IMG/VR virus record: IMGVR_UViG_3300010885_042160
Coordinates: 1 to 52,893 of that record
Source of the DNA: a virus
Direction: 5' to 3' (one strand)
Length of the DNA stretch: 52,893 nt
In this document: positions 1 through 52,893 of the stretch, piece by piece
How the letters are laid out: every line of letters starts with the position of its first letter
Position numbering within the stretch: position 1 is the first letter of the stretch
Translations under genes and position numbers: made by a program
The notes under the pieces: model-generated
The model's input: the letters and a program-made list of their open reading frames with translations, nothing else
Database searches by the model: none
Told to the model about the DNA's origin: nothing

Positions 1-229
1 ATCATGGGGTGCATTCTAGCATGGCGCAATGGCATGTGCAAACATATTCCCACCGGAAAAAAACGCGTCGTAGGGTCCCATGTTGGCATGGGCTTCGCCC
101 CATATACGAAGGACCTATCTTATAATATCTAATAAAAAGTTAATAAACTTAAAGGGTCCCATCCAGCCTTAAAAGAACCCGTTTAAAAAATCTAAAAAAA
201 TTGCAACCTAACTGTAATCCTTAACTTTC
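1..229. other. Non-coding left edge with short repeats and hairpins
   Basis: No convincing ORF is present. A 10-base direct repeat, AGGGTCCCAT, occurs at 72-81 and 153-162. A short hairpin is possible at 88-103 (ATGGG paired with CCCAT around a CTTCGC loop), and a second pairing, CCCATG with CATGGG, overlaps it at 78-93. A TATAAT hexamer lies at 121-126 without a good -35 partner. The area lies downstream of the minus-strand gene run, so it may hold that transcript's 3' end, but no hairpin plus T-run terminator is clear. What it does is not known. Confidence 0.45.
72..162. repeat. Direct repeat AGGGTCCCAT (two copies, 72-81 and 153-162)
   Basis: Two identical 10-base copies lie 81 bases apart start to start, inside the only long non-coding stretch of the window. 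The copies are read directly; a role as a protein-binding site or part of a larger repeat family beyond the left edge is inference. Confidence 0.4.
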
Positions 230-472
230 TTACAAACCTAATCGATCTTCTATTTTCTTTTTAAGTCTATCTCTAATTTTATTAGCTTTTTCTGTATCTA
301 AAACAAGGTAAGATACAACGGAATAATATTTTCTACCTCTATCTTCCTCATCAAGATCTTTATCAAATAACTGATTTTTTAGTATACAAATGTCTTCAGC
401 ATCTTTCTTATACTCAAACAGAAAAGATGGTCCGTCTCCAATCATTTCTACTGCATATATTACTTTTATCAT
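230..472 (-). CDS. Small hypothetical protein (80 aa)
   Basis: I do not recognise this protein. It is short, charged and soluble, opening MIKVIYAVEM and ending in a Lys/Arg/Glu-rich probable helix (about residues 61-78, ...KIRDRLKKKIEDRLGL). The ATG overlaps the TGA of the upstream gene as ATGA, which supports the start and translational coupling. It is the last gene of the minus-strand run before the non-coding left edge. The opening beta-strand-like segment followed by FLFEYKKDAEDI resembles tiny phage accessory proteins in general, but no family can be named. Confidence 0.6.
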   Translation of the reverse strand: MIKVIYAVEMIGDGPSFLFEYKKDAEDICILKNQLFDKDLDEEDRGRKYYSVVSYLVLDTEKANKIRDRLKKKIEDRLGL

Positions 473-678
473 TTGTAGATAGCAAGTCTAGACATAAGAA
501 TTGTTAAAGCAAGCTGTTTGCCACTCTTGTAACCTTCTGCAAACTGTTCTCCTCTTGGAGGATTTCCAAGTTCTGGCATCTCTCCAGTTCTTTCAATTTC
601 CAGTTGTCTAATTAAATATTCAAGTTCTTCTCTAATAGAGTTTTTGAGATGAAAATGCTCAAGAATTGGATCTTCCAT
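469..678 (-). CDS. Small hypothetical protein (69 aa)
   Basis: Not recognised. It is a helical, charged protein opening MEDPILEHFHLKNSI, with a middle NPPRGEQFAEGYKSGK segment and a hydrophobic C-terminal helix (LALTILMSRLAIYK). Its stop overlaps the next gene's ATG by four bases, so the two are probably co-translated. A possible purine-rich ribosome site (AAAGGTG on the minus strand) lies too far upstream to be certain. The motif FAEGYKSGKQLALTILMSRL would suit a short helical hairpin; function unknown. Confidence 0.6.
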   Translation of the reverse strand: MEDPILEHFHLKNSIREELEYLIRQLEIERTGEMPELGNPPRGEQFAEGYKSGKQLALTILMSRLAIYK

Positions 679-710
679 GATGTTTGTAAGTTTTACACCT
701 TTAAATGAAC

Positions 711-980
711 TTATTTGATGTCACTAAAATACTTAACTGCGATGTAAGTTCCGATGTAGGATCCGAGGATAATTGGAACTAGGTAAAGGTAGTTCCCAAG
801 GTATGCGATGGTTGAGAAGCTACCAATCAGATAAAGTGCGACCGCTGCGTTGGAAGCCATGAATGCTTTCTTCTTGCTTACAAATATGTAATATATTGCA
901 TAAATGAAATCATATGCAATAAATCCAAAGAAGAGGAGTATTGCAATCTCCCAGTGGAACTCACCGTTATTTAAATTCAT
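711..980 (-). CDS. Small membrane protein, probably three transmembrane helices (89 aa)
   Basis: Hydrophobic segments lie at about residues 10-32 (IAILLFFGFIAYDFIYAIYY), 42-60 and 64-82, separated by a basic loop SKKKAF. This is the pattern of an inner-membrane protein with three helices and a short cytoplasmic loop. No holin family signature is visible, although the size and topology would allow a holin or holin-like role. Its ATG overlaps the preceding gene's stop region (977-980), showing operon coupling. Function is not assigned; only the membrane location is well supported. Confidence 0.6.
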   Translation of the reverse strand: MNLNNGEFHWEIAILLFFGFIAYDFIYAIYYIFVSKKKAFMASNAAVALYLIGSFSTIAYLGNYLYLVPIILGSYIGTYIAVKYFSDIK

Positions 981-1231
981 GGTATAGTCTCATCCAAGTG
1001 CTTAGTTAAGGCTTTAAAAGCTTCTTCTTGGAGTGGGCGCATGAACTCAGTTAGCTCAGACAATATGTCAAAGCTGTAAGATGAGCCTGATCTTAGATCG
1101 TCTTCGAAGATCCAATCCCAAGTGTCGCAGTATATGCTTCCAAAACGCTTGTTGTTTGGCACGAAGTATACGGCATAGAATGCACCTAAGCCTGATCCAA
1201 ACTCTACCTCAAATCTTAGTAACTTGTTCAT
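977..1231 (-). CDS. Small hypothetical protein (84 aa)
   Basis: Not recognised. It is a soluble, acidic and aromatic protein (MNKLLRFEVEFGSGLGAFYA...YCDTWDWIFEDDL) that looks like a compact beta-rich fold followed by a helix (ILSELTEFMRPLQEEAFKALTKHL). The ATG is separated by only two bases from the upstream gene's stop, and its own stop overlaps the next start as ATGA. It sits inside the minus-strand small-gene run, the usual place for phage early or accessory proteins. Confidence 0.6.
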   Translation of the reverse strand: MNKLLRFEVEFGSGLGAFYAVYFVPNNKRFGSIYCDTWDWIFEDDLRSGSSYSFDILSELTEFMRPLQEEAFKALTKHLDETIP

Positions 1232-1233
1232 TA

Positions 1234-1575
1234 TCAGACTCCTGATGAGTTCTTAGCTGAGAATACGAAGTCGTTATGTTCGTCTGACCAAGCTAACTCT
1301 ACAAGGCCCTTCTTAACTAATTCGTTAAGGTTTTCACCAACCAGGAAGTCGCTAAACTTCTCGATTAAGTTAACGCTCATGTTGTAGGTTCCATCTGGGT
1401 TAGGCTTCTGGAACTTCTGCCACATCTCGATCAGGTAGTCTACTTCACAAGCCTGAAAGAAGTCCGAGACACCCCGCATGCGATCCATGATAACTTCGAA
1501 GTTATCGGTCGTGAAGGAGTATTCTAGGTTATCTTCGAAATCGTTGTCAGAGTATTCGTTAAAGTTATCGCTCAT
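1234..1575 (-). CDS. Acidic hypothetical protein (113 aa)
   Basis: Not recognised. The first 25 residues are strikingly acidic and Asn-rich (MSDNFNEYSDNDFEDNLEYS), followed by a predicted helical body (FEVIMDRMRGVSDFFQACEVDYLIEMWQKF) and a C-terminal helical region ending with FVFSAKNSSGV. Its start overlaps the end of the 60-residue gene upstream by 11 bases. The acidic N-terminus could be a disordered or DNA-mimicking segment, but that is speculation. Confidence 0.6.
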   Translation of the reverse strand: MSDNFNEYSDNDFEDNLEYSFTTDNFEVIMDRMRGVSDFFQACEVDYLIEMWQKFQKPNPDGTYNMSVNLIEKFSDFLVGENLNELVKKGLVELAWSDEHNDFVFSAKNSSGV

Positions 1576-1747
1576 AGTTAGTTTGGGTAAAGGCTGTCAA
1601 ATCCTTATGCAGATAATAGACTGACTCCCGCAACAAATCAAGCTCTTCTTGCATCTGCCACATCTTTTTGTGAGCCTTGATTAAGTTTTCAGCGGTGACG
1701 GCAACCCGATTACCTTCGATCTCAACGTATTCTTTAACTTTAGTCAT
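1565..1747 (-). CDS. Small helical protein (60 aa)
   Basis: Not recognised. It opens MTKVKEYVEIEGNRVAVTAE and then forms a long amphipathic helix (ENLIKAHKKMWQMQEELDLL...SVYYLHKDLTAF). The start overlaps the stop of the gene at 1744-1938 as ATGA, and its end overlaps the next gene by 11 bases. Likely a small dimerising or coiled-coil protein; role unknown. Confidence 0.55.
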   Translation of the reverse strand: MTKVKEYVEIEGNRVAVTAENLIKAHKKMWQMQEELDLLRESVYYLHKDLTAFTQTNYER

Positions 1748-1938
1748 ACCGTAAACTTATTAAATTGTGATTTAAAGTTAGCTACGTGCTTTTCCATCTC
1801 AAACTTAAGTCGTGCGATGGTGTCCTCTAAACGATCCACTTCTTCCTCCATCCTCATGGTGATGCGATAGACTCGGAAGTAATCGTAAGCCAAAAGAAAA
1901 AATAAAGTTACTAACGCTGAAATGATGATTTCTAACAT
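1744..1938 (-). CDS. Membrane-anchored coiled-coil protein (64 aa)
   Basis: An N-terminal transmembrane helix (about residues 3-22, EIIISALVTLFFLLAYDYF) is followed by a heptad-rich coiled coil (about residues 28-55, MRMEEEVDRLEDTIARLKFE). The architecture, a short cytoplasmic end, one helix and a periplasmic coiled coil, matches inner-membrane spanins (Rz-like) in outline. There is no partner lipoprotein gene visible and the coiled coil is short, so spanin is only one possibility. The ATG is well placed but has no clear Shine-Dalgarno on the minus strand. Confidence 0.55.
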   Translation of the reverse strand: MLEIIISALVTLFFLLAYDYFRVYRITMRMEEEVDRLEDTIARLKFEMEKHVANFKSQFNKFTV

Positions 1939-1948
1939 ATATATTTGT

Positions 1949-1954
1949 AGGAGG
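1949..1954 (+). promoter_or_regulatory. Perfect Shine-Dalgarno AGGAGG on the plus strand
   Basis: AGGAGG at 1949-1954 lies seven bases before an ATG at 1962. It sits in the 83-base gap between two minus-strand genes, where no plus-strand gene would otherwise be expected. It is the most complete Shine-Dalgarno I noticed in the window, most other genes having only AGG or GGA. Confidence 0.45.
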
Positions 1955-1961
1955 ATTACTT

Positions 1962-2021
1962 ATGTTAATTAAACTACAGTTCGGTTTGCGTCCTGTCACT
2001 CACTGCTCGTCAGGGTGTTGA
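1962..2021 (+). CDS. Candidate 19-residue microprotein
   Basis: A 19-codon ORF translates to MLIKLQFGLRPVTHCSSGC and ends at TGA 2019-2021, immediately before the stop codon of the converging minus-strand gene (2022). It is preceded by AGGAGG with ideal spacing. The peptide has a hydrophobic/basic front and two C-terminal cysteines (HCSSGC). Its strand is opposite to all its neighbours up to the terminase gene. It could be a real phage peptide or a chance alignment of a Shine-Dalgarno with a short ORF; no homologue is known to me. Confidence 0.35.
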   Translation: MLIKLQFGLRPVTHCSSGC

Positions 2022-2339
2022 CTACTTTCCAACCATTTTATCGTAAAGTAGCAGGTGGAGTATCCAAGCGGATGCGCTGCCTGCAAACCCGTCAGCGAAC
2101 AAGCTGGCAAGGCTCGTAGGTTGCATGGTGTAATAGTGGATCAAGCCAAGCCCTGCAAGAGAAAAACTGACTCCGAGCCAAAATCCTACACAAAGTGGGC
2201 AGGATAGTAACTTTTCAAGGAACTTCGACTTGGAAGAAATCCAGGTCCGAGGTCTGGCTAGCAAAGCTGAGTAAACTATACCGTTAGCTCCGCCGTAGCA
2301 AGCTAAGATAAAAGTTAATAAAAATCCTAAGTCCATCAT
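2022..2339 (-). CDS. DUF1360-like small membrane protein with CxxC (105 aa)
   Basis: The protein has an N-terminal hydrophobic helix (LGFLLTFILACYGGANGIVY), a central LLSCPLCVGFWLGVSF motif and a second and third hydrophobic stretch. The pattern Cys-Pro-x-Cys followed by GFW at the start of a membrane helix is typical of the DUF1360 family, which is common in phages and has no established function. I place the start at the ATG at 2339, which overlaps the stop of the glycosyltransferase gene as ATGA and has GAGGTG just upstream; a GTG at 2345 is the alternative. Confidence 0.6.
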   Translation of the reverse strand: MMDLGFLLTFILACYGGANGIVYSALLARPRTWISSKSKFLEKLLSCPLCVGFWLGVSFSLAGLGLIHYYTMQPTSLASLFADGFAGSASAWILHLLLYDKMVGK

Positions 2340-3016
2340 GAGCACCTCGTAGGTAATCTAAACAATTTTCTAAACTCCTTGCGGTTTTCATCCCAGGTAG
2401 GACGCATCAAACCATCGGAGTAGTGAGTTAGTATTATAGGCACGGTCTTGTTGGTAAATCCCTTTTCGTAGGCAGTCATCGTGTAGAAAATGTCGTAGAA
2501 GTCCCATCCGTTCGGGAACTCTTTGGGCTTACCTAGACCACCAATCTTATCTATGGTTCTCTTCTTAGCTGCTAGGAACAAGCCATCCAAGACTACGACG
2601 TTACCTTGATGCCCGAAGTAGTTAGGATTTAAACGGTTAACGTCAGAACCCTGGAACACGAAGCCACGATGGAAGCCTTGTTGACGAAGGTGAGGATCCC
2701 ACCACATCGCATTTGTTCCCAGGAGTGTAGTTCCTACTGGGCCAACGAACCCTACACTGTCCGAAGCTAAACTATCGGTTAAGGTTTTAACAAACTGATC
2801 TCTGTCGCTAAAGATTTGAATGTCATCATGGCATAAAATAATTATGTCATCATCTTGAGCATTTAAAGACTTAAGTGTTTCAGCATAACCTTGAAAGATA
2901 CCTTCTTGATCATAAGCTACTACACAATGTATATTAGCTTCAATAAAATACTTAAGTAGATTATCAAAGTTAACAGGTCTATTATCTTTACGACTACATA
3001 TAATAGAATATATCAT
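2336..3016 (-). CDS. Glycosyltransferase, GT-A fold (226 aa)
   Basis: The protein opens with a Rossmann-like strand (MIYSIICSRKDNR), continues with a nucleotide-sugar region and a DDDIIILCHDDIQIF segment whose acidic pair D64-D65 fits the metal-binding DxD position. It then has FVGPVG, a VVLDGLFLAAKK acceptor loop (D144) and a late WDFYDIF...THYSDG region with H198. This is the layout of GT2-type enzymes, closest to the Glyco_tranf_2_5 style of family. Length is normal. The ORF runs upstream to 3175 in frame, but that would overlap the terminase gene on the other strand, so I use the ATG at 3016. It diverges from terminase with only 15 bases between the starts. Substrate unknown: DNA, virion or host envelope sugar are all possible. 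Confidence 0.7.
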   Translation of the reverse strand: MIYSIICSRKDNRPVNFDNLLKYFIEANIHCVVAYDQEGIFQGYAETLKSLNAQDDDIIILCHDDIQIFSDRDQFVKTLTDSLASDSVGFVGPVGTTLLGTNAMWWDPHLRQQGFHRGFVFQGSDVNRLNPNYFGHQGNVVVLDGLFLAAKKRTIDKIGGLGKPKEFPNGWDFYDIFYTMTAYEKGFTNKTVPIILTHYSDGLMRPTWDENRKEFRKLFRLPTRCS

Positions 3017-3031
3017 ATAGATGGATAATAG

Positions 3032-4591
3032 ATGACCGAAGATAAAATTAAGAAAAAACTCGAAAAAGAGTTCAGAAAGTGCAAGGAAGATCCAGTTTAC
3101 TTCATTTCTAACTTTATTAAGGTAGTTCACCCTATCTTTGGTTTGGTTAACTTTGATCTGTATCCTTTCCAACAAAAGTTAATACAAGAGTTTAAAACTA
3201 ACAGATTCTCGATCCTTAGAAAGTTTAGACAGGCTGGCTGCACTACTCTAGTCGCTGCTTACGCACTTTGGAAGTGTATTTTTAATTCTCACTACAAAGT
3301 TGTAATTCTTTCAAAAGATGATGATGCATCAATGGAAGTGCTTTCTAGGATGAAGACTGCCTATGATGAGCTACCAGACTGGTTGAAGCCACCATTACTT
3401 AAAGATTCAGCACACGCACTTAAGTTTAACAATGGGTCTGAAATTAGGTCTAAGTCTTCATCCAAACAATCAGGACGTTCCGTTGCAGGTTCGTTACTGA
3501 TTTTGGACGAAGCTGCGTTCATTGAAAATATAGATACGATTTGGGCTGCTGCATTCCCAATTATTTCAACAGGTGGTTCAGTTATTGCACTGTCTACCGT
3601 TAATGGTATTGGTAATTGGTTCCACAGACAATATAACGAAGCTAGGGCTGGAGAGAACTCTTTTAAAGCAATCGACATCAACTGGAAAGACCATCCTCAA
3701 TATCACCGTCATCCAGGCTATGAACCGATGTATGAGAAGCTACTTAAGCAAGATCCTCCAATTGATATTGATAAGTGGGAGCAAACTACCAGAGGAGCTA
3801 TCAGTTATAAAGAATGGCTTCAGGAATATGAAGCTGAGTTCTTGGGAACTGGTGACACCTTTGTTGACGGAGAAATATTAAAGCAATTAAAGCAACAGGT
3901 TAACCAAGAATATGGGACTAAATATAATAACCGTATGCGGGTTTGGGGTGATATTCATCCTCACCATGATTATGTTGTGGGTGTGGACACTTCTATCGGA
4001 CGAGGATTAGACTCATCAGTCGCCCAAGTAATAGATTTGTATACAGGCGAGCAGGTAGCTGAGTTTAAATCTAATAAGACACCAATTAATGAGTTCGCTA
4101 CCATCTTAGCTCAGATCGGTAGGGAGTATAACACTGCGTATATTATCCCAGAGCGAAACTTAATTGGGCACAACTTAATTTATCAACTGAAGGAAGTTGA
4201 GCAGTATGATAACTTGTTTTTAGACGAAAAGCATGAGATTGGTGTCCAGATGGCTGACGCTAACCGCAGGCAAATGCTGGTTGCGGTGGATGAGGCAATA
4301 AGATTAAATAAAATTAAACTGAACTCTGAGCGCACAGTTGATGAACTTTTAACTTTTATTATCGACGAGGTGGGTAGATATAAGGCAGACACTAATTGCC
4401 ATGACGATTTAATTATGGGTTTAGCGTTGGCAGTTTTTGGATTTAATGAGATAAGAGCTAATACGCCTATGATACAACATAGGCCAAATGACGATAATAA
4501 ATTTATTACGCCATTCTCTAAGGCTAAATATATGATAAGAACCCCCGGTGGATTAATAGAAGAAGAAGATCTTAAATGGCTACTAAGTTAA
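3032..4591 (+). CDS. terL: Terminase large subunit, gp17-like
   Basis: This is the DNA-packaging motor: an N-terminal ATPase and a C-terminal RNase H-like nuclease. The ATPase shows a P-loop region around residues 62-73 (LRKFRQAGCTTL) and Walker B LLILDEAAF (D159, E160), followed by the coupling-motif-like ALSTVNG. The nuclease shows VVGVDTSIGRG (D319), the PERN acidic site and CHDDLIMG (D458, D459). Its 519 residues are slightly shorter than T4 gp17. The residue normally Lys in Walker A is Cys70 (TGC, 3239-3241), while Lys64 sits six residues earlier. A GGA six to nine bases upstream of ATG 3032 serves as ribosome site. It overlaps the portal gene by 16 bases. Confidence 0.93.
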   Translation: MTEDKIKKKLEKEFRKCKEDPVYFISNFIKVVHPIFGLVNFDLYPFQQKLIQEFKTNRFSILRKFRQAGCTTLVAAYALWKCIFNSHYKVVILSKDDDASMEVLSRMKTAYDELPDWLKPPLLKDSAHALKFNNGSEIRSKSSSKQSGRSVAGSLLILDEAAFIENIDTIWAAAFPIISTGGSVIALSTVNGIGNWFHRQYNEARAGENSFKAIDINWKDHPQYHRHPGYEPMYEKLLKQDPPIDIDKWEQTTRGAISYKEWLQEYEAEFLGTGDTFVDGEILKQLKQQVNQEYGTKYNNRMRVWGDIHPHHDYVVGVDTSIGRGLDSSVAQVIDLYTGEQVAEFKSNKTPINEFATILAQIGREYNTAYIIPERNLIGHNLIYQLKEVEQYDNLFLDEKHEIGVQMADANRRQMLVAVDEAIRLNKIKLNSERTVDELLTFIIDEVGRYKADTNCHDDLIMGLALAVFGFNEIRANTPMIQHRPNDDNKFITPFSKAKYMIRTPGGLIEEEDLKWLLS

Positions 4592-6393
4592 ACGAAGGTT
4601 ACACACAATTCAACCCAAGCAGAGGCAGCATATCAAGCTGGTTCGGATCTTGGTATTACCCAGTCGGCAGAACAGGTAAGTTCTTTGCCAAGTTTCTTAG
4701 TGGTAGAAACGAGCCATTAGTTCCTCAAGATGGCACTGTTCAGCAGCAGATAGTCCCACCCGAGCCACACCCATTAGCTGGTGATACTTTATTAAGAAAC
4801 ACTCCGCTAGGATCCATAAGTCCATTTAAGACTACACAAATGGTTCCTGTTAACGAGGAGGAACTAGAACGTAAGCGTAGATATCAAGAGTTTGAGGATA
4901 TGGATGACTACCCTGAAATAGGGGCAGCTTTTGATATTTATGCAGATGATTCAACTCAAACTAACTTAGATGACACCCACTGGCAGGTTGAATCCGATGA
5001 TCCATTGATAAAAGATGAAGTTGAGACTTTATTTAAAGACATCAACCTTGAAAATTTTATCTGGGATATAGCCAGAAACACTGTTAAATACGGTGATTGT
5101 TTTATTGAGTTAGTTGTTGATATTGACGAGATTAAGAAGGGCATCCAGAAGATAAAAGTCCTTGATCCTAATTATCTTTATCGTATAGAAAATCAACACG
5201 GTATTCTAACAGACTTCTTACAGGAAATACCACTACAAACAGATAACACTATGTTTGGTAAGGTTGGATCTACTACTGGGCAAAAATTAATAGTCCCATT
5301 AGATAAGAATCAGATCGTTCACTTCAGAATGTTTAGCTCTGATCCAACTTATTACCCATATGGAAAGAGCATTGCGGCTGCTGCAAGATCCATCTATAAA
5401 TCACTTAAGATGATGGAAGACGCGATGTTAATTTATCGCCTCTCACGCGCACCCGAGAGAAGAATATTCTATGTTGACGTAGGTAACTTGCCAGCTTCAA
5501 AGGCGGAGATGTATCTTGAAGCTCAGAAGTCTAAGTTTAAGAAAGAGAAGTATTTTAACAGGACAACCGGAGAGATTGACGCTAGATTTAATCCATTAGC
5601 GCAAGATGAAGACTTCTTCGTAGCTGTAAATGGTAAGGGGAGCGGAACTAAGATTGATACACTTAAGGGTGCTGAGAATCTTGGTGAAGTAGATGACGTT
5701 AAATACTTTAGAGATAAGTTGCTAGCCACACTTAAGATTCCAAAGGACTACATTGTAGAGAAGGATCAAAGCCCAGAAAGAAAGGCTAACCTTAGCCAGT
5801 TAGATGTTAAGTTTGCAAGAGTTATCCTTAGAGTCCAGCAGTGTGTTCAGATTGGTTTAGAGACAATAGCTAAGAGACATCTTTTAGTTCGTGGTTTCCC
5901 AGCCTTTGCTGTATCCAAACTTAAAATTAAGTTGCCCGAGCCTTCAGATATGTCGGCTAAGAGACAGCTTGATATTGATGAGCAAAAAGCTAGAGTTGTC
6001 CAAGCGGTGAAGGGTTTGAATATATTCCCACTAGAATACCTTTATAAGAATTATTATCAGCTTAACGACGATGAAATTAAGGATATTAAGGACAAACTTG
6101 AGGAGCAATCACAAGACCCAATCATGGGTGCTGTAGCGGCTGGAATGCCCCCAGGACAGCCTATGATGCCGGGGGCTCCAGGTGGCGCACCAGGAATGGG
6201 AGCCCCTCCAGGCGCAGGCCCAGGGCCCATGGAAGCAGGCGGACAGGAGGGAGCAGAAAACACCCCTCCCACAGCTATGGAAGAAGTAGATTATTCCGAA
6301 CTTAAGAAATTAATGCTTTCGGAGGGACTGAGCGAAGAGGCAATTAAAATTGTTGAAGAAATGTCTCTAGATAGCAAATTAAATAAAATTTAA
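4576..6393 (+). CDS. Portal vertex protein, gp20-like
   Basis: The dodecameric portal through which DNA enters the prohead and to which neck and terminase attach. Features of the T4 gp20 family are seen across the body: the YQEFEDMDDYPEIGAAFDIY opening, VKYGDCFIELVVD, the LSRAPERRIFYVDVGNLP segment, and the KIPKDYI loop. The length of 605 is close to the usual value (T4 524) plus a low-complexity Gly/Pro/Met-rich stretch at about residues 515-565, which looks disordered. The C-terminus (LKKLMLSEGLSEEAIKIVEE) is helical. The ATG lies inside the end of the terminase gene, so the two are translationally coupled. Confidence 0.9.
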   Translation: MATKLNEGYTQFNPSRGSISSWFGSWYYPVGRTGKFFAKFLSGRNEPLVPQDGTVQQQIVPPEPHPLAGDTLLRNTPLGSISPFKTTQMVPVNEEELERKRRYQEFEDMDDYPEIGAAFDIYADDSTQTNLDDTHWQVESDDPLIKDEVETLFKDINLENFIWDIARNTVKYGDCFIELVVDIDEIKKGIQKIKVLDPNYLYRIENQHGILTDFLQEIPLQTDNTMFGKVGSTTGQKLIVPLDKNQIVHFRMFSSDPTYYPYGKSIAAAARSIYKSLKMMEDAMLIYRLSRAPERRIFYVDVGNLPASKAEMYLEAQKSKFKKEKYFNRTTGEIDARFNPLAQDEDFFVAVNGKGSGTKIDTLKGAENLGEVDDVKYFRDKLLATLKIPKDYIVEKDQSPERKANLSQLDVKFARVILRVQQCVQIGLETIAKRHLLVRGFPAFAVSKLKIKLPEPSDMSAKRQLDIDEQKARVVQAVKGLNIFPLEYLYKNYYQLNDDEIKDIKDKLEEQSQDPIMGAVAAGMPPGQPMMPGAPGGAPGMGAPPGAGPGPMEAGGQEGAENTPPTAMEEVDYSELKKLMLSEGLSEEAIKIVEEMSLDSKLNKI

Positions 6394-6405
6394 GTATTAA
6401 AAATA

Positions 6406-6413
6406 CCTAAATA
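6406..6413 (+). promoter_or_regulatory. Possible T4-like late promoter (CCTAAATA)
   Basis: The 40-base gap between portal and the next gene has CCTAAATA at 6406-6413, similar to the T4 late -10 element TATAAATA, about 20 bases before the ATG at 6434. A weak 5-bp hairpin (GTATT with AATAC, 6394-6406) precedes it. The match is imperfect and the assignment rests on T4 analogy. Confidence 0.25.
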
Positions 6414-6433
6414 GTTTTGATAAGGTTATATTC

Positions 6434-8323
6434 ATGTTAACTAACATTTTCGAGTCGCGTAACAAAACTTTCCTAAACCTAGTAAAACTGGGTGATTATC
6501 TCGGTAGATCACTGAGAGAGAGCGTAGAACTATTCTCAGTTGATGGGGATACGGTAATTTATCTCACGGAGTCAAAATACGTTATCCGTGGAAATTATAA
6601 GTCTGCCCCACTATCCTTAACTGAAATTGAAGTAGATTACGCTTCAATATTTGAGGATAAGAATATTTATAACAAGTTAGTTGATAAGAAGATATCAAGC
6701 TTATTGGCAGATTTGTTGGAGAATGATTTATCAGATGCCAAGAGCAGCTTCGATGGCGTCCTGGGTTTGTGGGAAAGCAAGCTACAGTTTGAGAAGGTTA
6801 ATAGAAGATTAACTGACAAGGCTCAGAGGTTTGATGAGTCATTCGACATACTCTCAACTCCTCAATTTGGTAGACTAGAGGAAATGAAGGGTGAATTAGT
6901 TAAAGCCCTGAAGGAAAACAAAAACCTTGCCTTGTCTCCAGAGATTAGAAGCACGGTAAGACTAGCTTCGGTAATTTCAAAGTCATTTGATCTACCAAGA
7001 ATTACAATCGAGCAATTAGCAGAGGATAGACAATATTCAATCCCTTCAACGCTAAACAGCACCCTCTACGATCATCTCTGCAAGCAAGAGATTATTGCTA
7101 AGGAACTGTTAGAGAGCAAGCAGAGCCTCGATACAATTTGGATTACAAACGAAAAGATTCAGAAGTTACCATCATACATCTATGAGTCTGATGATAATGT
7201 AATGCAGTTAGTAGCTGAGATAGTAAGCGAAGTTCCATACTTTGCCATGGCTACTAAGAAGCAAATCTCCTCACTGGTTGAGGGTAACCTGGATCTACTG
7301 GTAGACGATAGCAGAATACCAGATAAGGATATTAAAGGTTTTGTAGCTAAGATCTTCGAATTTAAGAAGCCAGTGAAGAATCACTTAACAAATCTTCTAA
7401 ATGAGAAGTATGGAATAAATGTCCAGACTCTTACTGCAACTCCTACGTTCGATTCATTAATCAAGACTCAATCTTTCATCTTTGAATGTCTAAGTCAGAT
7501 CGCTCCAAAGAACTCTAATATGAACAGAGTGCTTGTTGAGTTTGCTGAGATGCTCAAGGATAAGAATGGTATTGAATCAATCGACGTTTCTGATTTCTTA
7601 AATGAAGTTTTTGAGCTTTGCGAATACGATTCAAGCTTGAATGAGACTTCATTACTAAACTATCTTAACTTTGACAGAGTAGCCGATGACCTTGGCAAGA
7701 TCGGACAAGTATTAAAGATGATTCAGGCAGGCGTCGGTGGTGGTGATGCCGCTGGTGCCCTAGGTGCCGCTGCTCAATCCATGGGCCAAGAAGTCCCAGA
7801 GGGTGAGGGCGAGTATGAGTCAGATGGCGGCGAGCTTGCAGGCATGGGTGATGAAGATGGCGAAATGCAAGGCGGAGATGATGATATGGAGCCTGCCATG
7901 GACGCGGAAGATGCTGCTGCTGAAGTAAGTGCCGAAGAAGATATGGAAGGCGAAGAGGGCGACATGGAAATGGGCGAGGAAGGCGAAGAAATGGGAGATG
8001 AGATGGGCGAGGAAGGAGATGAGGAAGGTGAAGTAGAGTTCTCAGATAAGGATGATTTGATTGACAATCTAAAGGAACTTGAAGACCTAATTTCAACTTT
8101 GAAGTCTGATCTCGACATGGGAGATGACGGTGATATGGAAGGCATGGAAGGAGAAGAGGGAGAAGGTGAGGAAGGCGAAGAAGAAATGCCTGACATTGAC
8201 ACCGGGGAAGGTGAAGATGAAGTTCACATTGACGTAGATTCACACAATGATGGAGAAGAAGAGGAAGAAGATTCTGAGGAGGAAATGCCAAAGAAGAAGT
8301 CTAAGAAGCCAGAGATGGAGTGA
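6434..8323 (+). CDS. Large virion or prohead protein with a very acidic C-terminal tail (629 aa)
   Basis: Not confidently recognised. Residues 1-430 are a helical, soluble domain (MLTNIFESRNKTFLNLVKLG...), followed by a Gly/Ala linker (GVGGGDAAGALGAAAQSMGQ) and an extremely Glu/Asp/Gly/Met-rich tail at about 455-602, ending in a short basic patch (MPKKKSKKPEME). It directly follows the portal with AAGG eight bases before the ATG. In T4 the genes after portal encode acidic prohead-core proteins (gp67, gp68), so a core/scaffold or internal-head role is plausible, but the N-terminal domain is much larger than those. Alternatively a head-completion or ejected protein. Confidence 0.65.
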   Translation: MLTNIFESRNKTFLNLVKLGDYLGRSLRESVELFSVDGDTVIYLTESKYVIRGNYKSAPLSLTEIEVDYASIFEDKNIYNKLVDKKISSLLADLLENDLSDAKSSFDGVLGLWESKLQFEKVNRRLTDKAQRFDESFDILSTPQFGRLEEMKGELVKALKENKNLALSPEIRSTVRLASVISKSFDLPRITIEQLAEDRQYSIPSTLNSTLYDHLCKQEIIAKELLESKQSLDTIWITNEKIQKLPSYIYESDDNVMQLVAEIVSEVPYFAMATKKQISSLVEGNLDLLVDDSRIPDKDIKGFVAKIFEFKKPVKNHLTNLLNEKYGINVQTLTATPTFDSLIKTQSFIFECLSQIAPKNSNMNRVLVEFAEMLKDKNGIESIDVSDFLNEVFELCEYDSSLNETSLLNYLNFDRVADDLGKIGQVLKMIQAGVGGGDAAGALGAAAQSMGQEVPEGEGEYESDGGELAGMGDEDGEMQGGDDDMEPAMDAEDAAAEVSAEEDMEGEEGDMEMGEEGEEMGDEMGEEGDEEGEVEFSDKDDLIDNLKELEDLISTLKSDLDMGDDGDMEGMEGEEGEGEEGEEEMPDIDTGEGEDEVHIDVDSHNDGEEEEEDSEEEMPKKKSKKPEME

Positions 8324-8329
8324 TAAATT

Positions 8330-10312
8330 ATGACAACAGGACCTCGCCCAACCCCGCACCCAATAATTCTACATATAGACGATAACGGAAACCCTGTAAG
8401 GTTGGCCGAGGCTAGTGCAATTTATGTAGCCTCTGCTGTTATCGGAACATTAAGTGCAATTAACTATCAAGGGTTAGGGATCAACGGAGGGGCAGATGGC
8501 AACGAGGGGTCAGTTCAATTTAAATCCAATAATGGGTTTCGTGGCGAGGAAGGATTTACTTATAATAATGATACATTTACATTAAATGTTATTAATGTAA
8601 ATATTACAAATACTTTAAGTTCAATTAACTTTAGATCATCTGTGGTATCGTCCACAAATTCTAGCGCAGTAAATTTATATGCAACGACGATATCTGCCAC
8701 GACTGTATGTGCAACAAATTATAATGCAGCTTTAGAAGCTTTAAGTTTTCAAAATTTAGATAACAGATATTTAAACGCATCTGGGGATTCTGTAACTGGG
8801 AGCTTCTACTTACAAAATGTAAGTGCAGTTAATTTATCTGCCACAAATTATTTAAACATCCCCTCTACTTCCGCAATTTGGAATGCAAGCGCAATTAGAG
8901 GAATTCCAGTCACATCAACTCCTCCTTCCCTAGGGGAGTCTTTAGTATTTAAAGATGGATATTGGCAACCTTCAGCAGTAGGCGGCGGAGTAGGGGGCAC
9001 CCCAGGGGATCCAGCACTAAGTATACAATTTAAAAATGGATCATTCTTTAGCGGTGTAGAGTCAATAAAATACAATAGTTCTATAAATGGAATTCAATCA
9101 GTTACAATAAGTTCAACAAATTTAAGCTCTACAAATTTAAGCTCAACAACTTTACGCTCAGTTGGTGTGTGTGCAACGAATATTTCTGCAACTACTTATC
9201 AAAACTTACAAGAAGACACGCCTAAGTGGAATGCTAGTAAAATTTATGGAACTCCTTTTGATAAAAATGTCCTGTTACTGGACGATTTTATAACTTACAA
9301 TGGAGCAACAGCTTGGAAAAACACAACAAAAGCTGATGTAGCTAACCTCTTATATCCGCTTATACAGCCACAAATTCCTTCAGGATTAGCAACGTGGAAT
9401 GCAAGCGCAATTAGAGGAATAACTGTAACCGCAACTGCACCTTCTCTTAATAACGTATTAGTTTACAATGGATCAGTTTGGACTCCATCAAGTGCAATCT
9501 CGTTAGCAACAGTTTCGTCCACAAGATATCTAGGATTACCCTCTGGTGAGGCTACCTGGAATGCCAGTGCTATTAGAGGTGCTAATGTTTTAGCAGTTGA
9601 TGCGGGACTAACGACTGCAAATCCAATTGGCACACTTATCTACAATAAAACTAATAACGAATATTTAACTATTCCATTTAGCAGCACTATATTAAATGGA
9701 AGCAGAGATTTACTTGTCACACCTTACCAAGGACAGATAGTAGCATCTTATCTTGGGTCTGCCAGCGATTACTTCCAAATAAATCCAGTTTGGAAAACCT
9801 TCAATGATATTCCATCAAATAAAGATGTTTTAGTATTTAGTAGCAGCTTGTATGGCCTCCCAGGAGGAGGTTGGACTTGGGAGCAACCATCAGCTTTAGT
9901 TCCGCAAGTAACTCCTTTTGGCTCAACAGGTCAAATTCAATTTAAAGGTCCAAATGGACAATTTAGCTCTATTCCTGGCATACTATACGGAACAGATAAT
10001 AATTATTTAGGTGCTCCCAATATCTACATTCCAGATGGTGGAACAATTGACACCCCATTTATCTACTCCAGAGGTGGTGGATATGTAGGAGCAGCTATGT
10101 CTATGGTTTACGTATCTGCTGCAACTTATAATATCTTTGGAAAAGACACCAGTTCCGCAGGATCACCAACTCCAACCTCTAATAACCAGACAATAACTTA
10201 TGATTCAACAGGGCAAAAATGGAAGCCAGGATATGCAGTTTATCAAGCTACAGGAATTCCAAATAATAGTCAGGGTGTGAACGGTGACATATATTTTAGA
10301 TACATACCGTAG
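8330..10312 (+). CDS. Tail fibre / adhesin with repeated modules (660 aa)
   Basis: A Ser/Thr/Asn/Ala-rich fibrous protein. The N-terminus (DDNGNPVRLAEASAIY...LSAINYQGL) matches that of the gene at 13286 (NGVPIGLAETSSL...ISAIDYLGL), so it is probably the attachment domain. The body holds repeated SATN-type short strands and at least three copies of a WNASAIRG module (around residues 184, 358 and 410), and a C-terminal region with IVASYLGSASDYF and NKDVLVF shared with the 13286 protein. A stretch of 15-base tandem repeats lies at 9110-9154. Such strings of strand repeats form trimeric beta-structured fibres. Probable role: host binding. Six bases separate it from the preceding gene. Confidence 0.72.
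   Translation: MTTGPRPTPHPIILHIDDNGNPVRLAEASAIYVASAVIGTLSAINYQGLGINGGADGNEGSVQFKSNNGFRGEEGFTYNNDTFTLNVINVNITNTLSSINFRSSVVSSTNSSAVNLYATTISATTVCATNYNAALEALSFQNLDNRYLNASGDSVTGSFYLQNVSAVNLSATNYLNIPSTSAIWNASAIRGIPVTSTPPSLGESLVFKDGYWQPSAVGGGVGGTPGDPALSIQFKNGSFFSGVESIKYNSSINGIQSVTISSTNLSSTNLSSTTLRSVGVCATNISATTYQNLQEDTPKWNASKIYGTPFDKNVLLLDDFITYNGATAWKNTTKADVANLLYPLIQPQIPSGLATWNASAIRGITVTATAPSLNNVLVYNGSVWTPSSAISLATVSSTRYLGLPSGEATWNASAIRGANVLAVDAGLTTANPIGTLIYNKTNNEYLTIPFSSTILNGSRDLLVTPYQGQIVASYLGSASDYFQINPVWKTFNDIPSNKDVLVFSSSLYGLPGGGWTWEQPSALVPQVTPFGSTGQIQFKGPNGQFSSIPGILYGTDNNYLGAPNIYIPDGGTIDTPFIYSRGGGYVGAAMSMVYVSAATYNIFGKDTSSAGSPTPTSNNQTITYDSTGQKWKPGYAVYQATGIPNNSQGVNGDIYFRYIP
9110..9154 (+). repeat. 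Three tandem 15-base units inside the fibre gene
   Basis: Units at 9110-9124, 9125-9139 and 9140-9154 read AGTTCAACAAATTTA, AGCTCTACAAATTTA and AGCTCAACAACTTTA. Each encodes a five-residue unit such as SSTNL. In-frame units of this kind can expand or contract by slippage or recombination without breaking the reading frame. Confidence 0.7.
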
Positions 10313-10320
10313 TTTAGAAA

Positions 10321-13263
10321 ATGATTCAAATTTATCCTAATCCTTTCATCCAGAATCCTTTATTTCTTGGCACTGTTCCAATAAGAAATTCTCCAATATC
10401 TACTTACTCTCATGTAAGCTCTACTGCGTTTGAAGTTAGTGTTTACAATGATAATGCATCTCAATACAGTGCGGCATTTGTATACAAAGCTGGTGATCCT
10501 GATTCGTGGGCACCTTTCGAAAGTGCATGGACTGTTTATGGTAATGGAGTCACAGGAGTTCCTGAATATACATACAGCCTCTGGAGAGATAGAACTGAGG
10601 CTCAATTCAATTATTTAAATTACGGAACAGATAGCACAAGCAAAATAAGAGTAGGGTATAAAAAAGGAAATATAACTTCAGTTGATATTGGACCTTATAG
10701 AAAGAATTTTAATGCTAAATGGTCAACTATAAATTCAAGTGCGATAGAAATATTAGGAATTGATACATACGATAAATTAATTATTCACATAAATAATGAT
10801 TTATCAACCCCATTATATGTTTTTGCAAATCCAATAGATATCCCACCCCCAGTTCAAACCCTAGGAAATTTAACATCATGTTTCTATGTATCAGCAGGAA
10901 TATGGGAACTTAGTGCAATAACTACAGCATTAGGTGCTGGGTATTCTGACGGACCAGAATTCTCCTGGAGACTAAATATTCCATTTAGTAATTATATTGT
11001 ATACTTAGCACCTGGAGCGTATGTAGATGGGACATTCAGCGTAAGAGGTAAACACAATATAACTTTCTCAGGGCCAGGGGTCATAGACGCGGGTATACCT
11101 TATTATAATAGGTGGTGGTCAACAGTAGGGTTTGAATCATCATTTAATGATGTTGACAAATTACAAAGAAGTCCAATATATTCATTCAGTAGTTTTAGCG
11201 AGCCTAATACTTATGTAGATCCATCTGCAATAAAATTAATTGGTCCAACAATAGTAAATTCTATTATTTACGCTGGAACTTGCAATTTTAAATTAGTAGA
11301 CAATACAAAATTAATATGCCAATGGCCCAATACTGATGGATTCCATATAAAAGATAATTGGAGCCCCGATGCAAATAAGTATGCAAGTATGACAAGATCA
11401 TTTTTGCAAACAGCGGACGATACAACTTATGTTGGTGGAAATCAAGGAGGGGGTGACTGCTTACTAAGTGGATGTTACTTTGTGACATTAGCTGGGTGCT
11501 GCTTCAGAACTTTCTTTGGTGATTATAATTATAATAGTTATCGTAATCAGTATGATCATTGGTTCTCCGCAATTGATATGGATTGCAGAATTTATTCAGC
11601 ACCCTCCTACAACTATATTAGTGTTCCTTTACAAGGAAGTTTTACAAACGCTGTGTTTGGAATTTCTCCTACCGATAGAAAAAGATTTTGGAAAGCATAT
11701 TATAATGACTTCAGTTCAATAGCCGTAACAAATCATATATTTTCTGGAATTAGAGTAGAAAATCTTATTGACTTGCCAGTATTTGATGTTGGCCCAAGGC
11801 CATACCCTTACTATGATTACAGCCCTATTTTTGGTGAGTTATCAGGAATAATATTTAAAGATATTACAGTTAGTTCTCACCCAAATAGTAAATTTAATTA
11901 TATTAGAGATAATAAAGTATTTGGAAAAGATGGAAGAGAACGGCAATACAGGGCGCATGATGTATCTTTTATTAATGTAACTATAAATAATCAAACCATT
12001 ACTAATGTAAATAAGGATGATTATTTTGTGTGGTATAACAAACCAATTCCTAGGGACTATGCACCCACAGTTCCTGCGTATGCGGGAAGTTCTATTGCTG
12101 ATGTTTATGTAATAATCGGAGATTCAATCGCAGCAGGATATGACTCTAAATTTGCAGATAGGGTAAATACTAATTACTCTACAATGCCCACAGAGCTAAC
12201 TGGGTGTTATATTTTTGCTCCATCTTCAAATACTTTTGAAATAATAAAACCTGGAGTAAATGTTCACGCTGGAAACTACTATGGAGGTTATTACGTAACC
12301 GGAGTCGCATCATTAGAGAGCACTCTTGCCTGGAAGATGCGACAAAATTCAGGACAAAGAGACGTATACATTATAAAATATGCAGATGGTGGAACTATGC
12401 CAGTCTCAGGGACATCAGCCACATATGACTCCCAGAGTGAACCTCCACAAGTTTCAAACTTTAATCGACTTGATTGGAGCGTTAGCAGTTCAGATGAAAT
12501 GTTCGCTAGGTTTAATACTTTTGCAACTAGTGCTATATTGAATTTAAGTTCTGCTTATAAACATGTTGATTTGAAAGCAGTAATAATTTTCTTGGGAACT
12601 AATGTTCCAATTCAAACTGCTGAGAGATTATATAACCGAAATAGCGTAACTGCAACTCTTGGGGTTACATCCGTAAATCCTTACAAAGATTTAAATTTAA
12701 TTAATTCTTTAATTGATACGGGGGTAAGCTCTTTAATCTCTGGGGTAGGTGGAATACTTGGCACCAATAGGCTAGACGTTGATCTAAACTATACAAATTA
12801 TATTTGGGCTTTACCTTTATACGAAGATGAAGGGTTCTATGTTGAGTTGTTAAATGATTATTTAAAGAAATTTAACAACAAAGTAAGATCATTCTCCAGT
12901 ATAGAAGAAAGGTTATATACCACAAGTGCATTATCATCTACATTAGTCCCGCTAAGGATCACTCCTTATTTGCCTCCAACAGGAGTTGATATTTATCTTG
13001 TAGATGGAGTTCACTATAACTTCTCAGGATACGCTAAGATAACTGATGAGATTTACCAAATATTGCAACAACAAACTAGCAGCACCACAGATCCAGATTT
13101 AAATCCAGATGTAAATATAACATTTAGAGTTTCTGAGACTGCGACCACGCCTTACATAAAAGTAAATGATACCTGGAAACAAGCTGACCCCTATGTTAAA
13201 GTTAATGGGCAATGGAAGTTTGCTGATCCAGGGGTTAAGATTAGCGGGGATTGGAAGCAGTAG
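10321..13263 (+). CDS. Bifunctional tailspike: GH28/GH49-like beta-helix plus SGNH esterase (980 aa)
   Basis: Two enzyme-like parts can be seen. Residues about 1-180 form a beta-rich leading domain ending VFANPID, and 190-560 a right-handed beta-helix with VYLAPGAYVDGTF and ITFSGPGVIDAG, as in dextranases/isopullulanases (GH49) and polygalacturonases (GH28). Candidate catalytic acids are D339 (NTDG) and D366-D367 (TADDTTYV). Residues about 590-910 are an SGNH hydrolase: IIGDSIAAG with nucleophile S602, FLGTN (G759, N761), and DGVH with D895 and H898. The C-terminus carries three short repeats of the type YVKVNGQWK, common in phage virion proteins. It lies between two related fibre genes. Inferred job: cutting and deacylating a host surface polysaccharide. 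The true substrate is not readable. Confidence 0.75.
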   Translation: MIQIYPNPFIQNPLFLGTVPIRNSPISTYSHVSSTAFEVSVYNDNASQYSAAFVYKAGDPDSWAPFESAWTVYGNGVTGVPEYTYSLWRDRTEAQFNYLNYGTDSTSKIRVGYKKGNITSVDIGPYRKNFNAKWSTINSSAIEILGIDTYDKLIIHINNDLSTPLYVFANPIDIPPPVQTLGNLTSCFYVSAGIWELSAITTALGAGYSDGPEFSWRLNIPFSNYIVYLAPGAYVDGTFSVRGKHNITFSGPGVIDAGIPYYNRWWSTVGFESSFNDVDKLQRSPIYSFSSFSEPNTYVDPSAIKLIGPTIVNSIIYAGTCNFKLVDNTKLICQWPNTDGFHIKDNWSPDANKYASMTRSFLQTADDTTYVGGNQGGGDCLLSGCYFVTLAGCCFRTFFGDYNYNSYRNQYDHWFSAIDMDCRIYSAPSYNYISVPLQGSFTNAVFGISPTDRKRFWKAYYNDFSSIAVTNHIFSGIRVENLIDLPVFDVGPRPYPYYDYSPIFGELSGIIFKDITVSSHPNSKFNYIRDNKVFGKDGRERQYRAHDVSFINVTINNQTITNVNKDDYFVWYNKPIPRDYAPTVPAYAGSSIADVYVIIGDSIAAGYDSKFADRVNTNYSTMPTELTGCYIFAPSSNTFEIIKPGVNVHAGNYYGGYYVTGVASLESTLAWKMRQNSGQRDVYIIKYADGGTMPVSGTSATYDSQSEPPQVSNFNRLDWSVSSSDEMFARFNTFATSAILNLSSAYKHVDLKAVIIFLGTNVPIQTAERLYNRNSVTATLGVTSVNPYKDLNLINSLIDTGVSSLISGVGGILGTNRLDVDLNYTNYIWALPLYEDEGFYVELLNDYLKKFNNKVRSFSSIEERLYTTSALSSTLVPLRITPYLPPTGVDIYLVDGVHYNFSGYAKITDEIYQILQQQTSSTTDPDLNPDVNITFRVSETATTPYIKVNDTWKQADPYVKVNGQWKFADPGVKISGDWKQ

Positions 13264-13285
13264 CCACTATATACTTTAGAATATT

Positions 13286-16045
13286 ATGGTTGATTTTGGA
13301 CAATATCCATTGGTTTATCAGTTACAAAACGGAGTCCCAATAGGGCTCGCGGAGACTAGTTCATTATCAGCAGTTAATTTAGTTGTAAGCAGTATAAGTG
13401 CAATTGATTATTTAGGTTTAACATCTACTTTTCAATTTACTGGAGTTGTTAGCGTAGGGGATGCTACTTCCATCGGAAATTCTTTAGTAGATAACACTAA
13501 TTATAATAATCCCAAAATAAGGCCGATAGCAGTAACCTTAAACGATTTTATGTCGGTGACAACCCCCGACAACTCTATAACTATTGGTTATGGATCTACA
13601 CCTTTAGCAATAGCTAAAGGTGGAACTGCGGCAGATAATGTTACTCAGGCTCAAATTAATTTGAGCTTGGAACCTAATGTAGATGTTCAAGTATATAATG
13701 CAAATTTAACTCAATTATCTAATTTAACTCTTACAGCTAATAAAATTTTAGTTGGTGGGGCTGGAACTCTTACAGACATAACTGCACCAACAAATAATAC
13801 ATTTTTAAAATATTCAGGTGGATCATTTATTTGGACGGGAGTTGATCCAGGTGGATCAAATTCATTTCCAACCCCAGGTGGAAGAATTCCAGTAACTAAC
13901 AGCACTACTGTTCTTGATACCTTTTCCGACTTAACCTACACTAGTAATGTATTAAAATCCCCAGCGGTATGTGCGGCTGACGTTTGTGCTGCCACGTTTA
14001 ATGAAGGTGGAACTTTACTATCCACCAAATATCAAGGAAAAGATGATACTTTAACTACCATAGCATCTTTAAATCCAGGGGCTAATGAATTAATTTACTT
14101 TACAAATACTAATGCTGCTACTACAACTTCGCTGACTGAGCAAGGTAGAAATTTATTAGACGATACAACTTTTGCTGCAATGAGAACTACTTTGCAGCTT
14201 TCAGCCCTAGCTACAAAGTCTCAAGTTAATCTAGCATCAGTGGAGGTAACAAATACTCTTCCGATTACTAATGGTGGAACTGCAAAAATATCATTTAATC
14301 CTGATCAACTTATATTTAGTAATGATTTTTCTCAAGATTCAACATTAACATTTAACAAAACTACTAAGTTGTTAAATGCCTCAAGCTTTTCTGCTACAAA
14401 TGTAAGTGCAAATACTATTTACGAGGGTGGTCAGAGTTTAGTTAGTAAATATCAGCCTGTAGGTTCTTACCTTACTTCAATACCTTCAGAGTATTTAACA
14501 CAAGCTGAAGGTGATGTTCTTTACCAGCCGGGTGATGTGTTTTTAACAACGCTAGCTACCCAGGATACTGTAAATTTAGCCACTGCGCAAGTATGCGGAA
14601 CTCTACCGACTAACAGGGGTGGAACTAATAAAACTTCATTTAATGCTAATCGAATAATTTACGGTGAATTTGACCAGAATGCTAATTTGACGTTTGACGG
14701 AACTACAATATTCAAATCTCCCACTGTATGCGCTACTACAGTTTGTGGAGCAGATTTGTTTGAAAATGGTGTCAACATTACAACTAAGTATGAGACACAA
14801 ACAAACGCTACAAATACTTATTTAACTAAATCAACTTATAATATATTTACTGGAACTTTAGCACTGTCAGCGGGATTGAAAGATGTAGATTTAACGACTC
14901 CACCAACCAATAATCAAGTATTAAAATGGAATGACACTGCTAAAAGATGGAAAGCAGCAGATGATAGCACTGGAGTTGGTGGTGGAACTCCTGGTGGAAA
15001 TAGCACTAATGTTCAAATAAATTTTGAGGGCAATTTCTCGGGTAATGCTGGATTAACTTATAATTTAGATACTAGCACGCTTAGAGCACAGTTCTATTCA
15101 AACCTTCCCTCGGGCGACCCAATATGGAATGCTAGACAGTTATCAGGCATCCCTTTAGTATCTGGAATATTAAACCCGACACCTCAGGATGGGGACGTTC
15201 TAACGTATCTAGTCTCTCCAGGCGTCCCAACAACTGGATGGTATTACGCTCAACCTGGAGGCTCCACGGCTGGGGGAAATGATACCCAAATACAATTTAA
15301 TAATGGTGGAGCTTTCTCAGGATCGCCAGCGTTAGTTTGGCAAAATTCCACAAGCTCATTAATATCAAAGCAATTAAGTGCAACCACAGTATCCGCAGGC
15401 ACCATTCACGTAGGCGGGTCTGATGGGTATATCAGAAACAATAATGGTAGCATTGGCATAAGCTCTATTGGAGGTTCCGTTTCAATCAGTGGAACCAATT
15501 CAGTATCTTTACAAGGAATTGCTATAAATAACTCAGTATGGCCCGAAGCTGGAACTGGACCTGGAATTATATTTTATGATAATTCCAGTCAAAAACTTTT
15601 GAATGTAAGAACTAACAGCACTGCCGTAAATGGAACTAGGAATTTTACTGCAAATACTCAAGGATATATTGTAGCTTCATATCTAACGTCAGCGAGTGAT
15701 GATTATTTTGGGTTGAATCCTGTGTGGAATTACACGGTAATTACCCCAGGAAATGTTGTCGATTTACCTTCAAACAAAGATGTTTTAACTTATAATAACA
15801 ATATCTATAATTTGGGGGGGGCTGTAAAAGGTTGGACATGGGAGCAGCTAAGTTTAAGTGGTGGATATTTATCAGATGTAGCAACCACAACTCCTCAAGT
15901 AAATGATGTCCTCGTTCGCAATGGAACTAATTGGGCCCCATCATCTTCAATAAATTTAACTTCAGTTAGTGCTACTAACTATTATAATCTTGGACCTAGT
16001 ATAATAGGTTTAAGTAATGCAATAACAAATGGATTATTTTTCTAA
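13286..16045 (+). CDS. Tail fibre with GGT-type repeats (919 aa)
   Basis: A long fibre related to the gene at 8330: same N-terminal motif (NGVPIGLAE...SAIDYLGL) and same C-terminal modules (GTRNF/IVASYLTSASDDYF/PSNKDVLTY/GWTWEQ). The middle contains classic phage tail-fibre repeats: AKGGTAADNVTQAQINLSLE, then three LPxxxGGT-KxSF units (for example ITNGGTAKISF and TNRGGTNKTSF) each followed by a strand ending in SKYQ or TKYE. The collar-like repeats and the Asn/Thr/Ser content indicate a trimeric fibre. It lacks any visible enzyme domain. It probably forms a receptor-binding fibre alternative or additional to the 8330 product. Starts 22 bases after the tailspike gene. Confidence 0.75.
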   Translation: MVDFGQYPLVYQLQNGVPIGLAETSSLSAVNLVVSSISAIDYLGLTSTFQFTGVVSVGDATSIGNSLVDNTNYNNPKIRPIAVTLNDFMSVTTPDNSITIGYGSTPLAIAKGGTAADNVTQAQINLSLEPNVDVQVYNANLTQLSNLTLTANKILVGGAGTLTDITAPTNNTFLKYSGGSFIWTGVDPGGSNSFPTPGGRIPVTNSTTVLDTFSDLTYTSNVLKSPAVCAADVCAATFNEGGTLLSTKYQGKDDTLTTIASLNPGANELIYFTNTNAATTTSLTEQGRNLLDDTTFAAMRTTLQLSALATKSQVNLASVEVTNTLPITNGGTAKISFNPDQLIFSNDFSQDSTLTFNKTTKLLNASSFSATNVSANTIYEGGQSLVSKYQPVGSYLTSIPSEYLTQAEGDVLYQPGDVFLTTLATQDTVNLATAQVCGTLPTNRGGTNKTSFNANRIIYGEFDQNANLTFDGTTIFKSPTVCATTVCGADLFENGVNITTKYETQTNATNTYLTKSTYNIFTGTLALSAGLKDVDLTTPPTNNQVLKWNDTAKRWKAADDSTGVGGGTPGGNSTNVQINFEGNFSGNAGLTYNLDTSTLRAQFYSNLPSGDPIWNARQLSGIPLVSGILNPTPQDGDVLTYLVSPGVPTTGWYYAQPGGSTAGGNDTQIQFNNGGAFSGSPALVWQNSTSSLISKQLSATTVSAGTIHVGGSDGYIRNNNGSIGISSIGGSVSISGTNSVSLQGIAINNSVWPEAGTGPGIIFYDNSSQKLLNVRTNSTAVNGTRNFTANTQGYIVASYLTSASDDYFGLNPVWNYTVITPGNVVDLPSNKDVLTYNNNIYNLGGAVKGWTWEQLSLSGGYLSDVATTTPQVNDVLVRNGTNWAPSSSINLTSVSATNYYNLGPSIIGLSNAITNGLFF

Positions 16046-16054
16046 GGAATTATC

Positions 16055-16510
16055 ATGCCAGCAAATACAAGTCCTATTTTTACAAACGTGCCAGATATAA
16101 CATGGCCTGCTGCTGTAAACGGAACGGTCACAGTTTCAGCAGTAAATACCGGAACAGGAACTACATCTTATGACGGAACCACTAACGCTACATTAGTTTA
16201 TGTTGCTGGATCTAATGGATCATTTATTCAAAAATTGGTATGTGAAGCAGGAGGATCCACTGGAACGGCATCAGTATTAAGAATTCATATTAACAACGGC
16301 ACATCACCCACTAACGCTAGTGCTAATGCATTGTATATGCAATATTCTTTGCCCTTAGTGAATGGCACGGCGGCTGCGGCTACACCTCACATAGAAATTC
16401 CATTAATGTTGCAGCTACCACCAACATATAGAATTTATGTATCTTTAGGATCCACTGCAAATCTTACTCCTGCTGGATGGTTTGTAACTGCTGTTGCTGG
16501 TGATTATTAA
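16055..16510 (+). CDS. Small virion protein, conserved in environmental phages (151 aa)
   Basis: An Ala/Thr/Gly/Asn-rich beta-sandwich-like protein (FTNVPDITWPAAVNGTVTVS...LRIHINNGT...YRIYVSLGS...GWFVTAVAGDY) of a kind I recognise from aquatic phage structural regions, next to fibre genes. No enzyme motif. Likely a capsid or fibre decoration, or a cap on one of the neighbouring fibres. AGG lies in AGGAATTATC just before the ATG. Its TAA overlaps the next ATG as TAATG. Confidence 0.6.
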   Translation: MPANTSPIFTNVPDITWPAAVNGTVTVSAVNTGTGTTSYDGTTNATLVYVAGSNGSFIQKLVCEAGGSTGTASVLRIHINNGTSPTNASANALYMQYSLPLVNGTAAAATPHIEIPLMLQLPPTYRIYVSLGSTANLTPAGWFVTAVAGDY

Positions 16511-17526
16511 TGGCATATCAAAATTACGCTTCTATTGCAAACGCTAATCAACTTACTCAAGTATATGTTGGTGAAGTTTCCACTAGTGCTACAACCTCAT
16601 GGAATTATAATGTTTGGCAAAAGCCTAAAGGCGTAAAATCAGTTATAATTTTAACTCAAGGGGGTGGGGGTGGTGGAGGTGGTGGTGCTTGGGCAGCAAA
16701 TGCAAATACTATTGGAGGTGCTGGCGGAGGCGGAGGAGCTTTGATTAGAACAATAATACCAGCAATTCTATTACCAGATATTTTATACGTTAAACCTGGA
16801 CAGGGTGGAACTGGTGGCGTGGGTAACGGAAATGGAAGCACTGGAACTGCTGCTACAGCGGGAGGAGCAAGTTATGTAACCATAAATGCATTGTCAGCTA
16901 CTGTGCCTACTGCTGTTGATATTGTATGTCTTGCTAACGGTGGAGGTGCAGGAGCAAACGGGAGTATTACAGGTGGAACTCTTGGCGCGGTGAGCACTGG
17001 TTCCACTAGCCCACTAGCTTACTTAGGGTTTGCACTTCCTGTCGCGGGGATAGCTGGTGGCGGAGGTGGAAACGGAGCAGCAGGAACAACAATAACCGCA
17101 ATTGCTAGCACTAGCAATAATATTGCTTGCGGAGGGGCTGGTGGAGGAGGAGCGGGTGCTGCTGCTGGATTTACCGGGGGTGCCATAACTACAGGTGGAA
17201 CTTGGCCTACCGTAACAGCAGGAGCATTAGGAACAAATGCTAATGGAAGCAACGGAGTAGAGGGTATAAATTATGGAATTAATATATTTAATAATATTGA
17301 TATAATAAATAGTAGATATCCTTTATTATTTACTGGTGGTAGTGGGGGAGGTGGATCTGGTAACTCTACAAGCACTTTTAATGGTGGAAATGGTGGTTCT
17401 GGAGGATTAGGGTGCGGAGGTGGGGGAGGAGGATCAAGATCGACTGCCTCTGGAGGAACAACTGGATTTGGTGGAAATGGTGGTGCAGGCGGCCCTGGAT
17501 TTGTCATTATAATTAGTAACTTTTAA
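16510..17526 (+). CDS. Polyglycine-rich adhesin, paralogue 1 (338 aa)
   Basis: After a short N-terminal domain ending WQKPKGVKSVIILTQ come long Gly runs (about residues 53-78) and further Gly-rich blocks at about 105-125, 140-160, 175-235 and 275-330, with a hydrophobic ending FVIIISNF. The PKGVK segment followed by Gly clusters and LLPDILYVKPGQGG is the type of glycine-rich domain seen in phage fibre-tip proteins (for example gp38-like adhesins whose tips form polyglycine-II sandwiches). It is nearly a sibling of the next gene. Inferred role: variable receptor-binding tip. The run of G-rich codons makes this the most G-skewed part of the window. Confidence 0.7.
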   Translation: MAYQNYASIANANQLTQVYVGEVSTSATTSWNYNVWQKPKGVKSVIILTQGGGGGGGGGAWAANANTIGGAGGGGGALIRTIIPAILLPDILYVKPGQGGTGGVGNGNGSTGTAATAGGASYVTINALSATVPTAVDIVCLANGGGAGANGSITGGTLGAVSTGSTSPLAYLGFALPVAGIAGGGGGNGAAGTTITAIASTSNNIACGGAGGGGAGAAAGFTGGAITTGGTWPTVTAGALGTNANGSNGVEGINYGINIFNNIDIINSRYPLLFTGGSGGGGSGNSTSTFNGGNGGSGGLGCGGGGGGSRSTASGGTTGFGGNGGAGGPGFVIIISNF

Positions 17527-17527
17527 A

Positions 17528-18499
17528 ATGGTATTACAAAATTATCAAGGAATCTGCTGCTTTGGGGCCGATAGAACAACTAGAATTTATACTGGATTTC
17601 CTGGGGCAGCAACAATCGCAACTGCATTTTATACTTGGCAAAAACCTAAAGGAGTTAAAAATATATTTATTTTAGCTCTCGGTGGAGGCGGTGGCATCGG
17701 TGGAGGAAATGCGGGGGATAACACTGCTAATAGAATAGGCGGGGGTGGGGGAGGGGCAGGAGCTTTGACTGTAGCAAGTATCCCAGCCGCATTACTCCCA
17801 GATATATTATATGTTCAACCTGGGAATGGCGGTCCTGGCGGCACAGGAAATGGTAACGGGACTAACGGTGCGGCTAGTTATGTATTATTCTATCCAGACA
17901 GTGCATACACTGCAAGCAATAGAGTGGTTCTTGCAAACGGGGGCTCTCTAGGAACCGCTGCGGGTGCCGCTGGAGGTGGTGGTGCTGCATCTACTGGGGC
18001 GACAAGTCCAATATCTTTTTTAGGTATATGTGCATCCTACGCAGGGGGAGGTGGTGCAGCAGGATCAACAGGAGCAGCAGGGGGAAATTCAACTGCTATA
18101 GCCACTGGAGCAGCTTCCCACTGTATGGCATGTGGGGGTGCAGCAGGAGGTGGGAAAAGCACAACAACAGCATTCGCGGGCGGAACTGTGAACACTGGGG
18201 GAATGTGGCAAACTGTATGGGGGAGCATAGCTGGCGGGGCTGCTGGATTGCCAGGAACTAACGGGATAAATTACGGTAATAATTTTATAAATAACTATGA
18301 AAGTATAAGTAATTTTCTTCCTTTAGTATCCTCAGGGGGGTCCGGTGGGGGAGCAGCTACCGCTGGTTCGGCAGGGGCTGGGGCTGACGGAGGCTTTGGT
18401 AGTGGGGGAGGTGGGGGAGGTTCTGGCACTACCGCAATAGGTTCTGGTGCTGGGGGAAGCGGAGGCGCAGGCGTAATAATTATTACATGCGAGTTCTAG
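17528..18499 (+). CDS. Polyglycine-rich adhesin, paralogue 2 (323 aa)
   Basis: Shares its order with the gene before it: WQKPKGVKNIFILALGGGGG, IGGGGGGAGAL, LLPDILYVQPGNGGPGGTGN, and a C-terminal Gly-rich block ending VIIITCEF. Between shared blocks the sequences differ, with more Ala and Ser here, as expected for duplicated receptor-binding tips that have diverged. It is preceded by one base after the stop of its sibling, and its last four bases overlap the stop of the minus-strand gene at 18496. No chaperone gene of the gp38/Tfa type follows it. Confidence 0.7.
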   Translation: MVLQNYQGICCFGADRTTRIYTGFPGAATIATAFYTWQKPKGVKNIFILALGGGGGIGGGNAGDNTANRIGGGGGGAGALTVASIPAALLPDILYVQPGNGGPGGTGNGNGTNGAASYVLFYPDSAYTASNRVVLANGGSLGTAAGAAGGGGAASTGATSPISFLGICASYAGGGGAAGSTGAAGGNSTAIATGAASHCMACGGAAGGGKSTTTAFAGGTVNTGGMWQTVWGSIAGGAAGLPGTNGINYGNNFINNYESISNFLPLVSSGGSGGGAATAGSAGAGADGGFGSGGGGGGSGTTAIGSGAGGSGGAGVIIITCEF

Positions 18500-18717
18500 A
18501 GCATATCCCCACGTTTCATACTAGCCAACAACCTAATCGTAACATTATCCCGAAGCATGTGGACTTCTTGAAATACGTTAGTTAGCGTATCATAAGTATC
18601 CTTGCTAATCTTGGTATCCTTAATACTGTTAATCTGTGCAGCTAATGCTTCAAGCTTCATCTTCTGTGATTCAGTAAAGTTGTAAAGGCTGTCTAATACG
18701 TCTTCGGCTCTCTTCAT
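18496..18717 (-). CDS. Small helical protein beside the helicase, position of uvsW.1 (73 aa)
   Basis: An almost entirely helical, charged protein (MKRAEDVLDSLYNFTESQKM...) with start overlapping the helicase stop as ATGA. T4 has a small uvsW.1 gene of similar size directly after uvsW; position and length agree, but I cannot confirm homology from sequence alone. It probably works with the helicase. Its stop region overlaps the end of the adhesin gene on the other strand by four bases. Confidence 0.55.
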   Translation of the reverse strand: MKRAEDVLDSLYNFTESQKMKLEALAAQINSIKDTKISKDTYDTLTNVFQEVHMLRDNVTIRLLASMKRGDML

Positions 18718-20087
18718 AGTTTTATCCGAGAGACTTCATGTCCCTCGTCCTCATAGTGTCTAATTCTGGCTTTTGAATGCTCCCTCAAGTAAGGGATGTG
18801 ATCAAAGAAATCATATACCATCACAGAGGTTTTTCCAACAGATTTTCTCATTCCTCTGCCTAGACCCTGTAAAGTTGGGATCTTATCTTTCAAACCTCTA
18901 GCGTTAACTAGGTGGGTGATCTCTTCAATGTTAATGCCAGTCTGCAATACTTTAGTTCCGATTAGGAAGGCTGCACTATCACATTCAAGGAAATCTTTAA
19001 TCGCCTGCTTACGTTCGTGAATGGTATTGATGCCTTCTAGCGTGAATGAATTAGGTATGGCATTCCTCAGCGTCTGAAGATGCTCAAGATTCTTGACGAG
19101 AATACAAACTTTAGCTTCTGGATTGGCTTCAGCAATCTTTGCAGCCAAACTGAAAATGATTCCGTTTCTCTTTTCGGAGGTGATAATAAACTTCTCGTAG
19201 ATAGTAGCGTAATCGCTGTCCAAATCCTGCTCTGATATCTCATCCTCATACTCCAACATCTGTATTATGGGCTTCGCCAGCTTGTCCTCAGCGATTAGCT
19301 CCTGAGTTGATTTAGTCTCTATGACGTCACCAAAGGCCCCTACAAGCGTCAATTCCCCGATCCGGTCATCTGGCATGGTGGCTGTGAATCCGAAGCGGTA
19401 GCGGGCATTGGGGAAGCTCTGGATGGCTGCAACGGTCATCTCCCCCCGGCAGAACTTGTGAACTTCGTCTACCATCAACACTTCTGATTGGTTTAGATGA
19501 CTGTCTAGGATCTTATCAATACTCTGCACAGTTGAGAGCATGATACGCCCATCTTTGAAGTCTCCACCTAAGTTTATTCCAACATCCTTGAATCCGCACT
19601 TGCGCGTGAGGTATTCATATGTCTGAGTTAGAATGCTTCTCTCATCAAACAGGATTGTAATCTTAGCCTTTGGGAAAGCAGTTAGGGTTGCTGCCATAAT
19701 TAAAGTTTTACCTGATCCCGTAGGTGACTTGATTATGGCTCTCTCAGCGACCAGTGCGTTGCTGATAGCTTCTTGCTGATAATCATGGAGCTTGAACTCC
19801 TTGATATTGCGTTTGAAAATTAGCTTAGGACCATCTCCATGCTCTCTAATGACTTCTGGGGTGCATCCGACTTGATTTAAGTCCCGTAGGATGTTTGCCA
19901 GCATCCCCGTCTTGAACTTTCCAGCAGCCGATACGAACCGCTTCTTCCCGTCCCAGTGCCCCCTCTTGTAGGTGGGCGTGTATTGGTAGCCATTCACATG
20001 GAACGCCCACTTATCAGATAAAACTTTTATAATATTTGAGTTATCTGTTTCTATTATCGAGTCTATAATGCCTGATCTAATTTTCAT
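18714..20087 (-). CDS. uvsW: UvsW-like superfamily 2 DNA helicase (457 aa)
   Basis: An ATP-dependent DNA helicase acting on branched recombination and replication intermediates. The N-terminal part (about 1-95, YTPTYKRGHWDGKKRF) resembles the small DNA-binding domain of UvsW. Then come the Q-motif-like LHDYQQEAISNAL, Walker A SPTGSGKT (121-128), DEVH (207-210), TAT motif III (235-237) and the C-terminal lobe with VLQTGINIEEI and QGLGRGMRK (motif VI). It is shorter than T4 UvsW (587). Transcribed opposite to its structural-gene neighbours, diverging from the gp26-like gene over a 30-base gap. Confidence 0.88.
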   Translation of the reverse strand: MKIRSGIIDSIIETDNSNIIKVLSDKWAFHVNGYQYTPTYKRGHWDGKKRFVSAAGKFKTGMLANILRDLNQVGCTPEVIREHGDGPKLIFKRNIKEFKLHDYQQEAISNALVAERAIIKSPTGSGKTLIMAATLTAFPKAKITILFDERSILTQTYEYLTRKCGFKDVGINLGGDFKDGRIMLSTVQSIDKILDSHLNQSEVLMVDEVHKFCRGEMTVAAIQSFPNARYRFGFTATMPDDRIGELTLVGAFGDVIETKSTQELIAEDKLAKPIIQMLEYEDEISEQDLDSDYATIYEKFIITSEKRNGIIFSLAAKIAEANPEAKVCILVKNLEHLQTLRNAIPNSFTLEGINTIHERKQAIKDFLECDSAAFLIGTKVLQTGINIEEITHLVNARGLKDKIPTLQGLGRGMRKSVGKTSVMVYDFFDHIPYLREHSKARIRHYEDEGHEVSRIKL

Positions 20088-20117
20088 CCCTACTATAATA
20101 GTTAGTAGGAAACAATT
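20088..20117. promoter_or_regulatory. Divergent start region with inverted repeat and TATAAT
   Basis: The 30-base gap between helicase (minus) and gp26-like gene (plus) holds CCTACTA (20089-20095) and its complement TAGTAGG (20103-20109), 7 bases apart, with TATAAT at 20094-20099 between them. AGGA at 20107-20110 is a well-spaced ribosome site for the plus gene. A dyad straddling a -10-like box suggests a shared control site, though such short spacing leaves no room for normal promoters on both strands inside the gap. Confidence 0.4.
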
Positions 20118-20861
20118 ATGTCAAATTTAGATAAGTTTGCAGATCAAAGAGATTCAAGATTAGAGCAGCTATTTGGGGAAATACCTGCGGAAACGGATGT
20201 CATTGTTAGATTACCATCAGAGGGAAGATTTTATAATAATAAGGCCCCTGAGGTAACCATCACTTCAATTAAATTTGAAGATGAAAAGCAACTGGCTTCT
20301 AGTGCTAAAAATAATTTAAACCCCATTAATTTAATTTTAACTAAATGTGTTAAAGGGGCTGATGTCAACTCGTTATTGCTAATAGACAAGTTATTTTTAC
20401 TATTAAAAATAAGGGAGATATCTTACGGGGCAGAATATCCTGCGGAGGTCATATGCCCTCACTGTCAATCTAAAAGTGAAATTAAAATTAATTTAAGTAA
20501 TCTTTTAGTTAATTATATTCCCCATGATGTAGTAGACCCAAGAGAAATAACCTTACCAAAACTAAATAAAACCGCAAAGGTTAGATTCCCTAGAGTATCA
20601 GACGAGGATTACATCTCATCGTCCGACCAGACCTACACTAATCTCTGGAGATTTGTTACTGAATTAAATGGGATAACTGACCCAGTGTTTGTTTCCAAAG
20701 CAATCCCTAAGATGCACATTATGGATGTTAAATATATAATATCCCAAATAATGCGAACGGATTTAGGTTTAAATCCAAAATTTTTGTTTGATTGTGGATT
20801 CTGCTCCAGGGAAAGCAAGGTGGAGGTCCCAATAAACGAAAATTTTTTTTCAGTGACCTGA
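20118..20861 (+). CDS. gp26-like tail/baseplate protein, short form of a probable -1 frameshift pair
   Basis: The family signature is present: VRLPSEGRFYNN, the ITSIKFEDEKQLAS strand-helix, LILTKCVKG, LLKIREISYGAEYPAE and two zinc-ribbon Cys pairs, C113-x-x-C116 and C226-x-x-C229. This matches the T4 gp26 baseplate family (PF12322 style). In T4, gene 26 is followed by gene 51, whose product acts in hub assembly. Here the next frame contains a 64-codon extension without an ATG near its start, and the overlap carries a slippery run. Short product 247 aa; the frameshifted product would be about 306 aa. By analogy with lambda G/GT, it may chaperone the tape measure. Confidence 0.82.
   Translation: MSNLDKFADQRDSRLEQLFGEIPAETDVIVRLPSEGRFYNNKAPEVTITSIKFEDEKQLASSAKNNLNPINLILTKCVKGADVNSLLLIDKLFLLLKIREISYGAEYPAEVICPHCQSKSEIKINLSNLLVNYIPHDVVDPREITLPKLNKTAKVRFPRVSDEDYISSSDQTYTNLWRFVTELNGITDPVFVSKAIPKMHIMDVKYIISQIMRTDLGLNPKFLFDCGFCSRESKVEVPINENFFSVT
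20840..20849 (+). promoter_or_regulatory. Slippery sequence for -1 ribosomal frameshift (AAATTTTTTT)
   Basis: In the gp26-like frame the codons read GAA AAT TTT TTT TCA. Both A AAT TTT (20840-20846) and T TTT TTT (20843-20849) fit the X XXY YYZ rule for tandem -1 slippage. Slipping leads into the -1 frame, which stays open to TAG at 21035-21037. The zero frame ends ten bases downstream of the run (TGA 20859-20861). No strong downstream hairpin is obvious by eye. Confidence 0.65.
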
Positions 20862-21037
20862 TATCTGAATTAAATTTAGAATCATTACTGCTTGAAGCCT
20901 ACATATTGGTAAGTAAATGTAGTTTTACTTATCAAGACGTTAAACAAATGACCAAACTGGAAAGGGCGGTCTTTTTAAAGTTATATTCCGACGATTTGAA
21001 GGCTCAGAAAGATGCAGTTGAACAACATAAATATTAG
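20846..21037 (+). CDS. -1 frame extension of the gp26-like protein (gp51/GT-like)
   Basis: A continuous -1 frame encodes FFSDLISELNLESLLLEAYI, then a helical TYQDVKQMTKLERAVFLKLY segment and ends QKDAVEQHKY. The frame is open from a TTG at 20792 but has no ATG before an internal Met at 20948, and no convincing ribosome site. Expression by frameshifting from the gp26-like gene is therefore the simplest reading. It lies where T4 places gene 51. In long-tailed phages the frameshifted long form of the tail chaperone is made in small amounts and helps load tape measure with tube protein. Its end overlaps the next gene by 26 bases. Confidence 0.6.
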   Translation, partial: FFSDLISELNLESLLLEAYILVSKCSFTYQDVKQMTKLERAVFLKLYSDDLKAQKDAVEQHKY

Positions 21038-21965
21038 TGACAGGCACAACAGACCTGTGGTCTTATCCAAGGTCGGATTGCAGGCATTTTTTATCTCGGA
21101 TGGTCAATTTATGGACCCTTACGAGATCAGTGCTGTAACTGTATTTTCTAGAAATTCTAATTTATATCCAAGCTCCGTATTGGATTCGGATACTCAGCTT
21201 ATTGATACAGCCAATGTTAGTGGATCTATGTTGATGAATTTCTGCAATTCATCAACATTAACATCAAATAGTTCTTTCAATGTTTCAAACTATGCTGGCA
21301 CTGTGAACACCACAAGTGGCATATTTAGAACTGGTGTTGGCAAGTATGTGGTAGTTTTAGATGGGACTGTAAACTCTGTCGGGGTCATTAACCTGGATGG
21401 AGGAAGCAAAGTAATATCCAATAATGCTTCAGCGACTGGGGATTACATTGACGTTTGGACTATTAAATGGGTTGCTGGCTCGCTACCCCAGACTGTTGTA
21501 AATGAATTCAGCCTTCGCAAGGGAGGGTTTACAGTAATAACTCAACCCTTGATGCTTAAACTAAAGAGCAGATTGGTAAACAGCAAAGTAACATTAGATT
21601 CAAAAATTGATTTGAAGATAGCCACGGATGTTCACGTAGAAAATAGAGATATTGATGATTCAATAAAGAACCTACTGAGAGAAAACGTCATCACCAGTGG
21701 CGCGGTAGAAATTCAAAAAATTAACGAAGCTGCCAATCTACCCTCAAGGGTGACAGTATCGTCATTCTCTGACACATCATCTCTAATCACTGTAACGTCA
21801 GACAATGTTATGGTATTGCCCTGGGACACCACTCAACTGAAAACCCACGCTCAATTAGCCGCAGGCAACTTCGGCTCAATTCAAGGTGTGTATGCTATTC
21901 GGGCTAAGTATAGCGTGTTTGGAGAAACACTTATATCAGACCCGATGTATCTAACGCTGTCATAG
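21012..21965 (+). CDS. Virion structural protein, unknown (317 aa)
   Basis: A beta-rich, Ser/Thr/Asn/Val-rich protein with no enzyme motif (SDRHNRPVVLSKVGLQAFFI, DPYEISAVTVFSRNSNLYPS, and a late YAIRAKYSVFGETLISDPMY strand). Its start codon lies within the frameshift extension, so it is probably translated as part of the same unit. Its position after the gp26-like gene and before the tape measure suggests a tail or hub-proximal part. I cannot map it to a T4 gene. Its last 35 bases overlap the end of the primase gene on the opposite strand. Confidence 0.6.
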   Translation: MQLNNINISDRHNRPVVLSKVGLQAFFISDGQFMDPYEISAVTVFSRNSNLYPSSVLDSDTQLIDTANVSGSMLMNFCNSSTLTSNSSFNVSNYAGTVNTTSGIFRTGVGKYVVVLDGTVNSVGVINLDGGSKVISNNASATGDYIDVWTIKWVAGSLPQTVVNEFSLRKGGFTVITQPLMLKLKSRLVNSKVTLDSKIDLKIATDVHVENRDIDDSIKNLLRENVITSGAVEIQKINEAANLPSRVTVSSFSDTSSLITVTSDNVMVLPWDTTQLKTHAQLAAGNFGSIQGVYAIRAKYSVFGETLISDPMYLTLS

Positions 21966-22905
21966 TATCCCATTCGTTGAGATTAAATACTTGATAATTT
22001 TTACAGGCATAATGGACAGCATCAACATCTTGGCAGTAAGCCTCATTCCAATCCTTGAACCTCTTGGGTGGCAGAGTGTAGTGAATCTTTGGCATGCGGT
22101 TTCTGCGTCTAAAGATCTCAAAGTTACGCAAGCCCTTTAGCCCAGCCGCGTCACTGTCGTAAGCCACTACGATTGGTCCCTTGTAAAACTTGAGTTGTCC
22201 AATCTGCTCCTTAGATACATGGCAGGATATCGTGGTGGTTGCATTGTAGCCAAGAGCCTTAATGGACATTGCATCGAATACGCCTTCACAAATATAGAGG
22301 GGCTCTTCTGATTCATAATTGAATGGATACAGGATTGCGGATGCCTTCACTCCACGGAAGTTCAAATACTTTGGCTCCTGGTCGGCGTATAAGGCCCGTG
22401 CTTGGAAGAAAATGGTGCGACCCTCATGCAGGTAGGGGATGACCAATCGGCCCATGTAGGGGCCCGTATGCGCGTAGTAGAATGGTCCCTGATTGAGGAC
22501 GCCTCTTCGAACCAGGGTCATCGCTGCCAAAGAGTTAAGCTCCACATCAAAGCTGAATGCGTCAACCTTAGAGAAGTTCTTAAACTCGTCTTCAATTAAA
22601 ACTTTAACTGGCTCTTGCTTTGGCTCTTCTTTTTCCTCGGCAAAGAACTCGTCTATTAAAAACTTAGAGTAGGCTTGTTTATACGTCAGGTGCTCCAACT
22701 CTGAGTATAACTGGATGAAGTTACCTTTCTTCTGGGACTTAAAGCACTGCCAAAGTCCGGTGTCTAAATTAATAGACATGTGCCGCTTGGGGTCACGATC
22801 CATAAATATTGAAGGGATGACCATCTCGCGTCCGCCACTTAATATTCTGTATTTACCGTTGAACTTTTCCAGCAGGTAGGCTCTAATGTAATTTGAGGTA
22901 ATCAT
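21931..22905 (-). CDS. DNA primase, Toprim type with degenerate zinc domain (324 aa)
   Basis: It makes RNA primers for lagging-strand synthesis in the gp61/DnaG way. The Toprim fold is clear: ICEGVFDAMS with Glu207 and the VAYDSDAAG motif with Asp250 and Asp252. The N-terminal region (HMSINLDTGLWQCFKSQKKGNFIQ) aligns in pattern with the CHC2 zinc domain (strand, W-x-CF-x-C, K-K-GN-I), but only C54 remains. The usual CPxH pair and the second CxxC Cys are missing, so zinc binding is probably lost. T4 gp61 is 342 aa, so the length is normal. Its ATG shares bases with the ATG of the nuclease gene on the other strand. Confidence 0.82.
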   Translation of the reverse strand: MITSNYIRAYLLEKFNGKYRILSGGREMVIPSIFMDRDPKRHMSINLDTGLWQCFKSQKKGNFIQLYSELEHLTYKQAYSKFLIDEFFAEEKEEPKQEPVKVLIEDEFKNFSKVDAFSFDVELNSLAAMTLVRRGVLNQGPFYYAHTGPYMGRLVIPYLHEGRTIFFQARALYADQEPKYLNFRGVKASAILYPFNYESEEPLYICEGVFDAMSIKALGYNATTTISCHVSKEQIGQLKFYKGPIVVAYDSDAAGLKGLRNFEIFRRRNRMPKIHYTLPPKRFKDWNEAYCQDVDAVHYACKNYQVFNLNEWDTMTALDTSGLI

Positions 22906-22906
22906 G
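22903..22906. other. Divergent start codons overlapping in CATG
   Basis: CATG supplies CAT (22903-22905, the primase start on the minus strand) and ATG (22904-22906, the nuclease start on the plus strand). The nuclease ribosome site GAGG (22894-22897) lies inside primase codons. Any promoter for either gene must lie in the other gene. Confidence 0.8.
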
Positions 22907-23704
22907 TTTATCGACCGACTAAGTAATTCAAAATCCGATATTATAGATCAGTGTCTACTCAAGTATGAGTATAGATATATCAGGAAGCTCCCAGGGTTTC
23001 CATCAAAAAACGAGGACGCTTTGGACTTCGGAACATATATTCACCGTATCTTTGAGTTAGGCTACACCGAGAATCATATCTCGCAACTAGAGAAAATTGC
23101 AGAAAACATTAAAAAAGACTACAAGGTTCCATTTGTATACAAAGAACGCATCCACCAATGCCTCGATAACTTTTTAAAGTTTAACAAGGGGCTGGGGGAA
23201 ACCGTAGCTGTCGAACACGAATTTTCCGTGAATCTCGCGGAAGGTATTAAATACAACGGGTTTATAGACCGTATCGTGCGAGGACTCAACGGGGGCATGC
23301 TAATTATTGACTACAAGACTTCCAAGAAGGAAAAGTCCAGAGTCGAGCTTGGCAGGGATAAGCAGCTTATGGGCTACGCTTTTGCCGTCAGCCAAGAGTT
23401 TAAAATTCCACTGAGTGAGATCTACTGCGCTCACTACTACCCTTTAACCGATAGTTTAGTATCAGTTAAGTTCACGCAAGGGGCAGTTAACTCCTGGAGA
23501 GAGAAGGAAATCTCCAAGGTCTGGAAGATCCGTAAGAAGAAGAAGGACGAATTCCCAGCTATGCAGAACCAGTTCTGTGACTGGTGTGAGTATAAGCCAA
23601 TGTGCCCGCTGTTTAACGACCAGTGCTCAATTCAGCAGAGGATCGAGGAGCAGACGGCTCAACTCAAGGCTAAAGAAGAAACCTTGCCTAAAACTAGCGG
23701 ATGA
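22904..23704 (+). CDS. Cas4/RecB-like nuclease with probable Fe-S cluster (266 aa)
   Basis: A PD-(D/E)xK nuclease: opening RLSNSKSDIIDQCLLKYEYR with Cys17, GTYIHRIFE (His47), FIDRI (Asp122), IIDYKTSK (Asp136, Lys138), then a Q-rich helix motif. Three further cysteines, FCDWCEYKPMC (225, 228, 234), complete the Cys-one-plus-three pattern that binds a 4Fe-4S cluster in Cas4 and AddB-type enzymes. Such phage enzymes process DNA ends in recombination or help break down host DNA. There is no CRISPR locus near, so this is not an adaptation gene here. It overlaps the minus gene at 23659 by 46 bases at the end. Confidence 0.85.
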   Translation: MFIDRLSNSKSDIIDQCLLKYEYRYIRKLPGFPSKNEDALDFGTYIHRIFELGYTENHISQLEKIAENIKKDYKVPFVYKERIHQCLDNFLKFNKGLGETVAVEHEFSVNLAEGIKYNGFIDRIVRGLNGGMLIIDYKTSKKEKSRVELGRDKQLMGYAFAVSQEFKIPLSEIYCAHYYPLTDSLVSVKFTQGAVNSWREKEISKVWKIRKKKKDEFPAMQNQFCDWCEYKPMCPLFNDQCSIQQRIEEQTAQLKAKEETLPKTSG

Positions 23705-23964
23705 TAAATATTAATATCTATCGCTTCAAAGAAGTTCTTAACTTGTTCTGGTGAGTAACCACACTTCTTTGACAAGTGTTTATACAGAGATTCTAGCTTA
23801 AGTGGCTTTCGATCTTTAAGAGACTTAATAACTTTTGTTTGAAATTCCTTTAAAAACTTTACACTAAATCTGTATCTCCACTTATTCAAAAACTCATCAC
23901 TTAGAGTGAAATTAATTAAATCTAAAAAATCTACTATATCTTCATCTATATTACTCATAAACAC
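23659..23964 (-). CDS. Hypothetical small protein (about 101 aa)
   Basis: Not recognised. Mostly helical: acidic start (NIDEDIVDFLDLINFTLSDE), then a basic middle (KWRYRFSVKFLKEFQTKVIK, KDRKPLKLESLYKHLSKKCG) and a hydrophobic end. The basic segment suggests nucleic-acid or protein binding. AGGA lies eight bases from a GTG at 23964 on the minus strand, supporting that start; the ATG at 23958 is the alternative. It is convergent with the nuclease gene and divergent from the tail operon across a dyad-containing gap. Confidence 0.55.
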   Translation of the reverse strand: MFMSNIDEDIVDFLDLINFTLSDEFLNKWRYRFSVKFLKEFQTKVIKSLKDRKPLKLESLYKHLSKKCGYSPEQVKNFFEAIDINIYHPLVLGKVSSLALS

Positions 23965-23972
23965 TTACTTAT

Positions 23973-23989
23973 TCCTGTTATTAACAGGA
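23973..23989. promoter_or_regulatory. 17-bp perfect inverted repeat, operator-like (TCCTGTTATTAACAGGA)
   Basis: Arms TCCTGTTA and TAACAGGA match exactly over eight bases around a single central T. The dyad lies in the gap between divergent genes, three bases left of a TATAAT (23992-23997) that would face the tail operon. The same dyad holds an AGGA on both strands, and the minus-strand AGGA suits the GTG start at 23964. Reading it as an operator is inference; it could instead act in RNA as a hairpin. Confidence 0.5.
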
Positions 23990-23991
23990 GT

Positions 23992-23997
23992 TATAAT
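23992..23997 (+). promoter_or_regulatory. Candidate -10 box TATAAT before the tail operon
   Basis: TATAAT at 23992-23997 precedes the gene at 24039 and lies immediately right of the inverted repeat. The -35 area falls inside the dyad and minus-gene leader, with no TTGACA. A phage-specific promoter could use only the -10 part. Confidence 0.35.
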
Positions 23998-24005
23998 ATA
24001 TATTA

Positions 24006-24038
24006 AAGGAGAAAAATTTTAATTTTTCAATAAAATCC
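24006..24038 (+). promoter_or_regulatory. Split ribosome-binding site with intervening hairpin
   Basis: AAGGAG (24006-24011) is a strong Shine-Dalgarno but lies 27 bases before the ATG at 24039. Between them is AAAAATT TT AATTTTT (24012-24027), a perfect 7-bp inverted repeat with a 2-base centre. If folded it would bring the Shine-Dalgarno close to the ATG. A split site of this type is established at T4 gene 25. All pairs are A-U, so stability is marginal. Confidence 0.4.
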
Positions 24039-24509
24039 ATGGTTTTTGGAAAAATAATAAAAAAATTACAACTGCCTTCGACGTATCGGGAGGCTGCGTT
24101 AGATTCCATTGGAGCTGATAAGTTAGAGTTAGTTGCTGTGTCCCCTCAGTCTTTGGTCCCAGGAGATCTAGTAACTTTTTCCTACGAGAGAAATCTTTTT
24201 AGTTCTAGGAAGTTTTTAGTTGTATCCACGAAAGCCGCTCCAGAGGGTAAGTTTATGTCCAACAGAGGTAACTATCTAATCTGTGGGTATGACCTAACTG
24301 ACAGAGAAACCTTGCCTGGGTTAATAATGATTTTTAATTCATTTTATAAGAAAAGAAGATCTACTTACAATAGACTTAAAAATACTATGAATTCTATTTT
24401 TGGAAAGAGCAATTACAAAACTTTTAACACCAGGAAGATGTCATCGGTTTTTAATTTAAACGCACGAAAACCTGACGCTCAGAAAATTTCTAAGAGAAGC
24501 ATTAAATGA
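24039..24509 (+). CDS. Unknown tail protein upstream of the tape measure (156 aa)
   Basis: Not recognised by family. It has a beta-rich first half (LELVAVSPQSLVPGDLVTFS, KFLVVSTKAA, YLICGYDLT) and a very basic C-terminal half (FYKKRRSTYNRLKNTMNSIF...KISKRSIK). The position just before the tape measure, with a 4-base overlap, is that of hub or distal baseplate proteins such as T4 gp28, but similarity cannot be shown here. The basic tail could bind tape measure or DNA. Confidence 0.55.
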   Translation: MVFGKIIKKLQLPSTYREAALDSIGADKLELVAVSPQSLVPGDLVTFSYERNLFSSRKFLVVSTKAAPEGKFMSNRGNYLICGYDLTDRETLPGLIMIFNSFYKKRRSTYNRLKNTMNSIFGKSNYKTFNTRKMSSVFNLNARKPDAQKISKRSIK

Positions 24510-26080
24510 CTAACTTTTCACAACTAGCAACTGAACTTGGGCTGCTGACTAGCCAGTTTGAGTCGATGAACACCTTTTTCAATCGGCAACCGATAAACAG
24601 ATACTTAAGGCAGCAAGAAAGATTTAGCAAAGAATTTGAAAAGTTTACTAAAGTCCCAATTATAAAGAACGGGTTAGAAGCTATAAAGGGACTTAGCAGC
24701 GTAATGAAGAAGATGTCTGATCTACAAAATAGATCATTCGCAACAGAAAAAAGCTTAATACAAACAATATCAGTTGATCAAGTAGCCGCCAGCGTAAGTT
24801 TAGGAGCAGACATTAATGAGATGACGGCACAAGTCATAGCTCTAAGAGAAAAGGGCGTTGAGAAGTTAGACAGATCAACCCTGGGACTTTTAGCTAGGAT
24901 GAAGGTTACTGGTCAAAGCACAGAATCTTTAATAAAATTTTTAGGTGCCAACACTTCCTACTTGATGTTAAACCAAAGGGAAGCTCAAAATTTGGCTGTT
25001 AACCTAGCTAATTTCTCAAGAACATATGGCACAAGACAAGATGAAATACTAAGGCTGACTGCTGACCTTTCGAAAAACTTACAAATTCAATCTCAGTTAG
25101 GCGCGGGTGCTGGAATAGCTGGGGGATTTGGTGCCCTTGGAGCTACGTTGGGTGGCAGAGGGACAGAGCTTATCAATCAAGCTGCTCAATTTTTTAGCAA
25201 GGCTTCTTATGCTCAATTACAGCTTTTAAATATAGCAGATGGATATCAGGAAAGACTTGCAGCGGAGACTGACCCAGCGAAACAAAAAGCAATTGTGGAG
25301 CAGATGGTTAAGATTGCTGCTCAATCTGTTCAGGGGTTACAAGGTGGTCTTGGAACTGATGTAATGTCTTCTAGAATATTTGAGAAGTTGTTACAGCCCT
25401 ATGGCGGGCAATCAGCTTTGATATTCCCTCAATTAGCAAAAGCTCTAGAAGATGCGAAGAACCCTATAAATGACTTAAGCAATTCAATGATGGGCTTCTC
25501 TCAGCTAGCCAATATATTTGCAACTCCAATGAATTTACTGGGTCAAGCTTTAATGGCAGTTATAAATTGGCCTGTGGTGAAGCAATTATCCCAAGCCTTG
25601 GCATTGTTTGCAGGAGTAGCTGCTACTTATCTTTCTATAACTAGAATTTGGTCTGCACTACAATTCACATACCAAATGTCAACTAGATTATTTAATGTAG
25701 CTGCCACTAAATTTGGCATTGATGTTAGGTCTTTTGCTTTTGCATCTAGACTTAGCTTTGGACCTCTGGGAATTATAACCGCTGCAATATCCACTATTAT
25801 CGGGCTAGCATACGGCTTGGACGGTATGGCTAGCGATATTAAGGATATAAATAATAAAACTCCAGATCCAATGGACAAACAAAAATCTAGTTTGTCTAAT
25901 CAAATATTCTCTCAATTGATAAATATAGTAACAAACACAAATCAGGGTTATATACAGAGAGAAATGCTTAATACTCAACGGGAACTTTTAAGATTGACAA
26001 AGCAGCAGAATGATTGGAACTCACCAAACAATTCTCCAGCAAGCAGGATACCTGAAAGAAGAATTGGTGGATCAATATAA
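24506..26080 (+). CDS. Probable tail tape measure, gp29-like (524 aa)
   Basis: A long, mainly helical protein rich in Ala, Leu and Gln with two hydrophobic segments late in the chain (about residues 340-385, WPVVKQLSQALALFAGVAAT, and 412-435, GPLGIITAAISTIIGLAYG). Helical length and late membrane-like segments are the usual signs of a tape measure. A Gly/Ala-rich AGAGIAGGFGALGATLGG stretch sits in the middle. Its length is close to T4 gp29 (590 aa), suggesting a tail of similar or slightly shorter length. It follows the 156-residue gene with a 4-base overlap and precedes the tube-cap gene. Confidence 0.65.
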   Translation: MTNFSQLATELGLLTSQFESMNTFFNRQPINRYLRQQERFSKEFEKFTKVPIIKNGLEAIKGLSSVMKKMSDLQNRSFATEKSLIQTISVDQVAASVSLGADINEMTAQVIALREKGVEKLDRSTLGLLARMKVTGQSTESLIKFLGANTSYLMLNQREAQNLAVNLANFSRTYGTRQDEILRLTADLSKNLQIQSQLGAGAGIAGGFGALGATLGGRGTELINQAAQFFSKASYAQLQLLNIADGYQERLAAETDPAKQKAIVEQMVKIAAQSVQGLQGGLGTDVMSSRIFEKLLQPYGGQSALIFPQLAKALEDAKNPINDLSNSMMGFSQLANIFATPMNLLGQALMAVINWPVVKQLSQALALFAGVAATYLSITRIWSALQFTYQMSTRLFNVAATKFGIDVRSFAFASRLSFGPLGIITAAISTIIGLAYGLDGMASDIKDINNKTPDPMDKQKSSLSNQIFSQLINIVTNTNQGYIQREMLNTQRELLRLTKQQNDWNSPNNSPASRIPERRIGGSI

Positions 26081-26091
26081 GGTAATCAATT

Positions 26092-27129
26092 ATGGGAAAA
26101 GAATATAGAAACATTGTAAGATCAAGAAAACTAGCTGAGAGATCTTATCTCTATTTTAAGTATCCATCAGCAAAAGAATCTATTGAGTTTTACCTTCCTT
26201 TTATGGAGAACATAGAAGTTAGTGAGTCTCAAAGACCTAATTTAGCTAGCTATGATTTGATAGGGAGAAATGGAACTCTGTTTGCTTATTTGGGAACAAA
26301 ATCTAGAGAGTTAAATTTAAGGTTTAATATTACTTTACCAAACATAATTGATTACATTCACACTGTGGGCCTAAGTGATATGTTCTCAGATAATTTTAGA
26401 AAAATTATTATGGGAATGAATTCTTCGGAAGAAAGATTTAAATTTTTTAGAAGAGGAAAAACAGAAGATGTTGCAAACGCTGTGACATATCAAAAGCAAG
26501 GAAGGTTCAACTACTATAAAGAGGGGAAAAAAGACATGTATATGATAGATGCTTCGTTCCGAGATGGGGCTGATGCAAGAGCACGGGGTTCTCTAGGGTC
26601 TTTTTTTCAAGGGTTGACAGAAGCATTAAATACTCGTTGGTTTTTAGGAAACTTATTTGATGGAGATTTAAAAAGAAGTGGATTTCCTGATGTTACTTCT
26701 GAACAAGCTGTTAATTACTTAATGATGTGGATAAACGTGATAAGGTCCTCGGTTCTAAACAATTCTGAAAAAACTCAATATGGTCCACCAACTGTTTATC
26801 TAAATCATGGAACGATGTATAACAATATCCCATGTGTCTGCACTAACTATTCGGTTAGAATAGTTAATAACGCTGGATATGAACTACTATCTTTGGCTCC
26901 AAGACAAGTTGAAATTAGTATGAATTTGTCTGAGGTGCGAGTGGGCGATTTTGATAAATTTGTTCCATTCGATGAAGCTAAGGGAGATAATCTTACAGGA
27001 TGGGAATCAATTATGCTTGGTAAAGGAACTTTAGATCCACACAATCAAATATTAAGAATTGTAAGAAAAGATACAGATGGATTAGTTGAATACGAAACAA
27101 TTATGGAAAACATGAAAGAAAGTTTATAG
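26092..27129 (+). CDS. Tail tube cap/initiator-like protein (345 aa)
   Basis: The segment LYFKYPSAKESIEFYLPFME followed by NIEVSESQRPNLASYDLIGR and LFAYLGTKSRELNLRFNITL is the pattern of tube-initiator proteins that seat the first tube ring on the baseplate (T4 gp48/gp54 type). Pairing with the next gene, which is gp53-like, supports this. An insertion at about residues 140-185 (KQGRFNYYKEGKKDMYMIDA...) is unusual. The C-terminal part (VYLNHGTMYNNIPCVCTNYSV...PRQVEISMNLSEVRVGDF) is beta-rich, as expected for a tube-like fold. GG in AAGGTAATCAATT precedes the start. Confidence 0.65.
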   Translation: MGKEYRNIVRSRKLAERSYLYFKYPSAKESIEFYLPFMENIEVSESQRPNLASYDLIGRNGTLFAYLGTKSRELNLRFNITLPNIIDYIHTVGLSDMFSDNFRKIIMGMNSSEERFKFFRRGKTEDVANAVTYQKQGRFNYYKEGKKDMYMIDASFRDGADARARGSLGSFFQGLTEALNTRWFLGNLFDGDLKRSGFPDVTSEQAVNYLMMWINVIRSSVLNNSEKTQYGPPTVYLNHGTMYNNIPCVCTNYSVRIVNNAGYELLSLAPRQVEISMNLSEVRVGDFDKFVPFDEAKGDNLTGWESIMLGKGTLDPHNQILRIVRKDTDGLVEYETIMENMKESL

Positions 27130-27137
27130 GATTTATC

Positions 27138-27425
27138 ATGAACTATTTAAATCACCATTCTATTGATTATTATGAAGTTACTCACAAAGGTAAGAAAATT
27201 GTTACTTCCCTTCATTCTAAGGTAACTGATTACTTGGACAGTTTAAAACTAGGCGATGTCGAAATTGGATTTATTCCTGCTGGATATGAAAATAGACCTG
27301 ACCTAATATCTAATTTATTCTATGATACAGTAAGTAAAGATTGGATGATTATGATGCTTAATAATATTAAAGATCCATTTCAAGATTTGAATGTGAACGA
27401 TAGAATTTTATTGCCGAAGATCTAG
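27138..27425 (+). CDS. Baseplate wedge, gp53-like (95 aa)
   Basis: The family core is clear: YENRPDLISNLFYDTVSKDW followed by MIMMLNNIKDPFQDLNVNDR and a final ILLPKI, matching the T4 gp53 pattern R-x-D-x-I-(s/a)-x-x-x-Y ... W ... N-x-I-x-D-P-F ... G-x-x-L-x-I-P. gp53 clamps neighbouring wedges together and contains a LysM-like fold; here the protein is half the T4 length (196) and lacks extra domains. It lies between the tube-cap and hub genes. Confidence 0.8.
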   Translation: MNYLNHHSIDYYEVTHKGKKIVTSLHSKVTDYLDSLKLGDVEIGFIPAGYENRPDLISNLFYDTVSKDWMIMMLNNIKDPFQDLNVNDRILLPKI

Positions 27426-27426
27426 T

Positions 27427-30078
27427 ATGCCCTCAACATTAAATCCAATATTTACTCCAAATGTCGTAATAACTAGAAATTACGGATCAATGCTAAAATT
27501 TATGTCTGGCAGAAGTTTACAAGACATAAAATCAAAAGATTTAGAAGATACTTTAATGTTTGTAGGAGAACAAAATAAGTATATTTATGGTTTGGAACAC
27601 AGTCACAACTTTGGTCAATCCGATCTTTTGATTACTTTAAAAATACTAGATGTTGATGGAAATTTTGAATCCTCGATATTTTCAGATAATTTTTTAAATA
27701 AAACAATATCAACTAAGCTAGAGAAATTTTTTGCTGACAATCTCCCCGCGAAAGACTTCAACAATTACATGCAAACTTATGCTCATGGCAACATAAGAGT
27801 TTATATAAGTTATGGGATTGGAGATGATTTATCAAATTGGGCTGACCCTAAATGCTGCACACTAGTTGAGGCATCAATAGACGTAGCTTCGAACGGAGTT
27901 AGAAATTACGTTTATAAATTTCAACCGATTCCAAACGCGTTCTTCTCACTCATACCAGAAAAAGATAATTCAGATCCTAATTCAAATGATATTTTTAATA
28001 TCCCTTTTGCTTCTATGGAGATGTCAGAAGATATTTTTGTTACAACGCCAAATGAAGTTTCTAAAAATTTAAAAGATGTGATGACTGGATTTGCTGCAAA
28101 AGCCGTATCTACACCAAAGGGTAATGTAATAATTTGCATTCCTGATATAGACAAACTTTATCTTAACTTAGTAAATGAGGATCAAACTAGAAATCCTCTA
28201 GGAACTGTTTTTTTTGGCGATTTAACTGATTATTACGCTAAAATATTTAAATCTGTAAGTTTTAATTATACACCAACCAATATTCCAACTCAACAATCCA
28301 AACTCTCTAATGCAGATATTTCAAACGAAAAAGAAGCGGATAGACGAGATTATGAAAAATTTGTATCTGATCAAAATTCAAGAAATTCAAAAGAAAAATT
28401 AGAATCTCAAAAAAGAATCCAAGAAATAAATAGTCAACTTAATTATATAGAAAATTTACCTTTATCAGAAAGAGAAAGTTATTCTAATGAAATAGATGAG
28501 TTAAATTCTGAATTAGAGCTTATAGAGACAAGGTTAAATTTGTTAAATAATTCAGAAGGTAATGATGCACCATACTCTAAAAAGTTAGTTATGAGATCTA
28601 GTATTGATAGAAACAATAAAGATCTCCAAGGAAGGTTCGTTCTGGACACCCGACAGTCGATTATTGAAGTTTTTGATGGTATAAATATGTTTTTTGAAGG
28701 TAGCGTTCCACCCTCAATGTCATTTGAAACAAATATAAAATGGTTAAAAGTTTTTAAGAAATTTAATTTAATAGAAAACGAAGAAATTCCTTGTTTGATT
28801 ATTGGAGATAGAGGTTTAATACTACATTATCTTTATGGTGGAAGATTTATTCAAGAAGCAAATGATATAGGTTATAAATTTAACGAACTTGATAATTTAA
28901 AAATAACAGAAAAAGATGAATACAAAAATTTTGTATTATCTGTGTTCGGGAAAAATAAAATAGGATCATCTTTCGGGGAGAGTTTATTTTTGGATGATTT
29001 GTCGTTAGGGAATGAAGACACCAGAAAAGCTTTAAGTGAGATAGAAAGAAAATCACAGATCAAAGGAAAACCTATTTTTATAAATAACTTTAGAAATTCA
29101 AATGTTTTGTCATTTTCATTAAAAAATTCTGAAAACTATGGAACTGTAATAAATCAAACTGTAAGAGATAACAGATTAAAATATCTATATTCACAACTAA
29201 ACGATGACCAAAAAAATAAGTTGTTACTAAGTGCTGGCCTAGACCCAGAGAAAATTGAAGATTTTAAAAAATTAAACCCTTTAATTTCAGCTAAAAAGAT
29301 ATATCAAAAAGCTTTTGAAGATTTAAAAAATCTTCAAATAGATTCTGAATCTAAATTAACTTCTGAGGATATAGTCACCACAGAATTAATAGGCTCTAAG
29401 GACGAAAATACCAGAATACAGGCTAAAAAAACATTTGATCGCAACGAAATTTTTAGACAAGTATCTAAAATATTTGGATTTTATGATAAAGAAAAAGCAC
29501 TTGGTGAGTTTGCATATAACAAAACAAATGAATTAATGAAAGGGTTAGTAATAAATCAAAGTTCAAAAGAAGAGATATCTTTAGTAGAATTGAACATAAG
29601 ATTTTTAATAAATCAAACTTATAAGTTACAACCAGCAGATCTCTCTTTATTATCTAAATTAATTATTTTATTTAATAGAGTAGATAACGAAACTGACTCT
29701 GCACTGTTATTGACACCAGGGCTATACACCCCAGGTGAATCGTCTATTTTAGCTAGAGCTTACGAATATTCTAAAAGATTAGCAGTTGAAATAAGCATAA
29801 AAACTTTACCTTTTTTCTACTTATCAAATTTTGATACCATGAGTAAAAAATGTGTATTTTTATCAAAAAGAAACTCGGTTATAGGAACAACTCCAGTGGA
29901 TACTTTTGATTTCTTTTCAGGTGAATACATGATAACTGGTTTTAGACATATTATCTCAACTTCTGAATGTTACTCCGAATTCTTACTTAACAAGTTTGGA
30001 ACTTCAGACGATGGACCAAGACCCAGAAGATATGATACTGCTGTAAATGTTGAATACAAAATTAGGGAGCTTGAATGA
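27427..30078 (+). CDS. Large baseplate hub-type protein with coiled-coil insert (883 aa)
   Basis: The C-terminal 50 residues (TFDFFSGEYMITGFRHIIST...CYSEFLLNKFG, about 825-865) have the strand pattern of the last domain of phage hub proteins (gp27-like family). The N-terminal 260 residues are beta-rich. A Lys/Glu/Ser-rich coiled coil covers about 298-380 (KEADRRDYEKFVSDQNSRNS ... ELNSELELIETRLNLL). It stands directly before the gp5-like spike and overlaps it by four bases, exactly where a hub gene would be. It is more than twice as long as T4 gp27 (391). The middle may be inserted. Confidence 0.6.
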   Translation: MPSTLNPIFTPNVVITRNYGSMLKFMSGRSLQDIKSKDLEDTLMFVGEQNKYIYGLEHSHNFGQSDLLITLKILDVDGNFESSIFSDNFLNKTISTKLEKFFADNLPAKDFNNYMQTYAHGNIRVYISYGIGDDLSNWADPKCCTLVEASIDVASNGVRNYVYKFQPIPNAFFSLIPEKDNSDPNSNDIFNIPFASMEMSEDIFVTTPNEVSKNLKDVMTGFAAKAVSTPKGNVIICIPDIDKLYLNLVNEDQTRNPLGTVFFGDLTDYYAKIFKSVSFNYTPTNIPTQQSKLSNADISNEKEADRRDYEKFVSDQNSRNSKEKLESQKRIQEINSQLNYIENLPLSERESYSNEIDELNSELELIETRLNLLNNSEGNDAPYSKKLVMRSSIDRNNKDLQGRFVLDTRQSIIEVFDGINMFFEGSVPPSMSFETNIKWLKVFKKFNLIENEEIPCLIIGDRGLILHYLYGGRFIQEANDIGYKFNELDNLKITEKDEYKNFVLSVFGKNKIGSSFGESLFLDDLSLGNEDTRKALSEIERKSQIKGKPIFINNFRNSNVLSFSLKNSENYGTVINQTVRDNRLKYLYSQLNDDQKNKLLLSAGLDPEKIEDFKKLNPLISAKKIYQKAFEDLKNLQIDSESKLTSEDIVTTELIGSKDENTRIQAKKTFDRNEIFRQVSKIFGFYDKEKALGEFAYNKTNELMKGLVINQSSKEEISLVELNIRFLINQTYKLQPADLSLLSKLIILFNRVDNETDSALLLTPGLYTPGESSILARAYEYSKRLAVEISIKTLPFFYLSNFDTMSKKCVFLSKRNSVIGTTPVDTFDFFSGEYMITGFRHIISTSECYSEFLLNKFGTSDDGPRPRRYDTAVNVEYKIRELE

Positions 30079-31595
30079 AATTCTATAAAGGGATAGTAGA
30101 TGGAGTAATTGACTCCAGTGAATCAGGAGCATTTTTGGTGAATCTTCTAGAGAGGGGAATTCCAACAAGTGTCCCAGTGACTTATGTGAGTCCATTTTTT
30201 GATCCTTTCAGAGGTGGTGTGCTAACACCTCCGGTCAAAGGTGCAGAAGTTCTTGTAATGTATGATGAGTCCCTAGGGGAATACTTTTACATGGGGACAA
30301 TCGTCGGAAAACCAAAATTTGTTGAGAACACTGATGTAAAATTTGATGCTCCAATAGTTGGCAATAAAAGAGCTTACAACGACTCCGGTGCCCCTTCAGT
30401 TGTTTCATTTACAAACAGTGATGGAGCTGGGTTAAAAGTTAACAATTATCTAGGCGGAACTCGCAAACCACTAGTAAAATCTGTGGTGTTAGAAACCACA
30501 ATGGGACACAGGTTGGAACTCGGGGATACTCCATCAAGAGATCAAGTTTCATTAAAAAATAGAAACCAAGAAGGAATTATTATCACAGCATCTAAAACTC
30601 AAACTTTAGAAGAGAGATGCATTGATATAAGAACATTAAATTCAATAAGAAATACTACGGTTCAAGGTGAATATAGAGTAGACTTGATAGACGGCAGAGA
30701 TATAACTATAAAAAATTCATCTAGCGGAATGAAAGGTGGAAGTGAAATTGACACTCCTTTTGGGGCTTTTAATCCTATACCCGCAGGAAATCTTAATCTT
30801 GTTACAAAATTTAAAGATATTAATATTTACACTGAAGAGCTGCCAAATGTTATAACGGGTCAAGCTGGAAGGGTTTTAATATCCACTCCCCAGGGAGTCA
30901 TTCAATTAAAGTCTGGAAGTGATGGAATAACAATTTATTCTGAAGGAAAAATAAACATTGCCTCTGTAAGCACGTTCAAACCAGTTGTTGTTCAATCCTT
31001 AGGCAATAATGAACTAACTAACCTTCCTAACTCCACAGCTACATTTGATAGCTGGCTAGTAACCCAATTTCAGCAAGTTAATAGTGGGGATACTATCGCC
31101 TTGATAAATGTTGGAGGCGCGGACGCCCCAAAACTTATCCCAATTAAATGCCCCTATAAAGGTTCGGTTGTAACCCAAAGCGTGTCCAGAGGCGATCCAG
31201 TAACGCTGTTTCTACCAGTCGCAATAATACAGACAGATGGCGGGTCTATAAATATGCAAGCTTCCGAGGATATAAATTTGTATGCAGGCGGAAGAATAAA
31301 CTTAAATGCAAATAACTCAGTTAATTTAGAGTCAATAAATTCTGTAAACTTAAAATCTTCAAATTTAATGAATTTAAATTCTGTAAACCCAGTGACTATT
31401 CAATCGTCTGAACAAGTCTTAGTTCAAGGTCCTTTGTTTACCCTTGGAACTATTAATTCCAACATAAATCAATATGCCGGGGACTACCCTGTGTATGCTC
31501 CGTCCACCAGACCAGCAGAACCCGTAGTGCCCTCAACCCCACCACTTCCAATTATACCTGAGGTTGGATTCTATGCTTTGGACAAGCAACCCTAA
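30075..31595 (+). CDS. Central spike, gp5-like without lysozyme domain (506 aa)
   Basis: The N-terminal OB-fold is recognisable: KFYKGIVDGVIDSSESGAFL, VPVTYVSPFFDP and VKGAEVLVMYDESLGEYFYM (about residues 1-85). A middle beta-rich part follows (ITIKNSSSGM, TPQGVIQLKSGSDGITIYSE). The C-terminus at about 388-452 is a run of eight-residue-like strands (INMQASEDINLYAGGRINLN...) typical of the gp5/VgrG triple beta-helix. The T4 lysozyme domain between OB-fold and helix is not seen; 506 aa versus 575 in T4. No metal-tip His motif is visible; the end is Pro-rich. It is the puncturing tip of the tail. Confidence 0.8.
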   Translation: MKFYKGIVDGVIDSSESGAFLVNLLERGIPTSVPVTYVSPFFDPFRGGVLTPPVKGAEVLVMYDESLGEYFYMGTIVGKPKFVENTDVKFDAPIVGNKRAYNDSGAPSVVSFTNSDGAGLKVNNYLGGTRKPLVKSVVLETTMGHRLELGDTPSRDQVSLKNRNQEGIIITASKTQTLEERCIDIRTLNSIRNTTVQGEYRVDLIDGRDITIKNSSSGMKGGSEIDTPFGAFNPIPAGNLNLVTKFKDINIYTEELPNVITGQAGRVLISTPQGVIQLKSGSDGITIYSEGKINIASVSTFKPVVVQSLGNNELTNLPNSTATFDSWLVTQFQQVNSGDTIALINVGGADAPKLIPIKCPYKGSVVTQSVSRGDPVTLFLPVAIIQTDGGSINMQASEDINLYAGGRINLNANNSVNLESINSVNLKSSNLMNLNSVNPVTIQSSEQVLVQGPLFTLGTINSNINQYAGDYPVYAPSTRPAEPVVPSTPPLPIIPEVGFYALDKQP

Positions 31596-31608
31596 ATAGT
31601 ATTAAATC

Positions 31609-34323
31609 ATGGCAGCTTTTGACGTAAAAACATATTTAACTTTGGTAGGCCAGGGGGAAGATACCCTAGGTGCTGTTGGGACAGTGTTTGGTGTCCCAAA
31701 ATGTATGATGGATTTGGGCAGAGATGTTTTAGCCCTATTACCCACGGAAACTCTGTTTGGAGTTCTTGGGGAGATGGAAAACGGACAATCCATGGCAGAT
31801 GGAGTGGTAAAAGGTATTATGTCTCAAATAAGAAATGTTTTGGGCATAATAGAATGGGATAGCGAAGACGGAACCTTGAGGTTCGTATCTAATTCGTCCA
31901 AGATGGGCTACGAGTCTAACTTTACCTCGATGCTGGGATCCCTTGGAGCATTTATTAATGCAGTTGCAGGGATTGGTGCTGGATTATATGCTAATTATTT
32001 AGCAATTAAAGAACAAATAGATCAAATTTTAGACTGTATTAAACAGTTTAAAGATTATCTTAAGGGTAAGCAGGGTGCCACCGCAGATCAAGTATCTAAC
32101 TTGGATCCCACGGCATATGCAGATTTTATAAATACTGAGTATATGCTTCAGATGCGGGCATTAAAGCAGGCGATTGATGCCTACAATGCCTTCACGAATC
32201 AAATTAATAACATAACTGATATTATATCTTCCAGAGCAGATGGATCAGAGCCCGAGCCAGCGTTCGCCTGTGAGGCTTTCTCCTACCTGTCGGGCACTGG
32301 GCTTGCTTCAAATTGCCTACCCCCTGCTGAACCCACTGAGATCTTCAGGCTCGTCTACGGGCCTCCTAGAGCCATCCAGGGGCAATTCATTCTATCAAAT
32401 GATGGTGTTTACTTCGATTCACAATCCAGTGGAATAATCCCAGCTTTAACTTACGTATTCGAAAAATCTAATCAAATTAAAATTAGTGATAGGTGGAAAT
32501 TTTCTCAGGATGCTAACGAGGGTGGAAGGGGAACAGCTTTCTCTACAGAGGATTTAAAGCTTTATGTTAATACCTTACTTGACCCCAAAATCATTGATGA
32601 CTCCTCTTTCTTAAAAAATTATTATGACAAGGATGGATTCCTTCAAGAATTAATAAACAATAAGAACAAAAGAATTTATGATTTGTCTTCTCAAATAAAT
32701 GAGTTGGAATCAGACTCCGCTCCTGAGTCAGTCATATTTAATCAGAAGCAAGCATTGATGTCAGAGAATACTATCTTCCAAAATAAAATAAATAAACGAA
32801 AGAAACAGATAGAACTCGCGGTAAAGATGCCAGACACTTATTCAAATATAAAAATATTCAAGCCAGGGGAGATACCAGTAAACGATTTCTCATATTTGGC
32901 GGGTTTGAATATAGCACTAGATTTACAGAAACAAAAAGCACTATCCTTCTCACAAGTTGAAATTGATGGAGTTGTCTCCCCAATAAAACTCAAAAGTAAT
33001 TATATTGTTTCAAAAGTTAATTCAAAGGACTCGTCCATAGAGCACTTGATAATTTCTGATGTCGCTGGAGGAGCAATAATTTATGACGGAAGCTCTGTGT
33101 CATCAACTAATGCAGTTGTTCTTCAGGCTGAGAACTTCTTAACGACTGATTCGCTTATCTCGATGTATAATTTCTTGGATACAAATATTGAAGATCCATC
33201 TTCAACATCTTTTACCACTAGAAATGCAGCATCACAATCTAACAAAAACTATGCTCAATTAGTTGGAAATTCTCAGGAACAAATATTTAAAGTTGGACTG
33301 GGGGTCCCCTTCTTAGAGGGTATAACAAAACATTCAAGAACAAACCCAACTCAAACAAGTTCACTTGGAAGCTATGTAAAGTTGCCAAGAATTAAAGAAT
33401 TTAGTGATCTGCTATACAATCAAAACGGGGCGACTGTAGATTTCTGGATTCATATGCCAAACCTGATGTGTGTAAGTGGCGGATATAATGACGGGCCAGT
33501 GTCTAGCTTGTTTAGGTTAGTTCTATCTAATGAAAATACTGGATTTGACGGAACTCCCACGGGCAATACCGAGGCTTTCTCTGTGGATGATAACAGCAAA
33601 TCTGTAAAAGGATTTATGATGGGATTCACTAGAGATGTGAGACTTACAGCAGACAAGCGTCCGTCACTAACTAGCAACCCTGTTGTATCTTCAGTGTTCT
33701 TTATAGCTCCGACTCAATCTCTGAGCGCATCCTCAGTAGGGTTTATAAACAGATCTCAGTTTGATGGAATTCAGTGTGGAAAAGATGCTAGATATCATTC
33801 CATGATTCAAAAAGTTACTCAAGTAAAGGGCGGAGTTTCAATATCCTCATGTGAAAATGAGTTCTGTCATATGGCAGTAACCTTTGACAGAGTAGCTGAT
33901 ACAGTGAAATTTTATTTAGATGGAGTTCCAATAACCACCTCTAGTATGTCTTACGTTTTTGGAATACCTAAATACCAAATGCCAAACATACCGACATTTA
34001 AAAAATCTAATAGCTTCCAATACTCTTCTACAACAGTAAATTCAAACGCTCCAAATTCCCTAAAGTATGGGCCAAGACTTGATAGATATTTCACTCCATG
34101 GATTGTCGGGGGTGGGTATACGGATGGAATGTATCAATATGGAAACTTCATGGGAGGAATTTACGGGGGTATTAAGAGTGGTCTTAATGGTCATTTAGGA
34201 AGTTTAAAATTCTATTCAAAACCTTTATCTGATCAAGAAGTTATGAGTAATTATAAAACTCAAAAAGATTTCTTTAAAAATATTGACGTTTCTCTCTTAG
34301 GCCCAACCCCCTGCCAGGATTAG
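31609..34323 (+). CDS. LamG/concanavalin-like baseplate-associated protein (904 aa)
   Basis: The N-terminal 250 residues contain a hydrophobic segment (about 105-130, GSLGAFINAVAGIGAGLYAN) and helices (IKEQIDQILDCIKQFKDYLK). Residues about 340-400 form a coiled coil. From about 540 a jelly-roll LamG-type lectin domain can be read: YVKLPRIKEF, VDFWIHMPN, HMAVTFDRVADTVKFYLDGV and LNGHLGSLKFYSKPLSDQEV. LamG domains bind carbohydrate or protein. The gene sits between spike and gp25, where T4 has small genes only. Inferred: a large baseplate decoration that may contact the host surface. Confidence 0.62.
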   Translation: MAAFDVKTYLTLVGQGEDTLGAVGTVFGVPKCMMDLGRDVLALLPTETLFGVLGEMENGQSMADGVVKGIMSQIRNVLGIIEWDSEDGTLRFVSNSSKMGYESNFTSMLGSLGAFINAVAGIGAGLYANYLAIKEQIDQILDCIKQFKDYLKGKQGATADQVSNLDPTAYADFINTEYMLQMRALKQAIDAYNAFTNQINNITDIISSRADGSEPEPAFACEAFSYLSGTGLASNCLPPAEPTEIFRLVYGPPRAIQGQFILSNDGVYFDSQSSGIIPALTYVFEKSNQIKISDRWKFSQDANEGGRGTAFSTEDLKLYVNTLLDPKIIDDSSFLKNYYDKDGFLQELINNKNKRIYDLSSQINELESDSAPESVIFNQKQALMSENTIFQNKINKRKKQIELAVKMPDTYSNIKIFKPGEIPVNDFSYLAGLNIALDLQKQKALSFSQVEIDGVVSPIKLKSNYIVSKVNSKDSSIEHLIISDVAGGAIIYDGSSVSSTNAVVLQAENFLTTDSLISMYNFLDTNIEDPSSTSFTTRNAASQSNKNYAQLVGNSQEQIFKVGLGVPFLEGITKHSRTNPTQTSSLGSYVKLPRIKEFSDLLYNQNGATVDFWIHMPNLMCVSGGYNDGPVSSLFRLVLSNENTGFDGTPTGNTEAFSVDDNSKSVKGFMMGFTRDVRLTADKRPSLTSNPVVSSVFFIAPTQSLSASSVGFINRSQFDGIQCGKDARYHSMIQKVTQVKGGVSISSCENEFCHMAVTFDRVADTVKFYLDGVPITTSSMSYVFGIPKYQMPNIPTFKKSNSFQYSSTTVNSNAPNSLKYGPRLDRYFTPWIVGGGYTDGMYQYGNFMGGIYGGIKSGLNGHLGSLKFYSKPLSDQEVMSNYKTQKDFFKNIDVSLLGPTPCQD

Positions 34324-34332
34324 AGGTAAATC

Positions 34333-34800
34333 ATGCCAATAAATCAAAATACAAATTACTATGGTAGAGAGGTTGTAAAAGAAAGCACTTTCTCTGTAAA
34401 ATCAAAAAGTGACAAAATTTATGGTTTAAAATTTCCATTTGGCAATTTAGAGGATGGTAAGTTCTTAAAAAAGGCGTCTGACGTAGAATTAATTAGATCC
34501 AATTTAAAACAATTGCTACTAACCAGGAGAGGGGAGAGGGTTATGCTCCCTAATTTTGGAACTAATTTAAAAAATTACTTGATGGAGCCTCTGGATCAAG
34601 CTTTATTAAGCCAAATTAGAAGAGAAATCTCTCAATCTATATATAAGTATGCACCTTTCGTAGACATATTGCTACTCCAGGTCTTCCCCTTGGAGAGCGG
34701 CACTGGGTCAAATGGCGGACAGGCTTTGTTAATTAAATTAGTATGCTCACTAAAAGAAGCTAATAATTTAAGTTTTGAAGTTAAAGTAGAGATAAGATAA
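34333..34800 (+). CDS. Baseplate wedge, gp25-like (155 aa)
   Basis: The GPW/gp25 pattern is complete: LKFPFG...DGKFLKKASDVELIRSN, the LLLTRRGERVMLPNFGTNLK segment and LMEPLDQALLSQIRREISQS followed by YAPFVDILLLQV. gp25 starts the sheath-baseplate junction and templates sheath assembly. T4 gp25 is 132 aa, so size is normal with a short N-terminal extension. AGAGG lies eight bases before the ATG. Its last base overlaps the first base of the gp6-like gene (TAATG). Confidence 0.9.
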   Translation: MPINQNTNYYGREVVKESTFSVKSKSDKIYGLKFPFGNLEDGKFLKKASDVELIRSNLKQLLLTRRGERVMLPNFGTNLKNYLMEPLDQALLSQIRREISQSIYKYAPFVDILLLQVFPLESGTGSNGGQALLIKLVCSLKEANNLSFEVKVEIR

Positions 34801-36407
34801 TGGTTTTTAAAGGAACAGTTCAATCAGATTTTTTAAAACTTGTAAGAGTAGAAGACTCTGACAAAGATAAATTAATAAACTTTGCTGCATCAGACTTCTT
34901 AAGTTTAAGAAATTCTTTAATCGAATATATCAGAGCAGTATACCCTCTCGAATACAACTACTTTGCAGAATCAGATTTAGGAATTATGCTTGTAGAATTA
35001 GTTGCATACATGGGTCATGTGATGTCTTACAAGTCTGATTATTTGGCGAATGAAAATTATCTGTCAACAGCAAGATCAAGAGAGAGTGTTAGAAGACTTC
35101 TGCAATTAATTGGCATCAATATGAAAGGCCCAATAGCTGCCGCAGCAGACGCCAAAGGAACGCTCGCCCAAGCTCCATCATGGGGAGCCACATCATTCTT
35201 AAGAATTCCTCCAGCGAGCAGGGTTCTTTCTGTGGCATCCCCAGAGGATGGAAACCCATTAAATTTCACATTGTATAAAGTCTCCCAAAATGGAGACATA
35301 GACTCATCAAATTTAAATGGAGATATAATAATATACAACTCTGAAAAAGCTTCCAATACAGTTGTATCTAGTTTAATTCTTTTAGAGGGTGGACTGTCCA
35401 TAGAGGAAGGGACTTTTGCAGATACTGAAGCCCTAAAATCAATAAAATTATCAAATTCCCCAATTATTGAGGGGAGTGTCCAAGCGTTCATAGAGGGGCA
35501 ACCCTCGACTAGCGGAGTTTACAGACAAGTAAACAATATTTTCTATGCTTCAGGTGAGGGTGACAAAGTATTTCAAACATTAGCAGATGATAATTTTGGA
35601 GCGTCAATAGTTTTTGGAGATAATAACATTGGAAAATCTCCTGCTATTGGAGACACTTATAGAATAATATACAGGACTGGTGGCGGCACTCGCGGCAATA
35701 TTATCCGAGGGGCTATCAATGTTCAGGCTAATGCACAGTTCTATTCAACTCCAGCAGCAAGCCCAGTCACTTACGCAATGACAATTGAGAATACTTCAAA
35801 AGGAACTGGAGGCTCTGACGCTGAAACCGCTGAACATGCCAAGAAGTATGGTCCTTTGGTGTTTAGGTCACTTAACCGATTAGTCACTCTATTAGACTAT
35901 AAATCATTCGTCAACTCATTCATGAGTTCTTATGGGTCAATAGGAAAAGCCACTGCTGTTACAAGAAGAGCTTATTCTTCGGCAAACATAATTGATATTT
36001 ATGTTTTGGAAAAATCAAACAATATACAGCTTAGAAAGGCTACCCCAGAATTTAAACGACAAATTGCTGAAGCTATTTCAGATAAGAAAATGCTTACCGA
36101 TGAAGTCGTTGTAGTAGACGGATTAATAAGAACTCTTGATTTAATCATAACACTTAGAATTGATAATAAATATTCTACAATTGAAAATACAATAAAGAAT
36201 AAAGTTTCACAAAAAATATTAGCACACTTCAATACAGACAATAATGACTTCGGGAAAGAATACAATCCTCAAGAACTTCTCTATAAAATATTTGAGGTTG
36301 ATGAAGTGAGATTCGCTACGATTGACAATGCGCCTGAGTCGATTAAAGTTGAATTTAATGAAATAATTCAACTGAACAATTTTACATTAAATATATCTTA
36401 TGTCTAA
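34800..36407 (+). CDS. Baseplate wedge, gp6-like / baseplate J family (535 aa)
   Basis: gp6 forms the inner baseplate ring. The N-terminal signature is seen: LINFAASDFLSLRNSLIEYI, AESDLGIMLVELVAYMGHVM, YKSDYLANENYLSTARSRES and VRRLLQLIGINMKG. The core includes DDNFGASIVFGDNNIGKSPA and a YRTGGGTRGN turn typical of baseplate J-like proteins, followed by MSSYGSIGKATAVTRR. It is shorter than T4 gp6 (660). It follows gp25 directly, as in T4 and in simpler contractile tails. Confidence 0.9.
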   Translation: MVFKGTVQSDFLKLVRVEDSDKDKLINFAASDFLSLRNSLIEYIRAVYPLEYNYFAESDLGIMLVELVAYMGHVMSYKSDYLANENYLSTARSRESVRRLLQLIGINMKGPIAAAADAKGTLAQAPSWGATSFLRIPPASRVLSVASPEDGNPLNFTLYKVSQNGDIDSSNLNGDIIIYNSEKASNTVVSSLILLEGGLSIEEGTFADTEALKSIKLSNSPIIEGSVQAFIEGQPSTSGVYRQVNNIFYASGEGDKVFQTLADDNFGASIVFGDNNIGKSPAIGDTYRIIYRTGGGTRGNIIRGAINVQANAQFYSTPAASPVTYAMTIENTSKGTGGSDAETAEHAKKYGPLVFRSLNRLVTLLDYKSFVNSFMSSYGSIGKATAVTRRAYSSANIIDIYVLEKSNNIQLRKATPEFKRQIAEAISDKKMLTDEVVVVDGLIRTLDLIITLRIDNKYSTIENTIKNKVSQKILAHFNTDNNDFGKEYNPQELLYKIFEVDEVRFATIDNAPESIKVEFNEIIQLNNFTLNISYV

Positions 36408-39400
36408 TAAATCTAAATTAGTTAAAGATAGGAATTACCACAAAGCAAATTTTGATCAAGCTTTGCGAAAGGTAGTTCCATATATTTATTATGAAGAAGA
36501 TGAAATTCTTAATCAAAAGCAGATAGATGTATTTGATCAGATAATAAATACACAATTAGACGTAATTAATAATATAGGTTCCATCCTTTATGTTAGCGCA
36601 GTTTCTGGGACGGTATTCAGTTCAATAAATTCTCCACAAGGTATTTCCCAGTTCTTCATTAAACAAAACGGTCTAATGGATTTAGACTGTAATGATTTTG
36701 AGCGAAGAATTTTGTTAAAAGTAGGATCCTCGTATAGAGACTTTGAAACAAGCTCAGATTTTTCAAACTATTTAAGAAATACTTTGTTACCTAGGATAAG
36801 AACTAATTCTCCTACTTTAGATTTTGTAGGTAACAATAGCGTTAGCGCAAATCATAATTATCTAATAAATAATTTGTCCTGGCTCTACTTCTTAAATAGA
36901 AGTGATTCCCTGACATACAACCCTTCATCGTTTGTCCATGATCTTCTAGTTGAAAAAATATATCCCGGTGGAAATATTCAATTAAATGATGCAATGAGGG
37001 GCCTTACAACATACTTATGGAAAAATTATGATACAAAACCAACTTGGCAAGCATTAGATTTAATTCCTAGTGATTTCAAGCTTCCTGCTGCACCAGACGC
37101 TTACACAAGTGGAACTCAACAATTAGATAAATTATTAACTCTTGTAGACATTCTATACTCTCCGTTATTCACCGATATGTCGGATACCAGAGTGAAGGAT
37201 GCGATAGATGATTATCTGATTAACGGCTATAAGTTAGATAAAAAAATAAACACTGGTTCTTTCATAAATCTTGTAAAAGCGTTTTCGTTTGCTTTTGCAG
37301 ATTATAACGACAGCGTGGACAAGCTTGAAGTATTGAATGACATAAATCTTTGCCCAGACGAGCTTCTACCAAAATTAGCGGAGATCATAGGCTGGAGATT
37401 ATTTGGATCAGAGCCTGATAGGTGGAGATTGCAGATAGCTAACGCAATTGATATTTACAGACAAGTTGGAACTAAAAAATCCCTCCAAGTTGCTGTTGAT
37501 TCAGTTTTAGGACAAGATGTATTTAATGTAAGTTCAAGTATAAATGAGCTGTGGGAATCTTATGTTCCAAATTTAATTTATTATGCTTTAGCCACTGAGT
37601 CTAGACTTTTAGAAAGTTTTAATACTTGGACTCGGGGCGTTGCAACCTCAATTGGAATCCCATATTACAGCACTAGTAGTATGGATGAAAACATTAGAAT
37701 CTGTGTAGATGAAATTATCCACCAAACATGCACAAGTTTTAGAAGAAACTTTTTTCTAGGTGGAAAATTATTTCAAGTAGGATCTGAGAGTTTTAAATTT
37801 AATTATCGAAATAGAGATATGGATATTCCACCATTTGAAGAATACCCATACTATCTAAACGTCCGTGTCACTGAGGACATGGTTGATTTTATTGTTGATA
37901 AGTTAGTTTGCTTCGGGGTTAGGCAAGAATTTGCATTCCAAGTAGGAGATTATATAAAAGAGAACGTAACCAGGACTGTAGATGACATAGCCATATCTAA
38001 CGGGTGGTTATTCTTCACCTCTGGGGCTCAATATCCTCCAAATTGGAATTTAATTATCAAGGATATAAGCAATACCAAATCTGAGTATTTCCCTCTTTGG
38101 AACGGAAAATCATCTCACTTTAAAATTTTACTTGAGACATCCTCATTTGATTTTACAAAAACTTCTTTAGAGGCTGATTCCGCTGAAACTGTAAAGCTAG
38201 TATCTAAGACAGCACAAGAATTTTCTCCCGCCCATTCGATACCAGACATAATTTTACTTATTAATGATCAGGATAGTTACCTGAATTGTTCAAATGCAGT
38301 TTTTAACTATGTTGGAATAGATAAAGTAGAACAAGTTGGGTTACTAACAGCAAGCTCTGACGGCTTCTCAATGTATGGGAGCAAAACTTTTATAACGCCA
38401 ACTTACAAAAGAGGACTTACTGCAACCTCGTTAAATTCATTTTCAAGATCAGATACAGATTCATTGATTGACCCATTACTTGGAGTAAATCAAAGTATTG
38501 CATATCTTCCAAGAAGAGCACACAGAAGAAGAAACTTTAAAAATGTAATTCCAAAAGATGGATTCTATGACCGAACAGGATTTAATATGCCTGCTTCGTT
38601 ACAAGACTACTCAGTGCAAAACGATCAATTCCTGCCGCTAGGACTAATTCCATCTTCATTAAAATATGTAAGCATACCGGATTACAACAATATACCAGCG
38701 GTTTATGATATATGTGAAAATTTAAATTCTTCCAGTATTTACAATGGGGTATCCGTAAGTAACACTTACCCAGTTAGAGGATGGAATCCAAATTTTGATA
38801 CGTTTACTCAAGAAATATTCCAGGTATCGAAATCAAATGATCGTGGACAATTACACCCATTTGTGGCGACCATACATCATATAGGGGAGCAAGCAAAATT
38901 ACTAAATGCCTCCGCATATTACCATAACAATTATTCAGAATATAATAGAAATTATAATTGGAAAAATGTTTTGCAAAGTTATGCAAACAGCTCTACAGAA
39001 TTAAGTGGAGCGTTCCCCAACTCATTTGATGATTACATAAACTTTAAATTAGGAAGAGATTTCCACAAACTATACTACGACTATACTCATAACTTTAACA
39101 AGCACAGAACTTCTCATCTAGTGACCACTCAGGATGGCCCAATAATTGTTGCGCATGCTTTGGGATCTCTATTGTATAATTCCGACTTGAGTAAGCGTGG
39201 CTCATTCGGAAATGGTTTTATCACCACTAATTTAGCAAATACAATAGAGCTAAGAAACAAGGAGAGAATATTCTCTAACTCTGGAACGGCTTCGGGGACA
39301 TATATTGCCAGCTCAATTTTAGATGTCGGCCTTAGACAAAAGGAGTATAGAAATTCTGGTATACTTGAGCATGTAGAATTTTGCCAAGTTTCTGCGACAA

Positions 39401-40440
39401 GCAAAAACAATAACTTTGTTATTTTAGATATAGACCCTTCATTTAAATCCTCCATTAGGAAAAATCCTTTATTGGACAACAATGTTTTAATAAAACAATC
39501 TGCCTACGATGGATTTGGTAGGGTGACATTTGATATAAGTAAATATTCTTTAGACTCAAATTTATACGATGTCACTAGAAATTTCTTAAGCCCAAATCAT
39601 GAATTTAACTTTAAATTTAAATCTATAGTTAGTGATTCAGTTGGAGCTTCTTTTGGTGGGGGAACCGTGGGAGTTTGGATTCACACTAAGCCAGAACTAG
39701 GGAAGGTTTGGTCCTTCACCAAAAATAACGAATGGGTCCAGCACTCGGCATCTGCAATAACAATTGATGAAGTTATAGACCATAGTCATCTATTTACATT
39801 CTTGAGAGAAGATAGGGTGTATTCAAGCGGATGCATTAGTTACCTAGACCCCACCAACCCAAATAGAAGAAATGAAGTCATAGCTTCAATTTCTGATAAA
39901 GACTTCAAAGAAATTTCTATAAACTTTCATACCAGAAATCACACTTGCATAGATACTCCAAACACAGTAGTGACCCCAGAATATTTTGAAGGCGTATCAA
40001 ATCATGTCCACAGGCTTAACCAGAATTATGTCATAGAGGTCTTCACAATCCCAACCCAGGATGATAAATTTAGTTTATACTATAACTTCTCAATGTTAGA
40101 CCTTACTCTCAATAAATGGTCAAAGCCTTTGATTACTGGGATCCCCAACGGGTCTAACATGGGGGATATTTATTGTAAAGAATTTAGAGTTGATCTTTCT
40201 AAGCATCAAATACTAAATATAATTAAATACTTTAATCAATTAAGAGGAGACTACTCTAAACAAGGGTATAATGGAATAAATAACTTTACCGGATATGCAA
40301 GCAGGGTCGCAACAGTAACTCAAGGATTCTATGAAACTAGTGGAGGGAGCAGAATAAATTATACTGAAGACCCATCTTGGTTAGCCACAGGGGCCGTAAA
40401 CGGATATGGTCTTATTGAAGAAGTAACATTAATTAATTAA
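36400..40440 (+). CDS. Baseplate wedge, gp7-like / tail protein I fusion (1346 aa)
   Basis: Residues about 320-372 (LCPDELLPKLAEIIGWRLFG...RWRLQIANAIDIYRQVGTKK) match the tail protein I family that partners gp6/J in contractile tails, and the opening KANFDQALRKVVPYIYYEED fits wedge proteins. Residues beyond 480 are a long, aromatic and Ser/Asn-rich beta region that does not match T4 gp7 by eye. gp7 in T4 is 1032 aa, so this is long. It overlaps gp6 by eight bases. Inferred role: tie the inner wedge to outer baseplate and fibres. Confidence 0.75.
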   Translation: MSNKSKLVKDRNYHKANFDQALRKVVPYIYYEEDEILNQKQIDVFDQIINTQLDVINNIGSILYVSAVSGTVFSSINSPQGISQFFIKQNGLMDLDCNDFERRILLKVGSSYRDFETSSDFSNYLRNTLLPRIRTNSPTLDFVGNNSVSANHNYLINNLSWLYFLNRSDSLTYNPSSFVHDLLVEKIYPGGNIQLNDAMRGLTTYLWKNYDTKPTWQALDLIPSDFKLPAAPDAYTSGTQQLDKLLTLVDILYSPLFTDMSDTRVKDAIDDYLINGYKLDKKINTGSFINLVKAFSFAFADYNDSVDKLEVLNDINLCPDELLPKLAEIIGWRLFGSEPDRWRLQIANAIDIYRQVGTKKSLQVAVDSVLGQDVFNVSSSINELWESYVPNLIYYALATESRLLESFNTWTRGVATSIGIPYYSTSSMDENIRICVDEIIHQTCTSFRRNFFLGGKLFQVGSESFKFNYRNRDMDIPPFEEYPYYLNVRVTEDMVDFIVDKLVCFGVRQEFAFQVGDYIKENVTRTVDDIAISNGWLFFTSGAQYPPNWNLIIKDISNTKSEYFPLWNGKSSHFKILLETSSFDFTKTSLEADSAETVKLVSKTAQEFSPAHSIPDIILLINDQDSYLNCSNAVFNYVGIDKVEQVGLLTASSDGFSMYGSKTFITPTYKRGLTATSLNSFSRSDTDSLIDPLLGVNQSIAYLPRRAHRRRNFKNVIPKDGFYDRTGFNMPASLQDYSVQNDQFLPLGLIPSSLKYVSIPDYNNIPAVYDICENLNSSSIYNGVSVSNTYPVRGWNPNFDTFTQEIFQVSKSNDRGQLHPFVATIHHIGEQAKLLNASAYYHNNYSEYNRNYNWKNVLQSYANSSTELSGAFPNSFDDYINFKLGRDFHKLYYDYTHNFNKHRTSHLVTTQDGPIIVAHALGSLLYNSDLSKRGSFGNGFITTNLANTIELRNKERIFSNSGTASGTYIASSILDVGLRQKEYRNSGILEHVEFCQVSATSKNNNFVILDIDPSFKSSIRKNPLLDNNVLIKQSAYDGFGRVTFDISKYSLDSNLYDVTRNFLSPNHEFNFKFKSIVSDSVGASFGGGTVGVWIHTKPELGKVWSFTKNNEWVQHSASAITIDEVIDHSHLFTFLREDRVYSSGCISYLDPTNPNRRNEVIASISDKDFKEISINFHTRNHTCIDTPNTVVTPEYFEGVSNHVHRLNQNYVIEVFTIPTQDDKFSLYYNFSMLDLTLNKWSKPLITGIPNGSNMGDIYCKEFRVDLSKHQILNIIKYFNQLRGDYSKQGYNGINNFTGYASRVATVTQGFYETSGGSRINYTEDPSWLATGAVNGYGLIEEVTLIN

Positions 40441-40442
40441 TC

Positions 40443-41432
40443 ATGTTTGTAGACCAAGCTGGAGAACACATTGCAGATATTATGATGATAAACCGGGGCC
40501 TATCTGGTATACCATCGGCATCTTCAATTTTAGACACTTCAAATTATACTTTCCAAGCTATCTCCTACGGCAAAGATGCCTCTGGATTTAAGTATCATGC
40601 TCACACAATTTTATCTCCTTCGGCAGATGGGATTATAAAAGTAATTTCTTATGGCCTTACTTCATTTTCAGGATATTCCACATCGACAACTGCCTCAGCT
40701 TTAAGAGATATTTATAAGTTATATCCTCAGCCGTTTAACTCCCTAGACACCAGATTGGAATCAAAATCAACTTTACCTAATTTTATTTTGAATGTTCCAG
40801 ATCTAGGACAGTATTTAAATCCAAGTATTAGCCCTCAATTATCGGCTTACACTCATTTGATAGGAGGATTTCCTGAAGCTAGCGGATCAAAATACAAAAT
40901 ATTTAATTCTTCAGGGCAGTTAATATCTTCTGGGGTTTTATTAAGCAGCGTTTATAATTTAAGTGGAATAATGGATTCCTCTGGATTTTTAACTTTTGCA
41001 CAAGCTAGCTTAGGGTTCCATAATATAGCTTATTCTTTAGTTGAAGGTTCTATAAGTCAAGCAGACCCTTGGTTAGGATTTGGAGTATTGAGGGCAACTA
41101 GGTCTGGGTTCCCGTCAGAGGTGGATCTTCTGTGGCATCTACCAGCCGGGGAATGTGGCGCATTAAATTTATTTGGAGGTATTTACCACATAGGATTGTG
41201 GTGTTTGGATATAAAAGGAATGTTAAAAGAAGGAAATACTCCCCCTTATTCATTTAATCCTCTAAATAATACTAGAAAATATAAGTTATTTGCTAAAAAA
41301 ACTTTTAATAGAGATTTATTAACTTATAATTATAGCTCAAATCAAGTTTTTAAAGATTTATTTCAAGACGGAGCAGGGAGTTGGAGCGAAATACCAGCGG
41401 TAGTTTTTAAATGGAAAATAAGGTTCGTGTAA
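40443..41432 (+). CDS. Unknown baseplate-periphery protein (329 aa)
   Basis: Not recognised. A Ser/Gly/Leu-rich, probably beta-structured protein (MFVDQAGEHIADIMMINRGL; ILSPSADGIIKVISYGLTSF; IYHIGLWCLDIKGMLKEGNT) that ends VVFKWKIRFV. The end is very like that of the next gene (LVFRWSINF). It lies where T4 has gp8, which has the same length (334), but I see no sequence proof. Two bases separate it from the gp7-like gene. Confidence 0.55.
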   Translation: MFVDQAGEHIADIMMINRGLSGIPSASSILDTSNYTFQAISYGKDASGFKYHAHTILSPSADGIIKVISYGLTSFSGYSTSTTASALRDIYKLYPQPFNSLDTRLESKSTLPNFILNVPDLGQYLNPSISPQLSAYTHLIGGFPEASGSKYKIFNSSGQLISSGVLLSSVYNLSGIMDSSGFLTFAQASLGFHNIAYSLVEGSISQADPWLGFGVLRATRSGFPSEVDLLWHLPAGECGALNLFGGIYHIGLWCLDIKGMLKEGNTPPYSFNPLNNTRKYKLFAKKTFNRDLLTYNYSSNQVFKDLFQDGAGSWSEIPAVVFKWKIRFV

Positions 41433-41433
41433 T

Positions 41434-42042
41434 ATGCAATTAAGTTTAATAGAAGATTTGGATATCAAAGGACATTTAACCATCTCTAAAATTTATAGGG
41501 ATGGTAATGAAGAAGTTATATTTGATGACCACAATATTATTGTCTCTGGAATGGGTGTTGCATTAGCACATTTATTTTCTTTGTCTGGCTCTGACTCAAT
41601 CCTGGATTATCAAATTGACAGGTTTCAAGTTGGTGTAAGCGGAGGCACAGCTTTAGAGGTAAGCTCAAGAAATTCTCTTAGTGGCTCACTTAGTTCATTC
41701 TCTGAGTATGGGGTCGATAGCAATACTTTTGCAGCTTCGGCTTATCAAATCATAAATAATTCAATAGTTAGCATAGCAAAATTTTACGGTATTATTCCAC
41801 AACAAAATATAACAAGAATAGACGCAAATACTGTTAGATACACAATAGTATTAGATGAAGATTCTTGCAATAATATTCAGAGGGGTGGAGTAAATAAACC
41901 ATTAAATGAAGTTGGATTGTTCGTAAAGAATATTAAAAATAGTGCTATAGATGCTCCAATCTTAGTTGCCTATAGACATTTTAATGATATTCAAAAAACT
42001 TCAGATTTTTCGTTAGTCTTCAGATGGTCAATTAATTTCTAA
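41434..42042 (+). CDS. Small baseplate-periphery protein (202 aa)
   Basis: It opens MQLSLIEDLDIKGHLTISKI, continues with YRDGNEEVIFDDHNIIVSGM, a pattern I recognise from small structural proteins in aquatic T4-like phages (a strand, a dG-e turn, then N-x-I...G). The rest is beta-rich with DANTVRYTIVLDED and ends LVFRWSINF. No function has been named for this group. It is separated by one base from its neighbours, so it is tightly co-expressed. Confidence 0.55.
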   Translation: MQLSLIEDLDIKGHLTISKIYRDGNEEVIFDDHNIIVSGMGVALAHLFSLSGSDSILDYQIDRFQVGVSGGTALEVSSRNSLSGSLSSFSEYGVDSNTFAASAYQIINNSIVSIAKFYGIIPQQNITRIDANTVRYTIVLDEDSCNNIQRGGVNKPLNEVGLFVKNIKNSAIDAPILVAYRHFNDIQKTSDFSLVFRWSINF

Positions 42043-42043
42043 C

Positions 42044-45000
42044 ATGTTCATTAAAAGCGATATTTACACAACTTCTGGCTCAGTAAAACTTTATCATTGT
42101 TGGACAGATAAAGTTACAAAGTTCGATCCAAGTTCATTCTACAACTGGGAGCAAGACAATCTCCCTGTTCATGACTTGGAAGAGAGAACATTTTATCTTT
42201 GGGAGCAGTTAGGATATCCAACTTCTTCTATCCCAGGAGTTGTGTTGGCTGTTTCAGCGGATGCGTCTGATGCCAATTTTGCATGCAATAAAAATATATT
42301 TAGATCAGTTAGTTCCGCTGTCCAAGCACTTCCACAAGTAATAAATTATCCAATAATTATTGAGGTAGCTAACTTCGGACAACTTGGAGATTTAACTTTA
42401 AATAATTTTAAATTTGGTCCAAAAGGATCTTTAGAAATTATAAATAGAAATTTCTCTAAACAAGATTATGCGGTATCTAACTCAACTGGTATGTCAACAC
42501 CCCAGTTGAGCGCAAACTATATTGCTGGGTATCCTCAAAATTATGTTTCTTCATTCTCATACGTAGGGGGGACTTCACCAACTAACCCAGAGATCACCCC
42601 CCACTACGGATTTATACAGGCTAGCTGTTTATCTATATCAAGCCCAGTCTTTAGCTCTACATACGACGCAAGATTTTCTGGCATCACTGGAAATCCAAAA
42701 CTTAACGCATATATTTCGGTCTGGAAAGTATCAACAAACTACAATAAGTCTACGTTAGTTATTGATGATAATAACAATATAAATCCATTTGCAATCGCAA
42801 ACACTCACTCGCTTTCTTTTAGACCTTACGCGACAAACTCAAATCCGTCAGATGATATTTACAATAAAGATGCAAGCACAATAGATTATTTAACAAATGA
42901 AACATTGTATGGAACAAACTCTACAATCTTAAATTCTAATAGAGCTTACAATGGTCTTTATTATGGTAATAAGCTATCAAAAATTGTAATTAATAACTGT
43001 GATGGTCCTATCTTTATAAGAAATTTCTTCCTAGACGGACAAGGCAACAGCCTTGTTAGCAACAATTATGGTATAGAAGTAAATGGATCAAATAATGTAT
43101 ACTTAGAAAATGTAGTATCAACAAGATACCGAAAAGCTGGATTATACTTTAATAATTCAACTGTAAACATTTTAAGATCTTGTGTTGCCAATAGAATTTA
43201 TGATTATGATGCAGATGGAAATAGACTAACTGGCAACTATTCAAACAGAAGATTAGCTACAAGATACAACGATATTAGTGGATATCTATACCAGGATTAT
43301 GCCGCAGGTATAGTTGCTAACAACTCTACAATAAATTTATCGTCTACAAGAACTTGGCAGCTAGATGCATATCAAACTGTTTTAGGCTCAACATACAAGC
43401 CTTTACCTCTAGCTTACACAATATTAGAATTTAATGAAAACTCTAACGGCATCATACTTAATAACTCTCAGTTAATTGGCGGAGATTCTGTTAGACCACA
43501 CTCCCAACCTGAGCCACAATTAATTAATAGGTATGTTGATCCTAGCTCCAGCAACTATGTAGGACAAACGATACTTGATTTAAACTCAAACACCAACTGT
43601 GGAATTTTAGCTACTAATTCAAAAATATCTTTAAACGGAAAATTAAGATTAATAGAAAATCTAAAGGGTGCAGAAATAAATTCTTCTCAGCTTGAGATAG
43701 AACAATTAGAATGTTTGAGAAATCAAAAGATTGGTGTCGAATTAAATAATTCAGTTGGAATATACAATAAGAATTTAAAGAAATTCCATTCCTCTGGAAC
43801 ATATATTGACACGATAGGTGGTTATCCATTCTGGTTTGAAAAGAATGGAGTTCACTTATACTTAAATAACAGTAATTTTAAACCAGTTGTAACCTCTTCT
43901 ATGGAGCAACGGTATGCTAATATGATTTTTGCTAGTTCTTTAATTAGCAATTTATCTTCAATACAGGAATCAATTAGCGTTAATAATAATTCAGAACTAG
44001 TTCTGGTATCTCCAAAAATATCTAGAAGTAATTCTCAAGTTATAGAAGACAGAGGTAAGAAGGGGTCCGAAATAAGTTGTAATCAAAATTCAAAAACAAC
44101 GCTTAGAGGAACTAAGTATTACCCAATACGTGTGAACGGACCTACCACGGCAGATCTCCAGAGAAGGTTAGCAGCTATTTGTGCTAACAAAAATTCTACT
44201 GTTGATATAAATGGTCCTGCAATTATTGCACAATTTGGAGTTGATCTTTTAGCTGACTCAAACTCAACAATAAGTATAACTTCTCCAAAGAACGAGCTTG
44301 ATGGGTCGTTGGACTTTAGTTCAATAAGCTTATCAGACCCAGCTAACCATACCATGGTTGAACTTCATAGTTCAAGATCTTGCATAGTGGCTGATAACAA
44401 CTCAACCATTAATATGAAAGATTTGGGAAGTTACAGAACCAGATGGGACATGACTGGGGTGTTTAACAGCTACGTCCCAGACTATGGTGGAATAGTTGAT
44501 GATGTGTTTAACAGCACTTATGTCAGCGGAGGATCATTACAATTCTATCCTAACCCAAACAGCAATACCCCAAACTCGGCTGCCAATATATCTACGTTAC
44601 TTGCGACAGACAAGACCTTTGTAAAATATCCTCAAGGGTATGGGGCATTGATAAGTCTGCAAACCCCTGTAAATGATTTTAGTTCTGTTACTTTTGGTGG
44701 AATGTGTGTAAGAGCACTAAATGGAAGTTTAGTTAATGTTAATAATGTTAACTTCCCTTGTGGTTGGTGGAATCCATCAGCCGCATTCTACTCAGATGAT
44801 GTAGCTTTTAGCGGAGGTGGTATATGCAATAGAACCTTCATATGGAATGTTGCAGACACATCACAGTTAAAATCTTCATTCCTATCTGTTAGCGGACTAT
44901 TCCCAAGATTAGCTGGGTATGTTGGGCCTTACGGGTATTGGGCTTCGGGCTCTGGGAACAGGGCTGCGTCGGGACTTCCATCCTCTACACCTGATACTGG

Positions 45001-45508
45001 ATCAGTTTCAATACTGGACATTTATGGTGCAAATGCTTCGGGGCATTCATACACAGAAACTTTAGCATCTAATTATGGTCCATTTAGATTATACTTTAGT
45101 GTTAATCCATTTGTAAACACGCTAACAGAGTTAAATGGCAGTTCTAATTATGGAATAATAAATCAAATTTATTCTCAAGGATATCAGCCTTCTAATTCTT
45201 TAGTTTGCAGCGGTTCCGTTAGTAGCCTCTATAAAATGGCGTTACAAAGAAACTCTAGTAACAATATAGTTCCATCTGGATTCTATTATGGATCTGGTGT
45301 TATGGATATTACTACATTTAATAGAGTTAAATTAGATGAATCATCCGCAGAAACTTTTGCAAATGCAAAACATTGTGCGACCGGAAAGTCTGGAAATGCC
45401 AGGTTAGTTTCGATATACTATCCATACACTGGAGTTAACTACGGTGATTCTATTTCAAATCTCGGTATAGGATCTGTGAATGTGTTTGATATTGAGAGGG
45501 ATAATTAA
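42044..45508 (+). CDS. Large parallel beta-helix virion protein (1154 aa)
   Basis: The N-terminus carries SFYNWEQDNLPVHDLEERTF, a docking-like motif shared with the next gene. From about residue 90 the chain shows repeated short strands with Asn ladders (IVINNCDGPIFIRNFFLDGQ, GIEVNGSNNVYLENVVSTRY, KAGLYFNNSTVNILRSCVAN), the hallmark of right-handed parallel beta-helices. There are many NNS and NNN turns up to about residue 780. No catalytic DD or NTDG cluster stands out, so it is more likely a structural or binding spike than an enzyme. It overlaps the next gene by one base (TAATG). Confidence 0.65.
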   Translation: MFIKSDIYTTSGSVKLYHCWTDKVTKFDPSSFYNWEQDNLPVHDLEERTFYLWEQLGYPTSSIPGVVLAVSADASDANFACNKNIFRSVSSAVQALPQVINYPIIIEVANFGQLGDLTLNNFKFGPKGSLEIINRNFSKQDYAVSNSTGMSTPQLSANYIAGYPQNYVSSFSYVGGTSPTNPEITPHYGFIQASCLSISSPVFSSTYDARFSGITGNPKLNAYISVWKVSTNYNKSTLVIDDNNNINPFAIANTHSLSFRPYATNSNPSDDIYNKDASTIDYLTNETLYGTNSTILNSNRAYNGLYYGNKLSKIVINNCDGPIFIRNFFLDGQGNSLVSNNYGIEVNGSNNVYLENVVSTRYRKAGLYFNNSTVNILRSCVANRIYDYDADGNRLTGNYSNRRLATRYNDISGYLYQDYAAGIVANNSTINLSSTRTWQLDAYQTVLGSTYKPLPLAYTILEFNENSNGIILNNSQLIGGDSVRPHSQPEPQLINRYVDPSSSNYVGQTILDLNSNTNCGILATNSKISLNGKLRLIENLKGAEINSSQLEIEQLECLRNQKIGVELNNSVGIYNKNLKKFHSSGTYIDTIGGYPFWFEKNGVHLYLNNSNFKPVVTSSMEQRYANMIFASSLISNLSSIQESISVNNNSELVLVSPKISRSNSQVIEDRGKKGSEISCNQNSKTTLRGTKYYPIRVNGPTTADLQRRLAAICANKNSTVDINGPAIIAQFGVDLLADSNSTISITSPKNELDGSLDFSSISLSDPANHTMVELHSSRSCIVADNNSTINMKDLGSYRTRWDMTGVFNSYVPDYGGIVDDVFNSTYVSGGSLQFYPNPNSNTPNSAANISTLLATDKTFVKYPQGYGALISLQTPVNDFSSVTFGGMCVRALNGSLVNVNNVNFPCGWWNPSAAFYSDDVAFSGGGICNRTFIWNVADTSQLKSSFLSVSGLFPRLAGYVGPYGYWASGSGNRAASGLPSSTPDTGSVSILDIYGANASGHSYTETLASNYGPFRLYFSVNPFVNTLTELNGSSNYGIINQIYSQGYQPSNSLVCSGSVSSLYKMALQRNSSNNIVPSGFYYGSGVMDITTFNRVKLDESSAETFANAKHCATGKSGNARLVSIYYPYTGVNYGDSISNLGIGSVNVFDIERDN

Positions 45509-47709
45509 TGACAAGTTTTAATTTTGTTGAAAGTCAATATAAGTTTACTAGCCCTATTAGATATTTTAAGGCTAACGATCCTATTTATTATGAAGTTGAT
45601 AACATACCTTTAAAGCAATTACATGAAAATGATTTGTGGTTAAAAGATCAAATTTTTACTTTAAGGCAAGTTGATGAGGCTGGGACAGATCGTGAAAGCT
45701 TTAATGAGCTTAAGCCTTATGTTGACGGATTTGATAATATAGTAAAAGTTAAACCAGGAAGATTTTCTGCAAGAATAAATGATGCCTACAATTTAACTCC
45801 ACTTCAAGTAATATCAAGATTGTCATTCAGTGGCGCAGATACTTTTAATAGTTGGCAAGTAGGGAGTATAGCCACCCCAAGGCTAAATGGTATTCTAGAA
45901 AGATTTAAACAAGCGGTTGCTTTAGACCTTAATGGATTATCGGAAAGAGCTTTTGCAAAGTTGGCGTTTATTCCTGATCTTGCAGAAACAAGATATTCTG
46001 ATCCAAATAGCCCAAAAATAAATGTTATTCTTGGTAACGATAGAGCTTATGGTCAACCTCCTTATCCAGGTTTAGGCGCAGTTCTTTGGAGTAATTTTAC
46101 AGACGGTAGGGATTCCAGCCTTTCATCAACTTACTATAGAGTTAGACAATACGATAGTGATGAGAGTGCTGCTATTGGATTTGCGAAACTAGGATTAGCT
46201 GAAACAGCCTTCATAAAGAAATGGAGGGGCGTAGCTAGAACAGCAATAGTTGATGTTCCTGAAGAACTTACTATAGACATTCCTGAGTTCAACCCAGAAG
46301 ATCATTTTTACTATAATTCTCAAGGAACTAAAGTATACACTAATGCAACTCAAAGAATAGACTTAGTGTTCATTTATTCAAAACCAGTTGACACTAGTTC
46401 CACTACCATACCTAAATTTGTAAATCAATCTCCAACAACTATAACTGCACCTCAACTGGGTATAGTATACGGTGCTGGATTAGGAGTTGATTTTAGAGGG
46501 TCCGCAGAAAGAAAACAGCCTGTGTTAAGTCCAGCGGGGGTTGACAAAGGAGATTTCCCAGGCACGGATAATACAACATTAAATGATGGAACAATAAAAA
46601 TGTTGTCTCACTTTGGAGATGAAGTTGGTTCCAACACTGGGTTCTCGCTTTCTTCCGGTGTTATACGGGGATCGTTCCCATCGCCAGATGACTTAATGAA
46701 TATAGCTCCATTATTGGACGAAGAGCTTAGTGCGTCTAATATTGCTTTGATAGGTCAAACCGTTCTACCTGTTGCGTATGTTGTTGTTAGAAAAGATGCT
46801 CAAAGAAATTTGGATGATGGAACACCTATCATTCAATCAAATGATTTAATTGATATTAGACCATTCTTTAGAACCACAGAGCTTACTTACAATGAAAGAG
46901 CTGGATTAGCTGCTGCTGTTCCTGCACCTTCAATAGCTAATCCAGTTGTTACTCAAGCTGAATTAGACTATGAATTAAAGAATCTAAGAAGCGACGTAAT
47001 TAGCAGAATACCAATAATACCGGATCAGGCCGGGGCTCCGACATTCTCAGTATTCTATTCTGAAAAAGAAGAAACTGTATGGTTTGAAGAGCCAATCTTA
47101 CTTAGGCAAGCGGATAGAATTCCGTCACTTTGGGGAACTAGGGCGAATCCCTCTGAAATAACTATAGATAGATCTGTTTTACCTAGTGGAGATGCAATAT
47201 TATTCCCCTCAGTAAACAATACTAGGGGAGATTATAGAAGTTATTGCAAAGAACTCATATTGAGGGGGGAATCCTACGTGCGCAAGGATGTTGATTCAAC
47301 TTACCTATTCGTGTCTGTGCATGATGGATCTATGACAAATGATGAGTTAACAGAATTAAAATATCATAAATTAACTGGAAACGGAGGAGGTATAAGTGAC
47401 GGAAATATTAGAGATACTGGCTCTGGAGGAGCTTCCTTCCCTAATATAAATATAATGAATATTCCAATAAAATATTCTCAGTTGACTGCCCCCAATCCTC
47501 TAGACCCACCAGGAATCCCCTCGCTGCCTTTCATCATCAAAGTCTTCATCTCTAGAGCCAGTTGGGTAGACAGAAATATCCCAGGAAATTATGGAACTGA
47601 ATACATAGATGGATTTGCAGATGAAGACTGGAGATTGTCTTTTAAACTTAACTTAGTTGGATACAAGTTAGTTAAGAAAGAAAGATTTAAAGCTATCTCA
47701 ATGGATTAA
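45508..47709 (+). CDS. Baseplate-associated structural protein with DNxP docking motif (733 aa)
   Basis: Residues 17-50 (IRYFKANDPIYYEVDNIPLK...LHENDLWLKDQIF) match the N-terminus of the preceding protein in spacing and residues (D-N-I/L-P-x-x-x-L). This motif is frequent in structural proteins of environmental T4-like phages. The middle has FIYSKPVDTSSTTIPKFVNQ, a Gly-rich VYGAGLGVDFRGSAE, and DLIDIRPFFRTTELTYNERA, and the end is beta-rich (WRLSFKLNLVGYKLVKKERF). No enzyme motif. Likely an outer baseplate part, in the place of T4 gp9-gp11. Confidence 0.62.
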   Translation: MTSFNFVESQYKFTSPIRYFKANDPIYYEVDNIPLKQLHENDLWLKDQIFTLRQVDEAGTDRESFNELKPYVDGFDNIVKVKPGRFSARINDAYNLTPLQVISRLSFSGADTFNSWQVGSIATPRLNGILERFKQAVALDLNGLSERAFAKLAFIPDLAETRYSDPNSPKINVILGNDRAYGQPPYPGLGAVLWSNFTDGRDSSLSSTYYRVRQYDSDESAAIGFAKLGLAETAFIKKWRGVARTAIVDVPEELTIDIPEFNPEDHFYYNSQGTKVYTNATQRIDLVFIYSKPVDTSSTTIPKFVNQSPTTITAPQLGIVYGAGLGVDFRGSAERKQPVLSPAGVDKGDFPGTDNTTLNDGTIKMLSHFGDEVGSNTGFSLSSGVIRGSFPSPDDLMNIAPLLDEELSASNIALIGQTVLPVAYVVVRKDAQRNLDDGTPIIQSNDLIDIRPFFRTTELTYNERAGLAAAVPAPSIANPVVTQAELDYELKNLRSDVISRIPIIPDQAGAPTFSVFYSEKEETVWFEEPILLRQADRIPSLWGTRANPSEITIDRSVLPSGDAILFPSVNNTRGDYRSYCKELILRGESYVRKDVDSTYLFVSVHDGSMTNDELTELKYHKLTGNGGGISDGNIRDTGSGGASFPNINIMNIPIKYSQLTAPNPLDPPGIPSLPFIIKVFISRASWVDRNIPGNYGTEYIDGFADEDWRLSFKLNLVGYKLVKKERFKAISMD

Positions 47710-47712
47710 TAA

Positions 47713-50481
47713 ATGCCAGCCCCATTAAATAGACTACCTTGTGGTCAGTTTTTTCCTGGGGAGTTTCCTAGGCCAGCAATCTCAACTGTAGGAAATACTC
47801 CAGTAGTTCCTCCAGTATATAATCCTAATAATAATAACGGAAGTATATCCGATGAATTTGGAAGTATAATCCCACCTGGAGGGGGAGATGTCCCCGTCCC
47901 AGGAAATGGTAGCCCTGGGGGTCCCGGCGAAGATGAGCCTAAGAATGGCAGCGGCAGAGGCTCTGGGCCACCTAATTCAGACACCATACCTCCAATTATT
48001 GGTCCACAGGGTCCAGGGACTGGTGGTCTTGGTGGCCCAGTGGGTAGGGGGCCTTTAGGGCCAGGGACTGGGGGATTAAATAGAGAGTGTAAAAGGTGCG
48101 TAGTTTTGCCCCCAGTTCCATGCCCAGAGGGGAAGAGGGGACCTCCTAGAGTAATAAGGACACTACAAAATTGCACCGCAGTAGAAGCTAGCAATGACAA
48201 TGCTGAGGCAAATAGAAGAAAAAGAAGCGGGAGAAGGTGGTCTGATAATGGGCCATGGAATGATAATGCTGCTGGTCTTTGTTTAGTAGTAGAAGGAACT
48301 TTATTTGATGGATGCGTCCCAGATCCAGATTTATGTGTCACTATACCTAGAAGAAATTTATTGCAAGAAGTTCAGTTTGCCTCTACAGACAGTGTTCGAT
48401 CACCATTTGAAAACCAAAATACTGGTGGGCAACCAGGAGGATCTAGACCAATTCCTGGGAGAGTTAATTCAGTTTCATTACCACAATCCCCGTCAATTAC
48501 ATTTCAAAGAAGAACTAGTTTAGTATCAAGCCCTCAAGAACAGAGAATAGGTAATGGTAGCCAGATTGATAACTCTAGAACAACGTCTCAAACAGTCCTA
48601 AGACAAATTCCTAAAAAAATAGAAAATAGGTTTAATTTAGATGATCCTAGACTTCTTAGGAATGCGTCAGTGTCTTCCTCCTATAACAAGCAATACGGTC
48701 TTCTTGATGAAACATACAATTTGCTTAGGGCGAACCCAACAAATTCCACCACGTTAGCAACTAATTCACTCTACCTAGATGTATTTAATGAATTAGTATC
48801 AGAAGAAGTAAAATATTTTTTGTATAGAGAAAATACAAGTTCTGTTTGGGATGAAACAAAATTAAGCTCATTAACAAATGAAAAAATTATAATAAGCTTA
48901 AATTCAAGTTTATTGACAGCTATCAGTAATATTCATACAATTAGCAATCAACCAATTTCATTAAATTATTTTGTTTCAATTATAAAAACACATTTAATAA
49001 ATGGAACCATGTATGAATTTGACTCAAACTATTATAAACACTTATTTAATATTCAAATAAAAGATAGTGTTACTAATTATAACATTGAGGGAGAATCATA
49101 CAGAGGACTTCAAGCTTGCATAGGATTGTTTGAGCTTAGTTCAAATATTGCAGACTTCACAAAACAAGACGATGTTTGGAGGAAAGATGATTTAAAGAGA
49201 ACTAGATTTTTATTGGAAGATATAAATTCTAGAATCCCTGCAAAACAATTAAATGGAAACTCATCCCCTTTGTATCTTAGAAACGCTGGAATACCAATTA
49301 AACAAGTTTCTCAAGAGGCTTCCTCCTATTTAGAAATAGGCGACGGTGCTGGGTATTACATCACTACTAGTGGTTTAATTACTAGTGAATATCCTTTGGT
49401 TATACAAAATGATTTATCTTCTGCTAGATATATTCCACCTAGCGTGAGGGATGGCATTCTCAAGATTTTAGGAACAGATATCGGATTAGTAATGACAGTT
49501 GAGTCTCCTAGCACCACAAATGAATTTAGCTCAACTTACAACCCTTCCGCAGATATTTACCCAATGTATTTTAAATTAGATTTTGAATCTATAAAAGACA
49601 TTGAAAATCCAAACTCTGTAATAAATATTATATCAGCTACCTACACTAGAATTTCAGATGAAGAAGCTGTAAGACATTCTAGAAATTACTCTTTCAATGT
49701 AACAAAAATTAATTTAGACTTTAGAGATCCAATAATTCACTACGCTAGAGATACCAGCTCTGTAAAAATTGAACTAGATGATTTTAATTTTAGAGGGTTT
49801 GGAGACAATAGGTCCATAATAAGTGAAAATATAATACTTAGAAATATACCAGCAGCAGTAATATTAACTCCTGGGCTTGGATCCGCGCACAACCCATTTA
49901 ACGGTAGATCCAACATACTAAGTTTTTCAAATGAAAAAGTCGTTAGGTCAATACAGCTATCGCCTGGATTGGAAACTAATCAAATTACAATTCAAAAACC
50001 ATCTTTAGAAGTATCAAATATTTATAAAACATTTGGAGAGTCTTACTATGGATTATATGAAAAATATATTGAAAGCGACATAGAGAGCGATATTTATACT
50101 TTTAATCCAAACTCAGAATCTTTTAAGAAATCATATTTTGTAAATTCTGAATATTCAAATACATTATCCGACAATGACTACATTGAGGCATCCATCGAAT
50201 CTAAGATAGTAGCAATCGTTGATAAGCTTGTGGCTGTCCCTGGGGTCAATAGCTTAACTTGGTGGGATGTTTTCAGAAGGCTCGAAATTAATGATTTAGG
50301 AAAATTAACTTCAAGTAATGTAAGGAACATAATTAAATCTCTATCGGGTGGCTGGAGAAACGGGGTAAAAATCTATAACATCCTATCCAGAAAAAACCCT
50401 ACAATTACTGGGCTCCCTGAGGACGCTGAAATAGTGGATGATAAAATTATCCTATACGAATTAAATAGACTTTTTAATTAA
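47713..50481 (+). CDS. Virion protein with collagen-like N-terminus (922 aa)
   Basis: Residues about 53-126 are Gly/Pro-rich with GPGTGGL repeated twice and GxP-type turns, followed by a Cys-rich part (RECKRCVVLPPVPCPEG...NCTAVE...GLCLVVEG...DGCVPDPDLCV), unusual for a phage virion protein. From about 330 the body is a helical/beta mixed protein (NLDDPRLLRNASVSSSYNKQ... LDVFNELVSEEVKYFLY). The end includes VVFSNEKVVRSIQLSPGLE-like strands and WWDVFRRLEINDLGKLTSSN. It is the last gene of the tail operon. Function unknown; outer baseplate or fibre-related. Confidence 0.55.
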   Translation: MPAPLNRLPCGQFFPGEFPRPAISTVGNTPVVPPVYNPNNNNGSISDEFGSIIPPGGGDVPVPGNGSPGGPGEDEPKNGSGRGSGPPNSDTIPPIIGPQGPGTGGLGGPVGRGPLGPGTGGLNRECKRCVVLPPVPCPEGKRGPPRVIRTLQNCTAVEASNDNAEANRRKRSGRRWSDNGPWNDNAAGLCLVVEGTLFDGCVPDPDLCVTIPRRNLLQEVQFASTDSVRSPFENQNTGGQPGGSRPIPGRVNSVSLPQSPSITFQRRTSLVSSPQEQRIGNGSQIDNSRTTSQTVLRQIPKKIENRFNLDDPRLLRNASVSSSYNKQYGLLDETYNLLRANPTNSTTLATNSLYLDVFNELVSEEVKYFLYRENTSSVWDETKLSSLTNEKIIISLNSSLLTAISNIHTISNQPISLNYFVSIIKTHLINGTMYEFDSNYYKHLFNIQIKDSVTNYNIEGESYRGLQACIGLFELSSNIADFTKQDDVWRKDDLKRTRFLLEDINSRIPAKQLNGNSSPLYLRNAGIPIKQVSQEASSYLEIGDGAGYYITTSGLITSEYPLVIQNDLSSARYIPPSVRDGILKILGTDIGLVMTVESPSTTNEFSSTYNPSADIYPMYFKLDFESIKDIENPNSVINIISATYTRISDEEAVRHSRNYSFNVTKINLDFRDPIIHYARDTSSVKIELDDFNFRGFGDNRSIISENIILRNIPAAVILTPGLGSAHNPFNGRSNILSFSNEKVVRSIQLSPGLETNQITIQKPSLEVSNIYKTFGESYYGLYEKYIESDIESDIYTFNPNSESFKKSYFVNSEYSNTLSDNDYIEASIESKIVAIVDKLVAVPGVNSLTWWDVFRRLEINDLGKLTSSNVRNIIKSLSGGWRNGVKIYNILSRKNPTITGLPEDAEIVDDKIILYELNRLFN

Positions 50482-50553
50482 AAAAATTAATTAAAATTTC
50501 TTAAGTGATATGATAGATATATGTAGGTAAAAATTTTTACATTAGGACTTATT
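50482..50553 (+). promoter_or_regulatory. Promoter-like intergenic region before the prohead genes
   Basis: A 72-base gap, long for this genome. It contains TTAATTAA-type inverted repeats after the tail operon (a possible weak terminator), an AT-rich GATATGATAGATATATG stretch that could hold a -10 element, and the perfect palindrome GTAAAAATTTTTAC at 50527-50540. AGGA (50544-50547) is the ribosome site for the ATG at 50554. Placement between tail and head gene groups makes a transcription start plausible. Confidence 0.35.
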
Positions 50554-50967
50554 ATGAAAAGACAAATACTCGCTGAAGAAGTTGATCAAATCATTCAGCA
50601 ATCATTTTGGGGCAAGGGTGGCGTTAGGCTAACCGAGTCAGTTGAGGGAATGCAAGGCCAGGAGCAGGTCCAAGACCAAGCCACAGCCGAGGAAGAGCAA
50701 ATTGAAGAGGCTGTAGAAGCCCACGTTTGCCCACTGTGCGAGTCACAGCTTGAGGAGGCAATCTCCGACGAGCAGCTTGCTGAACACGTTGATTTTATGG
50801 TCGGCGTTATCAGCGAGATGGAAGACATCACAGACGAAGACCTTGAGGAACTTGCAGAAGAGATCGTGTCAGATGAGACAGAAGAGGAAGATGAGCAGGT
50901 AGTAGAGGCTAAGAAGGGAATGCCTAAGGGCCTTCTTGCTGCTATGAAGGCTAAGAAGAAGGGCTGA
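50554..50967 (+). CDS. Small acidic prohead-region protein with CxxC (137 aa)
   Basis: A Glu-rich protein (VQDQATAEEEQIEEAVEAHV, MEDITDEDLEELAEEIVSDE) with one HVCPLCESQ Cys pair and a basic tail (KKGMPKGLLAAMKAKKKG). T4 gp67, made upstream of the protease and scaffold genes, is likewise a small acidic prohead-core protein processed by gp21. Position and charge pattern suggest the same, but sequence identity cannot be shown. The lone CxxC is not a gp67 feature I know. Confidence 0.55.
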   Translation: MKRQILAEEVDQIIQQSFWGKGGVRLTESVEGMQGQEQVQDQATAEEEQIEEAVEAHVCPLCESQLEEAISDEQLAEHVDFMVGVISEMEDITDEDLEELAEEIVSDETEEEDEQVVEAKKGMPKGLLAAMKAKKKG

Positions 50968-50996
50968 GGCTCATAATTAATTTAATAGTTAATTAA

Positions 50997-51413
50997 ATGA
51001 GCGATAAGTTCTTCCCTGACATCTCTGTAGGTGATTTTGCCGTGGATATTTTAAAATCCATGGCAAAAGATCCTAATGGTTTAAAGCCAGCATTAAAAGA
51101 GTCTACTCTTCAGTCTGCGGGTGCTCCTGACGTAAGCAAAATTCAAGTTTCTGATGATTTTGTATCCTTAGTTACAGAGGGGAAGAAGCCCGTAAAAAAG
51201 AATGCTACGTCGATTAGAGAAACAACTGAGAATAAACTTAGTAACTTAGTAGAAAGACTGTCTTCTTTAATTACTGAGGCTAGATCCATAATGGAAGAAA
51301 TATCATCCGGTGCTACGACTACGGGAAACATAGGCGTAAATATGGCTAGCAAATCAAAACCTAAAGCAAAGAAAGCCTTAAGTAAATTTTTATTAAAATA
51401 CAAGAATGGCTGA
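50997..51413 (+). CDS. Small prohead-region protein (138 aa)
   Basis: Not recognised. A mixed, partly helical protein (MSDKFFPDISVGDFAVDILK; RETTENKLSNLVERLSSLIT) with a Lys-rich tail (KSKPKAKKALSKFLLKYKNG). It overlaps the next gene by eight bases. Between two charged proteins and before the protease, it probably belongs to the prohead core or to head completion. No Cys pairs or enzyme motifs. Confidence 0.55.
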   Translation: MSDKFFPDISVGDFAVDILKSMAKDPNGLKPALKESTLQSAGAPDVSKIQVSDDFVSLVTEGKKPVKKNATSIRETTENKLSNLVERLSSLITEARSIMEEISSGATTTGNIGVNMASKSKPKAKKALSKFLLKYKNG

Positions 51414-51984
51414 TATATTAAAATTAATAAATGAAGCTAAGTCTCTTCTCTCTGAGGGAGATAGAGGCCAAATATTACTTCAAACTAAAAATAAGAAGAA
51501 GGGTGACAATAAGGGACAAAGCCTGGGGCAGGACCCCGATCCAACAAATGTAATTTCTAAAGGCGAAAAGTTAGCTAAGAAGTTTGTAAAGGGGTCTAAG
51601 AGAGTTACAGAGGCAAGAACTGAAAAGGCTAAGGGATCAAAAGAAGGCAGACAATCAATTCAAAAATTTAAAAAAGAGTCTCATGTTAACCCCAAGAAGT
51701 CTAGAGTAAGAGTTTATAATTCAATAACCGATGCTCTTAGACGAGGATATATTGGTCAAATATTTTCCACTAAAGGTGCCGACAGATTGTATGTTATCAC
51801 TAAGCAAAAATGGGGAAAAGATAGAGAACAAATAGTTAGTGGCAGATCAGCAAAAGGATTTAGCCCAGAGACAATTCCATCTAGTTTTTCTGATGTAAAA
51901 AAGTATGCAGTCAGAACAATGGTTAGGCACGCTGGTGGGAGCAAGAAAGGCAAAGAGAAATACTTTGGTGGTAAAAAATCATGA
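51406..51984 (+). CDS. Very basic prohead-region protein (192 aa)
   Basis: Lys/Arg-rich over most of its length (NKKKGDNKGQ, KKFVKGSKRVTEARTEKAKG, GSKKGKEKYFGGKKS) with one more ordered segment at about 103-130 (VYNSITDALRRGYIGQIFST...DRLYVITKQKWGKDREQIV). High positive charge suits a protein packed with DNA or interacting with the acidic core proteins. T4 gp68 lies at an equivalent position but is acidic/mixed, so the match is weak. Ends in an ATGA overlap with the protease. Confidence 0.55.
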   Translation: MADILKLINEAKSLLSEGDRGQILLQTKNKKKGDNKGQSLGQDPDPTNVISKGEKLAKKFVKGSKRVTEARTEKAKGSKEGRQSIQKFKKESHVNPKKSRVRVYNSITDALRRGYIGQIFSTKGADRLYVITKQKWGKDREQIVSGRSAKGFSPETIPSSFSDVKKYAVRTMVRHAGGSKKGKEKYFGGKKS

Positions 51985-52772
51985 TGAATCTTCAAGACGT
52001 ATTTATTATTCAAAATCTAACTGTCCTTAACGAGGGCAAGACAGGCCCATTGAAGATTCGTGGTATATTCCAACGTGCCGACGAAGCTAACAATAACCAG
52101 AGAATATACCCACAGCGTGTATTAGAGGGCCAAGTAAAATCTCTAAATGAAGCTATCAAAGAGCGTAGATTGGTCGGGGAATTAGACCACCCAACCTATG
52201 ACATGGTAAAGCTGTCAAATGCATCCCATCTTATAACAGGTCTTAGACTTGAGGGCAAGGAAGTAATTGGAGAGGCCGAAATCCTCCCAACTCCTGCTGG
52301 CAAAGTAGTCGAGGGTTTAATTCGTGGTGGTGTCAAGATTGGCATCTCAAGCCGTGGCATGGGAACGCTATCTGAAGGAAGAAACGGCACAAAGACTGTA
52401 AACGAAGATTTCAGATTGGTTACGTTTGATATCGTAGCTGATCCAAGCACCCGTGGAGCATATCCAAGCCTCAGCGAATCAAGAGAGCACAAGAAGGAAA
52501 AGCAAATAATCGAATCAACAATCAAGACAGTTGTTGGCGAGAGATATTTTATTAAGCTTCTTGAGAAGAAGATTGATGAGAAACTCAATGAGGCAAAGGA
52601 AAGAAGTCCAAAGGCTCTCAAGGGTGCAATGAAGAGAGTTACTTCTAGCCCAGTTGGAAGCAGAAAACAAAACAAAGCATTAAAGATGCTAGGTTCCCAA
52701 CAAAGCAAACGGGATGGCAGCCCTAAGGGCAAGCCACCTGTAAGAGATCCAGGTGACGAGGATCCAAGCTAA
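51981..52772 (+). CDS. Prohead core protease, gp21-like (263 aa)
   Basis: A serine protease of the T4 gp21 (S77) family, which degrades the scaffold and trims the capsid before packaging. Catalytic candidates are H70 in GELDHP, S123/S124 in GISSRGMG and D150 in VTFDIVADPS. The FxRxDEANNNxRIYP segment before it is family-typical. The C-terminal 80 residues are Lys/Glu-rich and disordered-looking and may be removed by self-cleavage. T4 gp21 is 212 aa. The start is the first of two ATGs (51981); the second at 51984 is also possible. Confidence 0.9.
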   Translation: MMNLQDVFIIQNLTVLNEGKTGPLKIRGIFQRADEANNNQRIYPQRVLEGQVKSLNEAIKERRLVGELDHPTYDMVKLSNASHLITGLRLEGKEVIGEAEILPTPAGKVVEGLIRGGVKIGISSRGMGTLSEGRNGTKTVNEDFRLVTFDIVADPSTRGAYPSLSESREHKKEKQIIESTIKTVVGERYFIKLLEKKIDEKLNEAKERSPKALKGAMKRVTSSPVGSRKQNKALKMLGSQQSKRDGSPKGKPPVRDPGDEDPS

Positions 52773-52785
52773 AACAAAATAAAAA

Positions 52786-52814
52786 GTGAAAATTATTCAC
52801 ATAGAGGATAAATA
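52786..52814 (+). promoter_or_regulatory. Hairpin and late-promoter-like GATAAATA before the scaffold gene
   Basis: GTGAA-AATTA-TTCAC (52786-52800) is a perfect 5-bp hairpin after the protease gene. GATAAATA at 52807-52814 resembles the T4 late element TATAAATA and lies nine bases before the ATG at 52823. That spacing would give almost no leader, which argues against it being the sole promoter. Confidence 0.3.
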
Positions 52815-52822
52815 AGATTAGT

Positions 52823-52893
52823 ATGAAAAAGAATCCACTAGAGCAAATTGCCAAACTTCTGCCAGAGGGATTAACGGAGAGCATGATTGAAAG
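52823..52893 (+). CDS. Start of the next gene, probable prohead scaffold (partial)
   Basis: Only 23 full codons are visible (MKKNPLEQIAKLLPEGLTES, then MIE). The gene runs off the right edge. Directly after the gp21-like protease T4 has the scaffold gene 22, and the charged helical start would suit it. The LPEG segment resembles the LPxE type of site cut by gp21-like proteases, but with so few residues nothing can be proven. Confidence 0.5.
   Translation, partial: MKKNPLEQIAKLLPEGLTESMIE

Follow-up and report, generated by a model that had tools for sequence, protein, structure and literature searches.

Can a single phage protein both cut the backbone of a host polysaccharide and strip acyl groups from it? 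The question is raised by an open reading frame (ORF) in IMG/VR virus record IMGVR_UViG_3300010885_042160 (positions 1 to 52,893; this whole stretch of 52,893 bases is the window analysed here), which a sequence-only reading had interpreted as a tailspike uniting a β-helix glycosidase with an SGNH esterase. The 980-aa ORF is real and under purifying selection (Table 1). Its relatives were found on only three other IMG/VR contigs (100%, 92% and 80% identity), and dN/dS was 0.09–0.13 for the whole ORF and 0.08–0.13 for the helix and SGNH parts, low values in both parts indicating that both halves are maintained. Each proposed catalytic residue lay exactly where the sequence-only reading had put it, with D339 in WPNTDGF, D366/D367 in TADDTTY, S602 in GDSIAAG, and D895 and H898 in DGVH; N761 lies in GTN. 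Searches with the whole protein against Pfam, NCBIfam and PDB sequences gave no enzyme match. Weak PDB sequence matches to Dark/Apaf-1 and a tRNA methyltransferase were dismissed as chance, and a full-length AlphaFold model built from three close sequences was discarded (pLDDT 25).

Table 1 Features of the two-enzyme ORF and its neighbours, with positions in the window.
Feature	Position	Strand	Basis
Two-enzyme protein, 980 aa	10321..13263	+	ORF with ATG start; relatives; dN/dS about 0.1
N-terminal β-sandwich module, residues ~50–175	10468..10845	+	Profile alignment from residue 104; 39-row and GH49 alignments; model β-strands
Right-handed β-helix, GH49/GH28-like, residues ~185–562	10873..12006	+	Profile, alignment, model, fold search
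D339, aligned with Dex49A (1OGM) D376	11335..11337	+	Merged alignment
D366 and D367, aligned with Dex49A D395 and D396	11416..11421	+	Merged alignment
SGNH/GDSL hydrolase-like domain, residues ~596–911	12106..13053	+	PF00657 match; hhalign against GDSL proteins
S602, candidate SGNH nucleophile (GDSIAAG)	12124..12126	+	Motif; invariant
N761, candidate block III Asn (GTN)	12601..12603	+	Motif; invariant
D895 to H898, candidate block V (DGVH)	13003..13014	+	Invariant D/H; block V aligned with GDSL
Three VKVxGxWK repeats, C-terminal tail module, residues 939–979	13135..13257	+	phrog_6977; Arthrobacter phage proteins
Flanking tail-fibre-like protein, variable	8330..10312	+	47–50% identity only to L002/L003 counterparts
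Flanking tail fibre protein, variable	13286..16045	+	PHROG tail fibre matches; 41–42% identity to counterparts

The first ~560 residues comprise an N-terminal β-sandwich and a right-handed β-helix. A weak plasmid match to a Bacteroides protein annotated as GH28 (E=0.4, used as a lead only) pointed to homologues at 40 genome loci (L006–L045), mostly from Bacteroidota and with Bacillota also represented, whose proteins consist of an N-terminal sandwich and a helix. A profile of the phage proteins matched the profile of this group over 354 columns (residues 104–562, E=1.4e-10), and the group profile matched GH49 end to end (341 columns, E=2.2e-18), the GH49 sequence letters being those in the alignments from the PDB search; direct hhalign comparison of phage and GH49 aligned 40 columns only (E=4.7e-6). 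An AlphaFold model of residues 1–592, made from the 39-row alignment, was of medium confidence (pTM 0.69, mean pLDDT 58.5), with residues 1–50 low. Its seven best PDB fold matches were all GH49 chains (E 8e-10 to 1.4e-7), followed by GH87 and GH28 at about 6e-4, with TM-scores of only 0.42–0.49 by query length. The GH49 matches are not circular, because the alignment behind the model contained no GH49 sequence. In this medium-confidence model and in the fold search, the phage protein has the GH49 order of a β-sandwich followed by a right-handed β-helix. The sandwich, which the sequence-only reading had not described, is present in GH49 and absent from classical GH28. The claim of a GH28/GH49-like β-helix with three aspartates finds support in the profile, alignment and fold-search results, which favour the GH49 side; among known enzymes, the barrel resembles dextranases from fungi and bacteria.

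In the bacterial group, PF00295, the Pfam profile of GH28, scored above cut-off in three of the four proteins scanned, and the same family has the GH49-type N-terminal sandwich and end-to-end homology to GH49, so that it apparently bridges GH28 and GH49. One Bacteroidota member with extra C-terminal length (L030) was considered as an SGNH fusion and dismissed, the extra length being a second β-helix with a GH120-type insertion domain.

In the merged alignment, phage D339, G340, D366 and D367 fall on Dex49A D376, G377, D395 and D396, and all four are invariant in 39 of 39 aligned sequences. The GH49 catalytic triad is D376/D395/D396 in Dex49A, according to PMC6723167. Beside the GH49 enzymes (Dex49A 1OGM, isopullulanase 1WMR/3WWG, AoDex 6NZS), the phage protein has the same sandwich-and-helix architecture, the Asp triad in TDG and DD, the motif VYLAPGAYVxG and its best fold matches; it differs in having only 17–19% identity to them in the merged alignment and in its binding site, where most Trp/Tyr residues are absent (W267, W425, Y463, W568 and W571 are not kept). 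Half of the GH49-conserved residues (7/14), the triad included, are retained. The bacterial proteins are homologous to residues 104–562 and have the same triad, but they are 20–25% identical to the phage protein, are mostly stand-alone enzymes of ~480 aa, and carry a histidine in IGxHG that aligns with phage RTFFG (F399). The NTD and DD motifs of GH28 are present (NTDG at 337–340, DD at 366–367), and the GHG histidine of its catalytic site is not. T338 and VYLAPGAYVxG are common to phage and GH49 and not to the bacterial group. PF00295 had no match in the 980-aa protein, though some bacterial relatives match it, and no Pfam match placed the protein in GH49 either. In a tree, the phage helix formed its own deep and very long branch, apart from GH49 and from the bacterial group, and its placement is unsure. 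Judged by sequence, the β-helix is a formal member of neither GH49 nor GH28. The 980-aa protein as a whole probably acts in the manner of a GH49-type glycosidase fused to an SGNH esterase.

The same residues bear on an alternative that we consider unlikely, in which the helix would bind polysaccharide while being catalytically weak or dead, and the SGNH esterase alone would act, giving recognition and deacetylation as in spikes of the Escherichia coli phage G7C gp63.1 type. Loss of most GH49 substrate-binding aromatics, loss of the GH28 histidine and the great length of the branch that separates it from every known enzyme would fit such a helix, and PMC13123978 describes SGNH spikes that deacetylate without depolymerising. 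The strict retention of the three catalytic aspartates and of the T-D-G motif argues against it.

By gene content, the window is a fragment of a contractile-tailed T4-like phage (myovirus), encoding a terminase, a portal, baseplate hub and wedge proteins and a head maturation protease. The 980-aa gene lies in the tail module, flanked by two tail-fibre-like genes. Identity to the counterparts in L002 and L003 is 41–50% for the flanking fibres, compared with 80–92% for the 980-aa protein and 89–94% for the portal; on this pattern the enzyme behaves as a tool that the phages share, and the fibres as variable host-range parts. The C-terminal VKVxGxWK repeats, another feature beyond the sequence-only reading, match a minor tail protein family (phrog_6977, E=1.8e-6) and are common to minor tail proteins of Arthrobacter phages (actinophages).

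The word tailspike holds for this protein as far as the position of its gene in the tail module. The trimeric, receptor-specific sense of the term did not fare as well: the N-terminus showed no recognisable domain of a known kind for anchoring in the virion (residues 1–50 of the model being of low confidence), the relatives of the helix are probably enzymes of a single domain that are secreted, and the protein varies less than the fibres beside it. The β-helix tailspike depolymerases of P22 and HK620, which are trimers with N-terminal anchors, also cleave polysaccharide with a right-handed β-helix; their fold similarity to the phage model is weak (E 0.018 or worse). An enzyme that acts outside the virion, secreted or produced at lysis to free progeny from host slime, seems improbable. 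The apparent secretion of the nearest helix relatives (Bacteroidota proteins with hydrophobic N-termini by eye), the lack of a recognised anchor and a conservation unlike that of the fibres speak for it, but the gene sits between tail fibre genes, its repeats are common to minor tail proteins and its N-terminus, by eye, is not signal-peptide-like.

For the C-terminal half, PF00657 matched the isolated segment across profile positions 1–208 of 208 (E=1.8e-4), with a score of 22.2 bits that falls 1.4 bits short of the Pfam cut-off of 23.6; against the L003 homologue the value was 0.025. Comparison with 14 bacterial GDSL proteins by hhalign gave E=0.0018, better than each of 40 column shuffles and a reversed control, and covers block V only. 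None of S602, N761, D895 and H898 varies among the phage relatives, and the four stand in the expected SGNH order: the block I serine lies in GDS and block V has the DxxH form, L003 having DSVH with the D and H kept. For the block II glycine, G690 and G691 are candidates only. A kinship with SASA (PF03629), hinted at by KYADGGT, was dismissed, its comparison failing to exceed the reversed and the shuffled controls. A search, run without a positive control, of 296 genomes from the phylum to which G002 belongs (the genome carrying the Chitinophaga locus L010) turned up no close bacterial source of the SGNH part, and tblastn against plasmids gave none. The assignment as an SGNH hydrolase draws on sequence and is probable, with a score under the Pfam cut-off and a structure that the full-length model did not confirm. 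Least probable of all is that the β-helix is the sole enzyme and the C-terminal half a non-catalytic SGNH-like or unrelated domain for attachment or folding: the sub-threshold match, the absence of a SASA relationship and of a predicted structure, and the failure to find relatives beyond these phages (phage records, plasmids, 296 genomes) would suit it, but none of the four candidate residues varies, their order is the expected one, the PF00657 match spans the entire profile and dN/dS reaches the same low level as in the helix.

The core of the sequence-only reading is largely supported, and its interpretation as a whole in part. We favour, with a probability of roughly 0.6, a virion-associated protein of a T4-like myovirus tail cluster, in which a helix homologous to GH49/GH28 and a probable SGNH esterase would open host polysaccharide. 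This explanation is supported by the helix homology, the GH49 fold matches, the invariant triad, the PF00657 and GDSL matches, purifying selection, the tail-gene position, the C-terminal repeats and the activity of SGNH proteins elsewhere. Counting against it are the lack of whole-protein Pfam or NCBIfam matches, the SGNH score under the cut-off, the medium confidence of the helix model, the loss of half of the GH49-conserved residues and an N-terminus in which no anchor was recognised. In such a protein, the β-helix would hydrolyse main-chain bonds of a polysaccharide on the host surface, presumably with inversion and with the Asp triad serving as acid and base by analogy with GH49 and GH28. 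The SGNH domain would remove O-acyl groups from the same polymer through Ser-His-Asp, and deacylation before chain cleavage is plausible. Together, the two enzymes would open a path to the cell, with the variable neighbouring fibres supplying host specificity. We infer that both enzymes are active. A more specific and tentative proposal is that the β-helix founds a third lineage, next to GH49 and to the 'GH28' proteins that have the sandwich, with a substrate of its own, and that it acts in cis with the SGNH domain to deacylate and then cut an acylated host polysaccharide.

Phage depolymerases serve as a source of tools for attacking capsules and biofilms; most of those described are either trimers of the pectate-lyase-like kind or SGNH esterases carried by separate proteins. 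Each half of the present protein is a known kind of enzyme; joining a GH49-type barrel to an esterase would give phage carbohydrate enzymes a new scaffold, and would make it possible to test directly whether one chain couples deacylation to cleavage. SGNH receptor-binding proteins (E. coli G7C gp63.1, Acinetobacter Aristophanes gp41 and Klebsiella prophage fibres) likewise have an SGNH esterase in a tail-region protein, but in the sections of PMC13123978 and PMC11058221 consulted the esterase belongs to proteins that have no β-helix, and no GH49-like β-helix is reported. The same sections describe SGNH receptor-binding proteins of other phages (PMC13123978) and Aristophanes gp41 (as reported in PMC11058221) as active esterases, and the Klebsiella study lists six SGNH predictors without a parallel β-helix and, as a separate group, six helix predictors (PMC13123978). 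An earlier helix-plus-SGNH fusion may exist in the tailspike literature.

The suggestion that GH49-like domains are uncommon in phages held up in searches. With the phage helix, the phage SGNH part and AoDex (GH49) as queries, tblastn found no match in 50,697 phage records, a search that distant relatives can escape; a Chitinophaga relative as query gave one weak match only among phages. A degenerate VYLAPGAYVxG pattern, which distant relatives can likewise escape, found only the three sister contigs among 2.9 million IMG/VR contigs, and a structural search of BFVD gave no convincing match. Six more viral contigs retrieved with a looser VYLAPGA DNA pattern were all unrelated. Lactobacillus phages EV3 and phiPYB5 also carry 'dextranase' genes; these lie between morphogenesis and lysis genes according to PMC4234937, and no phage record searched had a GH49 sequence match. 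This type of glycosidase appears to be almost absent from known phages.

Several further observations concern the neighbourhood. The two flanking fibre-like proteins have repeat units in common, WNASAIRGIPVTSTAPS...LVYNGSVWTPSS and LSATNLSATT, and diverge rapidly between sister phages; the downstream one is 919 aa here and >1500 aa in L002/L003. Two glycine-rich tail proteins (PF21722) that are paralogues of each other are encoded side by side at 16510–17526 and 17528–18499, and a single L003 gene matches the pair. Within the tail and baseplate cluster lie a helicase gene for DNA, in reverse orientation (18714–20087, −), and a PD-(D/E)XK nuclease gene (22904–23704, +). A 1154-aa protein rich in N/S repeats and without a Pfam match (42044–45508) resembles another β-helix. 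Adjoining the portal is a 629-aa protein (6434–8323) whose C-terminal third is extremely acidic, with runs of E/D/G/M.
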